NCBI RefSeq assembly: GCF_026151205.1 | Contig: NC_087072.1 | Span: 18,057,669-18,121,668 of the forward strand | Source: Bolinopsis microptera | Taxonomy: Eukaryota; Ctenophora; Tentaculata; Lobata; Bolinopsidae | DNA: 64,000 bases | Direction of reading: 5' to 3' | Shown: one piece after another, positions 1-64,000 of the stretch | How the letters are laid out: each line of letters starts with the position of its first letter | Position numbering within the stretch: the first letter of the stretch is position 1 | The notes under the pieces: model-generated | The model's database searches: none | What the model saw: only the letters and a program-made list of their open reading frames with translations | Told to the model about the DNA's origin: nothing | Translations under genes and position numbers: made by a program

Positions 1-345
1 AAGTTATTAAAAACGTCCCAAATCAATCTTACCGTCAACAAACTGTTGAAATTGTTCATTCTCAACAGTCGTGTATGGGAGCATCTGATCAATAATCCAT
101 TTCAGGAGCAACTTTTTAGATCTTTTTGACGTTCATCAGTCTAGTAACAGTGGCGCCGCTCCAGACTGCCCCCAGTGTGGGCTGATTAGATGTTGTCAGT
201 TGATACATCGATCTCCGCTCAGCTTCGACTTCATCAGACTTTTGTCTCTTGAGTCTTGACCCTCTGTGATTCACGTATTGCAGTTGCTTCCTTGTGTTTA
301 GAAGGGTGCTTATGTTTCAAATGATCCCATAAAATGGTTACCTGG
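1..345 (-). pseudogene. decayed hAT-family transposase fragment (BED finger end plus following region)
   Basis: Read on the minus strand, the piece at about 335-234 encodes the end of a BED zinc finger (LWDHLKHKHPSKHKEA, with the paired histidines). A one-base frame change then gives a stretch containing TSNQPTLGAVW (about 243-120), and a further frame change gives LKWIIDQMLPYTTVENEQF (about 115-40), the conserved motif that follows the BED finger in hAT transposases. Frame breaks and an internal simple repeat (AGAATT units, about 345-380) show it is dead. It runs off the left edge, so its catalytic domain would lie outside the window. Motif order and spacing match ZBED/hAT proteins; the subfamily is not assigned. 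Confidence 0.72.
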
Positions 346-382
346 ATAATTAGAATTAGAATTAGAATTAGAATCAAATTTA

Positions 383-2507
383 CATAGAGTCCACTAGTAT
401 TTAATATTAGCCTGTACTGGCTCAATAAAATGTGACCTCCAGATCAGTTAAATTAAGGGTGCTGGAAGAATTTGCATAGAGTCCACTAGTATTTAATATT
501 AGCCTGTACTGGCTCAATAAAATGTGACCTCCAGATCAGTAAAATTAGGGGTGCTGGAAGAGCTGCATAGAGTCCACTAGTATTTAATATTAGCCTGTAC
601 TGGCTCAATAAAATGTGACCGCCAGATCAGTAAATTTAGGGGTGCTGGGAGAGCTGCATAGAGTCCACTAGTATTCAATATTAGCCTGTACTGGCTCAAT
701 AAAATGTGACCTCCAGATCAGTTAAATTAAGGGTGCTGGAAGAATTTGCATAGAGTCCACTAGTATTTAATATTAGCCTGTACTGGCTCAATAAAATGTG
801 ACCTCCAGATCAGTAAAATTAAGGGTGCTGGAAGAGCTGCATAGAGTCCACTAGTATTTAATATTAGCCTGTACTGGCTCAATAAAATGTGACCTCCAGA
901 TCAGTAAAATTAAGGGTGCTGGAAGAGCTGCATAGAGTCCACTAGTATTTAATATTAGCCTGTACTAGCTCAATAAAATGTGACCTCCAGATCAGTAAAA
1001 TTAGGGGTGCTGGAAGAGCTGCATAGAGTCCACTAGTATTTAATATTAGCCTGTACTGGTTCAATAAAATATGACCTCCAGATCAGCAAAATTAGGGGTG
1101 CTGGAAGAGCTGCATAAAGTCCACTAGTATTTAATATTAGCTTGTACTGGCTCAATAAAATGTGACCTCCAGATCAGTCAAATTAAGGGTGCTGGAAGAG
1201 CTGCATAGAGTCCACTAGTATTTAATATTAGCCTGTACTGGCTCAATAAAATGTGACCTCCAGATCAGTCAAATTAAGGGTGCTGGAGGAGCTGCATAGA
1301 GTCCACTAGTATTTAATATTAGCCTGTACTGGCTCAATAAAATGTGACCTCCAGATCAGTAAAATTAAGGGTGCTGGAAGAGCTGCATAGAGTCCACTAG
1401 TATTTAATATTAGCCTGTACTGGCTCAATAAAATGTGACCTCCAGATCAGTCAAATTAAGGGTGCTGGAAGAGCTGCATAGAGTCCACTAGTATTTAATA
1501 TTAGCCTGTACTGGCTCAATAAAATGTGACCTCCAGATCAGTAAAATTAGGGGTGCTGGAAGAGCTGCATAGAGTCCACTAGTATTTAATATTAGCCTGT
1601 ACTGGCTCAATAAAATGTGACCTCCAGATCAGTCAAATTAAGGGTGCTGGAAGAGCTGCATAGAGTCCACTAGTATTTAATATTAGCCTGTACTAGCTCA
1701 ATAAAATGTGACCTCCAGATTAGTCAAATTAAGGGTGCTGGAAGAGCTGCATAGAGTCCACTAGTATTTAATATTAGCCTGTACTGGCTCAATAAAATGT
1801 GACCGCCAGATCAGTAAATTTAGGGGTGCTGGGAGAGCTGCATAGAGTCCACTAGTATTCAATATTAGCCTGTACTGGCTCAATAAAATGTGACCTCCAG
1901 ATCAGTAAAATTAAGGGTGCTGGATGAGCTGCATAGAGTCCACTAGTATTTAATATTAGCCTGTACTGGCTCAATAAAATGTGACCTCCAGATCAGTAAA
2001 ATTAGGGGTGCTGGAAGAGCTGCAAAGAGTCCACTAGTATTTAATATTAGCCTGTACTGGCTCAATAAAATATGACCTCCAGATCAGTAAAATTAGGGGT
2101 GCTAGAAGAGCTGCATAGAGTCCACTAGTATTTAATATTAGCCTGTACTAGCTCAATAAAATGTGACCTCCAGATCAGTAGAATTAGGGGTGCTGGAAGA
2201 GCTGCATAGAGTCCACTAGTATTTAATATTAGCCTGTACTGGCTCAATAAAATGTGACCTCCAGATCAGTCAAATTAAGGGTGCTGGAAGAGCTGCATAG
2301 AGTCCACTAGTATTTAATATTAGCCTGTACTGGTTCAATAAAATATGACCTCCAGATCAGCAAAATTAGGGGTGCTGGAAGAGCTGCATAGAGTCCACTA
2401 GTATTTAATATTAGCCTGTACTGGCTCAATAAAATGTGACCTCCAGATCAGTAAATTTAGGGATGCTGGAAGAGCTGCATAGAGTCCACTAGTATTTAAT
2501 ATTAGCC
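383..2507. repeat. 91-bp tandem satellite array, about 23 units
   Basis: The unit runs from GAGTCCACTAGTATTTAATA through TTAGCCTGTACTGGCTCAAT and AAAATGTGACCTCCAGATCA to GGTGCTGGAAGAGCTGCATA, about 91 bp, repeated head to tail about 23 times with few substitutions. Each unit carries an AATAAA hexamer, an SpeI-type ACTAGT and the palindrome TAATATTA. Variant units recur: 'gaccgccag' with 'tattcaat' near 617-680 and again near 1801-1865, and 'ctggttcaat...atgacc' near 1058 and 2332, i.e. 13-14 units apart. No open reading frame spans it. Confidence 0.95.
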
Positions 2508-3383
2508 CCAAAAAAGCGGTCCTGGTCGAGCCTTGGCTTTAACGAGTTGGAAGCAACCAGAGAGATGGTTAGATGTATAAATTTGGGGATTGAAGTGGTT
2601 TGCAATAACCAGAGAGATGTTAAACAAATTGAACAACAGGTTGAACAAAAAAGCATGTGTAAAAAGTTATCGAGTGATAAAATAGGACAAAGGAGGAAGC
2701 ATTGATATGATCTTAGGCAGCTAGACGCTAGCTAGCTCATCGCGGTGTCACATGACTTTAATACCACGATATCATTGGTCATCTATATATCCAATGCGAA
2801 ATATAAATATAGCGCGTTTTTCATGAATTAGTAGCGCCGTACAAAAATTAAGCAGTTTGGAACAAAATTACAAGTTTTCAGTTTACAGAAATATTGAAAC
2901 ATTTCAATTTTTGTTTGCATGAAGCTGAAGGTTCTAATGACTTAATAAAGTCGTTTAGATAATAAAAATACTACAAAGATACCAAGTAAACTCACAGATA
3001 TTGCAACTTGGTTAAAAACAATGCATTTAACTGTTTTGGTGGGGCGCGCGCGCCATCTCAGTCAATTACTCCCATATTTGGTCAAATAGGATAATAGGGA
3101 CGCAGAATATGCGTCCCTCTAAAAAGTCCGATTCCCTTCATGGTATGCCCCTTTTTTCGCCTTCGGCGGCGCGCGCTTCGCGCGCGAAAAGTGGTATGCA
3201 ACGTATGTCAAGCAAAAAGAAGCCTTGGCAAAATTTAGTGATTTACAGAAAAAGTTTTGTTGAGCGTGCTAAAGCACTTTACAGTCGATCTTCGAGGTTG
3301 TTCTAAAAGGCCCCCCACCACTTTGCTCTAACCAGAGCCCTCTCGCTTGCAGTAGCGCGCGACACATGGATATGTGAAACCAC

Positions 3384-3645
3384 CACCCATGACATATAAT
3401 AAAGTTAAACTGCTCCCCTGACGAGATATGGGCGAAAAACTGTCTTTACTTGAGGTTTATAGGGTTAGGATCGATCAAATTGAAAGGTTAGGGTTTCGAA
3501 TAGTTATTCAGGACTTGACGGATGTTACTCCATACACGTCTAAATTTATTCGAAGTAGCGCGCGCCGCTTTCCTTCTCGAAATGTACGATGGCAAGTGCT
3601 ACGAAGTAGCGCGCGCCGGGCCAGACCTTTAACAATGGTCAATTC
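3384..3645. repeat. dispersed repeat modules shared with 61.67-62.20 kb
   Basis: The piece at 3384-3440 (CCATGACATA...ATGGGCGAAAAACTG) resembles 62144-62202. The piece at 3516-3645 (GACGGATGTTACTC, then CGAAGTAGCGCGCGCC and TTAACAATGGTCAA) resembles 61668-61735. Order differs between the two loci, so this looks like rearranged copies of one composite repeat. Confidence 0.65.
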
Positions 3646-3667
3646 GGGACCAGCTAGATAAAACAAC

Positions 3668-3749
3668 TTACCTGGGCACTGGGGACCTCAAGCTATTATG
3701 TTCATAAATAGAGATTCGGTGGAATGACAGGCCAAGCGCGGCCCAGTAA
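3668..3749 (+). repeat. ~80-bp dispersed mini-element, copy 1
   Basis: Runs from TTACCTGGG to CCCAGTAA, ends that are imperfect inverted repeats of each other, with the core GGGACCTCA...TATTATGTTCATAA...GGAATGACAGGC...GCGCGGCC. Two more copies in the same orientation lie at 52775-52852 and 53102-53181. Confidence 0.65.
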
Positions 3750-4132
3750 ATAAAATTAGGTACAGCGATGTGAGACAACGTGCATTTGGAAAAATGATTG
3801 CTGCACGTTGCATCCATCTCCAATCTCTTGTGCAGTACGCGAAATATAAACATCAAAATGTTAGCTGATATACGTTTTTGCTTTTATTACAGGTCTTTTT
3901 GGTCTGCGAGCGCGAAAAAAGGTATACAATTCAACGTACAAAATAAAACTTTTTGAGATAACTCAAAATTTACGTTGCCTCAAATTAATTGTGCTTTAAG
4001 GAATCCCCTTTCATTATTTTGTTTTTTTGTATTGGTGAAATTCTCAACTTTCTTTTGGTATTTTAAAGTTGAAATTTGACTTCATTTATTTGTCATTGGT
4101 TGCGATTTATGCTTTGTCAAAGTTTTTTTAAT

Positions 4133-4260
4133 GAAAGTTAACGGGTGATACTCGTAAAATATTTGTTTCAAGACCGTCGACGAGTCCAAGTCCAACTCGA
4201 CGCGCGTCGCGTCTTGGTAGGTTATAATTATAAACCTACAAAATGAAAGCGAAAGTCTTT
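4133..4260 (-). repeat. dispersed repeat, copy 1 (inverted relative to 53.4 and 62.5 kb)
   Basis: On the minus strand this reads ...ACCAAGACGCG...GACGAGTC...GACGGTC...ATATTTTACGAGTATCACCC..GTTAA. The same module occurs on the plus strand at about 53387-53453 and 62445-62526. Confidence 0.65.
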
Positions 4261-4424
4261 TATATTAACCTATTAACCTATTAAACGCGCATAGGTTATA
4301 TATAAAGAGTGAGACACTTTAGATCATATTTGGGGTACAAAACCATCAATTAAACCACTTACCCATTACCACCATGCAGCCGATTTAGAATAGCTTTGCT
4401 TATTGGCTTCGTCAGAGTTTTGCC

Positions 4425-4537
4425 TAAACTATACCTGGACTATGACGAAAAGGCTAGAGAAGATGGTTGATGGTTTTGCTATACACGAATTTTAAAATGG
4501 CCCTGAACATCAATCAATATCGAGACCATGTCAGCAC
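4425..4537 (+). pseudogene. decayed RTE-like LINE, part 1 (interrupted by a later LINE)
   Basis: CTGGACTATGACGAAAAGGC and the following bases match, in opposite orientation, the LINE relic at 48138-48180, and similarity continues to about 4537. The same element resumes at 5011 after a younger insertion (4546-5010). No frame is intact. Confidence 0.6.
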
Positions 4538-4545
4538 TACAGTCT
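4538..4545. repeat. 8-bp target-site duplication, left copy
   Basis: TACAGTCT is present immediately before the oligo-T start of the inserted LINE and again at 5011-5018 directly after its other end. Confidence 0.8.
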
Positions 4546-5010
4546 TTTCTTTTTTTTTTTTTTAAAGAGAGGCGGGCCTGGTTGGCCCACGAGAGGGATA
4601 TGAAGATGAATGCTTTGCCACCGCTGGGGTATGGCTGGCCTGTGGGAGGATGCCAGTGGATCAAGATGTGTAATCAAGGATGATGGGAAGTGTTGTGGGG
4701 TTGTCCATAGTTAAACGCTTAATGGTGGTTTGAAGTGGTGGAAGAGAGAGGCGAAATAAGACGGCGTTAAAGTTATCGCTATGTAGCACCTGTTCCTTGG
4801 TCCAACTCTCCTGCACCACTAAGCGTTAGTGTGGTTTGGTATAAGTTGACAATGGTGGAGATGCTGGGTATGTCCGAATATGTCATTGACAGAGAGTTAG
4901 TAGTCCCGGAAATATTACCTCTATTTGGGCACTAGCCGGGCACTGTCCGAGAAAGTGTGAACAGTCCTCCTCTTCGTCGCCGCATTTAGGACTAGCACTT
5001 GTGTCTGATT
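4546..5010 (-). mobile_element. 5'-truncated non-LTR retrotransposon (LINE) 3' end with poly(A)
   Basis: On the minus strand the element ends in an A-tail (seen as a T run at 4546-4563) and is flanked by TACAGTCT on both sides, as expected from target-primed reverse transcription. Its first ~100 bp encode SPKCGDEEEDCSHFLGQCP, a Cys-x2-Cys...His...Cys pattern like the zinc-knuckle tail that follows the reverse transcriptase/RNase H in several LINE ORF2 proteins. A one-base shift then continues as FRDY.LSVNDIFGHTQ. The rest would be 3' UTR. 465 bp remain of an element normally several kilobases long. Confidence 0.75.
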
Positions 5011-5345
5011 TACAGTCTGTACTGTGATCTTCCTAAAGGTCAGCTCCAAATAACCCCAACGAAGCCTCAGACTTTGCAGGGTCTTGCTCACACGACATCC
5101 GGAGCTGACACCTGAACAAACTGATCCTCTTGAAAACCGAGTCATTGGGCATACTAATCGGGGGCGACCTTACCTAACACTACTAGATATCCTAAAGAGC
5201 AGATACTGGGCTGAAATCAGTAGATAAGCATAGCTAACTATGAGGACAGTAAGCTGTGGAGAACTGTTGTCAATGGATCTCGGGAATACTACCCGCCTTA
5301 AGTCAAGTAAGTCAAGTCAGTCATACCGAAAAAACCAGTCCCATA
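5011..5345 (+). pseudogene. decayed RTE-like LINE, part 2 (C-terminal end of ORF2)
   Basis: Resumes the element cut at 4537. The plus-strand conceptual protein includes RHPELTPEQTDPLEN and NRGRPYLTLLDILKS, close to RHPELTLNKLIFWKP and TRGRPYLTSTDNLK in the minus-strand LINE at 47.8-48.1 kb. The GRP-x-LT motif is typical of the very C-terminus of RTE-like LINE ORF2. In-frame stops follow (for example after AEISR), so it is inactive. Confidence 0.65.
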
Positions 5346-5349
5346 ACTC

Positions 5350-6290
5350 TTACTGTTTTCTTGATTAAGCCGCTCGGAAATTACACACATACACACATAT
5401 ACACGGATTTTTTTGGGATTATTAGTATAGATAATACGCGCCTTATTAGACAGACTCTTAGAAAGCTGCCAAAGTAATGATCGAGTGAGAGTCGATATTT
5501 GTATCAATTCGGGCAAAGCGTAGACACAAAAATGTGTACCAGTCGAGTGATAAGCAATTAAAATAATCGGGGGAAGTTGTCGCACATTGTCAGGCTTGAT
5601 CGCTCGAAGGAAGCTCAAAGCTTATGAGTAGTGCTATAAGCTCTTAACAGTCAAGGGTGAAAACCGTCCATCGAATAACAGAATAAGAACGAAGTTTTAA
5701 AACGAACGGTAAAGACATTATTATCACTACAATATAACAGCATTTTACTTTATTAGTATTTGTCTTTATCAAAACCTTTAAACTCTCAACAAAACATATC
5801 AAGTCCTTTCTTTTATAACAGTCACTGCCTTTGATAATAAAGATACCAGTTATCAGAAATTATGAATCAGTTATCACATGTATAATAGATCCAATAAACA
5901 ATAAAGGCAAACTTCTACATAATTAAAATAAAATCAGCCAAATCATGAAAATTTTCAAGTTAATGAAACAGCATTGATGAGTAAGCAATATGTATATAAA
6001 TTATAATAGAACATTGAATTTTAACCTAAATAAAAATGTACAAAAATAATCCATGTTCGGTGGAACGTTGTCACAACAATTGTCAGCAATGAGTGCACGT
6101 GACAATGCCCGCGCGCGCGTGTAACACTTGAAGTTTTCTCGACTCTACTACATCCGCACAGACACAACAAAAGCTATGAGTTCTAAAGAGGGCACTTCAA
6201 GGGGCCAGTGGAGGGAACGCTGACTGGAGATAAGAGAGAACATGGTTCCTCCTCCAACCAGCCCCTGATAGGATCTCCTCTGTAGGGTGA
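5350..6290. other. intergenic stretch and probable 3' UTR of the MAGUK gene
   Basis: No convincing coding region. For the minus-strand MAGUK gene that ends at 6291, an AATAAA hexamer (TTTATT on the plus strand) lies at 5749-5754, giving a possible 3' UTR of about 540 bases. An alternating CG run, GCGCGCGCGT, lies at about 6111-6120. Confidence 0.4.
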
Positions 6291-9200
6291 TCAGTAAAAC
6301 CAGTTTACTGGCACCCACTGGGGACTGGTGGACAGTTTGCTGATGCATTCGTACAACTTGCTGTACGTTTCGTCCATGTTGTTGTTCTGGATTATCACGT
6401 CAAAGTAGTGAGAGTATTGCCGTTTCAACCGCTTTGATTCCTCTATAGACTTCTTTAAATCGTTCTCCTGTGATTAAGATGCATTAATAATTTGGCTATA
6501 TTTAGTTGAAACGGAACATGATTAATAATCCCCCTACCATGAATAAACAGTATACTAAAGACAGCGTTAAGACTAAGTGGATACTGAATTCTTGTTTAAA
6601 TGCTTTGATCATGTAATATTGAGGATGAAATCCAACTCACCGAGAAAGCTTTGTTTGGGTTGTCCCGGGCTGATTCTTTGTGCATCTGTACTAAGGTTTC
6701 GAAAGGGGGAGCCTCAATAAAAACTATGTACGGTACGAACTCGGATGTTTTGAGGACTTTAAGAGACTGGGGGTTGACGTCCAATAAGCACATTTTACCA
6801 GACCTGAGAAGTGGAGTTGTCAGTAAGTCTTGTGGTGATAAGTCACGTTACCACACGTTACCACACGTAACGTACAGTATCATCAATTAAAACCTGAAGG
6901 AATTAGAACATTCCCAAAATTCCTAGCAAAGCCCGGATAATATCTCACCTCATGACTTGTCTGATGGAATCAAGTTTGGTGCCGTACAAATGTTTCTCGT
7001 ACTCCCCATATTCCAAATATTTATGGTTAGCAATGTCCTCGTCCATCTTCTCTCGTGTCGTGAACCAGTACCCACAACCATCCTTCTCTCCTGCTCTTAT
7101 GGGCCGAGACGTGTCTGAAACATACTCAATTAGTCAATACTCAAGCAGTTACTGCCACATCTTATGGGTGCTCGATGATGAAGTTTAAGTTCTTAAAAAA
7201 TAATAACTGATAGAGATATTTTCAAGACGATGAAGGGTGCAAATAAATTAATCTATAAGTCAGCAAAGGGAATTTCAAATATGTTCCCAAACAACTCACG
7301 AGGCATGGTGTTTCCGAACTTGTCAGGCTCATTGAGAACAAGTTTACTAATCAGAGACCGTCTCCCTACTCCCTGTGCTCCAATGAGTACCAGGGTCTTC
7401 CGGTCGAAGGGGGGCATCTTGGCCACTTCTTCGTACAAGTTTAGCTCGTGTTGGTCAAAATCTGAAGAAAAAAAGGTAGGAATATTGACATTCGGGTAGC
7501 TGGCGAGAAATTGGGTAGGAGACACAATATTAAAAGTCTTACTTACGGGTGAAGATTTAACAAACCACATGTCCATTCAAAATACATACCTGAGTTTTTG
7601 TTAGCGGAGTAGTTCATTTTCTTGTTCTTCTTTTTCCTCCTGTTAGCGCCGCCACATCCTATAGACGAGGTTTTCTCGTTGTTAGTGTTGTTCTTGCTCG
7701 CCATACGCTGCTCTTGTAGAATCAGACCAGGGATCAGACCTGCTTGTCCTTCACCTCCTTCCATCTTAGCCTGAGATAATTTAATAGTGAACATCTTTTT
7801 TAGACTTTTACAATCAATAAGAACAAATAATTTTCAATTTGAAAATGATAAACGGTTTAATCTAGTTACAAAATCAAAATGCCAGAACTACAGTACCTGC
7901 CACCAATTTGGATCGTCCTGGTTAACAATCTGCAGGATATCCCCCTCATTAAACTTCAGGCCGGCTTCCTTGCACGGTATCAAGTTGTCTGACTTGGGAT
8001 CGTAGTTAAAGTGAGCCTTGACGAACACTTGGCACGCTGGAGCTTGTTCCCGGTACGAGGGTATTATCTTGAGATGAATATCTCCTTCTTCGTCTGAAGA
8101 GAGAGAGAGGGTGTGAAGTGTTTTCATTAGATGAGGCACTTATATCAATTGTGCGGTATTTATGGGAAACGTTTTGTTCTGAAAAGTACATTATACCCAC
8201 CAAAATAAACAAATACTCAGTCGTAACTTACATTTCAACAAATACTCAGACTTACCTTTCAGCATGTGCTGTATAAGTTCAGGTTTGGGTTGTACATCCT
8301 GATTGTTGATAGAAATAATAACATCCCCAATGTGCAGCAGTCTCTGTCTGTCTATCATTCCTCCCGCCAAGATCCTGTGAACCACCACCCGGTCGTCCTC
8401 CTTCTTCAGGGTGATCCCCAGAGGTTCTCCCTTGTTCTTGTGGAGTCCCACCATCCGGTAGATGCTGTGGTTGGTGTTACTGGTGTTATCATTTCCCCCT
8501 ACACTCCTTACGTCCTTCATCTCTGGCAGGGTTTCGTTCTCGTAGTACGTTCTCGATATTATCTCGTCGTGTAGATCGATGAAATCTTCGAAGGTTTCCA
8601 GTAACCCAACCAGTTCCAGGATATTGGCATTGTCTTCTTCAACGTCCAGTCTCTCGTCAAGATAGTCCAGGGTCTGTAACAAGAATTGTTAACTATCAAA
8701 TTAACATCCAAATTAGAGGTGTTATATTTGTTTTGAAAGAAAGAACATTTCATAGTGAGTAGATTAGAGGTCTAAATTTGTTTTGAAAGAGGCGACAAAA
8801 AATGAAATGGTTAAAACTGATAGACCATGTCTGAGTAGGTAGTCTGAGTTACAAGTCTAAGTATACGGTTGGATAATTCCATACTTACATCCTCGAGGGT
8901 GTTTTTAGCGAAGTACTGAGTGGAGTTGGGTGGGACGGTAGCGTTGGAGAGCGTGTGGTAGATGGATCCAAGTGCTATCGTCAGTTTTGATTGTAACATG
9001 TTGTGTACCTGGGTATGTTGACTACGATGAGATCATTGATCGTTACATCATTTTAAAGTATGCAATATGAGTTATGAAAGAATGTAAAAATGTAAATCCC
9101 AAAACTTAAAACCCGCAATCTTTTGTATTAAGTTACTAATCGTAACTGCTATCCACAGCTTAGATGGAGAACATAGCATGATAATTTCTAAAAATTAGCT

Positions 9201-12200
9201 TTTCAACTTTTCAAACAAGGGCATAGAAGGTGCAGAATATCAAACCTTGTGGTACTCCTTATCGGAAGTGGGGGCAGTCTGTTGTATCACATCGAAACTA
9301 TCCAATATCTCCTGGATATCTTGTAAGGAGAACTTATCTGAAAGTAAGGTGTGTTATTTTTCACCGAAAAACTGTACAATTGACCAAATAATAATGGCTA
9401 AAAATAAAATTATAATAAAACTTTTTCCGGCAATCTCGGCTCATGGGTGTGTCCGCGTGAGCATTTATAATTTGACCAAAATTGGATTATAGTTGTATAG
9501 ATCTATACTTAGAGCATTTCTTATCAATGTGAGACAGCGTGGAGAATATGGGATTGCTAATTTGTCGCTTTAATGAATTTGCCTCCTCAAGGCTTATGAG
9601 TTGACTTAAGCCTTAAACTCGAATGTCCTCAATTCTAAATGACAAATATAATTTCTACGCACAGGGACCAGTGTGTATCCTTAATTTATTTTCATATTCC
9701 TTGCACTGTAAATGGTCTAAATACAATATGATGTACTCAAAGCTCTGGTGCGATGTTACACAATATCATACATTCGCAGTTCAGGTCTTCACTCTCCAAA
9801 GCTACACGTCATTTGAGGAGTACATACTGAATTTCCGGACCAACTGTTAACCGTCAAAAGTAAACATTCTAGTGTACAGCGCGTTGAAGATCATACGTTT
9901 AAACGATTAACGGTGTTATTAAGCAGATGAAATTACCGTTGGTAGGATTGGCAGAGTTGGTAGGATGGTTGGTGACAACGTCTTCGAGACTGTTCCTCAT
10001 AAGATAGAAAACTTCATCATCTTCATCGTCCTCCTCCAAGTCTTCAGGTAAAGGGGACACTCTGAAATCATCATCTTCCTCGTCACTGACTTGCTCTGTA
10101 ACTGCCTCGCACTCCAGCAGAGATGTCATCAGAGATGTCACCTGCAGCTCTGAGTTGAGGATCGAGTCGAACCCGTTCAGGACCTGCTGAGAGTCCAAGG
10201 CGGAGCTGGAGGGGGCCGGTGAAAGGTTGTCAGAAGGACTGTCGAAGACTGGAATATCTTCGTAGTCAGTAGCTGACGGGACTCTTGCAGCTACCGGCTC
10301 TGGGAGTGGGAGCGATGATCGGCGAGCTATGAAGTTATCAACGGACTTCGCAAACTCTGAGATAGGTTGGTCTTCGAATATCTTGTTGAAAGGGTTGCCC
10401 TCATCAGGTACCAGATCACGTTTCCTAAGCCCAAACAATGGTTTCAGTTTTGAAAGGATCGTGAGAGAGGCACTTCTATTCCTACGTTTGGGCGGATTTA
10501 ATCCTTCATTCGAGGCAGAGGTTGAGTCACCGTAGCCCGAATCTCGAGAACTCTTGCTACTATTATTTTTAAAGGGGCATTCCGAACACTCGGAGTTGTT
10601 AGAACTCAAGATAGTGCGGATAGGGAGGGCTGAGGTGGCAATAGGAGGAGCAGTTACAGGAGCGATAATCGCAATAGCAGGAGCAGGAGGAGCAGGAGCA
10701 ATTATCTCAGGAATGGGAATTGCAGGAACCTTCGGTGCATGAGGTTTAGGGACAATTTCTAGGAGAGACGTAGAAGCTGTAAGGGTTGCAAGAAAGTCAT
10801 CTTTAGTCATCTTGTCAGCTTTAGTCATCTTGTCTTTCTCATTGAAATTGTTGCACTTGTTAGAAACAAAAGTTTCACTTTTTTGGAGGTAAGCCTGCAG
10901 ACTCTCGTTGAGGTCAGAGGAAGATTTGCTCGTTATATGAGCGTTGATAACATCAGCGTATTCGCTGAGCGGTCTGACTCCTTGCTCCAGGTCCCCGACG
11001 ACAGAGCCATCAGGAGTACAGTCCAATGGGTTTGATGCAAACCGTTGCTTTATCAGTCGCATGCAGTACGACTTGTTCGTCTGTTGAAAAAACGTGCGCA
11101 CCTTCTCTTGCAACTCTTTATTACCGTCAAATACAAAAGAGAGGGAATTTCTCTTCTCGATCTCGGGAAAAGCACAGGGAAGAACACAATGGTCGGATAA
11201 GTATTTCCTACCAACTCTCTTAAACAGATCTTTGACCTCATTTAAATCCCGGAAAGCAGGCCCTGCACCTGTTCCATCAAGTGAATGATGTCTTCTTTGT
11301 CTAGCCCTCCTCGCCGAAAAAAGATCTGGACTTCGGAGAGGGTGATCCTGTTGCTCCTGAGGAACAGTTGAATCTGTTTTCTGAAGTGGCCTAGAGTGGA
11401 TAAGCGCCTCAACTACTTCAGTTTTATGAGAGTGTGGTCTCTGATTCTCCCGATATGCTGGCTGTCCAACAGGAATATCACTTGATGTATTCCTGATCGC
11501 TTCAACTCCATCACCGCGCTCTGGAAGGAGGTCTAGTGAGGGACGGGATGGGATGCTCGCACTGGGCTCTGAGGAAATGGTGTCTCTGTCAGTAACTAAA
11601 GTCAGATCCTCTTGGTCCGAATATTTTAACCTATTGTCATGCGTTCTCTGTAAATTCCTAAATTCATGCAAAGCTATATGATTGACCTGCAACGACTTCG
11701 ACCGTCTGATATAGTTCAGGTACGAAACAGGTGGGTGGTTTCCCGAGCATATAGCAAGAGTTGATGGTAATCGAGCCCTTGGATGGGTATTGGGAGAATA
11801 ACGGGGGCTGGGTAGCTTTTCCACACCGTCATCCTCCTGTGGAGAACTTCCCACACAAGGCTGCGAGCACATTCTGTGCCGGTGCCGAGCTTTTCTCATC
11901 AGAGAATGCTGAAGGACAAAGTCATCAGGACCATTGAAATTGTTACCTGAGCTATCGTGAGTGTTGTTCTGTGCATTTCGAGATGTAGGGTTCCGCACAC
12001 TAAATCCTAATGAGGAGGATGATCGTCTCTTCACGTACGTTTTACAGTTCACAGTTGGTTTTGCTTGTCCAGCTCTGTTAGTCTCGTTGTCAGGAGAAGG
12101 AGTTGTTCGTAATGAGTTATCAGGAGGAGTAACAGGAGCAGATGGTTCTGACTGCGTAGGAGAAGAATCTCCTGAAGACACTTGATATTTTTCAGGAACA

Positions 12201-13096
12201 TCTATTTTGGATATCTTTGGTATCGAAGGTTTAGCTGGCATGTAATCTTCAGGAGGATCCAGAACGGGATAAACTCGTTGAGGTTTCGATTCAAGTTTCC
12301 CAATTTCAAGTTTCTCGATCTTTTGGGTTATTTCCGGAACATCTTCCTCTGTACCATCCTCTTCTGGAATAGTTTCTTGTGAACACTGGCGCTTGTGAAG
12401 ATGTTTGCCACTAGAGCAACGGGGTATGCTCTTGAAGGCACTGCGTGAAGAACCGAAGTTATCCTTTTCCAGTTTCTCTGAGGAACCATTAGACTTGGAT
12501 CTAGTCAAGGATCTTGATGGAGGATCTTTGATGCTTCTCTTGCTGTTTCTGAGGTCGGACACGTCGGAGTGACGACGGAATCTGACCCGGTTACCAGAAG
12601 TTTCGTCTGCTAACGAGTTCCTTTGTCTGACTTCTTTAATTACTTCAATTAACCTATCAATTTCTTTGTTGGACGGAATCGAACCTGATGAAAATAATTC
12701 AGAACTCAACGCCTGGCTTAACGATAGTTCAGAATTCGCAAGTACCAATGGTTTCAAAGCTAGAGGTCTTATGACGTCCGATTCGATAGGATAGCCGCGG
12801 GAATTATCAAACGCTTTTTCCGCCATCCTGTTAGAGTCAATCTTATACTCGAATATTCTCGAACCCAGTCGACCATAGTCAAGGGAAGCAGACCTATCCA
12901 ATTTAGTGCGCCTGGCTACATCCTTCTCTTCTCTAGCTAACTGAATGAGGTGCTGCTTCACCTTCAAGCTGCTCGCTTCGTCTCTTTGGAAACGTGAGGG
13001 AGGCAACTGCCTCACAGAACAGGTTCCAGACCCACGGCGGCTTACATAAGAGGCATTGACCACTGATTTGGCATACGATACTTCTTCATTCTGCAT
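6291..13096 (-). CDS. MPP2/MPP6-like: MAGUK scaffold of the MPP2/MPP6 (varicose) group, ten exons, giant N-terminal extension
   Basis: Exons (minus): 13096-9937, 9337-9246, 9008-8889, 8673-8256, 8093-7897, 7770-7590, 7461-7300, 7114-6949, 6803-6641, 6467-6291. All introns are GT-AG, phases agree throughout, and the spliced product is 1611 residues ending PQWVPVNWFY, close to the vertebrate MPP2/MPP6 C-terminus. Domains: disordered extension 1-1053; L27-type helices about 1056-1170 (LELVGLLETFEDFIDLHDEI); PDZ about 1197-1275 (MVGLHKNKGEPLGITL); SH3 about 1278-1350 (GDILQIVNQDDPNWWQ); basic HOOK region (RRKKKNKKMNY); guanylate-kinase-like domain about 1400-1605 (LVLIGAQGVGRRSL, CLLDVNPQSLKVLKTSEFVP). 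As in other MAGUKs, the P-loop is altered, so this is a binding domain rather than an active kinase. Expected role: membrane-junction or synaptic scaffold. ATG at 13096 is preceded in frame by TAA 9 bases upstream, and a CAG acceptor-like site (ttaatttcccag) lies 30 bases upstream. A separate upstream gene reading through into this one is the main alternative for exon 1. Confidence 0.88.
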
Positions 13097-14167
13097 GGTA
13101 ACATCTTATCTTCGGGGAGTCATCAGCTGGGAAATTAATTTGGTAACGATGACGAAATCGCAAAAATTATATTTATTGGCAACAGCTAAAGTTGACGTTA
13201 TTTAGGATAAGTCAAGAGACAACGCAATGGTCGGGAAACATTTTCTTAATAAAAGTGTGAGCATACCAACATAAATGTTGAAAAGTAGGCGACGAAATCG
13301 ACAAATGTAACGATTCATATCAAATTTACGATGATCATAATGAAATAAAAGCTTTTTAAATCGAATCGAACGCCAACCATTAAGTGGCGATTCCGATTTT
13401 GAGACTAAGAATGAGGTACAACACACGGCGTCTGTACAGTTTACAAACACATAGCCAGGTTTACTTTATAAACCACCTGGCACCTAGGTCTGTCTTGTAC
13501 AGAACTTTAAACGTACTTAACAGAACGTCAAGTATATACACTGACGAGCATTGTTGCATGTTGCGACATACAGAGGAGTGTCAAGAAATGACTTCCTTCA
13601 GGGATGTCATATTTAGGACGCTCAAATGTGTGGACAGACACCCGGGGACTACTACAAACGTGTCAGTACAGCAGGGTGCTGGAGACTTGCAGTCTGTCTT
13701 CTTCTAATGATGTCACTACTTTTACGATGTAAGCGAATGGCTGTATTTAACTTATTATAAATAATCGACGATTATCGATCGATTATTAATCGTGAACTAG
13801 CACAGCAGTGTTTATTTTGGTAAAATGGAGTGTTTTACTTAAATGGAATATTTTACTTAAATGGAATAATTTTACTTAAATGTTAAAAACTCATACAAGA
13901 AACCAAGTCCCGCCAGCTGGGTCACACTTGCCCACATGCCGCTCCTGCAGCTATTTGCAACACTGATCTAATGAATATTGAATCGGGAAATTGCGAAAAG
14001 AAAACGAGCCCATTTATAATATCGGACTTACTCACAGTAATTTCAACAACATTAAGACATACGTACTTTAAAACAAATCGGATACTGATTGCATATTTCA
14101 GGGTATTTCTGGGTACTTCCGGGTAATTCAGGGTATTTCGTCCTTCGAACAATACGTGAATACGAGG

Positions 14168-14199
14168 TGCGGGTAGTAAATAAATATTTACTACCCGCA
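14168..14199. repeat. imperfect 30-bp palindrome
   Basis: GCGGGTAGTAAATA is followed within a few bases by its inverted copy TATTTACTACCCGC, so the sequence can form a 13-14-bp hairpin with almost no loop. No surrounding gene gives it a role. Confidence 0.7.
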
Positions 14200-17100
14200 C
14201 GTAAATCACGTATTTACATACGTAAATATGTGAGACCACTAGAACAGACCACTAGAACAGTGGTTCCGAGGTGCGGGAGACCACGGTACGGGGTATGCAT
14301 GGAGAGGGGCTACCAACACCAGACTACGAGAGGTAATGTGGGGATAATGAACTATAATGAACAATGATCACTAAACTAATGAACAATGACCCTAATATGT
14401 ATAGCTTTGCACTGAGTGCAGGATAGCGACCGGATATGTTTATGACCTTATGCAGATCTGTCGAATTGGGTCATAGTAATCTACATACACCGTCTTAGTT
14501 CATTTTCTGAACCGGAAGAAGTTGATCAAAAAACGCAATATAGCAAACTCTCTGTACGTTTACAGATACAAATTACACAGTAACTATTGTTGAAGTGGAG
14601 ATCGTGACAGTACAGAGACGTGACACGGACAGAGAAATGTGAAAGCGAGAATATAGTAGCTGTGACGAGCGTAGAAATATTTTAGTCAGGAGTAAGAGAA
14701 GGGTCACCGAAATTGTGCAACAGCGACAATTTGATTCGCTAATTAGTAGATTGCTGTAAGAGACACAATGTCATAATTGAAAGATAGCTATCAATACTCG
14801 AAATTAAATAAAAGTCAAGGAATATGACACGATTGAGTACAGCAAGGGTAATTGCCGCAAAGTTGGCAGTATTCTCCTAAAACAAGTATGAAGTATATCT
14901 GGAGGGCGGAATTCAGATCAGAGCACGCTCGATAGACACGACTTTTCAGACATAAATTAGGCCACAAACAAACAGAAAATCATGGCAATACAAATTAAAA
15001 AACAAGATATGTAAGAGATACTATCATGAGATTATGTTAAGAGTGCCCCAAACTGAACGTTACAGTTACACTGCATAAATTCTAAACTCTCAGTAAACGA
15101 AAACTAAACTAGTAGCAAGTACTCAAGTAGAACACCTGGAAACATCTCACTGAATATCGTCAGCAACTGGCCTGCCCGCAAGTCTCTCTCTCTCTCTCTG
15201 TTAAAGGGATAATAACTTTACACTACACATGATCCTTAGGATAAAGCTAATGAAGGTCCCGGCTCACTCCGCGCATTACATCAGCGCTATTTTAGGAACA
15301 TATGCGCGACTATACGATCTTTACAACAATGGAGGAGTGGTAATGAGACATCTGTTGACTACCTAGCAGACTGGGGCTCTGTCTCATCTTGCCCTCTCTT
15401 TTAACTCGGAGGGAATCATGAGGAATAATGGGAATTATGAGGAATCATAATAATTATGTGGAATAAGGAAGAGTCGTGTATCTTGGGGCAGCCCTCGTAC
15501 ATGTATTCAAGTAGCCACCAGCTAATGCACACTTTTGAAGAGGGAGTTACGTCACTTTGTTGAGCAGAAACTGAATAGTTACATGTATAATTGTCAAGAT
15601 TCACACGGTCCGAGAGTTGTCTCTTTCTCTCTCTATCTCAAAAACAAGGACCTGTATAGTCATGATGTCATCTTTTGTAACTTAAGGAGAGTAGTGAGTA
15701 CTGCAGAAAAGGAACTTGTTGGCCAGAGATCTGTAGTACAGAATACAGGAAGGTAATTAACATATGACTTCACTGGGCTGGGAGGTTTAGCTTTTTCCAC
15801 AAAAGTACAGTGATCTAACGTCTAAATGATAAATTAGGAGAAAACAGGGCACGTTAGTGGAGAAGAAAGTGCTCTATCGGTTGAGCGAGGTTTAGCATCG
15901 TGCAGCTACTACAAGTGTATAGACTATCTTAATTAATAGTAGATAATAGATCTGGAAAGTGGTATGGAGCATATTCCATAATGGAGGAGAACCGTATTAT
16001 GCTCTGACACGTGACAGCAGTTAACTGATCAGCTGCCCGAATCGACCAATCAGAACACAGAATAACTATCACGTGTCAAAACAAAGAATGTTCACCTCCC
16101 CACCAGTACCCAGTTCCATACCTCAACCCTATTATACCTGTACATTACCACAATATTGCACAACAGTCCAACATGAAAAGTTGCAATAAAACTGATAAGC
16201 ACACTACATACCGGGGATACCACAAATACCACAATACCGCGGATACCACAAAAGATAGCGGTCAGTGTTAAACCGCAATGTGGTCCACTCTATCAGCAGC
16301 TTAGTACTCAGCAGACAACTCCGAGGGGGAGAGAGAAGATGTGGTTCATTGAACATGAGTGGGTATAAGCAACTCTAATCAGTAGTTTAATAGCATGACA
16401 TTAGGAGCAGGTTACCCAGTGCTATGTGGGTAGACTGGAGCGAGAGTTAACCACAATGAAATATGAAGTGCACTGCCAGTCCCCGACCACAATGACGTGA
16501 ACTAGCCCACCAGTCCCCGCGGGGTGAGTGTATATTATTATTATCACTAGTTGTACATGTTGCAAACTATTCATATGATGTATCTACCAGTCGCCAAAAG
16601 AGCCGTGTTTATCTACAACTCATAAATTGCTTGACTTGTCTTCATTTGTCTAAGTTTTGATTGAGTTTATAGCCAAAACTTGACAAACTATAAAATTCAG
16701 TAACATTAATAAATGCCAGTGCTTGGTGTATTGTATTATAGCATAATATTATGAGCCACTAAACGTTAAGTGCTGGAAAGTAGCGCAGCAAAGAAGAACT
16801 AACCGAAGTGGCCCTCGTGAGAGAGAAATGGTACTGAGACATAACTGGTACTAAAATACTGCAGAACAGAAGTGGTAGCGATGAAGTGGTAAAATGAACT
16901 TGTCAAATCACTACTGGAGACCTACCACGGAGCTCAAATACTAAACCATGGAGGTTATGACGGTAAATGAAAAGTGACAGGTTCTGGAGACAGAGCAGCT
17001 TTTATTAAAATGGTGGTTAACAAGCTCAGTGCTATAGTAGATGTTAAATGTCACAACATGTTAAATGTCACAACAGAAATATTTAGCGACTGGCTAAAAT

Positions 17101-20100
17101 TTAGTATGTGTTATTTGTGAGCGAAAACATGCAGCTTTTAGATAAAGCCCCATTGAATGAATAGAATTACTAAACGTATTTTTGTGGTAAACGCGATAAA
17201 ATATTTCGAAAATCTTAATAAATCTACAAATCGAAGAAATCAAAAACTAGCGGCGTTACAGCGAGCGATTGCTTAGAAACTGAAATCATTTACACTAAAG
17301 GAACTACGTTTAAGTCGCGGAAGATTATGTCATCATAGAGGGGAATATTGAATACCATACTTCGAATACCATTCCGTGCATGCCACATAACTACTACCTA
17401 CTCATCCGAAACACACTGCCCTGTGATTACATTGCACTGCAAAACTTATTGCCTTATTAGTATGGTTATATAACATAGTAAGATGACGTATTCGCGTCAT
17501 TTTGGTGACTCAAAACTGTATGATTATAATATGATCAAATAGCGGGTAGTAGCTTGAAGACTACCTAATGGGCAAATGAAACGCATCACGACACACTAAT
17601 GACTGGGTAGTCAGGGTAATTATACAGTTGTAAGAGGTAGACCGCTGGTTAATGAGTTTAAACGCGGCTAAACGAAAACACTGGCTATAAACTTCCTGTG
17701 AAAACTGTTTTCATAACTAACGAGGGAGTATACATCATGTAACAAAATACTGACCAATAACTAGGCAATAAATATTCAAACTTTCGATATACACCAGGAT
17801 AACAGTATCAAATGTCAAATTGCATTGGGAAACGCTTTTGATAAATACTACTAGAATTCTCACATAAGCTATAGGGGGCAATGCGGTGACATCATGATTA
17901 TATTCAGGACGCTGGGCATAATTCCCGCATGGGATCATTATAATACAAGCCAAGGCAGAACACCTGCGAGTATTGAACACAGCTTACTATAATCAAACAA
18001 CAGGTGACTTAACCCATAATAGCATGTATATAACAAAAATCAATTAGACCTGGCTATGAGGAAAACCTCCATCAAGAAAAAAATTCGCATCGTCTCCCCG
18101 CTCTAAACGCAGAGTACTCGAGCGGTCTAATTTTAGATATTACTTCAGAATTGTGGGAGAGTTTTTTATATTTACTGATGGTCAATAGAAGACACTTCTA
18201 CACCTCAGGTGGCAATACGCTGGGAACTATTAACTGGGATAACACGACTGCTATGTCAATCAGCAGCGAGCTCACACTCAGACTATCCGTGGCAGAGAAT
18301 CTGAGAAGACCGCGGGGGTTGAAAGATAAAATTATAAAATATCTGCCCGCTTAAATAATTAATAATTTTTAAGGGCAGGGCGAATTTTTTAGCCGCTCAG
18401 TTTTAATTGTTATCATTGTTGGAGAGGGGGAGTGGGATATTCAGTGATAATGAAATTGAGCTAAATACTGCGGTTAAAACACAGTTGTGCAGGTGCAGGT
18501 TCCAGGTATTACATCACTTTATGGTATTTGATAACAAAAATAAATTCATTATGGGTGAGAAATTGGAGAAGCGCAAATATTTCAAATTGCAAAGTCTATT
18601 GAACGGGGAATGCGGGAAAAATAATTTTCAGTGAAGTTCAATTAAATTGACGCAGTCATGGTTAGTTTTTTTTATAGCAACGCGTAATGTCTGGACAATG
18701 TCTGAAAACTAAGCAAGCAGACTGTAAGGAGGAAGGAAGAGTACAGTAACTATAGAAAAACTCGGCTTTGATCATTCGTTCACATATTTTTGCTCCAAAA
18801 ATAAAAACGGCCGATAGAACAAATCGTGTAAAACTTCCGGCCTTTTTATCGAGCAATGCATTGTAACACATAATAGCAGAACTTCCTGCTAAAAGGAGAT
18901 TTATCTCCGGAATTGTGTTGCAGTGCAATAAAACGTGTCAACTCAGCTGCTAATATGAAAACTAACAAACGTGAGCACTGAAACATTGATTTTATACTCG
19001 AGGATTAAGAAAGAGGACATGGCAATTTGCATATGGAGTTGTGTGCAGCAGGAGAGAGAAATAAATTGAGCAGTGCGCACTTGAGATTGTCCTGCAATTC
19101 GAAGTACATCAGATCCATGAGTAGTGCGAGGTCTGCATGCCATGCAGTCATCTTGCACATTTTATCATCGGTAAAATTAGAGATGTTTAAAAACAACAGT
19201 CATAATTATGACTGGTCTAACTTACTTAGATGCTTGTTTTTGTTTTGGCGAGCTCAAATACTCGAATCCTCAAACTGTGGAGTCATCGAATGAAAAGTAA
19301 TGCAATCATCAAACAATTGACCGAGAATAGCACAAATACTATGGTTTAATTATTTTTTATTAAGTAAGCCATTATGTAGCTGATTATATAGCTTAACAAC
19401 GTCACGAAACTACCTCTACAGGAAACACTGAGTAACCTCGATATCAGAAGAACAAAATTACGCCATACTTGATTACTTGTTAGGCTATGTTACTAATATC
19501 GGATAGTAACATAAAATTATAAGAAGTAAGACAGCTCATCTCTCTTATAAACAAAAGCTGCATGCAAGTCAGGCTGCGAGATTTAATTAAACATTGAAAC
19601 AAGCATTCTTAGGATCTGTGGGCGGAAGAACCTGGGGGCGGTTGAGTAGGAGGATCAGGAGGAGGAGGATGAGACAAGGTTGTCTCCAAAGCTCTGCATT
19701 CTAGATCTTGCTAGTGGTAAGGATAGGCAGACCACAGTTGTTTTGACACGAAACAAAGCTCTCAACCATGAGCGAGCAAGTACGGGCTGGTCGGCCAGTC
19801 AAGCAAGTATTGTCATCATGTTCAAGTAGACAGCTATCTCTGAAGCAACACTCCCCGGACTCAAGGTAGTGGTGAAGCAGCAGGGATGGGGCCGGGAAGG
19901 GAACTGAGAGGAGATAAGAGGGACCAGCATTATTAAGGGCACGTATTTAAGTTAAACAACAGGAGGAGCGAGATAGTGGCTTGTGTCCGCATTATTGGAG
20001 TGTCAACATGGAGCTCAGTCCTATCTTCAGACTTACTGACTTAGACAGTTTGGAGGCTTCGGAGGGAGCTCTCTTGGAAACAGTCTCACTTAAACGCCCG

Positions 20101-22114
20101 CCACCAACCCTGATCCTAAATATAGTTGGACAGGAGAGAGAGCTGCTAGCAGGAGATGGACATTAAACTGCGCTGATGAGTCTGCAAAGTCTAAAGATAA
20201 CAACTCTAGCTCTAACACTGATAATCCGGTCCGGTGTTGAGATGGGAGCTAACCTTACATCAACACTCCCAGCAACAACAATACCACCACCACGCTGTAA
20301 CAAGTCAGATGTGGGGTGAGAGACCAGGACCCTAGGATTATCATCAGCTACTGGGATTAAAACCCCGGATATGGACTATATCTTCTAACTGGTTCAGCAG
20401 CTGCTGATCAATAGTTTATAGTTCGGGGTAGACTGCCAGGGGACAGGGGGCCAACACCTGGTAGCTGGTGAAAGAGAACTTAGAAACAGGAAGAGCGCAA
20501 AGAAGAGGAGTGGAGCCAAATAGATAGGAAGTTAGGTGGGAATGCAGAGCTAGGTGATGAGAAGACAGCCTTGCAGTTACAATTATGAATTACAACTGTT
20601 ATTGTTAAAGTCAGAAATATATAGTCAGCAACACATAGCTCCTTGTAAAATTAGTTTCAGTAGAAAGAAGAATAGAAGGAAATAAATCCCACCTGCCTCG
20701 CACCCTGAAATAAACGAGGCGACGATAGATTGAGGTGAGAGGGACAGTCCCATCCAATTTAAGACATAACATTCATATCAAGTTTCAGAAATACGGGATA
20801 TTTATCATTAACTGAACGAGACAGTAGGGTACTAAGTCTAGCCTTTATGAGGTAACCTCATTATCAGAAACTAATAGATGTCTGACATGTTTCAGCACCC
20901 ACTACCAATAAAGAGATAAGTATGCAGAGTTCTCTGCCTGCTGATAATGGGGGAATTTCTGGGGAATCAAATTTCAGATAGCCACAGATTGTCAGCTGCC
21001 AAAAACACGCTATTAATTACCCCGTTTTATAAGGGGTATTTATGTTTATTGCATTACGTAGCCTAGGAGATAACAGTCAAATTGGCGCGGCATGTTCGGT
21101 CATGAATCTTATTGATAGCATATGCCCATATGGTAACAATTGATAACAAATGGTTCAGCGGCTAACATGACAGCTTGGTCAGGTCGCCATCAGCACATTT
21201 AAAAGTATATAGATAGACGAGTTTACAAACTTGTCTAAATTCCAAGAAAAACCCAGCTAGCCGCGTGTCTAGAAGCCTTTAAATAGCTCGTCTACCACAA
21301 TTTGTTGCAGAAAAAAAACGGGCACAAAACGCACTATATTTCACCAACATGGAAATAAAGAAAGAGCAGAGAAACTATTAGCCGACGGTAGAGTGACGAT
21401 GTTTATATTATGTGTAATTACTTTGGGACCATCACATTTGCACTTTATTTGCAGAAACCTCTAACTCGGACAAATATTTAGCGGGGAAACATTTAGTACG
21501 AACAATAAGGCATTTGTAGGTTAATAGGGTAAATAGAATAGTACAACAATAAAATGAGTTGCTCTGAAAGGGCCGAACTTCTGTTCCCGATAATTATTAA
21601 TAGTAATTGCACAGCGTATCAAAGCACCGAAGTTTGGCCCAACAAAAGCTCCCATACCCTCCATTATAAGCGAGGTAGCGGTCCATATTTCCGGGCCCAT
21701 CGGGCACATAATTTAAATAATGGGGAGTTGAAATGTCAGGCCTGAACAACGTGGCACGTGTGGGGGCTGAGTGACACGTGCCGGGCCACGGTGACAAGTA
21801 GCACATGACACCGTGCAAACAGGGAGAGGACAACAGAGAGGGGAGCTGTGTATAACGAGAAGTGGTGGTGACAAGCGGTCCCGTGATCAGGAGCTCTCAC
21901 CGAACATGACTACCCCCCAGCTTCCAGCTTAGCAGTAGCCCCTAATGTATCCTCCCTCTCTCTAATTAATGTGCTGAGATGAAGTAAGACTTGCTTGCTG
22001 GCTCTCGTGAGACCTTGGTTCATTACCCGGCCCAAATTGCTTGGTGTGTTGTTCTGTGATCTGTCAGAGGGACTAGGGAGAAACATTCGCCCCTCACGTG
22101 ATTTGGAGACAGGG

Positions 22115-22235
22115 AGGCAAACTGTAGTCAGAGAGACACAGTGTAGTCAGGGAGACACAGTGTAGTCAAGGAGACAAACTGTGGTTATGGAGACACAGTG
22201 TAGACAGGGAGACACAGTGTGAGTCACAGTGTAGT
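22115..22235. repeat. short degenerate minisatellite (GGAGACACAGTGTAGTC-like units)
   Basis: About six imperfect units of 16-18 bp containing GGAGACA and CAGTGTAGTC or close variants follow each other. Non-coding. Confidence 0.7.
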
Positions 22236-25200
22236 AAAGTGGAGAAATTATGGAGATATTGCATTGTACTAAAGGAGATTAACTGTAGCCAGGGAAACGT
22301 ATTATTGGAATCTAAGAAATACGGCTTGTATTACTGAAAGTTGAAATAAAGACGTTAGAGGGCAAAATACGCAACCTTTAAATACAAGCGCAGTAAAAAT
22401 AAGTATTAAACTTCTGCTTTTATCAGACAAAAGTGCTTTACAGCCATTTAAAATCTGAAGAAATGTGTCGACTTGTAAACGTCTAAAATGATTATAGCTT
22501 CTATGTAGACACATTTGTAAGTTTTTATATCAAAAGTAAATCAATGAATTGCCGCTTAATTATAATTGGACACTCTTTGATCAATCATCGATACAAATTT
22601 TAACAAAACGAGATGAACTCAATGATCGTTCTTATCAGATCTCGGCATATTTTCTACCGCCGTTTCCAGAACCCGTAGAAGAAATCTATTTCAGAACAAA
22701 GCTCATTGAGCCCGGGTTTCCATTTCAAAATAAGACAACTGAACTTAAGTTTACTTTTTCAAAATATAGAGAGCGACTTTAGTTAAATTAAAGTAAGTAA
22801 CGCAGCTGCTCACAGTAGAAACATTAGGTGCTTAGTCGAGGCAGTCAGGTGATCCAAATTAAGGCAAAATTTGGAGCGCAGAACCAAATTTACAGTGACA
22901 GTTGTAACCGATCAAAGAATGTCATAATTCAGCAGCAGTATAGCATCGAGAATAGATATAGTGGACGCTAGAAACCTAATGCATTCCTATCATAGTTGAG
23001 CTCATGTAATAGCTACTAACTTAAACTAGTCGAGAATTCACACGCTTCCCAATATACGTTGCTTGCAGTACCACTTTAAACACGATAGTAAACTGCGTCT
23101 CAAAGCAATTTGCCGTATCTTTTTTAATTCTGGTAATACGAATAGACCAGAATGTGGCATTATGTTAAAGTTAGGAAAGTAAATGAATATAATATATTAT
23201 AAGGACAATTTTAAAAGGGACCTGTTTAAAGGTTATACTAATACTATCGGCAACTTGTTTATAGATTACAATAAAGTCAACATTAAAACAAAATCAGGTA
23301 CAAATCAGACTTTGCAAGGTGTGAACTGTAAAATCGTAGAATGATATCACGTGACTGGCAAGCCGGTAGACAGTGACAATTTCTTCATTAACGTCAGTTA
23401 ATCTCAATTTGAGTCAGTCAAGCCCGATTAACGCTACTGACAGCTCTACAAATCGCCCTGAAGAACTGTCGCTAATCTGTGTGTTATGCAGAACTTGTAT
23501 TACAAATCCTTTATAATTAACCCTCCTAAATCCGTACAGATTTACAAAAGGAGGCGGTCGGTAAACCTCGCACTGGGCTTGAGACCCTTATACAGCTGCC
23601 CGGCAGGTATCAATTATAATGTTACAGACGACTTAATCATAATGTTATAAGACGAAATACCTGCACCGTGCACGGCTCTTGCAGCAGATCGAACATAAAA
23701 CTGCATATTATGCAACAAGTATCATACGATGTAGTAAGATGAATGGGGGACGTTACGCCGATTTCTGGTAGACTAAGACACAGAAAGGTGGTTGAAGAGT
23801 AGGATAGAGTTACAATAATTGCTGGAGGGGTCAAAAAGGGCGGGGGACCTTTCAACCAGGTCTAACAATCTGCCAGAAACTGTAGAATGTAGCAAAATAA
23901 CAGAGTTATGAGGCTAATGCTCATCCGAAAAACGCAGAAACAAAAGTATGATGCTAAGCAGAGGAACAACAATTGTTACAAAAATAAATAAATACTCAGT
24001 AGACTAATTTGAGAATGATTTGTAGCAATGACAACACAGTGACTGTGACCGTGTCACAGACCGCACCCCACATGTCCCCAGACCCCCTAAACTACAGACG
24101 TCAGCAGTGACGACACATGACATTAACATCACAACTTAATACAAGTCCCTAACAATTGCTCAGAACAGCAGCTGGACGGGTGAACTGTTAAAGGGTACCG
24201 TCATCTCCCCTTAAGTCCGTGTTTCAAGGCAGGTTCAACACTGGGAGGTTACCAGTTCGAACCTCACACCATGACAATACTGCTAAATCCGGGACCAGAT
24301 TAGGACGATCAAATTATCAAATTAAGAGTTTCCCACAGACCATGCAGTCACTCAAACGTTGAAATACTAAAAATAAGGCTCGACGCAAACCGACCACCCG
24401 ACCGAGTCACGCGGGACTCGCTACCTATTAAAATGAAAATGTATTAGTGTCTATAAAAATAGAGATGATTTTATCACCTCAAGCTTGACTGATAAGCGCC
24501 ACATTATATGATTATACCATTAGTAGCAGTATGTGCCGAGTCGCTGAGTTGTGCGATCAGAGCCGCAGTAAAATAATAAGACCCCCCTGTAGAGACAATA
24601 TAAACGTAACAAATGTGATAAGAAAACGTATAATTATCATCACATTTGACACATTATGATAGTAACGAAAATAATGATGACTGAATAAGAAGATAGAGAG
24701 ATTTTACCACTTCAGTTTTTATTCGACATGATCGCGAGGTATAATAATATGTACATTGTCTTACTGCTTGACAGTGTAAACTCAAGCTGAGCCTAGGTGG
24801 ATTTCTAGAGAATATTTCTAGTGTATACTACGCTACAATCTGTATCGTAGTCGCTTAAACATGAGTATATAAGCAGTGGCAGTGTTTTTGCGAGACATCC
24901 ATTAGACGATAAGTACCAATAAACAGAGCGACATCACACAACACATTAGACAAAAAAACAAACAGTTCTAATAGAACTGCTCTCAGAGAAGCACGTTTAA
25001 TACATGATGTAATGTGACAGCCTGGGGATTCTTCTCTCCGAGCTAGCTTTGTAACCCGCACCATTTCCTTAAGACACGTTTATTAACCACGGTTAGGCTA
25101 ACACTGGTTACACTGCATGTTCAGTAAGTATAGAGCGTGTTTCATTTCTTAGTACAACTTACTTAAACTACGTCACATTGGAGCTACTTCCAGCGATAAA

Positions 25201-28200
25201 TCATAAATGCATAAAATAACCCACGTTAGCTTGGTACGAGCTACTCAGCTACGATAAAATAAAACATCTGCCCTGAGGGCTGGAGTTAATGAATGTCACA
25301 CCCAGTTTTATCATATTACGGAATCATGTTGCGATATAGATCATGCTGAAGAAGTAACGTCCCCTGCCACTGTGTGAGAAATATAGCTTACTACACAAGC
25401 ACGCAATCAAATAGGGAGGAGTGTGCTTACTGATCTGACTGCGCCTTGCCAGAGTGCCGCTACCTGTGCCTTGAGTAGTTGGAACAACACACTGTTAATG
25501 TAACGGGGAGTTGGAAGCAATTTGTTTTGAGTAATAGTAGTATTAGTGGAAGCGTTAAAAGCTACATAGCGACAAAATATTAGGGGGCTTTGTGCTCATT
25601 TAAAGATGCTGTATTTGTCGGAATAAATGAACTGTTAATTAAATTTGAGAAACCTTTCGATGTTCCGCAGCAATATCAGGGTATCCGTATATTCATTAAC
25701 CTCCCGAATCTAGGAATTAAAGGACAGCGAAGAGGTTGTCAGGTTAAAAGTTTCTAAATATTTCGACCCATCAACGATTGGTCTCTCATTAATATGATCC
25801 AATCAGATTGTAGGGAATCCAATAATACCATTTGCATTAGAAGATTATTAACATTGATCTACGAAAAGCCTAAGAACACAAAATACTTAATTTAACCTCC
25901 TTATATGGTACAACTGATAGCGACCTTAATCCTTATCAACTATTATTTTGTAGATACGTTAGCGATAACGCCACGAAGTATTATATTCAATAAAGTTTAT
26001 CTCAGAGTCAGTCCGCCCACGGCGAAAGTGACAAAAGAAACGATAATTAAATCATTTAGACCTCGAGTTCAGACTCCTCGAGTTCAGACTTCGGATAAAT
26101 TTACTGGCTGGTAAAAAGTCGACGATTTGTCCAGTTGATAGCCTGTCGCTCTGTCATAAGTCTTTAGATATTCACGGTAATGAAACGTACTGTCTAAAGA
26201 ATGGTAAATAGAGAAGCTGACCAGAAAAGGAGACCTTACAGACGTTTATAGTAATAGAAAACATAAAAATTGAGCCCACGCATGAGCAGGCAGAAGACCG
26301 AAATATGCAGAAGCGAAATGACACCCTTTTATTTGAACACTGTGAAATGCACAGCACGGAGATTCAATAGTTATGCAGGGAATACTTAGAACAGACAGAA
26401 GAAACTGTTAAAATTTTCCAGTTTCAGATTTGTGAATAGAGTTGAGGAATTCTGATCAGGAAAATGGCGGAGAAATAAAGGCATAAAGAAAGGATCTGTG
26501 AAAAGAAGCCAAGTTCAATGAGAGGAAATGTCCTGACTCTACAACAAAGAGAAGCTGGCTCTCTGATCCTAGCCGGGATTCTGCAGATTGGACAACAGTT
26601 CAATAACGAGCAGGAGAGTTGCTGATACAATGAATTGTGCACTAACAGCACATGATAGCCAGAGCAAATAAAATGCAAGTCTGGAACAAAAGATCTGCAG
26701 GATTGCCGGACAATAGCGACGGAACACATAATGCTCTACCGAACAACAAATGAGGGGTTTATTATGCCGTCCTGGACACGATCAGGCTGATATATTGATT
26801 AAGAAGAAGAGTGGCAGATAATCTGCCGGGAGATATGGAGACTCATTATACCACGGTTATTTAGCGTTACTTGGTGAGGGAAACAGTATAGTCACAATCT
26901 AATAACACGGACAAAAGACCTTCTCCCACAGCCGCACTGGCCATTAAAAACAAGTTGGTGCACGGCAATGAGGGTGACGTAGTGGTAACTAGGTAACAGG
27001 ACGGGGTGGCGGCGAGACGTGGTGCGCTGTGGTTGTCAAGACAACCGGACTGTCTGGCAGACACCAGTTCCCATGCAGCCCTGATAGGGTATAAGAAATA
27101 GGAGCTGCTGTGATTCCGAACAAGTGCAGCTAAAAGTCAGTTAGCTTGTCCAATTAGCAGTACAATTAGCAGAACCGGCAGCGAGTGGAGGTGTACCCGA
27201 GCTGCTCAGCCCTACAAGTGAGCAGGGAAACCTTACAACTCTTCCAAATACCACGTCATAGCTTCCGATAGGGTGTCAGAGCATGCCAAAATGTCAGCCT
27301 CATCAACACAACTCACAAGCTCTAGGGAAAAAGCCAAGCAGTCAGAGCTGTAAACTAAGGCTGACATAGCTAATAACTCAAGATAGTTTAGATATGTCTG
27401 GTTATGGAGTGGCGTGCTCTGTGGTTTTGGCAACGATTTAAATGCCCGTCGCGCTGCTTGATCATACCTACAGAGATTATCTAATGTCTAATTTATTAAT
27501 ATCTATATCTGCGAGATCTTGACAGTCAACAGCTCACAGTGATGAAACATGATCCAATTGAGATTTCAGCTCAGCTTTCTAAACTGGTCAAATCGAATGT
27601 AATTATCGAGTATGGAACGTTTATAATATAGCCTGACTGCTCGCACTACTAAACGAAATTTGCCCACCGACGTAAAGTAAGTCTATTTTCCGGAGTACTG
27701 ACATTAAATCACATTATAAATAGCGACATTCCAATTCGAATTGCTAAGGGGCTGCGTTTTTACGGAAAATTACGTAACAAGGTTTAACTCATTCCCACGC
27801 AGGGAGAAAGTAAGGCCAGATAAGAGGAAGAAGCAGGGGGACAAGCGTCTCTCGTGCTTGTACTCGTGATCAGCAATGCTAGTGGCTGAGGTATTAGTAC
27901 CAATAAATTATTATGTGCCGGAAGAACACATATAACGTGTACATAATACACGGTACAATACACCGGTGATGTCTGAGAGAGAGTCTGAGAGAGTCTGAGA
28001 GAGAGGTGTAAACAGTACCTTCCAGTCAGCCGTCACGTGACCTATTTGGTAAACAACCTGACCGGACAGGTCTGGTACCGGTCACGAGCTGTGGTGAGAG
28101 TGAGGCTGACTGTTTAACACTACACTGGTTTTTCATTAATGTGGGGGGTGAAGAGAGGAAATAACGATAACATTGAGGGAAGCAGGGTATCAAACAAACG

Positions 28201-30789
28201 GGGAAAATACGGTAATGCAAAACCCAGCCCCATCAAAAAAGGGCGAATAGTAATAAACATAATTTGCTCTAGTACACAAATTACGTGAATTAATGTTTCA
28301 ATATTACGTTTAGCGTAGGAATTTTGTCGTCTAAAACTCAGCGCATCTGTGAAACTACTGCCAGTTTAATATTATAATCTCTGTGCAGTAATCTGGGAGG
28401 CTCTCATAAAATGAACTTGCTATAAAGTCGGGCCAACCTTGTAATTAAGAAGGTGTGATAGAAGAGGTTCGTTAGTCAGGGCGAGCTGTGACAGCGGTAC
28501 ATTGGCAAACACACTAATTAGAAGAAGCCTGCACATTTAAAGAACACACCCTAATTAGGACTAAGTGTGAACTGTGCATCAGCACCAAGAACACACTAAA
28601 TCGCTGGGATAAAATCTGTTGATATTAAAATTTTGTATAATCGAGATAAGATGTCCGCAATTTCCAACATGTCTGCTCAATGTGTAACTTGAGTCGAAAG
28701 AGGGAGAGAGAGAGAGAAAGATTGAAGAGAAACAAACCGGAACATTTATCATGTGAACCTCGTGAGATGGAGCAACTTTTAGCTTCCACCATCTAAATTA
28801 TAATGCAATTTGATTTGAGAGAAAACATCACACAGGTCTGAGTGTAGACTGAGTGTTTGTATAATCTGATTAGATGTGGCTACAGGTTAACTTCAAACAC
28901 AGACCGTCGCGATTAATTGGGACATTGACCACGTTAATCGATTGATAAGTTTTATAACAAATAAATAAACTCAATTACTGGGTTACCTTACTCCATTAAT
29001 GGACTTGATAACAAAGTTGTAAGTTCTGAGAAAATTCCTCGATCTGTAAGCAACATTAAACTTGACAGTTGTAAAAGGTGCGAATGTCCCAGAATGTTGA
29101 CTTAAAGCATCGTAATAACTTTAAGCATAATTTTACGCATAATGTGAAGGATAATAACATATTATATTATGTAATGCATATTAATATATTATCATAATAC
29201 TAGTAGAATTTTAAAACATTTCACATTAGGGTAATCCTGCATTTTAGCTGTTTTGCAGGTATCCAGGGAAAACTCTCCAGGGAAAACTCAAAACTTTTAA
29301 GTAATACGACTACATAATGCTTTAAAGTAAGGATTGAGTTTTTACTTCGGTAAGCTGTGCAGGTAACATTAAACCCATTGACATGCCAACTACATATAAC
29401 ATATATTCAGTATGAGGCGGTACCTACTTTACAAAAGACAAGTTAATGGACTCGCAAACTCTGTGTCACTTTGCGACAGGCATTTCTCATACTTGGTAGC
29501 ATTTCTGACAACAAGTTCTAATTTTTGGGGCTGCTTTTTGGTAATTCAGATGTCATTCAACGTGATCTAAGGGTCCAACCCTAATTAGCTAAAACTGGAA
29601 AATTACGACGGCAATGTCAACTTTGTATGTGCTAACTGCTACAAGTTTCGCCTCGTTACTAAATCATGATTGAACTAACGAGCAATTTCGAAAAAAGTTG
29701 ACATACTACCACAATGGCCGGACAGAGTTTCATGTGACACGTAGTTTTAAAAAGCGCTTACTCTACAGCACTTCCAATACGATCGTTAAGCGCAGAGCAG
29801 TCCTGTTCTTGCTGTAATTGTTATTTCGGTAGATCAGTTGCCAGAATCCTTATTTGATACATGGACTCTAAATTCGGGCGCTCATATCATCCCCCTATGA
29901 CACCATGAAGCAAAGTAGCACTGTAGCGGCAATTAATATGATGACGTTCATTCTCAGGCTACATTTGACATCTTACAAATTGGAAGCCCTGAAACGTCGC
30001 AATGAGAACGTAATTTTTGACAGCATGCGTCCATTATTCTGGTGCGCGCGTTTACGCGCCGAGCTACTGCCTGCATGACCAAACTAATTTAGACGCTTCT
30101 GATATGATGCGCGCTACGTTTATAGTTCAACCAAACATTCGTTTTGTGACGGAATGTGCGCACGAAACTTTCGTGAAATTATCACGTTCTAATAAACACA
30201 ACAGTCATTGACATGATAGGAACAAAAACTCTTACACGGAAATTTTAAATTATTGTAACACATTGTTAGCGGTAAGCATTTCATGAGGAACTGAACCGCG
30301 CTTTAAGTTGTGCCAATTTTACTTTACTTGATTAATGGTTGATAACAATGGTGATAATATGAAGTACAACTATAAAGCAGATTTGTTCATTGAATTATAA
30401 TCGAGATAAAGTTACAATTATCCTGGAAATCATTCGATAGAGGCTATTTGGGGGAAATACCAGAGTAAGATTAATTACAGCAATAGTCTCCCAGTGAAAT
30501 AAATAGGAAATAACATTACCCCTCCCAAATCAGCACATTTCAACCGCTACAGTTGAGAAAACACCGCTGATCGCAACAGTCAGAACACTTTAGATGTCAT
30601 TAACTCCGATTTGTAAACCGTCGACACCGATACCGCCTGTCTTAATATAACACAGGGAAGTAACATTGTTAATATTAGTGAGCGTGTAACTACTCACAAA
30701 GGAAGATCGCCAGTCAACTCTTATAACAACAGGTGCCGCCTCTGCATTATGTTACCTATCGATTAGAAGAAAATCTCGACGATACCGAT

Positions 30790-30855
30790 TACAGTATTCA
30801 GGGTAAGGAGCACATTTAAGGAGCACATTTAAGGAGCACATTTAAGGAGCACATG
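30790..30855. repeat. 17-bp tandem repeat, about four units
   Basis: AAGGAGCACATTT with a short linker is repeated four times head to tail; the last unit ends ACATGTG. No coding potential is seen. Confidence 0.8.
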
Positions 30856-31516
30856 TGATATATAAGTGTTCACGGTATCACCATCCTAATATATGTAAGC
30901 TGTCACATAATTAAGTATCCCGGCCTGTAACTTGAGTTATAATTCCAACAGATAACCCTGCATTCCTGAGCTTCTTCTCTTCTCCTAAACGATAGTCCAA
31001 ATTACATCATATCATCTTATCCCTCACTCAGCCAATATAACTGTATGGTGTACAGGTTATTTTAGAAGCAATATTATTGTGAACCTGAACTTCAATCTCA
31101 TGATTAAGGTGCGGTATGTTTCACGTACAGTTGTTAGGAAGTAAAATTGTTGGTGGGAATGTAGGATTTAATCAAATTTTGTTACATCACTGGGATTCTT
31201 GCCAAAATTGGCTAAAATTCGGATTTAAGACCCTTATAATTAGGATTTTTTTGGAAAATGTTTGTCCCATTTCTAAATTTCGGTTAAAATCTTTTCCCAC
31301 ATCAGATACCAGTTTAAACATCAGATACGAGTTTAAACTAAAGTCATTAGTCTCATTTTACACGGCGAGGGTAACCAACCAGATAAAATGGGCTGATTCA
31401 CGGCAGTCTATGTACAGAAACACGTCATAAAATTACCACTAACACCCGTGAACCACGGCGCACGCGAGAAAAGATAAATAATTTGAGAAGCTTGTAAAAA
31501 TGAAGATAAAACTCAC

Positions 31517-31559
31517 CATTCTGATTCGTGGTCATGTCGGCTGGGTAGCTGCCATTCAT
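31517..31559 (-). CDS. possible 5' start exon of an unidentified minus-strand gene
   Basis: On the minus strand ATG at 31559 opens MNGSYPADMTTNQN and the frame runs into a strong donor, AATG|GTGAGT, at 31517/31516, leaving a phase-1 end. It lies about 370 bp downstream of the DRG2 stop. It cannot join the known MAGUK exon at its upstream acceptor in frame (the frame meets a stop). It could be the first exon of a gene lying in the 18-kb stretch, or a chance match: 14 codons plus a splice site is weak evidence. Confidence 0.22.
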
Positions 31560-31928
31560 CCCTATACGCATTGTGCAGAGGTTAAAACAAACAACTTATC
31601 ATGAACAACAACTTTACAAGAAGAACAAAAACAAAATACTCTAACTGCAATATGATAATAATTGTGATTTACTTAGTCTGAGAAAATAAGATAATTATTG
31701 GTAACCCAATACTGTGTTTATATTTCAACACGTCCTTCTGCTAATTTGTGCCTTAATAGAGAAAAACACACACACGCATACATACGCTGAGAAAATAGCC
31801 AGTCCCACAAATAGTAACACTTTCATGTACATTGTACAAAATTTTTAAAACAATACAATTTACTTTCGTAAATCAGAAATTTTAAAGCGATAAATAAAAG
31901 ATTGAGCGCTAGAAAAGCAAGGATAGAT

Positions 31929-33023
31929 TCACTTCTTAACAATTTGCAGGACATCATCGTGTTGCATTTTGTGAGTTAGTCCGACTCGTTGTGGGCTAAA
32001 CTTAACACTCGTACCCCACACCATCCCGTACTTGGTGTCATCGGCCATAGTCCTATGAATGGAATGGCAAACATCCTCGACTGTCGAGTTCTTTCTCATT
32101 ATAATACCCTCCGAGAAATCCGGCCCAAACCCCCTCTTTTTGGTGTACACCTGGATCAGTTCCAAATACTCCCATATCTTCTCAATCAGGAACTCCAAGT
32201 TGAGCCCAGCATTACAACTGATAACCACGTGGTGCTCCTGACGAGCTATTCTGTCTACTTCTTCTAGAGATACTATGTCTATCTTATTGTACACATAAAG
32301 GCAGTTTAGGTACACTCGGTTACCATCAATCACGTCGATCAGCTCGTCCAGCGTGACATCCTCACGAATCAGCAGTTCGCAGTTGAACAGCTTGTACTCG
32401 TTCAGGACACACATGACAGTTTTCTCATTTATCTTGGTTAGCTGCACGACGGTTGTAAACTTGACTCCACCTGTTGTCTTCTTTTTGAAGTAAATATTAG
32501 GCCTCCTTTTGTTCAGTCTTATACCAACACTCTCCAGCTCGTAGGTCAGGAGTTCCCGCTGCTTGTCCCCTTTAGTTGCGTCCAACATCATCACAACCAG
32601 ATCCGAGGTCCGGGCTACAGCAATAACTTGCCGACCTCTACCCTTACCCTGCGCGGCTCCCTCAATGATACCCGGCAGATCCAGCAGCTGTATCCTGGCT
32701 CCCTGGTATTCTATCACACCAGGAATACAGGTCAGTGTGGTGAACTCGTAGCTGGCACATTCACTCTCTGTCTTAGTGATTGTACTTAACAAGGTAGACT
32801 TACCGACGGAAGGGAATCCTATGAGAGCAACTCTCGCATCACCTGACTTCATCACTTCGAACCCATCACCTTTAGCCCCAGCTTTACCCGTCGGTTCTAA
32901 AAGTTGGGCTCGATATTTGGCCAGTTTAGCTTTAAGAGTCCCCAAATGGTATTCGGTTGCTTTGTTCTTCTGAGTTCGAGCCATTTCAGCCTCTATTTCT
33001 GATATTTTCTCAAGGATCCCCAT
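31929..33023 (-). CDS. DRG2: DRG2, developmentally regulated GTP-binding protein 2, single exon
   Basis: An intact 364-residue frame, the same length as vertebrate DRG2. It starts MGILEKISEIEAEMARTQKN and ends VLQIVKK. Visible motifs: G1 GFPSVGKS (69-76), the effector stretch YEFTTLTCIPGVIEY (92-106), G3 DLPG (115-118), the DRG-specific EGAAQGKGRGRQVIAVART (121-139), G4 NKID (246-249), G5-like SCNAG (269-273), and a C-terminal TGS domain (about 290-363). The MGILEKI start, FEVMKSGDARVALIGFPS and SPQRVGLTH distinguish DRG2 from DRG1. The family is an Obg-type translation-associated GTPase that pairs with DFRP2 (RWDD1); that partnership is from family knowledge. There is no intron anywhere in the frame, although most animal DRG2 genes have many. 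No frame damage, so it is probably functional; a retrocopy or lineage-specific intron loss would explain the structure. Confidence 0.95.
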   Translation of the reverse strand: MGILEKISEIEAEMARTQKNKATEYHLGTLKAKLAKYRAQLLEPTGKAGAKGDGFEVMKSGDARVALIGFPSVGKSTLLSTITKTESECASYEFTTLTCIPGVIEYQGARIQLLDLPGIIEGAAQGKGRGRQVIAVARTSDLVVMMLDATKGDKQRELLTYELESVGIRLNKRRPNIYFKKKTTGGVKFTTVVQLTKINEKTVMCVLNEYKLFNCELLIREDVTLDELIDVIDGNRVYLNCLYVYNKIDIVSLEEVDRIARQEHHVVISCNAGLNLEFLIEKIWEYLELIQVYTKKRGFGPDFSEGIIMRKNSTVEDVCHSIHRTMADDTKYGMVWGTSVKFSPQRVGLTHKMQHDDVLQIVKK

Positions 33024-33059
33024 CTTTGCACCTTGTTTATCACCTATAATCGGATGTTG

Positions 33060-33485
33060 GAATATTTAGTGGGATATCTAATATACTCTACTTTACAGTA
33101 AATTGTTTTCACAGATTTATTAAATCCTCAAGTAAATATTTAGTCAATATACAATGATATAGGTTTGCTAACAACGTAGACAACTGAAACAAGAAGTAAT
33201 TATTCAAATCCTAAGCTATGCTGGGGCATTACGAAACCCATTCGACCCGGATTGCATAACGAGTTGTAAAATACATCAATAATAATTGTAAAATGAAATT
33301 TAACTACAACTATTATGCAACTTTTTAGCATGATCGTGTAACTCTAAGTACTATAAAACTCAATTAAAAAAATTACAGATGAGAAAATATAAAGATTACA
33401 ACTGTAATAATAAAATTTCTGAAGATAACAAAAAGCTAAAGTCGAACTGTATTTATAAAATTACAAGAAATAAAGAATACTTATA
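33060..33485. other. AT-rich upstream flank of DRG2, no gene seen
   Basis: Strongly AT-rich, with frequent stops in all frames. Likely contains the DRG2 promoter/5' UTR, but no distinct core motif can be called. Confidence 0.4.
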
Positions 33486-33487
33486 TA

Positions 33488-33781
33488 CAGTCAAACCTCT
33501 CTATACCGGCTCCTCGGGGGTAACGAAACGTGCACGGTATAGAAAAACCCGGTATACTGTTATAGAGAGGTTCCCAATTCCTAGTATCTGAAGCCCCTCA
33601 AATAACCGGTCAAGCGTCTCATATACTCCACTGGCCACCATTGTGTCGAATACTCAAATTATCACCAAATGCGATGTGCGCAATGAAACATCATGTGATG
33701 TGCATAACTTTCGCAAAAACCCGGGCTAATTTACCAAAAATTAGGGGGAAGAGAAGAGGCCGGTATAGAGAGGTTTTACTG
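33488..33781. mobile_element. pogo/Tigger-like MITE with TA target duplication
   Basis: The 294-bp element starts CAGTCAAACCTCTCTATACC and ends with the near-perfect inverse GGTATAGAGAGGTTTTACTG. A TA dinucleotide flanks each end (33486-33487 and 33782-33783), as for Tc1/mariner-superfamily insertion. The CAGT start and the AAACCTCTCTATA terminal sequence are typical of pogo-type non-autonomous elements. A further internal inverted copy of the terminus (GGTATACTGTTATAGAGAGG) lies at about 33549-33570. There is no coding capacity. Confidence 0.82.
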
Positions 33782-34073
33782 TAATAGATATGATAATCGA
33801 TATATCAGATGGAATTATTATAAAAGGTTAAGCTCAAGAGTCAATGGTGAACGTTAGGCTGAAGGGAAGCTCTAGCTGAACTGGAAAAAGTGAAAGGGAA
33901 TATGGAATAAAAAACCTGTTGACCAAATTCTAAACGTTCTATCTTTCTGCCAAAGACATAGCATAACAAGATCAAACTTATTTCTATTTGATGTATCTGT
34001 GGTAAATTCGATGAGCTTAAATAAATTTCGGAAGTAAGTTCGAAATGAATAATCATTGAAGTGTTCAGGCATT

Positions 34074-34510
34074 CGAGTCTCGACAGACTAAGTGTTCAAA
34101 CAAGGCAAATGACTGGTGAAAACTAAATGAAATATTCGAAGTTGCGGCATTTATTGGCCTTCTACTAAGATTACTGATTATAAAATAACTACCCGAATAA
34201 TTACCTTCTGATGTGGTTAGCGCATAATTCTGTTAGAACTTAATATTTTAACCTCTTGTTTTAGTAATTTTTTTAGAGCAGCATATAATTTTAAACTTCC
34301 GTGTATGTTTAGCCAAGTTGGGGTCCACCTAGTACTTACTTTTCTTAGTTCCTATAATTGAGCTTGCCTAGTTAAGTGAGACCCTTCAAGTAATTTATAA
34401 TAAGTAATCTTAGTAAAAATGCTTATTTTATTAGTAAAAGGCCAATGAGTGCCGCAACGACGATTATTTCATTTAGTTTTAACCAGTCGAGAACCATGTT
34501 GCTCACAACT
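34074..34510. mobile_element. long inverted-repeat element, copy A
   Basis: The left arm contains GCAAATGACTGGTGAAAACT followed by AAATGAAAT (34108-34136); the right arm contains the inverse ATTTCATTTAGTTTTAACCAG (to about 34488). Internal sequence near 34310-34375 resembles that of the copy at 37241-37763, which keeps longer ends. The outer ends here are worn, so the boundaries are approximate. Non-coding. Confidence 0.65.
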
Positions 34511-34519
34511 GAATACTAC

Positions 34520-35050
34520 AATGTTAAAAACTCGCTCGGCCTTACGATATCTACGAAATGCTTGCCTTGCAAGATTATATTTTGTTTTGCTGGACTTCTA
34601 TGTTCTACTTTCATGTTCTATAACAAGAAATCATTAGAGTAAGATCATTGAAAACAGTTATACAAAATATAAGTTTCAGATAAACTAAATATGCATAATA
34701 TTATAATACATTTTTATTATTACAATTTTTATTTGGTTAGTTATAGTAATCATCCCGAGAAAAACTAAAATCTTCATAGCAACAGCGTGCGGCTAATGAT
34801 AGATCGTCCGACGATCCAAACGAAGCTCTAGTAACCGAAAACGTATTATAATCAATAAAATATTTTCTTTGAATTATAAATAGTTGGTTAGTTTTCAACC
34901 CGGAAAGTACCAAAAAAAGCTTTTGAAAAATAACATGCAGCTAATAAATTATATCCCTATTATAACTGTTCAATTTGGTTAATTATCATACCGAAACAAA
35001 CCGAAAACATTTAAAAATAGCATGCAGCTAATAAATGATCGCCTGATCGC
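34520..35050. other. AT-rich 3' flank of the zinc-finger gene
   Basis: No coding region seen. For the minus-strand zinc-finger gene an AATAAA signal (TTTATT on the plus strand) lies at 34713-34718, about 340 bp past the stop. The phrase AACATGCAGCTAATAAAT recurs near 34931 and 35020. Confidence 0.4.
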
Positions 35051-35056
35051 AATCGT

Positions 35057-36208
35057 TCAATCAATTATCAAATCATGTGTTCTGTAATGAACCAAGAGAT
35101 CAGACTTATCACCAGCAGCAAAGGAACAGTCAGTGCATTTGTGAGGCTTCTCGCTAGAATGATTCTTTCTCAGGTGACTTTTAAGATTTGCTTTCTGAGT
35201 AGCAGCATAGGTGCAGTGGAAATAAGAACACTTGAACGGTTTCTCATTCGAATGTATACGTTGATGAATCAAAAAGGCAGAGTTTGTCAAAGCAGCGAAT
35301 GGACAATCATCACACTTAAACGGTAATTCCTCGATATAATGACGGCTTTTCCTGTGATTTGTAAGACTTGCTTTCGCTGTGGCAGAATAGTCACAACCCG
35401 AAAAGGCACATTTAAAGGGCTTCTCATCCGAATGCGTTCTCTGGTGAGCTGTTAGGTTTGAATTTTCAGCAGCAGCATAGAAACAGTTCTCAAAAGGGCA
35501 CTTGTACGGTTTTTCTCCAGAATGAGATCGCTGATGAATTAAAAAAGCTGAATTGGTGAGAGTAGCATACGAACAGTCAGAGCATTTAAACGGTAAATCA
35601 CCAATATCATGACGCATCTTTGTATGAACTTGAAGACTTGATTTCTGAGAAGCGGAGTAGGAACAATATGAACAAGCAAAGGGCTTGCGACCACTGATAT
35701 GTTTTCTCTGATGTCTGAGGAGATCATAATTCCTATGACAAGCATAAGAACAATCAGAACATTTAAACGGTTTTTCATCAGAATGTATTTTTATATGTTT
35801 TCTAAGATCCGATTTCAAACGACCAGCATAAGAACAATCACAACATCCGTATGGTCTTTCCATTTGCATTGGTTGTTTACTCTGAGAATCTGAGGGTTGA
35901 TCAGCCTTTCCCGCTGTACTTTCGGACGATGTTGTGATTAGTTCTTCTGTAAACTGTGACAATTCTCTACCAACAGGATTATAAGCTATCTCATCAGTTG
36001 TACTTGTTTGTGGGGATTCTTGATACATCGTATCACAGTGATGTTCCCTGACGTGCTTTACAAAATACTCTTCACAAGGGAAACTGGCAGAACATTCAGG
36101 ACAGAGAAATTCTCCGGTTTTGTCTTGAACCTCATTTACCTCAGTCTCCTCCTCTGTTTTGATATGAGAACAGTCATTATCATTCGTCTCATTGGTTGTC
36201 TTTCCCAT
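35057..36208 (-). CDS. C2H2 zinc-finger protein, ten fingers, single exon
   Basis: An intact 383-residue frame. An acidic N-terminus (about 1-35) is followed by one isolated finger (CPECSASFPCEEYFVKHVREHH), a Ser/Gln-rich linker to about residue 118, and nine fingers in a row to the C-terminus, many joined by HSDEKPFKC/HSGEKPYKC-type linkers. Six of the nine have C-x2-C spacing and share a CSDCSYA-like core, as in REST/ZFP64-type arrays. Three (CPFENC, CAFSGC, CSYFHC) have C-x4-C spacing, as in TFIIIA/GLI-type fingers. Four fingers end with longer histidine spacing (HTKMRH, HRKSRH, HLRKNH and the like). Expected role: sequence-specific DNA binding in the nucleus. I do not recognise a specific orthologue. 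The ATG at 36208 is the first in the open frame. Located between two related inverted-repeat elements. Confidence 0.85.
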   Translation of the reverse strand: MGKTTNETNDNDCSHIKTEEETEVNEVQDKTGEFLCPECSASFPCEEYFVKHVREHHCDTMYQESPQTSTTDEIAYNPVGRELSQFTEELITTSSESTAGKADQPSDSQSKQPMQMERPYGCCDCSYAGRLKSDLRKHIKIHSDEKPFKCSDCSYACHRNYDLLRHQRKHISGRKPFACSYCSYSASQKSSLQVHTKMRHDIGDLPFKCSDCSYATLTNSAFLIHQRSHSGEKPYKCPFENCFYAAAENSNLTAHQRTHSDEKPFKCAFSGCDYSATAKASLTNHRKSRHYIEELPFKCDDCPFAALTNSAFLIHQRIHSNEKPFKCSYFHCTYAATQKANLKSHLRKNHSSEKPHKCTDCSFAAGDKSDLLVHYRTHDLIID

Positions 36209-36458
36209 ACTGTTCAGTGTTCAAGTCAAGTTTCACAGGCAGATCAGATCTTCTTCATTCTTGTAACAAACACTAAAAACTGAGAGATTAACTGTCAACA
36301 TGTAAATTATGTAATAATGTGATTAGAAAGAATGAATATTGTGAAGATTAGCTTGTAAGGGGTTGAGAAGGAAGAATCACGCATCCTCACTAAATCAATA
36401 GCAATATTAGGCAACTTACACTGAAAAGTCAGGGCGATCTGAAATTAAGCATCTACTT

Positions 36459-36748
36459 GGGAATCGTTCACATATTACGTGAATAAGGGAGGGGGGGAGT
36501 GGGCTTGGAAATGCTGATGTTTGCTGGACCTTGCTGACATCAATACATGCTTTAATAAATTCTTCCAATTTTCTGACCCAATCAAGTGGAGCTGATATAC
36601 ACCTCTTGCAATACCTGACATCCCCACATTAGCACTCAAACCCCCAATCTGAGCTGACGTAATTTGGAGGGGGCCGGGGGGTCGCTTAATGCTGACGGAG
36701 GGTGCAAAAATGGCCAAAAACTTGCTGACGTAATATGTGAACGCTCCC
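36459..36748. mobile_element. MITE with GTTCACATATTACGT termini, copy 1
   Basis: Left end GGGAATCGTTCACATATTAC, right end the inverse ACGTAATATGTGAACGCTCCC; 290 bp. A second element with the same termini is at 59160-59469, over 22 kb away. The interior is non-coding and differs between the two. I could not identify a clear target-site duplication. Confidence 0.75.
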
Positions 36749-36749
36749 T

Positions 36750-37238
36750 TTTAATTCATATTAACATTATATATTGTAAATTTTCAAACTTAAAAAGCAT
36801 TAAACTTGAAAAGCATTAAAGGTTAGACTATGTAGCAGTGTGCAGTCTAGAACTGTGTAATTTGTTGCCAAATCGTCAGTCAGAGAATTGTTTTTAACAC
36901 ATTGCCGAATCATGGTTTTGCCTATTTGCAAAATTCAGAAGATTTTATTATAATCCTAGTTTTGGTTAAGGTAATTTTATAGTGATTTACGTGGGCAAAC
37001 AATTTTAGCTAGGCACACTTGGGACACAAAATTGAAATTTCTTGGCAAATTTTTCAACATAAAATGACAATGCAATGGTGAAAATCTACAGAATTATCTA
37101 AAATTTGAATGAAAACCATGCAATCTTTTTGATATTATTTGGTAATTCACAAAAATTTCCAACCTAAAATTGAAGGCAATAATTATTAATTAATCTAAAT
37201 TTTTGTATCTAAATATTGTTCTGTTCAGTAGGAAGCAT
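36750..37238. other. AT-rich stretch, no gene seen
   Basis: Stops in all frames and no recognisable domain. Short direct repeat AAAAGCATTAAA at 36795-36820. Confidence 0.45.
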
Positions 37239-37240
37239 CG

Positions 37241-37763
37241 CAGCTCTCAACCGACAAAGTGAAACACAGCAAATGACTGGTGAAAACTAAATGAAATAAT
37301 CGATGTTTCGGCACTCATTGGCTTTTTACTAAGATAAGCATCTTTACTAAGATTACTGATTATAAATTACAAGGGTCTTGTAAGGCGAGCCCAATTATTG
37401 GAACTAAGAAAAGTAAGTAAGGTGGACCCCAAATTGGCTAAACATACACAGTAGTTTAAAATTATATGCTGCTCTAAAAATATTATATGCTGCTCTAAAA
37501 ATATTACATCCAAACAAGAGATTAAAATATTAAGTTCCAACAGACTTATGCGCCAACCTTAATCAGTATATCCATTTCCGTGCATGTTTAGCCAAGTTAC
37601 GGTCCAGTGTCCACCTTACTTACTTGTCTTAGTTCCTATAATTGGGCTCGCTTACTTAAATACCTATTATCTTAGTGAAATGCCAATGAGTACCGAAACG
37701 TCGATTATTTCATTTAGTTTTCACCAGTCATTTGCCTTGTTTCACTTTGTCTGCCGAGAGCCG
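37241..37763. mobile_element. long inverted-repeat element, copy B
   Basis: About 523 bp. The left end CAGCTCTCAACCGACAAAGT matches the inverse of the right end (ACTTTGTCTGCCGAGAGCCG); pairing continues through GCAAATGACTGGTGAAAACT / AGTTTTCACCAGTCATTTGC and into TAAGTAAGGTGGACCC-like internal sequence. The element can fold almost completely on itself. A 5-10 bp stretch is locally duplicated (TATGCTGCTCTAAAAATATTA twice, about 37466-37506). Same family as 34074-34510. Its right end abuts the 3' end of a LINE at 37764. Confidence 0.78.
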
Positions 37764-37769
37764 TGATAT

Positions 37770-38395
37770 AATAATAATAATAAATACAACTTTTATAAAC
37801 CGCCTTATAGCTAAATCATATAACTCGATATAATTTAATCCTGGAGATAAACTCCAGTGCTTTCTAAAGCGGCTCTTACATTAACTGAGCTTAGTTTAAT
37901 TGAAAATTAGACATGACAAGTTCATTTTACCTATGTAAATGCAAAATCAATCAAATGCTAGAGAAAAGAAGTATGTTTTAAGTTTGGTCTTGAAAGATGT
38001 AACTGACTCAGCTGATCTTATGTCGTATGGCAGGGAATTAAATACTTTAACTGCACAGTGACTAAAAGCTTTCTCTGTGTTTACATAGTTAGGAGAGGGC
38101 GGAAAACTAAGGTAAAAATAATCATTATCAAGACGTACATTTTTAAAACTTTGCTGCCTAGGAGATATCAACTCTTTTAAGTAAGGAGGAGCTATATTAT
38201 TTAAACACTTGTAGGCAAGTAGGGCAATCTTAAAATCTATTCTAAATCTAACTGGTAGAAAATGAACTTTCTTAAGTAGTGGAGTAGTGTGTGCCTTTCT
38301 TCCTCTCCCGAAAATAAATCTTACAGCAGAATTTTGCACCTTCTGTAAACGACTTAAATCATAAGAGCTCAGTCCAAAATAGTGAGCTCAGTCCA
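37770..38395 (-). pseudogene. LINE ORF2 C-terminus with CR1/L2-like 3' tail
   Basis: The minus-strand frame from about 38390 to 37947 reads FGLSSYDLSRLQKVQNSAVR, then PLLKKVHFLPVRFRIDFKIA, LAYKCLNNIAPPYLKELI and CAVKVFNSLPYDIR, the usual C-terminal region of CR1/L2/jockey-type ORF2. The 3' end is a TAAGGCGG...TATAAA-like tail followed by ATT repeats (37772-37784), as in CR1/L2 families. It is 5'-truncated: the reverse transcriptase core is absent. A 19-bp duplication (GAGCTCAGTCCAAAATAGT, 38367-38403) marks its upstream edge. Confidence 0.8.
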
Positions 38396-38399
38396 AAAT

Positions 38400-39040
38400 A
38401 GTGATGCTCCCTACTGAATACGATTATAAGTAATCACGCTCAGCTTTACAAGATCTATGGATCTAAATATATCAAATCCGTCAAATACACAAGAAAAATA
38501 CACAATAAAATACACAATCAGTCATTTTAAACAAATCCCACTGCTTAAAACCGAAAAAACTTTAATTAACATAATATACTTATCATTTAAATTATGTAAA
38601 ATGTAAAAGAAGATACTGAGCTTGGAGGTCACTAAAACACAGATAACAAGCACAAAAGAGCTCATGGGCAAGCATACAGTGGTTTCTAAAATAATTATCT
38701 TGAACCATGATTTTTTATGCCGTGAAAAGTCATCGAATTCTAACATCTATATACCGCATATTATGGTCAAAAATATTATGGTCAAAATCACCAAAACAAT
38801 AAAAAACAGCCAAAACTAAGAATACAAAGGTAAGGTACACATTAATGATCGCAAAATAAACATCATAGAGTATTCGTCACATCAAATACTTTCTGTTGTG
38901 TAGAAGAAAACAGCTTAGAGGATGATTGAAGGTGTTCCAAATGTTAGGAGCTTTGTTGGAACCTTAAAATAGTTTATTTAAGGTTAAATAGTTTCATTTA
39001 AGGTTTAACATATCACAGCCGAGCCTTTTTGTTTTCAGAA
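38400..39040. other. AT-rich 3' flank of F-box copy 1
   Basis: No gene seen. Part of it (for example GGTCACTAAAACACAGATAA at 38626) resembles 50069-50110 next to F-box copy 2, so the duplicated segment extends past the coding part. Confidence 0.5.
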
Positions 39041-39043
39041 GTA

Positions 39044-40326
39044 CTATAATCGTTTGTAAGGTATTTCTTGAACCTTATTAAAGCCAAGGTAAGATTCATC
39101 ATACGAATAGTAAACATAAAGGCTGTTCTTATTCGTGATAACAACTAATACTTCCTGACGGAAATACTCTTGACTAACAGCAGTAAGATTGGAATACTGC
39201 AACAGAGTGATTTTTCCTTTAAACGCAGCAATGAAGCTGTTTTCATTCTCATCAACTCCAAAGGTTCTTTCAGGAAACATAGACTTTAGAGTTTGAACCA
39301 GACCATTGTCGACATGATAACAACTTTTAAACTTAGTTCCATCTTTGGGCCGAGAATGTTCTTTTACTTGAAATCGGTTCAAAACGTCCTTGACATTAAA
39401 TTCATTAGGTTGGTTTGCGATAAATTCGAGGACATTCAAATAATCAACAGGGCAATTTGTGTCAATATCAATCGAAACTGCTCCACACCTCACAATCTTA
39501 TCACCTGACACCTTTTCAAGTAAAACATGTCCTGAGCGATATTTCAAAAGCAGTATTTGAGTTCCATGACCTCCGTAACCCCCAGTAAAGAACCCAGGCT
39601 CAACAAGTTCATTATCACAGGATGCGAGAGGCACATTTATCTTACTAAATGTAATGCCACCATTGTTAAAACTATCGAATATGGCGTTTGTTATGTCAAA
39701 ACTATCTGAACGCACTGCTTCCCTAAAATCTGTTATCATTTGTGCTTTATCATGATCCTCCCCTGAATCACCTTTCAAACAGCAAATTTTGATTTCCTTT
39801 GCAAATTCAATGTTACGTTCAATTGTAAGATAATGCTCCGTTTTTGAGTATAAAGTACATCTGATTCTGTCTTCAGTAAAGTAATTGTGATTTCCATATA
39901 ACATATCACTATCATTCTCGCTTATGTTATTTCAAACATGGGCACAAGATTCATCTCCAATTCTACACCTAGAACATCATAGCCAACAACCTGACATGGA
40001 GACATTAGCACTTTGACAAAGAGCATTCCACCATATGCAGAGATGTTTCTTTTCCATGAGCCAATTAGCCAGCCCCACTTGTCTATAACATTGATGTACA
40101 GTGACTTCAAGGACTTCCAGCTCATAGAACTAAGAGATTCCAGCGTAAAGTCATAAAATGAAGGTTCAGATATTTTATACTGTTTCATGATATTAAACCA
40201 TGTTGTATGACAGTCACATAGCTCGTTGAGTTGGCGGTTAACTGTGGATAGTTTGAGAATATCTTTGCCATCTAAGAAAAGTATGATCTTTGAAACAAGT
40301 TCATTTGGAAGATTATGAAATTCCAT
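39044..40326 (-). pseudogene. FBXO31-like F-box gene, copy 1, one frameshift
   Basis: Two abutting minus-strand frames make one protein: 40326-39922 (F-box at about residues 3-45, LPNELVSKIILFLDGKDILK, then WGWLIGSWKRNISAYGGMLF) and, in another frame, 39904-39044. The second part has EPGFFTGGYGGHGTQILLLK and PERTFGV, matching the FBXO31 order 'PGLFKGTYGSHG...SPERTPGV'. In FBXO31 this region forms the substrate-binding barrel of an SCF ubiquitin ligase. The first frame ends MFEIT-stop; a one-base shift in the 17-base gap between frames would restore continuity into NISENDSDMLYGN. No intron of normal size fits. So either a young pseudogene or a sequencing/consensus error in an otherwise complete ~430-residue gene. 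Intronless, unlike vertebrate FBXO31. Shorter than human FBXO31, lacking its N-terminal extension and the acidic insert. Confidence 0.75.
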
Positions 40327-40473
40327 TCATCAAGATGTTGAAGTTTTTTAGCTCAGTAAACGGTATGATCGTTATTCCATTCCTAGATTCTGTAATAGAT
40401 GTAATATTATAGTATATTACATCATCAGTTTTAAACTAATTACAACACTACAAATCTATTACATTTATTGAGT

Positions 40474-41047
40474 ATTATAAATCAAGAGGCTTGCATATAA
40501 TGAACATATTGACATGGGTGCAGAGTTGAGTCTGTACGGAACCTAGTAGTGTCAGTTCCTTGTTTAACTTACCGTACAGCAAGGACATCCACTACTTTAG
40601 CCCGGCGAGGCACATAGCTCACTCTACAACTCCGTGTCAAATGTTTCATATATACTAACCAAGTTCACAAGATATATCCTTGTGTCTGAGAAGCGCTCGT
40701 TAGAACTGCTTCCTTTCCCTTCAGTATCCCACAGTCTCTCGAGTTTCGTAACTGCCAGAGAGCTCTCTTAAACAATTACTAGACCCGGTGATTATAAATC
40801 AAGAGGCTTGCATATAATGAACATATTGACATGGGTGCAGAGTTGAGTCTGTACGGAACCTAGTAGTTTCATTTCCTTGTTTAACTTGCCGTACAGCAAG
40901 GACATCCACTACTTTAGCTCGGCGAGGCACATAGCTCACTCTACAACTCCGTGTCAAATGTTTCATATATACTAGCCAAGTTCACAAGATATATCCTTGT
41001 GTTTGAGAAGCGCTCGTTAGAACTGCTTCCTTTCCCTTCAGTATCCC
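40474..41047. repeat. two 257-bp direct repeats, period 317 bp
   Basis: Sequence from ATTATAAATCAAGAGGCTTG to CCCTTCAGTATCCC is present at 40474-40730 and 40791-41047 with only a handful of differences, separated by about 60 bp. Non-coding. It lies upstream of F-box copy 1. Confidence 0.92.
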
Positions 41048-41251
41048 TTATGTAACGCGATGGAAATATTTTAAGCAGGTAATAAATATATGAATGTATT
41101 ATAATATAATAATAATATAGAAAAAATCGAGACTGTCATAAAACTGAGGATAAAGAAAGCCATTCCTGTGCTGACTGAACACAAAATAGCTCTCAGTGGC
41201 ACAGGACAGACTTGTCAGTAAATAGTATATATATATATGTATTTAACAAAT

Positions 41252-42060
41252 TAATACAATATTGTTTTAACTTACCACGCCTTTTTGGAAAATCGATTTT
41301 AACAGTCAGTGCCAGCGGGTAACCAATCTGGCCTTGATTGTGAATCTGAATAATGGCAAACTTTTAAATATTCGATAGCAATTACCCAATAGAGGACCAT
41401 CAAAGATTTTGACTGCAACAATATTGTCTTCGAAAGATCACTACTTGCTGGTCACACACATGTCAACGAAATTCTCCTAGTCTAGTGTTTTCCAAGTCTT
41501 GTTCTGTGAGTGAAGTATGTGTGAGAAAGTCTTTGATAAAATGAATTTATATTTTTGAATTTTTAAGATTTAATTTGATAATGCAGTATAAAGAAATTTG
41601 TAATTAGCACGGTATAGCTAAGGGGGGGGGGGGGGGGGGGGGGTAATGACTACCAATGGAGACTTTTGGGGACTAATGGGGACTAAAAATCGTGGGGACT
41701 AGAGGTCAACTCGTTGACGTAATTCACCATTTGTCCCCATAAGTCCCCAGAATTTTTGACAGTTATTTATGGTTTTCAAGTTAGTTTAATAACGATACGA
41801 TCGAGATGTTTTGTCCAAGATAAGAGTAGGATAAATCTGACTTAAAAGTAAAATGATAAGCCCGGTTGTAATGTGTTCTACCACTGTACAAGTCAGTTCA
41901 GATTGAGGTAAATTGAAGTTTAGCTCTCGTGAAGGTAGAAGTAGCCGACTCGCTGAACTCTTGAATCTTTTGACCGATCAGCATGGACATTATCGGGGAA
42001 AATGATGATCGATTAGAATCTTACAGTTACTCCTCCTTAGAATCTTGCAGTTACTCCTCC
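41252..42060. repeat. spacer segment S1 of a triplicated unit, with a 22-base poly-G
   Basis: Begins TAATACAATATTGTTTTAAC, carries a run of 22 G at 41622-41643, then TAATGACTACCAATGGAGAC and a small inverted repeat of GGGGAC/GTCCCC motifs (41668-41755). Copies S2 at 43407-44224 and S3 (shortened) at 45404-45833. S1 and S2 differ mainly by single-base insertions/deletions. Confidence 0.9.
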
Positions 42061-43406
42061 CAGAAGGAGGAAGACTGAGGAGAAAGAGGAGGACTGAGGA
42101 GGACTGAGGAGGAGGAGAAGGGCCGAGGAGGACTGAGGAGGAGGAGGACTGAAGAGGAGAGGGAGGACTGAGGAAGAGGAGCAGGATTGGTGAGAAGGAG
42201 GAGGAAAACGAGAAGGAGGAGAAGGAGGAGGACTGAGGACGGGGAGGAGGAGAAGGACTAAGGATGAAGAGGACTGAGGAGGAGGATGAGGACTGATGAG
42301 GAGGAGGAGGACTCAGGAGGAGGAGGAGGACTGAGGACGGGGAGGAGGAGGACGAGGAGGACTAAGGACGAGGAGGACTGAGGAGGAGGACGAGAGCGAA
42401 GATGAGGAGGAGGAGGACTGAGGAGGAGGACTGATAAGAAGGAGAAGGAGGAGGAGGTGGAATGAGGAAGAAGACTGAGGATGAGGAAAAGGAGAAGGAG
42501 GACTGGGGAAGAGGAGGACTTGGGGAGGACTGAGGAGGAGGCCTGGGGTAGGACTGAGGAGGATGATGAGGAGGAAGATGATGAGGAGGAGGACCGAGGA
42601 TGAGGAGAAGGAGGACTGATGAGGAGGAGGACTGGGGGAGGACTGATGCAGATGAGGAGGAGGACTGGGGGAGGACTGAGGAGGACTGAGGATGAGGAAA
42701 AGGAGAAGGAGGACTGGGGAAGAGGAGGACTTGGGGAGGACTGAGGAGGAGGCCTGGGGTAGGACTGAGGAGGATGATGAGGAGGAAGATGATGAGGAGG
42801 AGGACCGAGGATGAGGAGAAGGAGAAGGAGGACTGATGAGGAGGAGGACTGGGGGAGGACTGATGCAGATGAGGAGGAGGACTGGGGGAGGACTGAGGAG
42901 GAGGAGGACTTCGGGTGTAGAAGGAGGAAAAGGAGGAGAAGGAGGAGAAGGAGGAGAAGGAGGAGAAGGAGGAGGAGGAGGAGGAGGAGGAGGAGGAGGA
43001 GGAGGACTGACGAGGAGGAGAAGGACTGAGGAGCAGGAGGAGGATGAGGAGGAGGAGGACTGACGAGTAGGAGGAGGACTGGGGACTGAGGAGGAGGACT
43101 GAGGAGGAAGAGGATGAGGACTGAGGAAGAGGACTAGGGAGGATGAGGAGGAGAGGACTGAGGATGAGGACTAAGGAGGAGGAGGAGGAGGCTGAGGAGG
43201 AGGGGGACTGAGGAGGAGGACTGATGAGGAGGAGAAGGAGGAGGAGGACTGAGGAGGAGGAATGAAGGGATGAGGACGAGTATTAAGGACGAGGATTAGG
43301 AGGATGATAACGAGGACTAAGGAAGAGGACTGATCAGGAGAAAGAAGAGGAGCAGGAAGAGGAGGATAAGGAGGAGATTGAGGAGGAAGAAGAGAAGGAT
43401 GACTAA
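42061..43406. repeat. purine-only GGA/GGACTGA minisatellite block 1
   Basis: About 1.3 kb of GAGGAGGA with interspersed GGACTGA on the plus strand. Longer sub-repeats exist (for example GGAAGAGGAGGACTTGGGGA at about 42506 and 42718). Frames appear open because the repeat lacks stops in some frames, not because it is coding. Confidence 0.92.
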
Positions 43407-44224
43407 TAATACAATATTGTTTTAAACTTACCACGCCTTTTTGGAAAATCGATTTTAACAGTCAGTGCCAGCGGGTAACAATCTGGCCTTGATTGTGAAT
43501 CTGAATAATGGCAAACTTTTAAATATTCGATAGCAATTTACCCAATAGAGGACCATCAAGATTTTGACTGCAACAATATGTCTTCGAAAGATCACTACTT
43601 GCTGGTCACACACATGTCAACGAAATTCTCCTAGTTCTAGTGTTTTCCACAGTCTTGTTCTGTGAGTGAAGTATGTGTGAGAAAGTCTTTGATAAAATGA
43701 ATTTATATTTTTGAATTTTTAAGATTTAATTTGATAATGCAGTATAAAGAAATTTGGAATTAGCACGGTATAGCTAAGGGGGGGGGGGGGGGGGGGGGGG
43801 GAGTAATGACTACCAATGGAGACTTTTGGGGACTAATGGGGACTAAAAATCGTGGGGACTAGAGGTCAACTCGTTGGACGTAATTCACCCATTTGTCCCA
43901 TAATGTCCCCAGAATTTTTGGACAGTTATTTATGGTTTTCAAGTTAGTTTAATAACGATACGATCGAGATGTGCTTTGTCCAAGATAAGAGTAGGATAAA
44001 TCTGACTTTGAAGTAAAATGATATGCCCGGTTGTAATGTGTTCTACCACTGAACAAGTCAGTTCAGATTGAGGAAATTGAAGTTTAGCTCTCGTGAAGGT
44101 AGAAGTAGCGACTCGCTGAACTCTTGAATCTTTTGACCCCATCAGCATGGACATTATCGGGGGAAAATGATGATCGATTAGATCTTACAGTTACTCCCCT
44201 CCTTAGAATCTTGCAGTTACTCCA
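43407..44224. repeat. spacer segment S2 of the triplicated unit, with a 24-base poly-G
   Basis: Second copy of the 41252-42060 segment; G run at 43778-43801. Differences from S1 are mostly one-base indels (ATTTACCCAAT versus ATTACCCAAT, TAACAATC versus TAACCAATC). Confidence 0.92.
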
Positions 44225-45403
44225 CCCAGAAGGAGGAAGACTGAGGAGGAAAGAGGGAGGACTGAGGAGGACTGAGAAGGGGAGAAGGGCCGAGGAAGGC
44301 CTGAGGAGGAGGAGGATGAAGAGGAGAGGGAGGACTGAGGAAGAGGAGCAGGATTGGTGAGAAGGAGGAGGAAAACGAGAAGGAGGAGAAGGAGGAGGAC
44401 TGAGGACGGGGAGGAGGAGGAGAAGGACTAAGGATGAAGAGGACTGAGGAGGAGGATGAGGACTGATGAGGAGGAGGAGGAGGAAGACTCAGGAGGAGGA
44501 CTCAGGAGGTGGGAGGAGGATGAGGAGGACTCAGGAGGAGGACTGAAGAGGAGGAGGAGGAATGATGAGGAGGAGAGGACTCAGGAGGAGGAGGAGGACT
44601 GAGGACGGGGAGGAGGAGGACGAGGAGGACTAAGGACGAGGAGGACTGAGGAGGAGGACGAGAGCGAAGATGAGGAGGAGGAGGACTGAGGAGGAGGACT
44701 GATAAGAAGGAGAAGGAGGAGGAGGTGGAATGAGGAAGAAGACTGAGGATGAGGAAAAGGAGAAGGAGGACTGGGGAAGAGGAGGACTTGGGGAGGACTG
44801 AGGAGGAGGCCTGGGGTAGGACTGAGGAGGATGATGAGGAGGAAGATGATGAGGAGGAGGACCGAGGATGAGGAGAAGGAGAAGGAGGACTGATGAGGAG
44901 GAGGACTGGGGGAGGACTGATGCAGATGAGGAGGAGGACTGGGGGAGGACTGAGGAGGAGGAGGACTTCGGGTGTAGAAGGAGGAAAAGGAGGAGAAGGA
45001 GGAGAAGGAGGAGAAGGAGGAGGAGGAGGAGGAGGAGGAGGATGAGGAGGAGGAGGACTGACGAGTAGGAGGAGGACTGGGGACTGAGGAGGAGGACTGA
45101 TGAGGAAGAGGATGAGGACTGAGGAAGAGGACTAGGGAGGATGAGGAGGAGGAGGACTGAGGATGAGGACTAAGGAGGAGGAGGAGGCTGAGGAGGAGGG
45201 GGACTGAGGAGGAGGACTGATGAGGAGGAGAAGGAGGAGGAGGACTGAGGAGGAGGAATGAAGAGGATGAGGACGAGTATTAAGGACGAGGATTAGGAGG
45301 ATGATAACGAGGACTAAGGAAGAGGACTGATCAGGAGAAAGAAGAGGAGCAGGAAGAGGAGGATAAGGAGGAGATTGAGGAGGAAGAAGAGGAGGATGAC
45401 TAA
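44225..45403. repeat. purine-only GGA/GGACTGA minisatellite block 2
   Basis: Second copy of block 1, shorter overall, sharing its internal sub-repeat order, including the AGGACTTCGGGTGTAGAAGG landmark (42907 and 44962). Non-coding. Confidence 0.92.
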
Positions 45404-45833
45404 TAATACAATATTGTTTTAAACTTACCACGCCTTTTTGGAAAATCGATTTTAACAGTCAGTGCCAGCGGGTAACCAATCTGGCCTTGATTGTGAATCT
45501 GAATAATGGCAAACTTTTAAATATTCGATAGCAATTACCCAATAGAGGACCATCAAAGATTTTGACTGCAACAATATTGTCTTCGAAAGATCACTACTTG
45601 CTGGTCACACACATGTCAACGAAATTCTCCTAGTCTAGTGTTTTCCAAGTCTTGTTCTGTGAGTAAAGTATGTGTGAGAAAGTCTTTGATAAAATGAATT
45701 TATATTTTTGAATTTTTAAGATTTAATTTGATAATGCAGTATAAAGAAATTTGTAATTAGCACGGTATATCTAAGGGGGGGGGGGGGGGGGGGGGGGGGG
45801 GAGTAATGACTACCAATGGAGACTTTTGGGGAC
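45404..45833. repeat. spacer segment S3, truncated, with a 27-base poly-G
   Basis: Third copy; G run at 45775-45801. It follows S1 up to ACTTTTGGGGACT and then jumps directly into the purine repeat (GAGGAAGAGGACTAGGGAGG), so about 400 bp present in S1/S2 are missing. The shared GGGGACT/GGACTGAGG sequence at the joint suggests a microhomology-mediated deletion. Confidence 0.9.
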
Positions 45834-46862
45834 TGAGGAAGAGGACTAGGGAGGATGAGGAGGAGGAGGACTGAGGATGAGGACTAAGGAGGAGGAGGAG
45901 GAGGCTGAGGAGGAGGAGGACTGATGAGGAGGAGAAGGAGGAGGAGGACTGAGGAGGAGGAATGAAGAGGATGAGGACGAGTATTAAGGACGAGGATTAG
46001 GAGGATGATAACGAGGACTAAGGAAGAGGACTGATCAGGAAAAAGAAGAGGAGAAGGAAGAGGAGGATAAGGAGGAGATTGAGGAGGAAGAAGAGGAGGA
46101 TGACTCAGGAGGAGGACTAAGGAGGGGAGAGGAGGATGAGGAGGAGAACTCAGGAGGATGACTGAAGAGGAGGGAGGACTGAAGAGGAGGAGGAGGAGGA
46201 CTCAGGTGGAGGAAAGAGGACTAAGGACGAGGACGAGCATGACTAGTGGAGGACTGAGGAGGAGGAATGATTAGGAGGAGAAGAAAGAGGAGAAGGAGGA
46301 AGAGGATGAGGAGGATGAGGAGAAACAAGGAGAATGAGGAGGAGGACTGGGGAGGACTAAGGAGGACGATAAGGAGGAGGAGGGCTAAGGACGAGGATGA
46401 GGACGAGGGCCGATTATGAGGAGGACAGAGGATAAGGACTGATGAGGAGGAGGAGGAGAAGGAGGAGGAGGACTGGGGAGGATGACTCAGGAGGAGGATG
46501 AGGAGGACTCAGGAGGAGGACGACTATGGGGAGGACTGAGGAGAACTGATGGGGAGGAGAAGGAGGAGGAGGAGAAGGACTGGGAGTAGGACCGAGGAGG
46601 AGGGGACTGAGGAGAAGGACGAGGAGGAGGACGAGGAGCCAGGAGAAGGAGGAGGAGGATGATAAATGAGGATGAGGAGGAGGAGGAGAAGGACTGGGAG
46701 TAGGACTGAGGAGGAGGGGACTGAGGAGGACTGAGGAGAAGGACGAGGAGGAGGACGAAGAGCCAGGAAGAGGACTGAAGAGGACTCAGGAGGAGAAGGA
46801 CTCAGGAGGAGGAGATGGAAGAGGACTGATGAGAAGGAGGAGGAAGACTAGGGAGTAGGAGG
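45834..46862. repeat. purine-only GGA minisatellite block 3
   Basis: About 1 kb of GGAGGA-type repeat with its own sub-repeats (AGGACTGGGAGTAGGAC near 46565 and 46689). Ends abruptly at ACATCGAAATG, followed by three TTTTTGTC(C)G units and a 17-base poly-G at 47023-47039. Confidence 0.9.
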
Positions 46863-47080
46863 ACATCGAAATGTTTTGTCTGTTTTTGTCCGTTTTTGTC
46901 CGCCCTACTTTTTGTCGTTTTGAAAATAAAGGGTACCGAACGGACACAAAACATGATCCCCCAGCCAAGCATGTGTTACAATACAAATGTAATTGACTAT
47001 ACATTTAAGGTGCAGTGTACTAGGGGGGGGGGGGGGGGGAGCCAAGTGGATATTTGTTAATTTTGTTAAGTAGAGGTAAT

Positions 47081-47190
47081 TCCATCTTCTAGATGTTGAA
47101 GTTTTTTTTTTTTTTTTTTTAGCTCAGTAAACGGTATGATCGTTATTACATCCTAGATTCTGTAATATTAATATTATAGTACCTTTATCA
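47081..47190 (-). pseudogene. relic of the F-box gene upstream flank (third copy)
   Basis: TAGATGTTGAAG, a 19-T run, then AGCTCAGTAAACGGTATGAT and CCTAGATTCTGTAATA match 40325-40415, immediately 5' of F-box copy 1. No coding part remains. The oligo-T is far longer than in the copy at 40 kb (6 T). Confidence 0.65.
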
Positions 47191-47199
47191 GGTGATCTA

Positions 47200-47755
47200 C
47201 CATCTCAGCATGTGAGCTTGTTATCTATTTGGAGGAGAATGGGTAAGTTATGGATGGTGATAATGATTCTTGTAATATGTTGCTTCAAAAGCTGCACATG
47301 TACATGGTCAATTTGAACATTTTGCAGTAGAGAAGAACTTTCTACAACCTTCAGAAAAATTGACTGATTGCAAACTCTAGAGAATAGGAAAAATAATGGA
47401 CATCTCCATGATATACACCTGTATGGTATGGATAGTTTGTGTCGGAATCTGCTCTTATTATTCTGTCTTGCAATTGGAGTCTCCCACAAAAGTGACAATA
47501 ACGACGCTCCAGAAAGCCATTTCTGTGTTAAAAGACAATTAATAGTAACTTTCAGCATCCACAGGATAGACATGTCTGCCAAAAGTATCAATGTACAAGA
47601 GGAAATTTGGGACGTGATTTCCTTTAAATGAGAAATTGCATTGAACTGTAAGTGCCAACAGGTTTCAGTTGCCAATCTGGCCCTAATTTGTGAATGAAAA
47701 ATCATGGCCAACTATTTGACATTTGTTGAAAAAAAACCCACCCCCTCTCACAAAT
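47200..47755. other. no gene; degenerate piece of the triplicated spacer
   Basis: The stretch near 47638-47725 (CAGTTGCCAATCTGGCCCTA, then TCATGGCCAACTATTTGAC) resembles the start of S1 (GGGTAACCAATCTGGCCTTG...AATGGCAAAC). A long minus-strand frame here has no recognisable domain. Confidence 0.45.
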
Positions 47756-48765
47756 TACACGCAGCCCACTGACTGACTGACTTAAGGCGGGTTGTATTCC
47801 GAGTTCCATTGACAAACATTCTCCACAGCTTTCTGTCCCCATCAGTCTAGCTATCTCATCTACTGATTTCAGCCAGTATTGTACTTTTAGGTTATCTGTA
47901 GATGTTAAGTAAGGTCGCCCCCTTGTTAGTATGTGCCAATGACTTGGCTTCCAGAAGATCAGTTTGTTCAGTGTCAGCTCAGGATGCCGGTGAGCATGAC
48001 TGCAAGTCTGAGCCTTCGTGGGGTTATTTGGAGCTGACTTTGGAGAAGTCACCCGCATTACAGGGCTGTGGTTGCTGAACATGCGTCACGATATTGTTAG
48101 TGTTAAGGGCCATTCTTAACATTTCGAGTATTAGCAACCATCAACCTTCTTCTCTAGCCTTTTGCGTCATAGTCCAAGGTCTCAGAACCGTATAGACAGC
48201 ACGACTCGACTACGTGCTCGTGAAACCACTATGGTCTTGATAGACTTTCTTAAGGTTTAGATTTCCAAAGTTTTTTGAGAGTGTGGCATGCTCCCATGCA
48301 TCTTCCTTTCCTAACCCTGCTATTCCCCTCTCACTGTCTCTGATCTTGAACCAAGACTAGGTAAAAGTCTTCCACGTGCTCTATTGTTGTTGATTACCCA
48401 GGGCATGATGTATCAGGGGTCTCGTTGTTCTGAGTAATGAATTGGTTTTCCCTTCATTCATACTAAGTCCACTGTAGCAGCTACTCCTTTCTTCCTCTTA
48501 GCAACGCATCTCTGCCTCCTTTACAGTATCTGCTATCAGGCAATGTCATCTGCAAAACGTGCTGATTTCTTCTCCGCCTTGAATAGCCTACTCGATATGG
48601 CTTAGGTAAATCCTATTTCAGGTTTGCTTGTTTAAGGCTTTCTCATGCAATAGTTATAAGGGCTTATAATGAACAAGTATGGTGCTAATGTATCCCCCTT
48701 GAAGAACTCCTGCCAGGATAACAAATAGCTCGGTATCCCCGCAGCCCAATATTGATAAAACAAAA
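47756..48765 (-). pseudogene. decayed RTE-like LINE: reverse transcriptase core to C-terminus
   Basis: Read on the minus strand in broken frames. The piece near 48560-48500 gives ...HCLIADTVKEAEMRC, equivalent to the 'FADDIALIADT-KEAE' reverse-transcriptase catalytic motif. Further on come YLGSRSETVRGE-like and, at 48082-47760, RHPELTLNKLIFWKP, TRGRPYLTSTDNLK and LKSVDEIARLMG, the C-terminal part also seen at 5.0-5.3 kb. Stops and shifts are frequent. Upstream sequence (GVLQGGYISTILVHY on the minus strand, about 48705-48655) corresponds to the 'G(V/L)LQGG(x)LSP' block. Old, inactive. Confidence 0.72.
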
Positions 48766-48769
48766 GTCA

Positions 48770-50050
48770 ATATTAGAACAATATTACCAATTATTCAATC
48801 AATACATAATAATATAATGATAAACTATAATATTGGAGACAAACAGCAAAATGGATGATTTAAACTATAATTTTGTTGTAGCTAATAATCTAATAGTTCA
48901 AAATTAAATTTTAGTCAAATATGAAATGCCACCATATAAATCATCTAGTTAGTTAAGGTAACAGATTATTCTTTCGTTATAAAATTGAGAATGAGAGAGT
49001 TAATCGATTTAAATTTAAAATTTAAAATTCTAGTAAGAGCTATCTGATTTTTGAACAGTATGTTACAATCGCTGACAGAACTGGCAGGACCAATTTTATT
49101 GTTGCTTGTCATCTTAAAATGTGTACTCGATGTACGTTTCCTCCTCAATTTTATTGTTGCAGGTAAAAGTTGCCTGTAAGGGCTTTACCGAGTCCTGAGG
49201 ACCACCGAGTCCTGGGGACCACTTTATTTTATTAACTTTTGTTTTAAGTGTAATAAGATCATGTCAGATGTAGATCTATGAAGTGTGATTAATTTATTAA
49301 GGAGCTATAGTTGCATGATATATTGGTTGTCATATTTAGAGGTTATTTCATCCTTGTATGGTAGTTATCCATCCAAATGCATAGTGATGTAAATAAAAAA
49401 TGCCCTTCTATGATATAAAGTTAAATCATAGATTTGATTTTTTTAAAATTCCCAAAAAGAAAATTTTTGTTCCCGAAAGTGCGTACTCTCAAAAATTTTC
49501 AATGTATCAAATCTTATACTGAATTTGATTGAAGAAATTTTGATATTCCTCTTCTATTGCGACAAAAGGTAAAATGTCTTTCTATTATTATGGTCATCAA
49601 TCCGGAATATATTTCAATGTAAAAATAGAATATATAATAATAAATATGTAATAATGTAATAATGTGATATGATGTGATAATAGAATAATAGAAAAAAATG
49701 TAATAATAGAAGAGCATTTTACTTTGTCGCAATAGAAGAGGAATATCAAAATTTCTTCAATCAAATTCAGTATTCAGTATGCGACTAATAAACATTGCAC
49801 CACTCAACTACGTATCAAATTTTATTGTTTTTATCTATATTTTCATAATATGAAGTCAAATTCCCGATCGGCAAAAAAGGGTTTTGTGTATGTCCCCTTA
49901 AATATGATTGAGTCATTACCAACAATAATTCGTTTTATACTGTTTTTTTGAAGTTCCTACCAAATCTAACATACAAAATAAACGATTAAAATACCCTCTA
50001 AAAATTAACGGTATCTCTATAAAACTTGGCTGATTGATATTGCTTTGAAA
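48770..50050. other. AT-rich stretch, no gene seen
   Basis: No domain in any frame. An inverted repeat flanks 49534-49760: TTGAAGAAATTTTGATATTC...CTTCTATTGCGACAAA at the left and its inverse (TTTGTCGCAATAGAAGAGGA...TTCTTCAATCAAATTCAGTA) at the right, giving a ~240-bp foldback element. Confidence 0.55.
49518..49774. mobile_element. foldback (MITE-like) element, ~250 bp
   Basis: The left arm ACTGAATTTGATTGAAGAAA...CCTCTTCTATTGCGACAAAG and the right arm CTTTGTCGCAATAGAAGAGG...TTTCTTCAATCAAATTCAGT are inverse copies of about 50 bp, enclosing an AT-rich centre. Non-coding. Confidence 0.82.
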
Positions 50051-50584
50051 ATAAGGCCCTGGGCATGAGGGTCACCAAAACACAGATAAGAAGTGCACTG
50101 TTAAGTGTAAAAGCATGGTCATTTAAATTATAAACTACCAGGATTGAACCAAAACAATACATAGCTAATAGCTGTAGGTATACATATTATGGTATGGCTT
50201 TGGATGCATCATCAAATATATAATATAGATACTACCCCTTGTCTAAAAACTAACAGCTCAAAGGATGCACATGCAGATTGCAGGTGTTCCATATGTTACA
50301 GATAAGTTTGGTTAAGGCTCAGGCATTATAGGAGTTTACTTACTTAATACAATGCAAGGCGCCATGTTTCACTAATCGTAATTCTAACTTAACAACTCAA
50401 TAGTCCAAGTCATCATACCCGTTGTATTTCTTAATAATAGATTAACTGTAAAAGTTTTTTCAAATTGTTGCTATAATTGAATATAAATTAACTTTTGTTG
50501 TTTTCTTGAAAAATTTGTTGTTTTGTTGAGGGTCAGGTATGTCACAGCCAAGCTTTGAGCATTCTTTCTTGAAGTTTCAGAAGC

Positions 50585-51860
50585 ATAATCGTTTGTAAGG
50601 CATCTCCTTAACCCTATCAAAGCCAAAGGTATGAGCATTGATTAACCCCACCAGCAACTAAAGACTGTTTTTCTATTTGTGATAACAACTAACACTTCAT
50701 GATAGAAGTAATCTGGGATAACAGCATCAGGCATCATTCCAAGAGTGATTTTTCCTTTAAACGCAGCAATAAAGCTGTTATCACTCTCATCAACTCCAAA
50801 AGTTCTCTCAGGAAACATTGATTTTAGAACTTGAACCAGACCTCTGTCCACATGATGATAACTTTGATCTTCCTGCAAAGAATCCTCTCTCGCTTTAAAT
50901 CGGTTCAAAATATCCTTAACATTGAATTCATTAGGTTGCTTTGCAATGAATTTGAGTACCTTTATGTAATCAACAGGGCAAGTAATATCAATATCAATTG
51001 AAACTGCTCCACTTCTCACATATTTATCACCAGATACCTTTTCGAGGAGAATACTGTTTGAGTCATATTTCAAAAGCAATATTTCAGTTCCATGAGATCC
51101 GTAATCTCCTGCAAAGAACCCAGGCTCAACATGCTTATTGTAACAGGATCATAGGAGATACATTTATCTTACTCAAGGAAATGCCACCATTGTTAAAACT
51201 ATCGAAGATGGCGTTTGTAATTTCGACATTGTTTATACCCAATGCTTCCTCAAAATCTGTAATCATTTGTTCTTTATCCATGATTTCATCCCCTGATTCA
51301 CCTTTCAAACAGCAATTTTTAATTTCCTCTGGACACTTCAATGTTACGTTTAATGTAAGATAATGCTCCGTTTTTTTTTTTGGTCTAAAGTACATCTGAT
51401 CCTGTGTTCAGTAAAGTAATTGGGATTTTCGTTAACATATCATATCATTCTCGCTTACTGTTCATTTCTAACATGGGCCAAGATTCATCTCCAACTGTAC
51501 ACCTTGAACATCATAACCAACAACCTGACATGGAGGACATTAGCACTTTGAACAAAGCATTCCACCATATGCAGAGATGTTTCTTTTCCATGAGCCAATT
51601 AGCCAGCCCCACTTGTCTATAACATTGATGTACAGTGACTTCAAGGACTTCCAGCTCATAGAACTAAGAGATTCCAGCGTAAAGTCAAAGAATGAAGGTT
51701 CAGATATTTTATACTGTTTCATGATATTAAACCATGTTGTATGACAGTCACATAGCTCGTTGAGTTGGCGGTTAACTGAGGATAGTTTGAGAATATCTTT
51801 GCAATCTAAGAAAAGTATGATTTTTGAAACAAGTTCATTTGGAAGATTATCAAACTCCAT
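50585..51860 (-). pseudogene. FBXO31-like F-box gene, copy 2, multiple frameshifts
   Basis: Homologous along its length to copy 1 at 39-40 kb. Minus-strand pieces in different frames: 51860-51540 (F-box LPNELVSKIILFLDCKDILK...SWKRNISAYGGML), 51395-51135 (EHYLTLNVTLKCPEEIK...NNGGISLSKINV) and 51079-50642 (KVSGDKYVRSGAVSIDIDIT...PERTFGVDESDNSFIAAFKG), then a tail equivalent to PYKRL. At least three frame changes, one near an 11-base A/T homopolymer (about 51370-51382), separate them. The F-box portion is nearly identical to copy 1 while the C-terminal half has diverged more, which suggests uneven conversion between the copies. Confidence 0.78.
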
Positions 51861-51959
51861 TTGTATTTGTCCAGAAGATTCTTTCTTTGAGGTTTTTCAA
51901 CTCAGTAGGCAGTAACTTGGACATTTCATGCCTAGGCTCTGAAATAGTCGCTTTTGTTT

Positions 51960-52770
51960 ACATGTGATAAACAGAACTACAAAAGTTAACTTACCAATTC
52001 TTTAGCTGAACAGATTCATAATTTACTTGTGACATCAAAATATAAGGTAAAGATGAGCACTTATGTGTGTAACCATCTTTCACTTTTCATGATCCATGTT
52101 TAGGAAAGAGCCTTGCATTGGAAAGGTCCTGTCGGTTCGTTTTAGCTAAATTACTTGCGTAATCTTCAATATAATCGAGGGAATCAGTTACGATAAATAT
52201 GTATTGATTAAGGATTAACCAACTGCAAAATCAGGAAAAGCAAAGTATCAGAAGCCAAATATTTACTTTATGCATAACATGAAGTCAAAAACAGCTGAAG
52301 AAATACGGCAAATTTTTAGAGTACTGGTCAATTACAGTAGACACAAGAGCTGTAGTCACTATCAACTACGATTCATCACAAAGGTTTTATTTAGGTTTTT
52401 ATTATTATTTTTTTATTATTATTTTCAGAGAGTAGGTGACATTCCCAGTTAAATTTATTTCACTTGGACGGCTATAATTTTCGTCATATGTGAAATGAAG
52501 GAAGTAGCGAGCCCCAGACCAGTAACCTTGATAACAGCACCAGTCTCTCACTCCGCCATATTTTCGATAAACACTTAAGACGATTAGGTAAAATAAAGGA
52601 AAAATTTGAACTTTGAGCATCGTAAAAAAAACACGTTTTTAGACAAAACACAAAAGACGCACTGAAACTGATTTTTGTCTGCCCACTTGAATTAAATTAA
52701 ATAATTATTAGCGGATACATGAAGTACGAAGTCACCGAATATTAATTAAATGGCCAATCCTGTACACGCT
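51960..52770. other. no gene seen; AT-rich flank
   Basis: No recognisable coding region. A short pyrimidine/TTA-rich run lies at 52400-52425. Confidence 0.45.
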
Positions 52771-52774
52771 TTAA

Positions 52775-52852
52775 TTACCTGGGGACCTCAGGCTATTATG
52801 TTCATAATAGAGATTCGGCGGAATGACAGGCTGAGCGCGGCCGGCCCAGTAA
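52775..52852 (+). repeat. ~80-bp dispersed mini-element, copy 2
   Basis: TTACCTGGGGACCTCAGGCT...GGAATGACAGGCTGAGCGCG...CCCAGTAA; ends are imperfect inverted repeats. Same unit as 3668-3749 and 53102-53181. Confidence 0.7.
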
Positions 52853-53101
52853 CGCTTTAGTTAATCTGAAATATTGGTTATATTGACATTGTAAATATGA
52901 TGTAGTAAAATGCGACGTGAAAAGGATGCCAAGCAAAAATGTTTCGGGTTCACTACACTTTTTAATTTTGCCTTTTTGCTGTATGGTGTAGTAAAAGTGA
53001 AATATGTTGTAAAAAAGGTACACTAAATCACACTTTTTAAAGCCAAAAAGAAACTTTTTTGCATCTATAGTTACCAAATTATTTTCTCAACATCTTTTTC
53101 C

Positions 53102-53181
53102 TTACCTGAGGACCCCAGGCTTTAATGTTGATAAACATCAAAGAAATTAGGCGGAATGACAGGCTGAGCGCGGCCAAGTAA
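53102..53181 (+). repeat. ~80-bp dispersed mini-element, copy 3
   Basis: TTACCTGAGGACCCCAGGCT...GGAATGACAGGCTGAGCGCG GCCAAGTAA. More diverged in the middle than the other two copies. Confidence 0.65.
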
Positions 53182-53217
53182 CTTTTCCCCCGCCCTTTTA
53201 TTTTCCCATCGCACATC

Positions 53218-53455
53218 GGTTTGTAGCGCGATGCACTATTGGGTCGCGCGCGCGCATCCAATAATGCTTCTCGCAACCACATGCAGATCGGCGAGATGCG
53301 AAGGATTGACATCGTGAATCAACACATCGGTCTTCACAAAGTACATTTGAATAATTAATTTAGTGTACTTTTTTATTGTAGGTTTATAACCTACCAGGAC
53401 GCGTCGACGGTCCAATATATGGAACAAATATTTTACGAGTATCACCCGTTAACAT
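53218..53455. repeat. composite repeat shared with 62.45-62.75 kb
   Basis: The part at 53218-53330 (GTAGCGCGATGCAC...GGGTCGCGC...TTCTCGCAACCACA...GATCGGCGAGATGC...GAAGGATTGACATCGTGAAT) matches 62616-62736. The part at 53387-53455 (CCTACCAGGACGCG...GACGGTCCAATATATGG...TTTTACGAGTATCACCCGTT) matches 62448-62525. The two blocks are in opposite order at the two loci. Confidence 0.75.
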
Positions 53456-53776
53456 TTTTACTAAACTTTTTGCGTTTCCAAAGGCAAAACAGTGGGAAAA
53501 CAAATTTTTGTGCATGACGAGACAAAAAATTACTTTTAACACTTTTTTATGCTATTTTACATTGTTCCACGTCGCGTTGTGGGCCCGCCACGCACAATTA
53601 CAAGTTTTGTAGGTTTAGTACAACCTTTTCATACGTTGTATGACCCGCCGCGCACGAAGTGTGCGGCTCCCCCTGTATCGTCGAAGACGATACTATAGTG
53701 AAACGACAGTGGGGGTCCGCTCCTACTAAATCGCTCGCCCAAATTTTAAGAAAATTCTTGTGAAAAGGCCCTTTGG

Positions 53777-54787
53777 GCTATGAAAACGATCGGTATCGCA
53801 AAGACTCGAGGCCTAGAGCGATCCAGTTCGGAGTACCCCAGGGGTCGATTTTATGACCTTTACTCTTTGTGATGTATATCAACGACCTTCCAAACATCAC
53901 AAATTTAGCTACGTTTATACTGTACGCAGATGACGCGAATATCATAGTTACTGGTTACACCGAGCAAGAGGTTCAATACAAACTAAATCAAATAACCTCG
54001 CTCCTGATCAAATTCAAATGGGTTGATAGCAACGGACTCGCTCTCAATCTCAAAAAAACTCACTTTATGGTATTTAGCAATCATAGAACGACGACCCTTT
54101 CTAACACTAAAGTTTCCATAGCTGGAGTAGTGATAGATCAAGTGACTGAGGCACGTTTCCTCGGAGTAATAATCGATGATAAATTAACGTGGAGCAAACA
54201 CATACATGCCGTTAGGGCCAGGATGAATAGATACATGGGTATCATGAACAAAATTAAACGGCACTTACCGTTAAAAGTCGGGCTTCAAATTTATCACAGC
54301 TTTGTTCAATCTCACCTCAATTTCTGTTCCCTCGTTTGGGGTTTTGCAGCCAAATCACACATTGAGTCACTATTCTCCAAACAGAAACAAGGAGTGAGAA
54401 TGGTTATGCCAGGTTACGTCAACTATTTCTACAAGGACGGCCAATTGCCTGCACACACGAGGGATAGCTTTAAAGAGTATGGAATTCTCACTATTCATGG
54501 AATTATCGTGAAGAACGCACGTATATTAATGCACAGGATGAAATAATTCCCTGAAACAGTGCCAAAATCAATCAAAGGCCTTTTTCCAAGTAATATCCCG
54601 ACAGTTAATTCCAGCCATGAGACTACTTGCCATCACTGAAACAAACTTAAATATAACGTGTCTTCCCAGCTTATTTTCAATAAACATTTACAAGTCTAAT
54701 GCAAAACGTGTGCTTTTGGAACACCAATCAAGAGGCAATAACGAGGAAAGCTGGCAAACCTTTTTACTGAATAATATTCCAGGTTGA
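53777..54787 (+). pseudogene. LINE reverse transcriptase fragment, inactivated
   Basis: The plus-strand frame reads AIQFGVPQGSIL, TGA (53854-53856, where the family has Gly), PLLFVMYINDLPN, then the catalytic block FILYADDANIIVTG, then FLGVIIDDKLTWSKHI, LPLKVGLQIYHSFVQSHLNF and SLVWG, the standard order of CR1/jockey-type reverse transcriptase palm and thumb. The YADD motif is intact. Further lesions: TAA at 54544-54546 where the frame otherwise continues FPETVPKSIKGLFP, TGA at 54637-54639, and a frame change before NAKRVLLEHQSRGNNEESW. The element is 5'-truncated; the endonuclease is missing. The CA microsatellite follows 80 bp after its end. Confidence 0.85.
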
Positions 54788-54863
54788 AGGAAATTTCAAC
54801 GGTCACAAAATCACACACCTCACAACATAACTTAGTAATAGTAAACTATCTAAACAACACGAG

Positions 54864-55640
<777 letters not shown>

Positions 55641-55646
55641 ACAAAT

Positions 55647-56152
55647 GGGTGTTCAGAAATGTTCACATCTGAAAATGGGACTTTTCGTTTTGTTAAGATT
55701 TCTGCTGTGAGCTTCCTCCGACCAGAATCAAATTTCCAGCACCTCAATCATGTCATTTGGCATCTATAGTTGACTGACTAATTGGTTGCGGGTCAGAAAT
55801 TCGGCTTAAACTGTAAAATTTCGGCCCTGGAAATTTCAGCTTCTAAACTGAAAATGGGACAGAGTATGGGACTGTATGATTTTTCAATTTATTTCGAGAT
55901 TTAGAGTTCCAGTACCTACTCCAATTTGGTTTCATACCATCATCAATTAACTCACTAATTGGTTTGTGGGCAAACAGTTCATCCAATCTGTCAAATGTGT
56001 GTTCAGAAATTTTCACATCTGAAAATGGGACACGATTTTGAAAATACAACTTTTCGTTTTTTAAAGATTTCTGCTGTGAGCTTCCTCCGACCCGAATCAA
56101 ACTTCCAGCACCTCAATTGTGTCATTTAGCATCTATAGTTGACTCATGTATA
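55647..56152. repeat. degenerate direct repeats (about 170-350 bp spacing)
   Basis: GTGTTCAGAAATGTTCACAT...GATTTCTGCTGTGAGCTTCC...CAGCACCTCAAT...GCATCTATAGTTGACT at 55649-55775 is repeated at 55995-56146. A more diverged copy lies between (from CTGAAAATGGGAC at 55848). Non-coding. Confidence 0.85.
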
Positions 56153-56463
56153 GACACGTGTACGGTCTGTTTGGAAATGGAATATTATACTTCTTTATAT
56201 ACAGCTAACCCGATTTACGGCTGCTGTTCCCTTGTCCTCATATTTTGTGGTGAAAAAAAATCAATCTCTTTCTTATTTGCATAAATACTTCGAACAATTT
56301 TACAACAAAAACTAATTCAGCAAATACATAGGAAACTAAAATAAACTTAATTCATTTTCTCTGATTAATCTTTTCAGGAACGCACATCACAATTATTTAC
56401 TAAATCATTGTTCACTACATGTAAAATACGGATTGGAGTATTGTGTATGAGTCGCATGGTTGC

Positions 56464-56614
56464 AATGTATTTTTGTGTACAATTTTATTGATCCCGTTTG
56501 ATGCGACAAGGAAAAATGCTCTTATGAGGAAAGGAATTTAAATTCCTTTCCTGCTAAGAGCATTTTCTTTGCTGCATCTAACGGGATCAATACAATTTTA
56601 CACCAAAATACATT
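56464..56614. repeat. 150-bp near-perfect palindrome in the 3' UTR of the secreted repeat protein
   Basis: Centred on GGAATTTAAATTCC (56533-56546). Arms of about 75 bp pair: AATGTATTTTTGTGTACAAT...GATCCCGTT...GCTCTTATGAGGAAAGG against CCTTTCCTGCTAAGAGC...AACGGGATC...AATTTTACACCAAAATACATT. It lies 39 bp after the TAG stop of the minus-strand gene; an AATAAA signal (TTTATT at 56484-56489) lies inside its distal arm. It may be an inserted foldback element. Confidence 0.88.
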
Positions 56615-56652
56615 GTTCACTACGATAACAATTCCTGATCCACTTTTGATTT

Positions 56653-58623
56653 CTAAGCTTCGCATTTAACGTCAGGCCAAATGATGTTGGTAGTACCCCT
56701 GTCACCATCCCAATAAATCGTTCCCTCCTCCGGGTAAAAGTTGAACTTGTAAGTTCTATCATCTGGGAAGTTAACATACCCTGTATGTGGAATGGTGCCT
56801 TGATCTATCTTTCCTTTCGCATCTGGTCGATGAATATCTGCATTCCATTTTACAGTCAGCGTGGAATCTTCATGGACGTTTATTGATGCGGATCCGGCTA
56901 CCATCAAATTGCAGGAAGGTTTAGGTTCTGGTTCTGGTTGAAGCTCTTGTTTGCATTTAACGTCAGGCCAAATGATGTTGGTAGTACCCCTGTCACCATC
57001 CCAATAAATCGTTCCCTCCTCCGGGTAAAAGTTGAACTTGTAAGTTCTATCATCTGGGAAGTTAACATACCCTGTATGTGGAATGGTGCCTTGATCTATC
57101 TTTCCTTTCGCATCTGGTCGATGAATATCTGCATTCCATTTTACAGTCAGCGTGGAATCTTCATGGACGTTTATTGATGCGGATCCGGCTACCATCAAAT
57201 TGCAGGAAGGTTTAGGTTCTGGTTCTGGTTGAAGCTCTTGTTTGCATTTAACGTCAGGCCAAATGATGTTGGTAGTACCCCTGTCACCATCCCAATAAAT
57301 CGTTCCCTCCTCCGGGTAAAAGTTGAACTTGTAAGTTCTATCATCTGGGAAGTTAACATACCCTGTATGTGGAATGGTGCCTTGATCTATCTTTCCTTTC
57401 GCATCTGGTCGATGAATATCTGCATTCCATTTTACAGTCAGCGTGGAATCTTCATGGACGTTTATTGATGCGGATCCGGCTACCATCAAATTGCAGGAAG
57501 GTTTAGGTTCTGGTTCTGGTTGAAGCTCTTGTTTGCATTTAACGTCAGGCCAAATGATGTTGGTAGTACCCCTGTCACCATCCCAATAAATCGTTCCCTC
57601 CTCCGGGTAAAAGTTGAACTTGTAAGTTCTATCATCTGGGAAGTTAACATACCCTGTATGTGGAATGGTGCCTTGATCTATCTTTCCTTTCGCATCTGGT
57701 CGATGAATATCTGCATTCCATTTTACAGTCAGCGTGGAATCTTCATGGACGTTTATTGATGCGGATCCGGCTACCATCAAATTGCAGGAAGGTTTAGGTT
57801 CTGGTTCTGGTTGAAGCTCTTGTTTGCATTTAACGTCAGGCCAAATGATGTTGGTAGTACCCCTGTCACCATCCCAATAAATCGTTCCCTCCTCCGGGTA
57901 AAAGTTGAACTTGTAAGTTCTATCATCTGGGAAGTTAACATACCCTGTATGTGGAATGGTGCCTTGATCTATCTTTCCTTTCGCATTTGGTCGATGAATA
58001 TCTGCATTCCATTTTACAGTCAGCGTGGAATCTTCATGGACGTTTATTGATGCGGATCCGGCTACCATCAAATTGCAGGAAGGTTTAGGTTCTGGTTCTG
58101 GTTGAAGCTCTTGTTTGCATTTAACGTCAGGCCAAATGATGTTGGTAGTACCCCTGTCACCATCCCAATAAATCGTTCCCTCCTCCGGGTAAAAGTTGAA
58201 CTTGTAAGTTCTATCATCTGGGAAGTTAACATACCCTGTATGTGGAATGGTGCCTTGATCTATCTTTCCTTTCGCATCTGGTCGATGAATATCTGCATTC
58301 CATTTTACAGTCAGCGTGGAATCTTCATGGACGTTTATTGATGCGGATCCGGCTACCATCAAATTACAGGAAGGTTTAGGTTCTGGTTCTGGTTCACATG
58401 AAAAGCCGCATGATTTCAGCTTTTTCTCGATCTTCGGGCAATCTTTTAACTTCTTCTTCTGGAGAACGATGTCAGCCCCAACACAGCCCTCAATAGAACC
58501 CTTGAATCCTTGTGAAAGACAAGTTTGATACTTGTTCTCGAAGCTTTTCTTGCACTTTTTAGCGTCGATAACTGCTAAAGCCAACAGGCAAGTCAAAAGA
58601 GATAGCACAGCAATTTTCCTCAT
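56653..58623 (-). CDS. secreted protein: six-cysteine head plus six identical-looking 97-residue repeats
   Basis: A 656-residue single-exon frame. Signal peptide: MRKIAVLSLLTCLLALAVIDA (1-21; positively charged start, hydrophobic core, small residues at the end). Head domain 22-76 with six cysteines (24, 35, 47, 62, 72, 76). Then six repeats, each a domain flanked by cysteines (first Cys 86 to 169; period 97, last 571 to 654) joined by a QELQPEPEPKPS linker. Within a repeat: CNLMVAGSASINVHEDSTL, VKWNADIHRP, TGYVNFPDDRTYKFNFY, GTIYWDGDRGTTNIIWPDVK. The hydrophobic/polar alternation suggests a beta-sandwich closed by one disulphide (inference). No domain family recognised. At DNA level the 291-bp repeats are identical except for one or two bases (D to N in repeat 2). 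No introns, transmembrane segment or GPI signal. Likely an extracellular matrix, mucus or capsule-type protein; function unknown. Confidence 0.85.
   Translation of the reverse strand: MRKIAVLSLLTCLLALAVIDAKKCKKSFENKYQTCLSQGFKGSIEGCVGADIVLQKKKLKDCPKIEKKLKSCGFSCEPEPEPKPSCNLMVAGSASINVHEDSTLTVKWNADIHRPDAKGKIDQGTIPHTGYVNFPDDRTYKFNFYPEEGTIYWDGDRGTTNIIWPDVKCKQELQPEPEPKPSCNLMVAGSASINVHEDSTLTVKWNADIHRPNAKGKIDQGTIPHTGYVNFPDDRTYKFNFYPEEGTIYWDGDRGTTNIIWPDVKCKQELQPEPEPKPSCNLMVAGSASINVHEDSTLTVKWNADIHRPDAKGKIDQGTIPHTGYVNFPDDRTYKFNFYPEEGTIYWDGDRGTTNIIWPDVKCKQELQPEPEPKPSCNLMVAGSASINVHEDSTLTVKWNADIHRPDAKGKIDQGTIPHTGYVNFPDDRTYKFNFYPEEGTIYWDGDRGTTNIIWPDVKCKQELQPEPEPKPSCNLMVAGSASINVHEDSTLTVKWNADIHRPDAKGKIDQGTIPHTGYVNFPDDRTYKFNFYPEEGTIYWDGDRGTTNIIWPDVKCKQELQPEPEPKPSCNLMVAGSASINVHEDSTLTVKWNADIHRPDAKGKIDQGTIPHTGYVNFPDDRTYKFNFYPEEGTIYWDGDRGTTNIIWPDVKCEA
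56693..58400. repeat. six-fold 291-bp tandem coding repeat
   Basis: Successive repeats are superimposable: TTTAACGTCAGGCCAAATGA occurs at about 56666, 56957, 57248, 57539, 57830 and 58121. I found one substitution in repeat 2 (ATTTGG for ATCTGG, near 57987) and one at the start of repeat 1 (AAATTACAGG, near 58364). Confidence 0.95.
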
Positions 58624-58691
58624 GCTAGAAACCTCTTAGAGAGTCAGAGAGTTAGAGAACATTATAGAAAATGAAATTTTAATTGTTGATG

Positions 58692-59619
58692 TCGCTTTAA
58701 TCCTGCCAACATGAAAATATGTCAGTTACTCCATTGCCCAATCGTTGTAAAGATGTGAACTCAGTAATTACCCTGGAACTATAGTTTCTTTGTCCCCTCT
58801 TGAGCTTAGAATTTGTTAACGGTAAATAATTTTTTTACTAACGGTAACATTACTGGAGTTACCGTTAGTATCGACGTACTCTTAAATAACCACTGGCCAC
58901 TCCTGCCAACATGAAAAGATGCCAGGTACTCCTTGCCCAATTCTTGTAAAGATGTGAACTCAGTAATTACACTGGAACTATAGTTTCTTTGTCCCCTCTT
59001 GAGCATAGAATTTTTAAACGTTATATAACTTTTTGTACTAACGGTAACATTACTGGAGTTACCGTTAGTATTGACGTACTCTTAAATAACCGCTCCAGTC
59101 AATGCGGCTGTTCCTTTGTTCCTGTCCCCTCTGATCTGGGATCTCTTTAATTTTTTTATGGGGTCGTTCACATATTACGTAATTTTTTACCCTCTAGAAT
59201 AATAACAATTTGACAATATTTTAATTCAAATTCCACTCAATTTCACTCTGATTGTGATAAAATTTAGAAATTGATCGAATATCCGGCTTTAATAGTAAGT
59301 AGTTTAGAAGGTGCTTGGCCAGATATCATAACAATGATTTCGGCTCATCGTGATAGCATGATCATTGATCAGGGTAGCATGAAACGCAGAGAAAGGTGTT
59401 TTCTAGGGAAAAAAGTCAAGGGGGGTGAAAATTGCTAAAATATTGATTACGTAATATGTGAACGACCCCTTGTAGCAGTGTATCATAGCAACTAAACTTT
59501 ACCTAAAAGAAATTTGATAAAGCAGCCGTAACCAGTTCTCCCCTTTTGAGAATTTACAACAAATTGAATTGGGCAAGAAGTACATAACATTTTTTTTCAT
59601 GTTGGCAGGATTAAAGCGA
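58692..59619. mobile_element. inverted-repeat element upstream of the secreted protein gene, host of a nested MITE
   Basis: Starts TCGCTTTAATCCTGCCAACA and ends with its inverse (TGTTGGCAGGATTAAAGCGA, allowing for one base). Internally, a ~200-bp unit is tandemly duplicated: CCTGCCAACATGAAAA...TTTCTTTGTCCCCTCTTGAG, followed by the perfect hairpin ACTAACGGTAAC...GTTACCGTTAGT at 58837-58870 and 59037-59070. A second MITE (59160-59469) sits inside. Non-coding. Confidence 0.78.
59160..59469. mobile_element. MITE with GTTCACATATTACGT termini, copy 2 (nested)
   Basis: 310 bp with perfect termini GGGGTCGTTCACATATTACG... and the inverse ...CGTAATATGTGAACGACCCC. Same terminal sequence as 36459-36748. 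Its insertion splits the element at 58692-59619, so it is the younger of the two. Confidence 0.85.
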
Positions 59620-59624
59620 TAATA

Positions 59625-60755
59625 AAAAATATTGAGATATTCTCAATAACAGTTCATTGTGGTTTAACCGGGCCTAAGATGAGAAATGCGTATCGTACGT
59701 ACTTATAAAACCGCCTGTACGATACGTACTTTTCAATGTTTTCTACAAGTACTTCATAATTTCTACAATCGTCATAATAATAGGATCGTACGTGCTGCAA
59801 GCGCAAGAACCAAAATTATTCTAGAACTAATCGAACACGCGCATTGGATCAAGATTATTCTGAAAACGTAGATTATGCACCACACCAACCCGGTGACCGA
59901 CATTCATCGCCCCCGGTAGCACATCACATGGCCAAATCTGTGACGTGTAATTTGTGATGTGATCCATATTATAGCCATCCTAACAGCCGGACAACCAGAA
60001 ACCTGGGTAGCGTTCACATGACAGTTTAATAAGTAGCTGTGTATTACTATTATGAAATATATTAAGAAGTGTTTGAGCTCAGCGGCATGTGTCATAAACG
60101 GTCGTGAGCCAGGTTACGTGGTGGCAGTGCAATGTTTTATATTCTAGCCTCAAACTTTAGCTCTCCTTCAAAAAGTTGTAACAAAATTTTCAAAGTTTGG
60201 CACCGGTAGTCTTTCAATAGTTTCACGTCTTTGTGTTTTCAGTCTCCGACTTTCACTCATCGCATCTGACTAAATATGCACGGAGTACTATAGGCTACTG
60301 GCGAGGAGTTTGTTGACATACCACCAACAATTGTGCACCAAAAAAGTATAATCCATTAATTTTGTCCCCGTTGTAAAAACTTCAAATTTTAGAGCTGGAA
60401 GATAAACAATTGGTAGCTCCCAAATTCAGCCTCTCGGTGCAAGACCGCAATAATGAAACTTTTCGTTAATAAAACAATGTATTTAGATTTGAATTCTAAA
60501 GGATTGAGAAATCAGGGCAAATGAGGAGCGAGGACATTAGTATAGTTTATTCATCTGTTACGCACCGACTCAAAACGGCTGAATCCCCGCCTATAATCAT
60601 GGATCGGAAAATATTCCGTAGAAACGTCTTCCGCCCCGAGGTTTGGAGACCTTGGAACAGCGCAAGGGACCCCTAAGGAACAAATTTGGCTTGGTAACTT
60701 TCTGAATATGGGGCAGTTTTTTTGCGCAATTGACCACGCGTCCTTTTTTGGCGCT
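59625..60755. other. no gene recognised
   Basis: Contains the inverted pair GTATCGTACGTAC (59692) / GTACGATACGTAC (59717) and otherwise nothing recognisable. A 107-residue minus-strand frame at 60551-60874 has no domain and overlaps the start of the minisatellite. Confidence 0.45.
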
Positions 60756-60759
60756 TCCG

Positions 60760-61630
60760 CGATAGCTAGACCCACATATCTCCACTTCTGATTGGAGAAG
60801 AGATCCACTTGGTAGCGAAAATGATCAGAATCACCACATTTAGGGGGTAGAACCCCTGGTTTCAAAGTCCTCACGCTTAAGGTCGATGAGTTATGTGAGC
60901 CACGCCCTTATACGCTCTCCGTTAGTAACATTTATCCACTTCTTTCATGATATCTCAGTCTTTTCTGATGGAGCTAAAGGGTCATCTTGGGCATAAAATG
61001 GTCAGCAATCATCACATTGAGTTGGGTAGAGCATGTTAAACAGTCTACAGACCTCCCGGTTGTTGAGTTTATTAGGTCAAAACCTATTTTTACACTCTCG
61101 CGAGCCGGAATTAATATAGTTTATTACAGTTATCTCGCTTCTGATGGGAGCTAAGGGCTCATTTCGGCATAAAAATGGTCAGCATCATCACATTAAGTGG
61201 AGTATAGCATGTTTTAAAGTCTACAGACACTTGTTGTTGAGTTAATTAGTCAAAACTTATTCATTACCCGCTCTCGCGAGCCAAAAGTATGTACTTATTA
61301 CAAGATATTTCATTTTCTGATGGAAGCTAAGGTTCATCTTGGGCCATACAAATTGTCGACTCATCACATTGAGTGTGGTAATATTATAGTTTTTTAAAGT
61401 CTACAGACGTCGGTTTTGAGTTATTAGGTCAAACGTAAATTTTTAGGCTCTCGCGAGCCGAAATTAATGCACTCTTGACAAGATATCTCAGCTTCTGATG
61501 GAGCTAAGGGCTCATCCCCCCCTTGGGCATCAAAATGATCAGCATCCATCACATTGAGTGGGGTACAGCATGGTTTAAAGTCTACATACTTCAGGTTGTT
61601 GAGTTATTAGGTCATACCCTATTTTTGGCC
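60760..61630. repeat. degenerate ~177-bp minisatellite, about five units
   Basis: Anchors CTGATGG(G)AGCTAAGG recur at about 60965, 61141, 61317 and 61494, with a more diverged unit at 60787. Each unit continues ATGGTCAGCA-TCATCACATT, GTCTACAGAC, TTGTTGAGTT-ATTAGGTCA and the palindrome CTCTCGCGAGCC. Non-coding. Confidence 0.88.
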
Positions 61631-61664
61631 TTGAATGCAAAAGAAAAATCACTAATCTATTGTT

Positions 61665-62526
61665 GACGGATGTTACTCGTCTAAATTTCTTCGAAGTAGC
61701 GCGCGCCGGGTCAGACCATTAACAATGGTCAAATCTATTGTAGTGTAGTAAATTGAAATAAATTCCTAATCACAACTCAATGTAGGATGATAATATATGA
61801 AATGAATAGCATTAAACTTTCCCTTGATAACAATTAAAATAGTCAGATTTTCGTTTTACGGGATATTTAAGTAACAGTTCATTGTGGAAGAGGCTGACTG
61901 AAAAGCTTGCAGAGTATAGTGGCCCTAGCTTGTAGCTGTTTCATCAAAAATTGTGTTGACTGTGCGCGGCGTGACTGCGCATTTTTACAATATTTGTGCA
62001 AATGGCAAAATCATGCGTTGTTAACGATAAATCGACGTAAGGTCTATTTAGTTCGACTGACGGCGGGGCGCCAAATTTGTGCGCTAGTTGCAGCGCAGCC
62101 ACTGTGTATCGGTGTATTTTTGGACGCTGATTCCGAATCACCCCCATGACATAGTATAGGGTTGAAATGCTTCCCTGGAGAGTTATGGGCAAAAAACCGT
62201 TTTGGTCACGTGACAGGCTAGTAAAATACGAATTCGATTGTTTAGGGCTCGTCATGTTAGGGTTAGGGTTGTGGTAAAGGTTATGGTTAGCTTCGGGGTT
62301 ATGGTTAGGGTTAGGGTTGCAGGGATAAGGGTTTATGTAAAACCGTTTTGTACGGCTGCAAAACCATAAAAACCAATTGTCACGTGAAATTTTTGGGCGA
62401 GCGAATTAGTAAGAGCCGTGGGGGTCACCACGTGATACAAGTACAACCTACCAGGACGCGCGCCGAGTTGGACTCGTCGACGGTCCAATATATGGGACAG
62501 ATATTTTACGAGTATCACCCGTTAAT
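61665..62526. repeat. composite dispersed repeat region related to 3.4-4.3 kb and 53 kb
   Basis: Modules: 61668-61735 (GACGGATGTTACTCGTCTAA, CGAAGTAGCGCGCGCC, TTAACAATGGTCAA), 62144-62202 (CCATGACATAG...TTATGGGCAAAAAACC), 62448-62525 (CCTACCAGGACGCG...ATTTTACGAGTATCACCCGT). Each has a counterpart at 3.4-4.3 kb; the last also at 53.4 kb. Confidence 0.7.
62253..62325 (+). repeat. short interstitial telomere-like tract
   Basis: GTTAGGGTTAGGGTTGTGG, then GTTATGGTTAGC, then GGTTATGGTTAGGGTTAGGG: an imperfect TTAGGG run of about 70 bp, embedded in the composite repeat. Confidence 0.75.
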
Positions 62527-62559
62527 TACAAGTTGCAAGTGCAGCGTGCGCAACTACCG

Positions 62560-62855
62560 TGACCCAGGCCCTTTTGGAAATCATACCTAGGCCACGTGAC
62601 CCAGTTACCACGTTGTAGCGCGATGCACCACTGGGTCGCGCAGCGCATCAAATAATTCTTCTCGCAACCACAGTAGATCGGCGAGATGCACCACTGTGCC
62701 TCACCGAGCTGCGAAGGATTGACATCGTGAATCAAGTTACCACGTGACTGGTGACCCAGGCCCTTTCGGGACCCTGACCCAGGCCCTTTCGGGACCGTGA
62801 CCCAGGCCCTTTTGGAACTCATGCCTAGGCCACGTGACCCAGGCCCTTTCGCACA
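62560..62855. repeat. GTGACCCAGGCCCTTT tandem units and GCGCGATGCACC module
   Basis: (C)GTGACCCAGGCCCTTTCGGGAC-like units of about 22 bp occur five times (62559, 62747, 62770, 62792, 62833), surrounding the block at 62616-62736 that is shared with 53218-53330. Confidence 0.8.
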
Positions 62856-62859
62856 TTTG

Positions 62860-64000
62860 CCGCATAATTGGTAAAAATTTACCGCACATTTTACCTTTAT
62901 AGTCGGGTGCGGTACCGCATAATTGATAATTTCGAATAATATATGTGCCTCTGGTGGCTTTCGCTATATAGCGGGAACGCTCACATGCAATAAAGCGTTT
63001 AAGCATAGCTGGTTAGGACATCCAAATGAAAAACTTGGCGTCCTTTTCTACAACATTTGCACATACCACATTAGATGATGATTGATCTTGTTTGAATCTA
63101 TTTATAATTATTAACCAGTTCAAAGTTGCGAATGTAAACTATTGATTTTAAAACTGCATAAGCAATAAGATAAAATTAATTTCAAACATAATTCTCAATA
63201 TCAAATATTATCAATTCAACATAAAATCATGCTCTTTATACTTTCCATATAGAATTTAAGTCAAGCAAGAAAGGTTCAGTAGATAATAAAATTCACTATG
63301 TAAATTTAAAAGTGTTTCTAAACATTTCAAACCATTATTTTAGCCGAAATACTGGTCGAATAAGAAATTATGCAATATATGATTATCTGAATTGCTAATT
63401 GACTGGATCTGAAAATGATTGTGTGGGGTTTACAAGTGGACCCTTTTCCCATCCCTCACAATTCCAAGTTCCCAAATCTTTCAAGAACTTCAACTATGTC
63501 AGCCTCTTTTCACAGTTGCAGTAAGTGTATATCCGTCATAATACTCGTGTTTATAGGGAAACATTTGAAATTAGAATTTTAAATAATATCCGGACATGTG
63601 CTGGTCGCAAAAATAAACGCCAACTTTAAATCTGTTCACGGTAACGGTACAACTACATGTATACAAACATTAAACAATCACATGTCAATTGTCAACTTAT
63701 CTTCTCCGTCTTGGATCAGTACAGAGGCACACGATTGACAATTAATATTTATATTAAAGTTCAACATTCGACATACATACTGATGAAATAAAGGATATAT
63801 CTTAAAATTAAAATTAAATAGCCAGTGTCAGAGTGACAAATAATAACTGTATAAAATTAGACAAATAATGGGTGATTTGGATAAGTGAATCTTAGCTAAC
63901 GGCTACAATAATATAAAGAAACAAGCGGTGGTCATTGCAGGAATGTTTTTCTCGTGCTGTAAGAAATTAATAACATTAAAGCTGAGGATCGTAAAGAATG
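62860..64000. other. AT-rich stretch to window edge, no gene seen
   Basis: No coding region, domain or clear repeat recognised in either strand. Confidence 0.5.

Follow-up and report, generated by a model that had tools for sequence, protein, structure and literature searches.

A MAGUK gene of the MPP2/MPP6/Varicose class in Bolinopsis microptera with a probable, exceptionally large first coding exon

The window analysed here is a stretch of 64,000 nucleotides from the ctenophore Bolinopsis microptera (NCBI RefSeq assembly GCF_026151205.1, contig NC_087072.1, positions 18,057,669 to 18,121,668 of the forward strand). On its minus strand, an open frame of 1065 codons runs from an ATG at 13096 to a stop at 9899, and nine further exons between 9337 and 6291 encode a MAGUK core of 558 residues. 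In the splice model that we derived for this strand, the long frame is joined from 9937 to 9337 to give a gene of ten exons whose reading frame is uninterrupted until the stop at 6291. The parts of this model are as follows.

9937..13096, minus strand: exon 1, the proposed N-terminal extension, from the open frame and the joined splice model; no relative in NCBIfam or the PDB, nor at cut-off in Pfam
9899..9936, minus strand: local continuation of exon 1 if the donor at 9937 is unused, reaching an in-frame stop 12 codons from 9937
9338..9936, minus strand: proposed intron 1, 599 bp, GT..AG, containing AATAAA at 9690 and ATTAAA at 9574
9246..9337, minus strand: exon 2, where L27N begins; read backwards, the stop at 9356 comes before any in-frame ATG
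8889..9008, minus strand: exon 3, which completes L27N and has the core's first Met, at residue 35
8256..8673, minus strand: exon 4, L27C and most of PDZ
7897..8093, minus strand: exon 5, the rest of PDZ and the greater part of SH3
7590..7770, minus strand: exon 6, the rest of SH3, then the basic hook region
7300..7461, minus strand: exon 7, start of the guanylate-kinase-like domain (GK)
6949..7114, minus strand: exon 8, guanylate-kinase-like domain
6641..6803, minus strand: exon 9, guanylate-kinase-like domain
6291..6467, minus strand: exon 10, the last part of GK, then the terminal sequence of the family (PQWVPVNWFY) and the stop

Elsewhere in the window, a 91-bp unit is repeated in tandem at 383-2507 (about 23 copies, 95% matches). 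A GTPase with MMR_HSR1 and TGS domains, which we take to be DRG1-like, is encoded in one unbroken frame on the minus strand at 31929-33023 and is possibly a retrocopy. Two similar F-box-looking genes lie on the same strand at 39044-40326, with a match to a Cyclin D1-binding domain, and at 50645-51896; we presume that they resemble FBXO31. Several kb of GGA/GAG-rich simple repeats occupy 42065-46863, where frames near 42.0-43.4 kb and 44.1-45.4 kb are alike, as if duplicated. A perfect (CA)n tract of 182 units at 54865-55228 is found near a reverse-transcriptase fragment (53869-54546) that scores just below the Pfam cut-off, and the minus strand at 56653-58623 encodes a secreted-looking protein with about six near-identical tandem repeats of 291 bp (97 residues) that have GLEYA-like domain matches. 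ARAGORN, run with the bacterial code, detected no tRNA in the window, and no Rfam family reached its gathering score there. A bacterial-type scan, which is unsuited to an animal genome, returned 9 promoter-like elements against 9.0 in shuffles and 6 terminator-like elements against 3.8.

Exon 1 is genuine coding sequence. When the exon was shuffled 300 times at constant composition, stop-free runs extended to 300 codons at most. Its codon score, for which the core and three further ORFs in the window served as training set, was 0.179 in the claimed frame against -0.006 and 0.048 in the other two frames and 0.018 to 0.058 in antisense. Because the shuffle maximum was 300 codons and the claimed frame had the best codon score, the frame is not due to chance. 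Up to 9937 the exon comprises 3160 nt, or 1053 codons and one base, and ends in phase 1. An earlier note on this DNA had described a single 3.16-kb exon, in frame and phase-matched to the L27 exon, and these figures and the open joined frame agree with that description; the local stop that it placed at 9899 is likewise present in the open-frame listing. If exon 1 were left unspliced (9899-9936, minus strand), its protein would end in -PLIV, like the type II PDZ ligands bound by MPP PDZ domains, a resemblance that is probably due to chance.

The codon usage of exon 1 differs from that of the core. Third-position GC is 0.43 in the extension, against 0.59 in the core. In synonymous usage, the claimed frame of exon 1 showed no correlation with the core (0.024), with higher values in the other two frames (0.338 and 0.132). 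As an argument against a join this is weak, since the core is also discordant with other ORFs of the window (-0.296), third-position GC varies widely among ORFs (0.30 to 0.54 in four others of the window), and that of exon 1 climbs towards its 3' end, up to 0.51 in the last full block.

Pfam searches of the core identified PDZ (148-220), SH3 (234-297) and GK (357-544) domains, in that order. The top chains in a PDB search were those of MPP5 PDZ-SH3-GK, and the top chain with PDZ only was that of MPP2 (2e7k, E 1e-16). Against human MPP sequences, which here and in the alignments, tree and L27 profile did not come from database records, identity of the core was 47.6% to MPP6, 45.2% to MPP2, 40.5% to MPP1, 34.9% to MPP5 and 34.6% to MPP7, and bit scores were 480-486 for MPP2/6 and 314 for MPP5. 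CASK aligned through GK only (46.5% across 172 residues). In a seven-tip tree the core grouped beside MPP2 and MPP6, with a local support of just 0.448. We assign the core to the p55 MAGUKs of the MPP2/MPP6/Varicose class, an assignment that identity supports and for which branch support is low. The earlier note had named a clear MPP2/MPP6 orthologue with L27-PDZ-SH3-GK organisation; the PDZ, SH3 and GK domains are indeed clear and closest to MPP2/6, but "clear" is too strong for L27. The protein does end in the family's terminal sequence, as that note had said (..PQWVPVNWFY).

The L27 pair was harder to detect. Pfam returned no L27 for the core at E values up to 1, and none at E values up to 10 for three L27 fragments, in searches where the HMMER filters discard most weak matches. 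Compared with a set of four sequences, the L27 region aligned to MPP6 at E 5e-7 and to MPP2 at E 5e-6, and the L27 of LIN-7 (1zl8) was a weak match to it (E=0.66). With a profile built from four human sequences, the spliced L27 region scored 13.9 bits, above all of 1000 shuffles (best 9.4). The same profile is weak on single exons: on the six-frame translation of the window it placed the repeat frames at 56775-58376 first and the frame of exon 4 eighth. We take the L27 pair to be probably present but divergent. In the alignment to MPP6, residue 8 of the core stands opposite residue 1 of MPP6, so that exon 2 faces the first residues of MPP2/6.

The extension encoded by exon 1 is 13.3% Ser, 8.4% Pro, 8.2% Leu and 7.6% Arg and contains no Trp. 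Three stretches stand out, the first of them in a predicted model.

10766..11245, minus strand: residues 618-777, the largest helix-rich stretch of the predicted model, pLDDT blocks 37-61
10637..10756, minus strand: residues 781-820, Pro/Ala/Ile low-complexity stretch, the lowest-entropy 40-mer of the joined protein
10013..10087, minus strand: residues 1004-1028, an acidic run close to where exon 1 ends

The more than 1000 Ser/Pro/Arg-rich residues, Pro/Ala low-complexity stretch and acidic tail noticed earlier were thus recovered, as 1053 residues, 781-820 and 1004-1028. Ten sequence patterns were tested for enrichment. RxxS occurred 21 times, some sites overlapping, against 10.7 expected, a count reached by 1 of 2000 shuffles; R[ST]xS occurred 5 times against 1.9 (reached by 78 of 2000), and there were 6 overlapping D/E runs of five against 0.05 (reached by none of 2000). 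In the extension neither S/T-P (12 against 15.9 expected) nor PxxP (10 against 7.3) was enriched. Short tandem DNA units were found inside exon 1 at 10795-10834; at the protein level, a search of the extension against itself for internal repeats gave only the self match at E<=1.

Single-sequence AlphaFold2 gave a mean pLDDT of 37 for the extension, with 948 of 1053 residues below 50, values that are no proof of disorder because they are expected for an orphan protein lacking an alignment. Within residues 618-777, helices were predicted with low confidence at 618-633, 643-648, 660-688, 703-712, 714-721, 727-754 and 765-777, and shorter helices were predicted at 43-62, 123-134, 143-160 and 1029-1041. 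FoldIndex does not discriminate, because it was negative for 30 of the 41 windows in the extension and also for 14 of the 22 in the core region. The extension is probably mostly disordered, with a helical patch.

Searches of the extension found nothing at cut-off in Pfam, no family at E<=1 in NCBIfam and nothing at E<=1 in the PDB, and residues 600-785 had no PDB match at E<=10. Two sub-threshold Pfam matches, Ig_J_chain for the extension (E 0.077) and a phage family for residues 600-785 (E 0.046), were taken as chance. Against the MPP sequences, the best E for the extension was only 0.88. Pattern matches to the core and extension turned up among viral contigs and among genomes of bacteria and archaea, and none was upheld by tblastn; this absence of relatives says little, because these were the collections searched.

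We then considered whether exon 1 belongs to the MAGUK gene. Exon 2 begins at 9337, preceded by ..CTTTCAG, and reading back from it an in-frame stop is encountered at 9356 before any ATG; exon 3 supplies the earliest Met, at residue 35. Translation of L27N would therefore need a coding exon upstream that finishes in phase 1, and exon 1 has this phase at 9937. The donor there (ACG|GTAATT) is middling: it has no G at +5, and a generic matrix places it eighth of the 182 GTs between 13096 and 9338 and fourth of the phase-1 ones, so that "good donor", the earlier wording for CCAACG|GTAATT, overstated its quality. Among 891 stop-terminated comparison frames of 30 codons or more (14000-64000, both strands), 17 have a phase-1 donor this good in their last 13 codons. 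The proposed intron 1 is 599 bp long, against 126-237 bp for the remaining eight introns. Alternative first exons were sought at score thresholds of 2.0, 1.88, 0.5, -0.5 and -2, the donor at 9937 scoring 1.88 in the scan background. At none of these thresholds, even -2, does the 599-bp gap hold a first exon that has both an ATG and a phase-1 donor. Between 13097 and 20000, three short ATG exons have phase-1 donors at least as strong as that at 9937 (seven at a score of 0.5), and a different first exon is possible because of these three candidates. The frame and the phase match can be read directly from the DNA; from the fit of phase, the startless exon 2 and the gap with no rival we infer splicing and expression of a joined transcript, which we regard as the best reading of this DNA and a probable one.

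The principal alternative is that exon 1 is a separate single-exon gene that ends at 9899, with polyadenylation near 9690, and that the MAGUK either has its own, unrecognised phase-1 first exon or starts at the ATG in exon 3. Exon 1 does have its own start, and its own stop only 12 codons past a weak donor. The signals AATAAA (9690, 209 nt past that stop) and ATTAAA (9574) lie beyond it, where about 0.6 hexamers of this type would be expected in the gap by chance (a hand estimate). Two genes are also favoured by the difference in codon usage from the core and by the three short exons in 13097-20000 that could come first and whose donors equal or exceed that at 9937. However, any of these candidates would have to splice across the whole of exon 1, the gap itself offers no ATG exon with a phase-1 donor even at a score of -2, and a start in exon 3 would lose the part of exon 2 that aligns with MPP2/6. 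Moreover, a donor of this quality stands at the end of only 17 of the 891 other frames, and we consider separate genes unlikely, though a reading to be taken seriously.

Exon 1 could instead be confined to a long isoform, the common protein being the usual short MAGUK made from another promoter. There is precedent in the class, since excerpts of PMC2414870 describe long and short forms of varicose from alternative first exons and forms of MPP6 with and without L27. At this locus a second promoter or first exon is only hypothetical, and we hold this form of the model to be rather improbable; it is a version of the best explanation and not its opposite. That foreign sequence was set beside the MAGUK by an assembly or sequence artefact is hardly credible. 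The extension has no relative found, but missing relatives weigh little in the collections named above; the GC content of exon 1 (0.465) lies inside the range of the core exons (0.424-0.500), and the joined frame is intact.

On the preferred reading, that of a p55 MAGUK of the MPP2/MPP6/Varicose class with an exceptionally large first coding exon spliced from 9937 to 9337, transcription would begin upstream of 13096 and translation at the ATG at 13096. The product would have about 1611 residues, with a Ser/Pro/Arg-rich and probably disordered arm of 1053 residues followed by L27-L27-PDZ-SH3-GK. Whereas the motif counts are as observed, the functions of the arm are what we infer from them: it may act as a flexible docking strip under phosphorylation control, with the acidic run beside L27N. 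Its RxxS sites would, we assume, suit basophilic kinases and 14-3-3. The core may keep the family's job, with L27C binding LIN-7, PDZ binding the type II tails of adhesion proteins and SH3-GK binding other scaffolds; for p55-class proteins, LIN-7 as a partner of L27 and type II ligands of PDZ are described in excerpts of PMC7662862 and PMC2414870. Most likely the extension is a lineage-specific regulatory arm. A more elaborate proposal, which we offer tentatively and consider doubtful, is that by a single first exon an MPP2/6 scaffold gained a phosphorylation-dense arm of a thousand residues, an orphan helical module at about 618-777 and an acidic switch beside L27N, and so became a signal-gated hub. 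If the join is real, it raises the question whether Varicose-type scaffolds bind phospho-dependent partners in this lineage. Two separate genes would leave an ordinary MAGUK next to an orphan protein.

The standard MPP architecture comprises two L27 domains, PDZ, SH3 and GUK, and MAGUKs have been reported only from Metazoa, a choanoflagellate and Capsaspora (excerpts of PMC2859873). Drosophila Varicose and vertebrate MPP2/MPP6 (PALS2) share with the present protein the PDZ-SH3-GK core, probably with the L27 pair in front, and the same kind of terminal sequence. Human MPP2/6 proteins start within about a dozen residues of L27N, whereas the joined model, which depends on the predicted splicing, places 1053 residues ahead of it. 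In the open-licence papers searched, we found no MPP2/6 protein with a comparable extension; excerpts of PMC1978500, PMC9012326 and PMC5968619 do not mention one. Exon 1 might also serve as an alternative 5' exon, the gene then making a long and a short isoform like varicose; alternative 5' ends are normal in this class (vari-long and vari-short, MPP6 with and without L27: excerpts of PMC2414870; Varicose is also covered in part of PMC2575209).

The extension is not unprecedented in kind, because long N-terminal regions are known on p55 MAGUKs such as Stardust, and the "new architecture" proposed at first was an overstatement. Extended p55 MAGUKs are documented in excerpts of PMC5180163, where Drosophila Stardust has isoforms predicted at 94 kDa (Sdt-F) and 139 kDa (Sdt-B), some with a long spliced N-terminal spacer, and of PMC2859873, where a kinase domain was recruited ahead of an MPP protein in CASK. 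Stardust/PALS1 (MPP5) is likewise a p55 MAGUK with a long region before L27N, lengthened in some isoforms by alternative splicing, but the present core is closer to MPP2/6 and the extension has no counterpart of the PAR-6-binding motifs ECR1 (HREMAVDCP) and ECR2 (RRRREEE). The best ungapped match scored 15 for ECR1, whose self score is 53, and 16 for ECR2, whose self score is 35; of 1000 shuffles, 736 and 654 respectively scored as high. CASK likewise combines a p55-type core with a large addition before L27; its addition is a kinase domain, whereas no Pfam domain reaches cut-off in the present extension. A real join would mean that a junction scaffold of an otherwise conservative class has acquired a large regulatory region via one exon, in parallel to Stardust and CASK. 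A further likeness is found in the neuronal ankyrins, a different family, in which a giant exon adds a long segment to a membrane scaffold; there the very large exon is internal, whereas here it would be the first.
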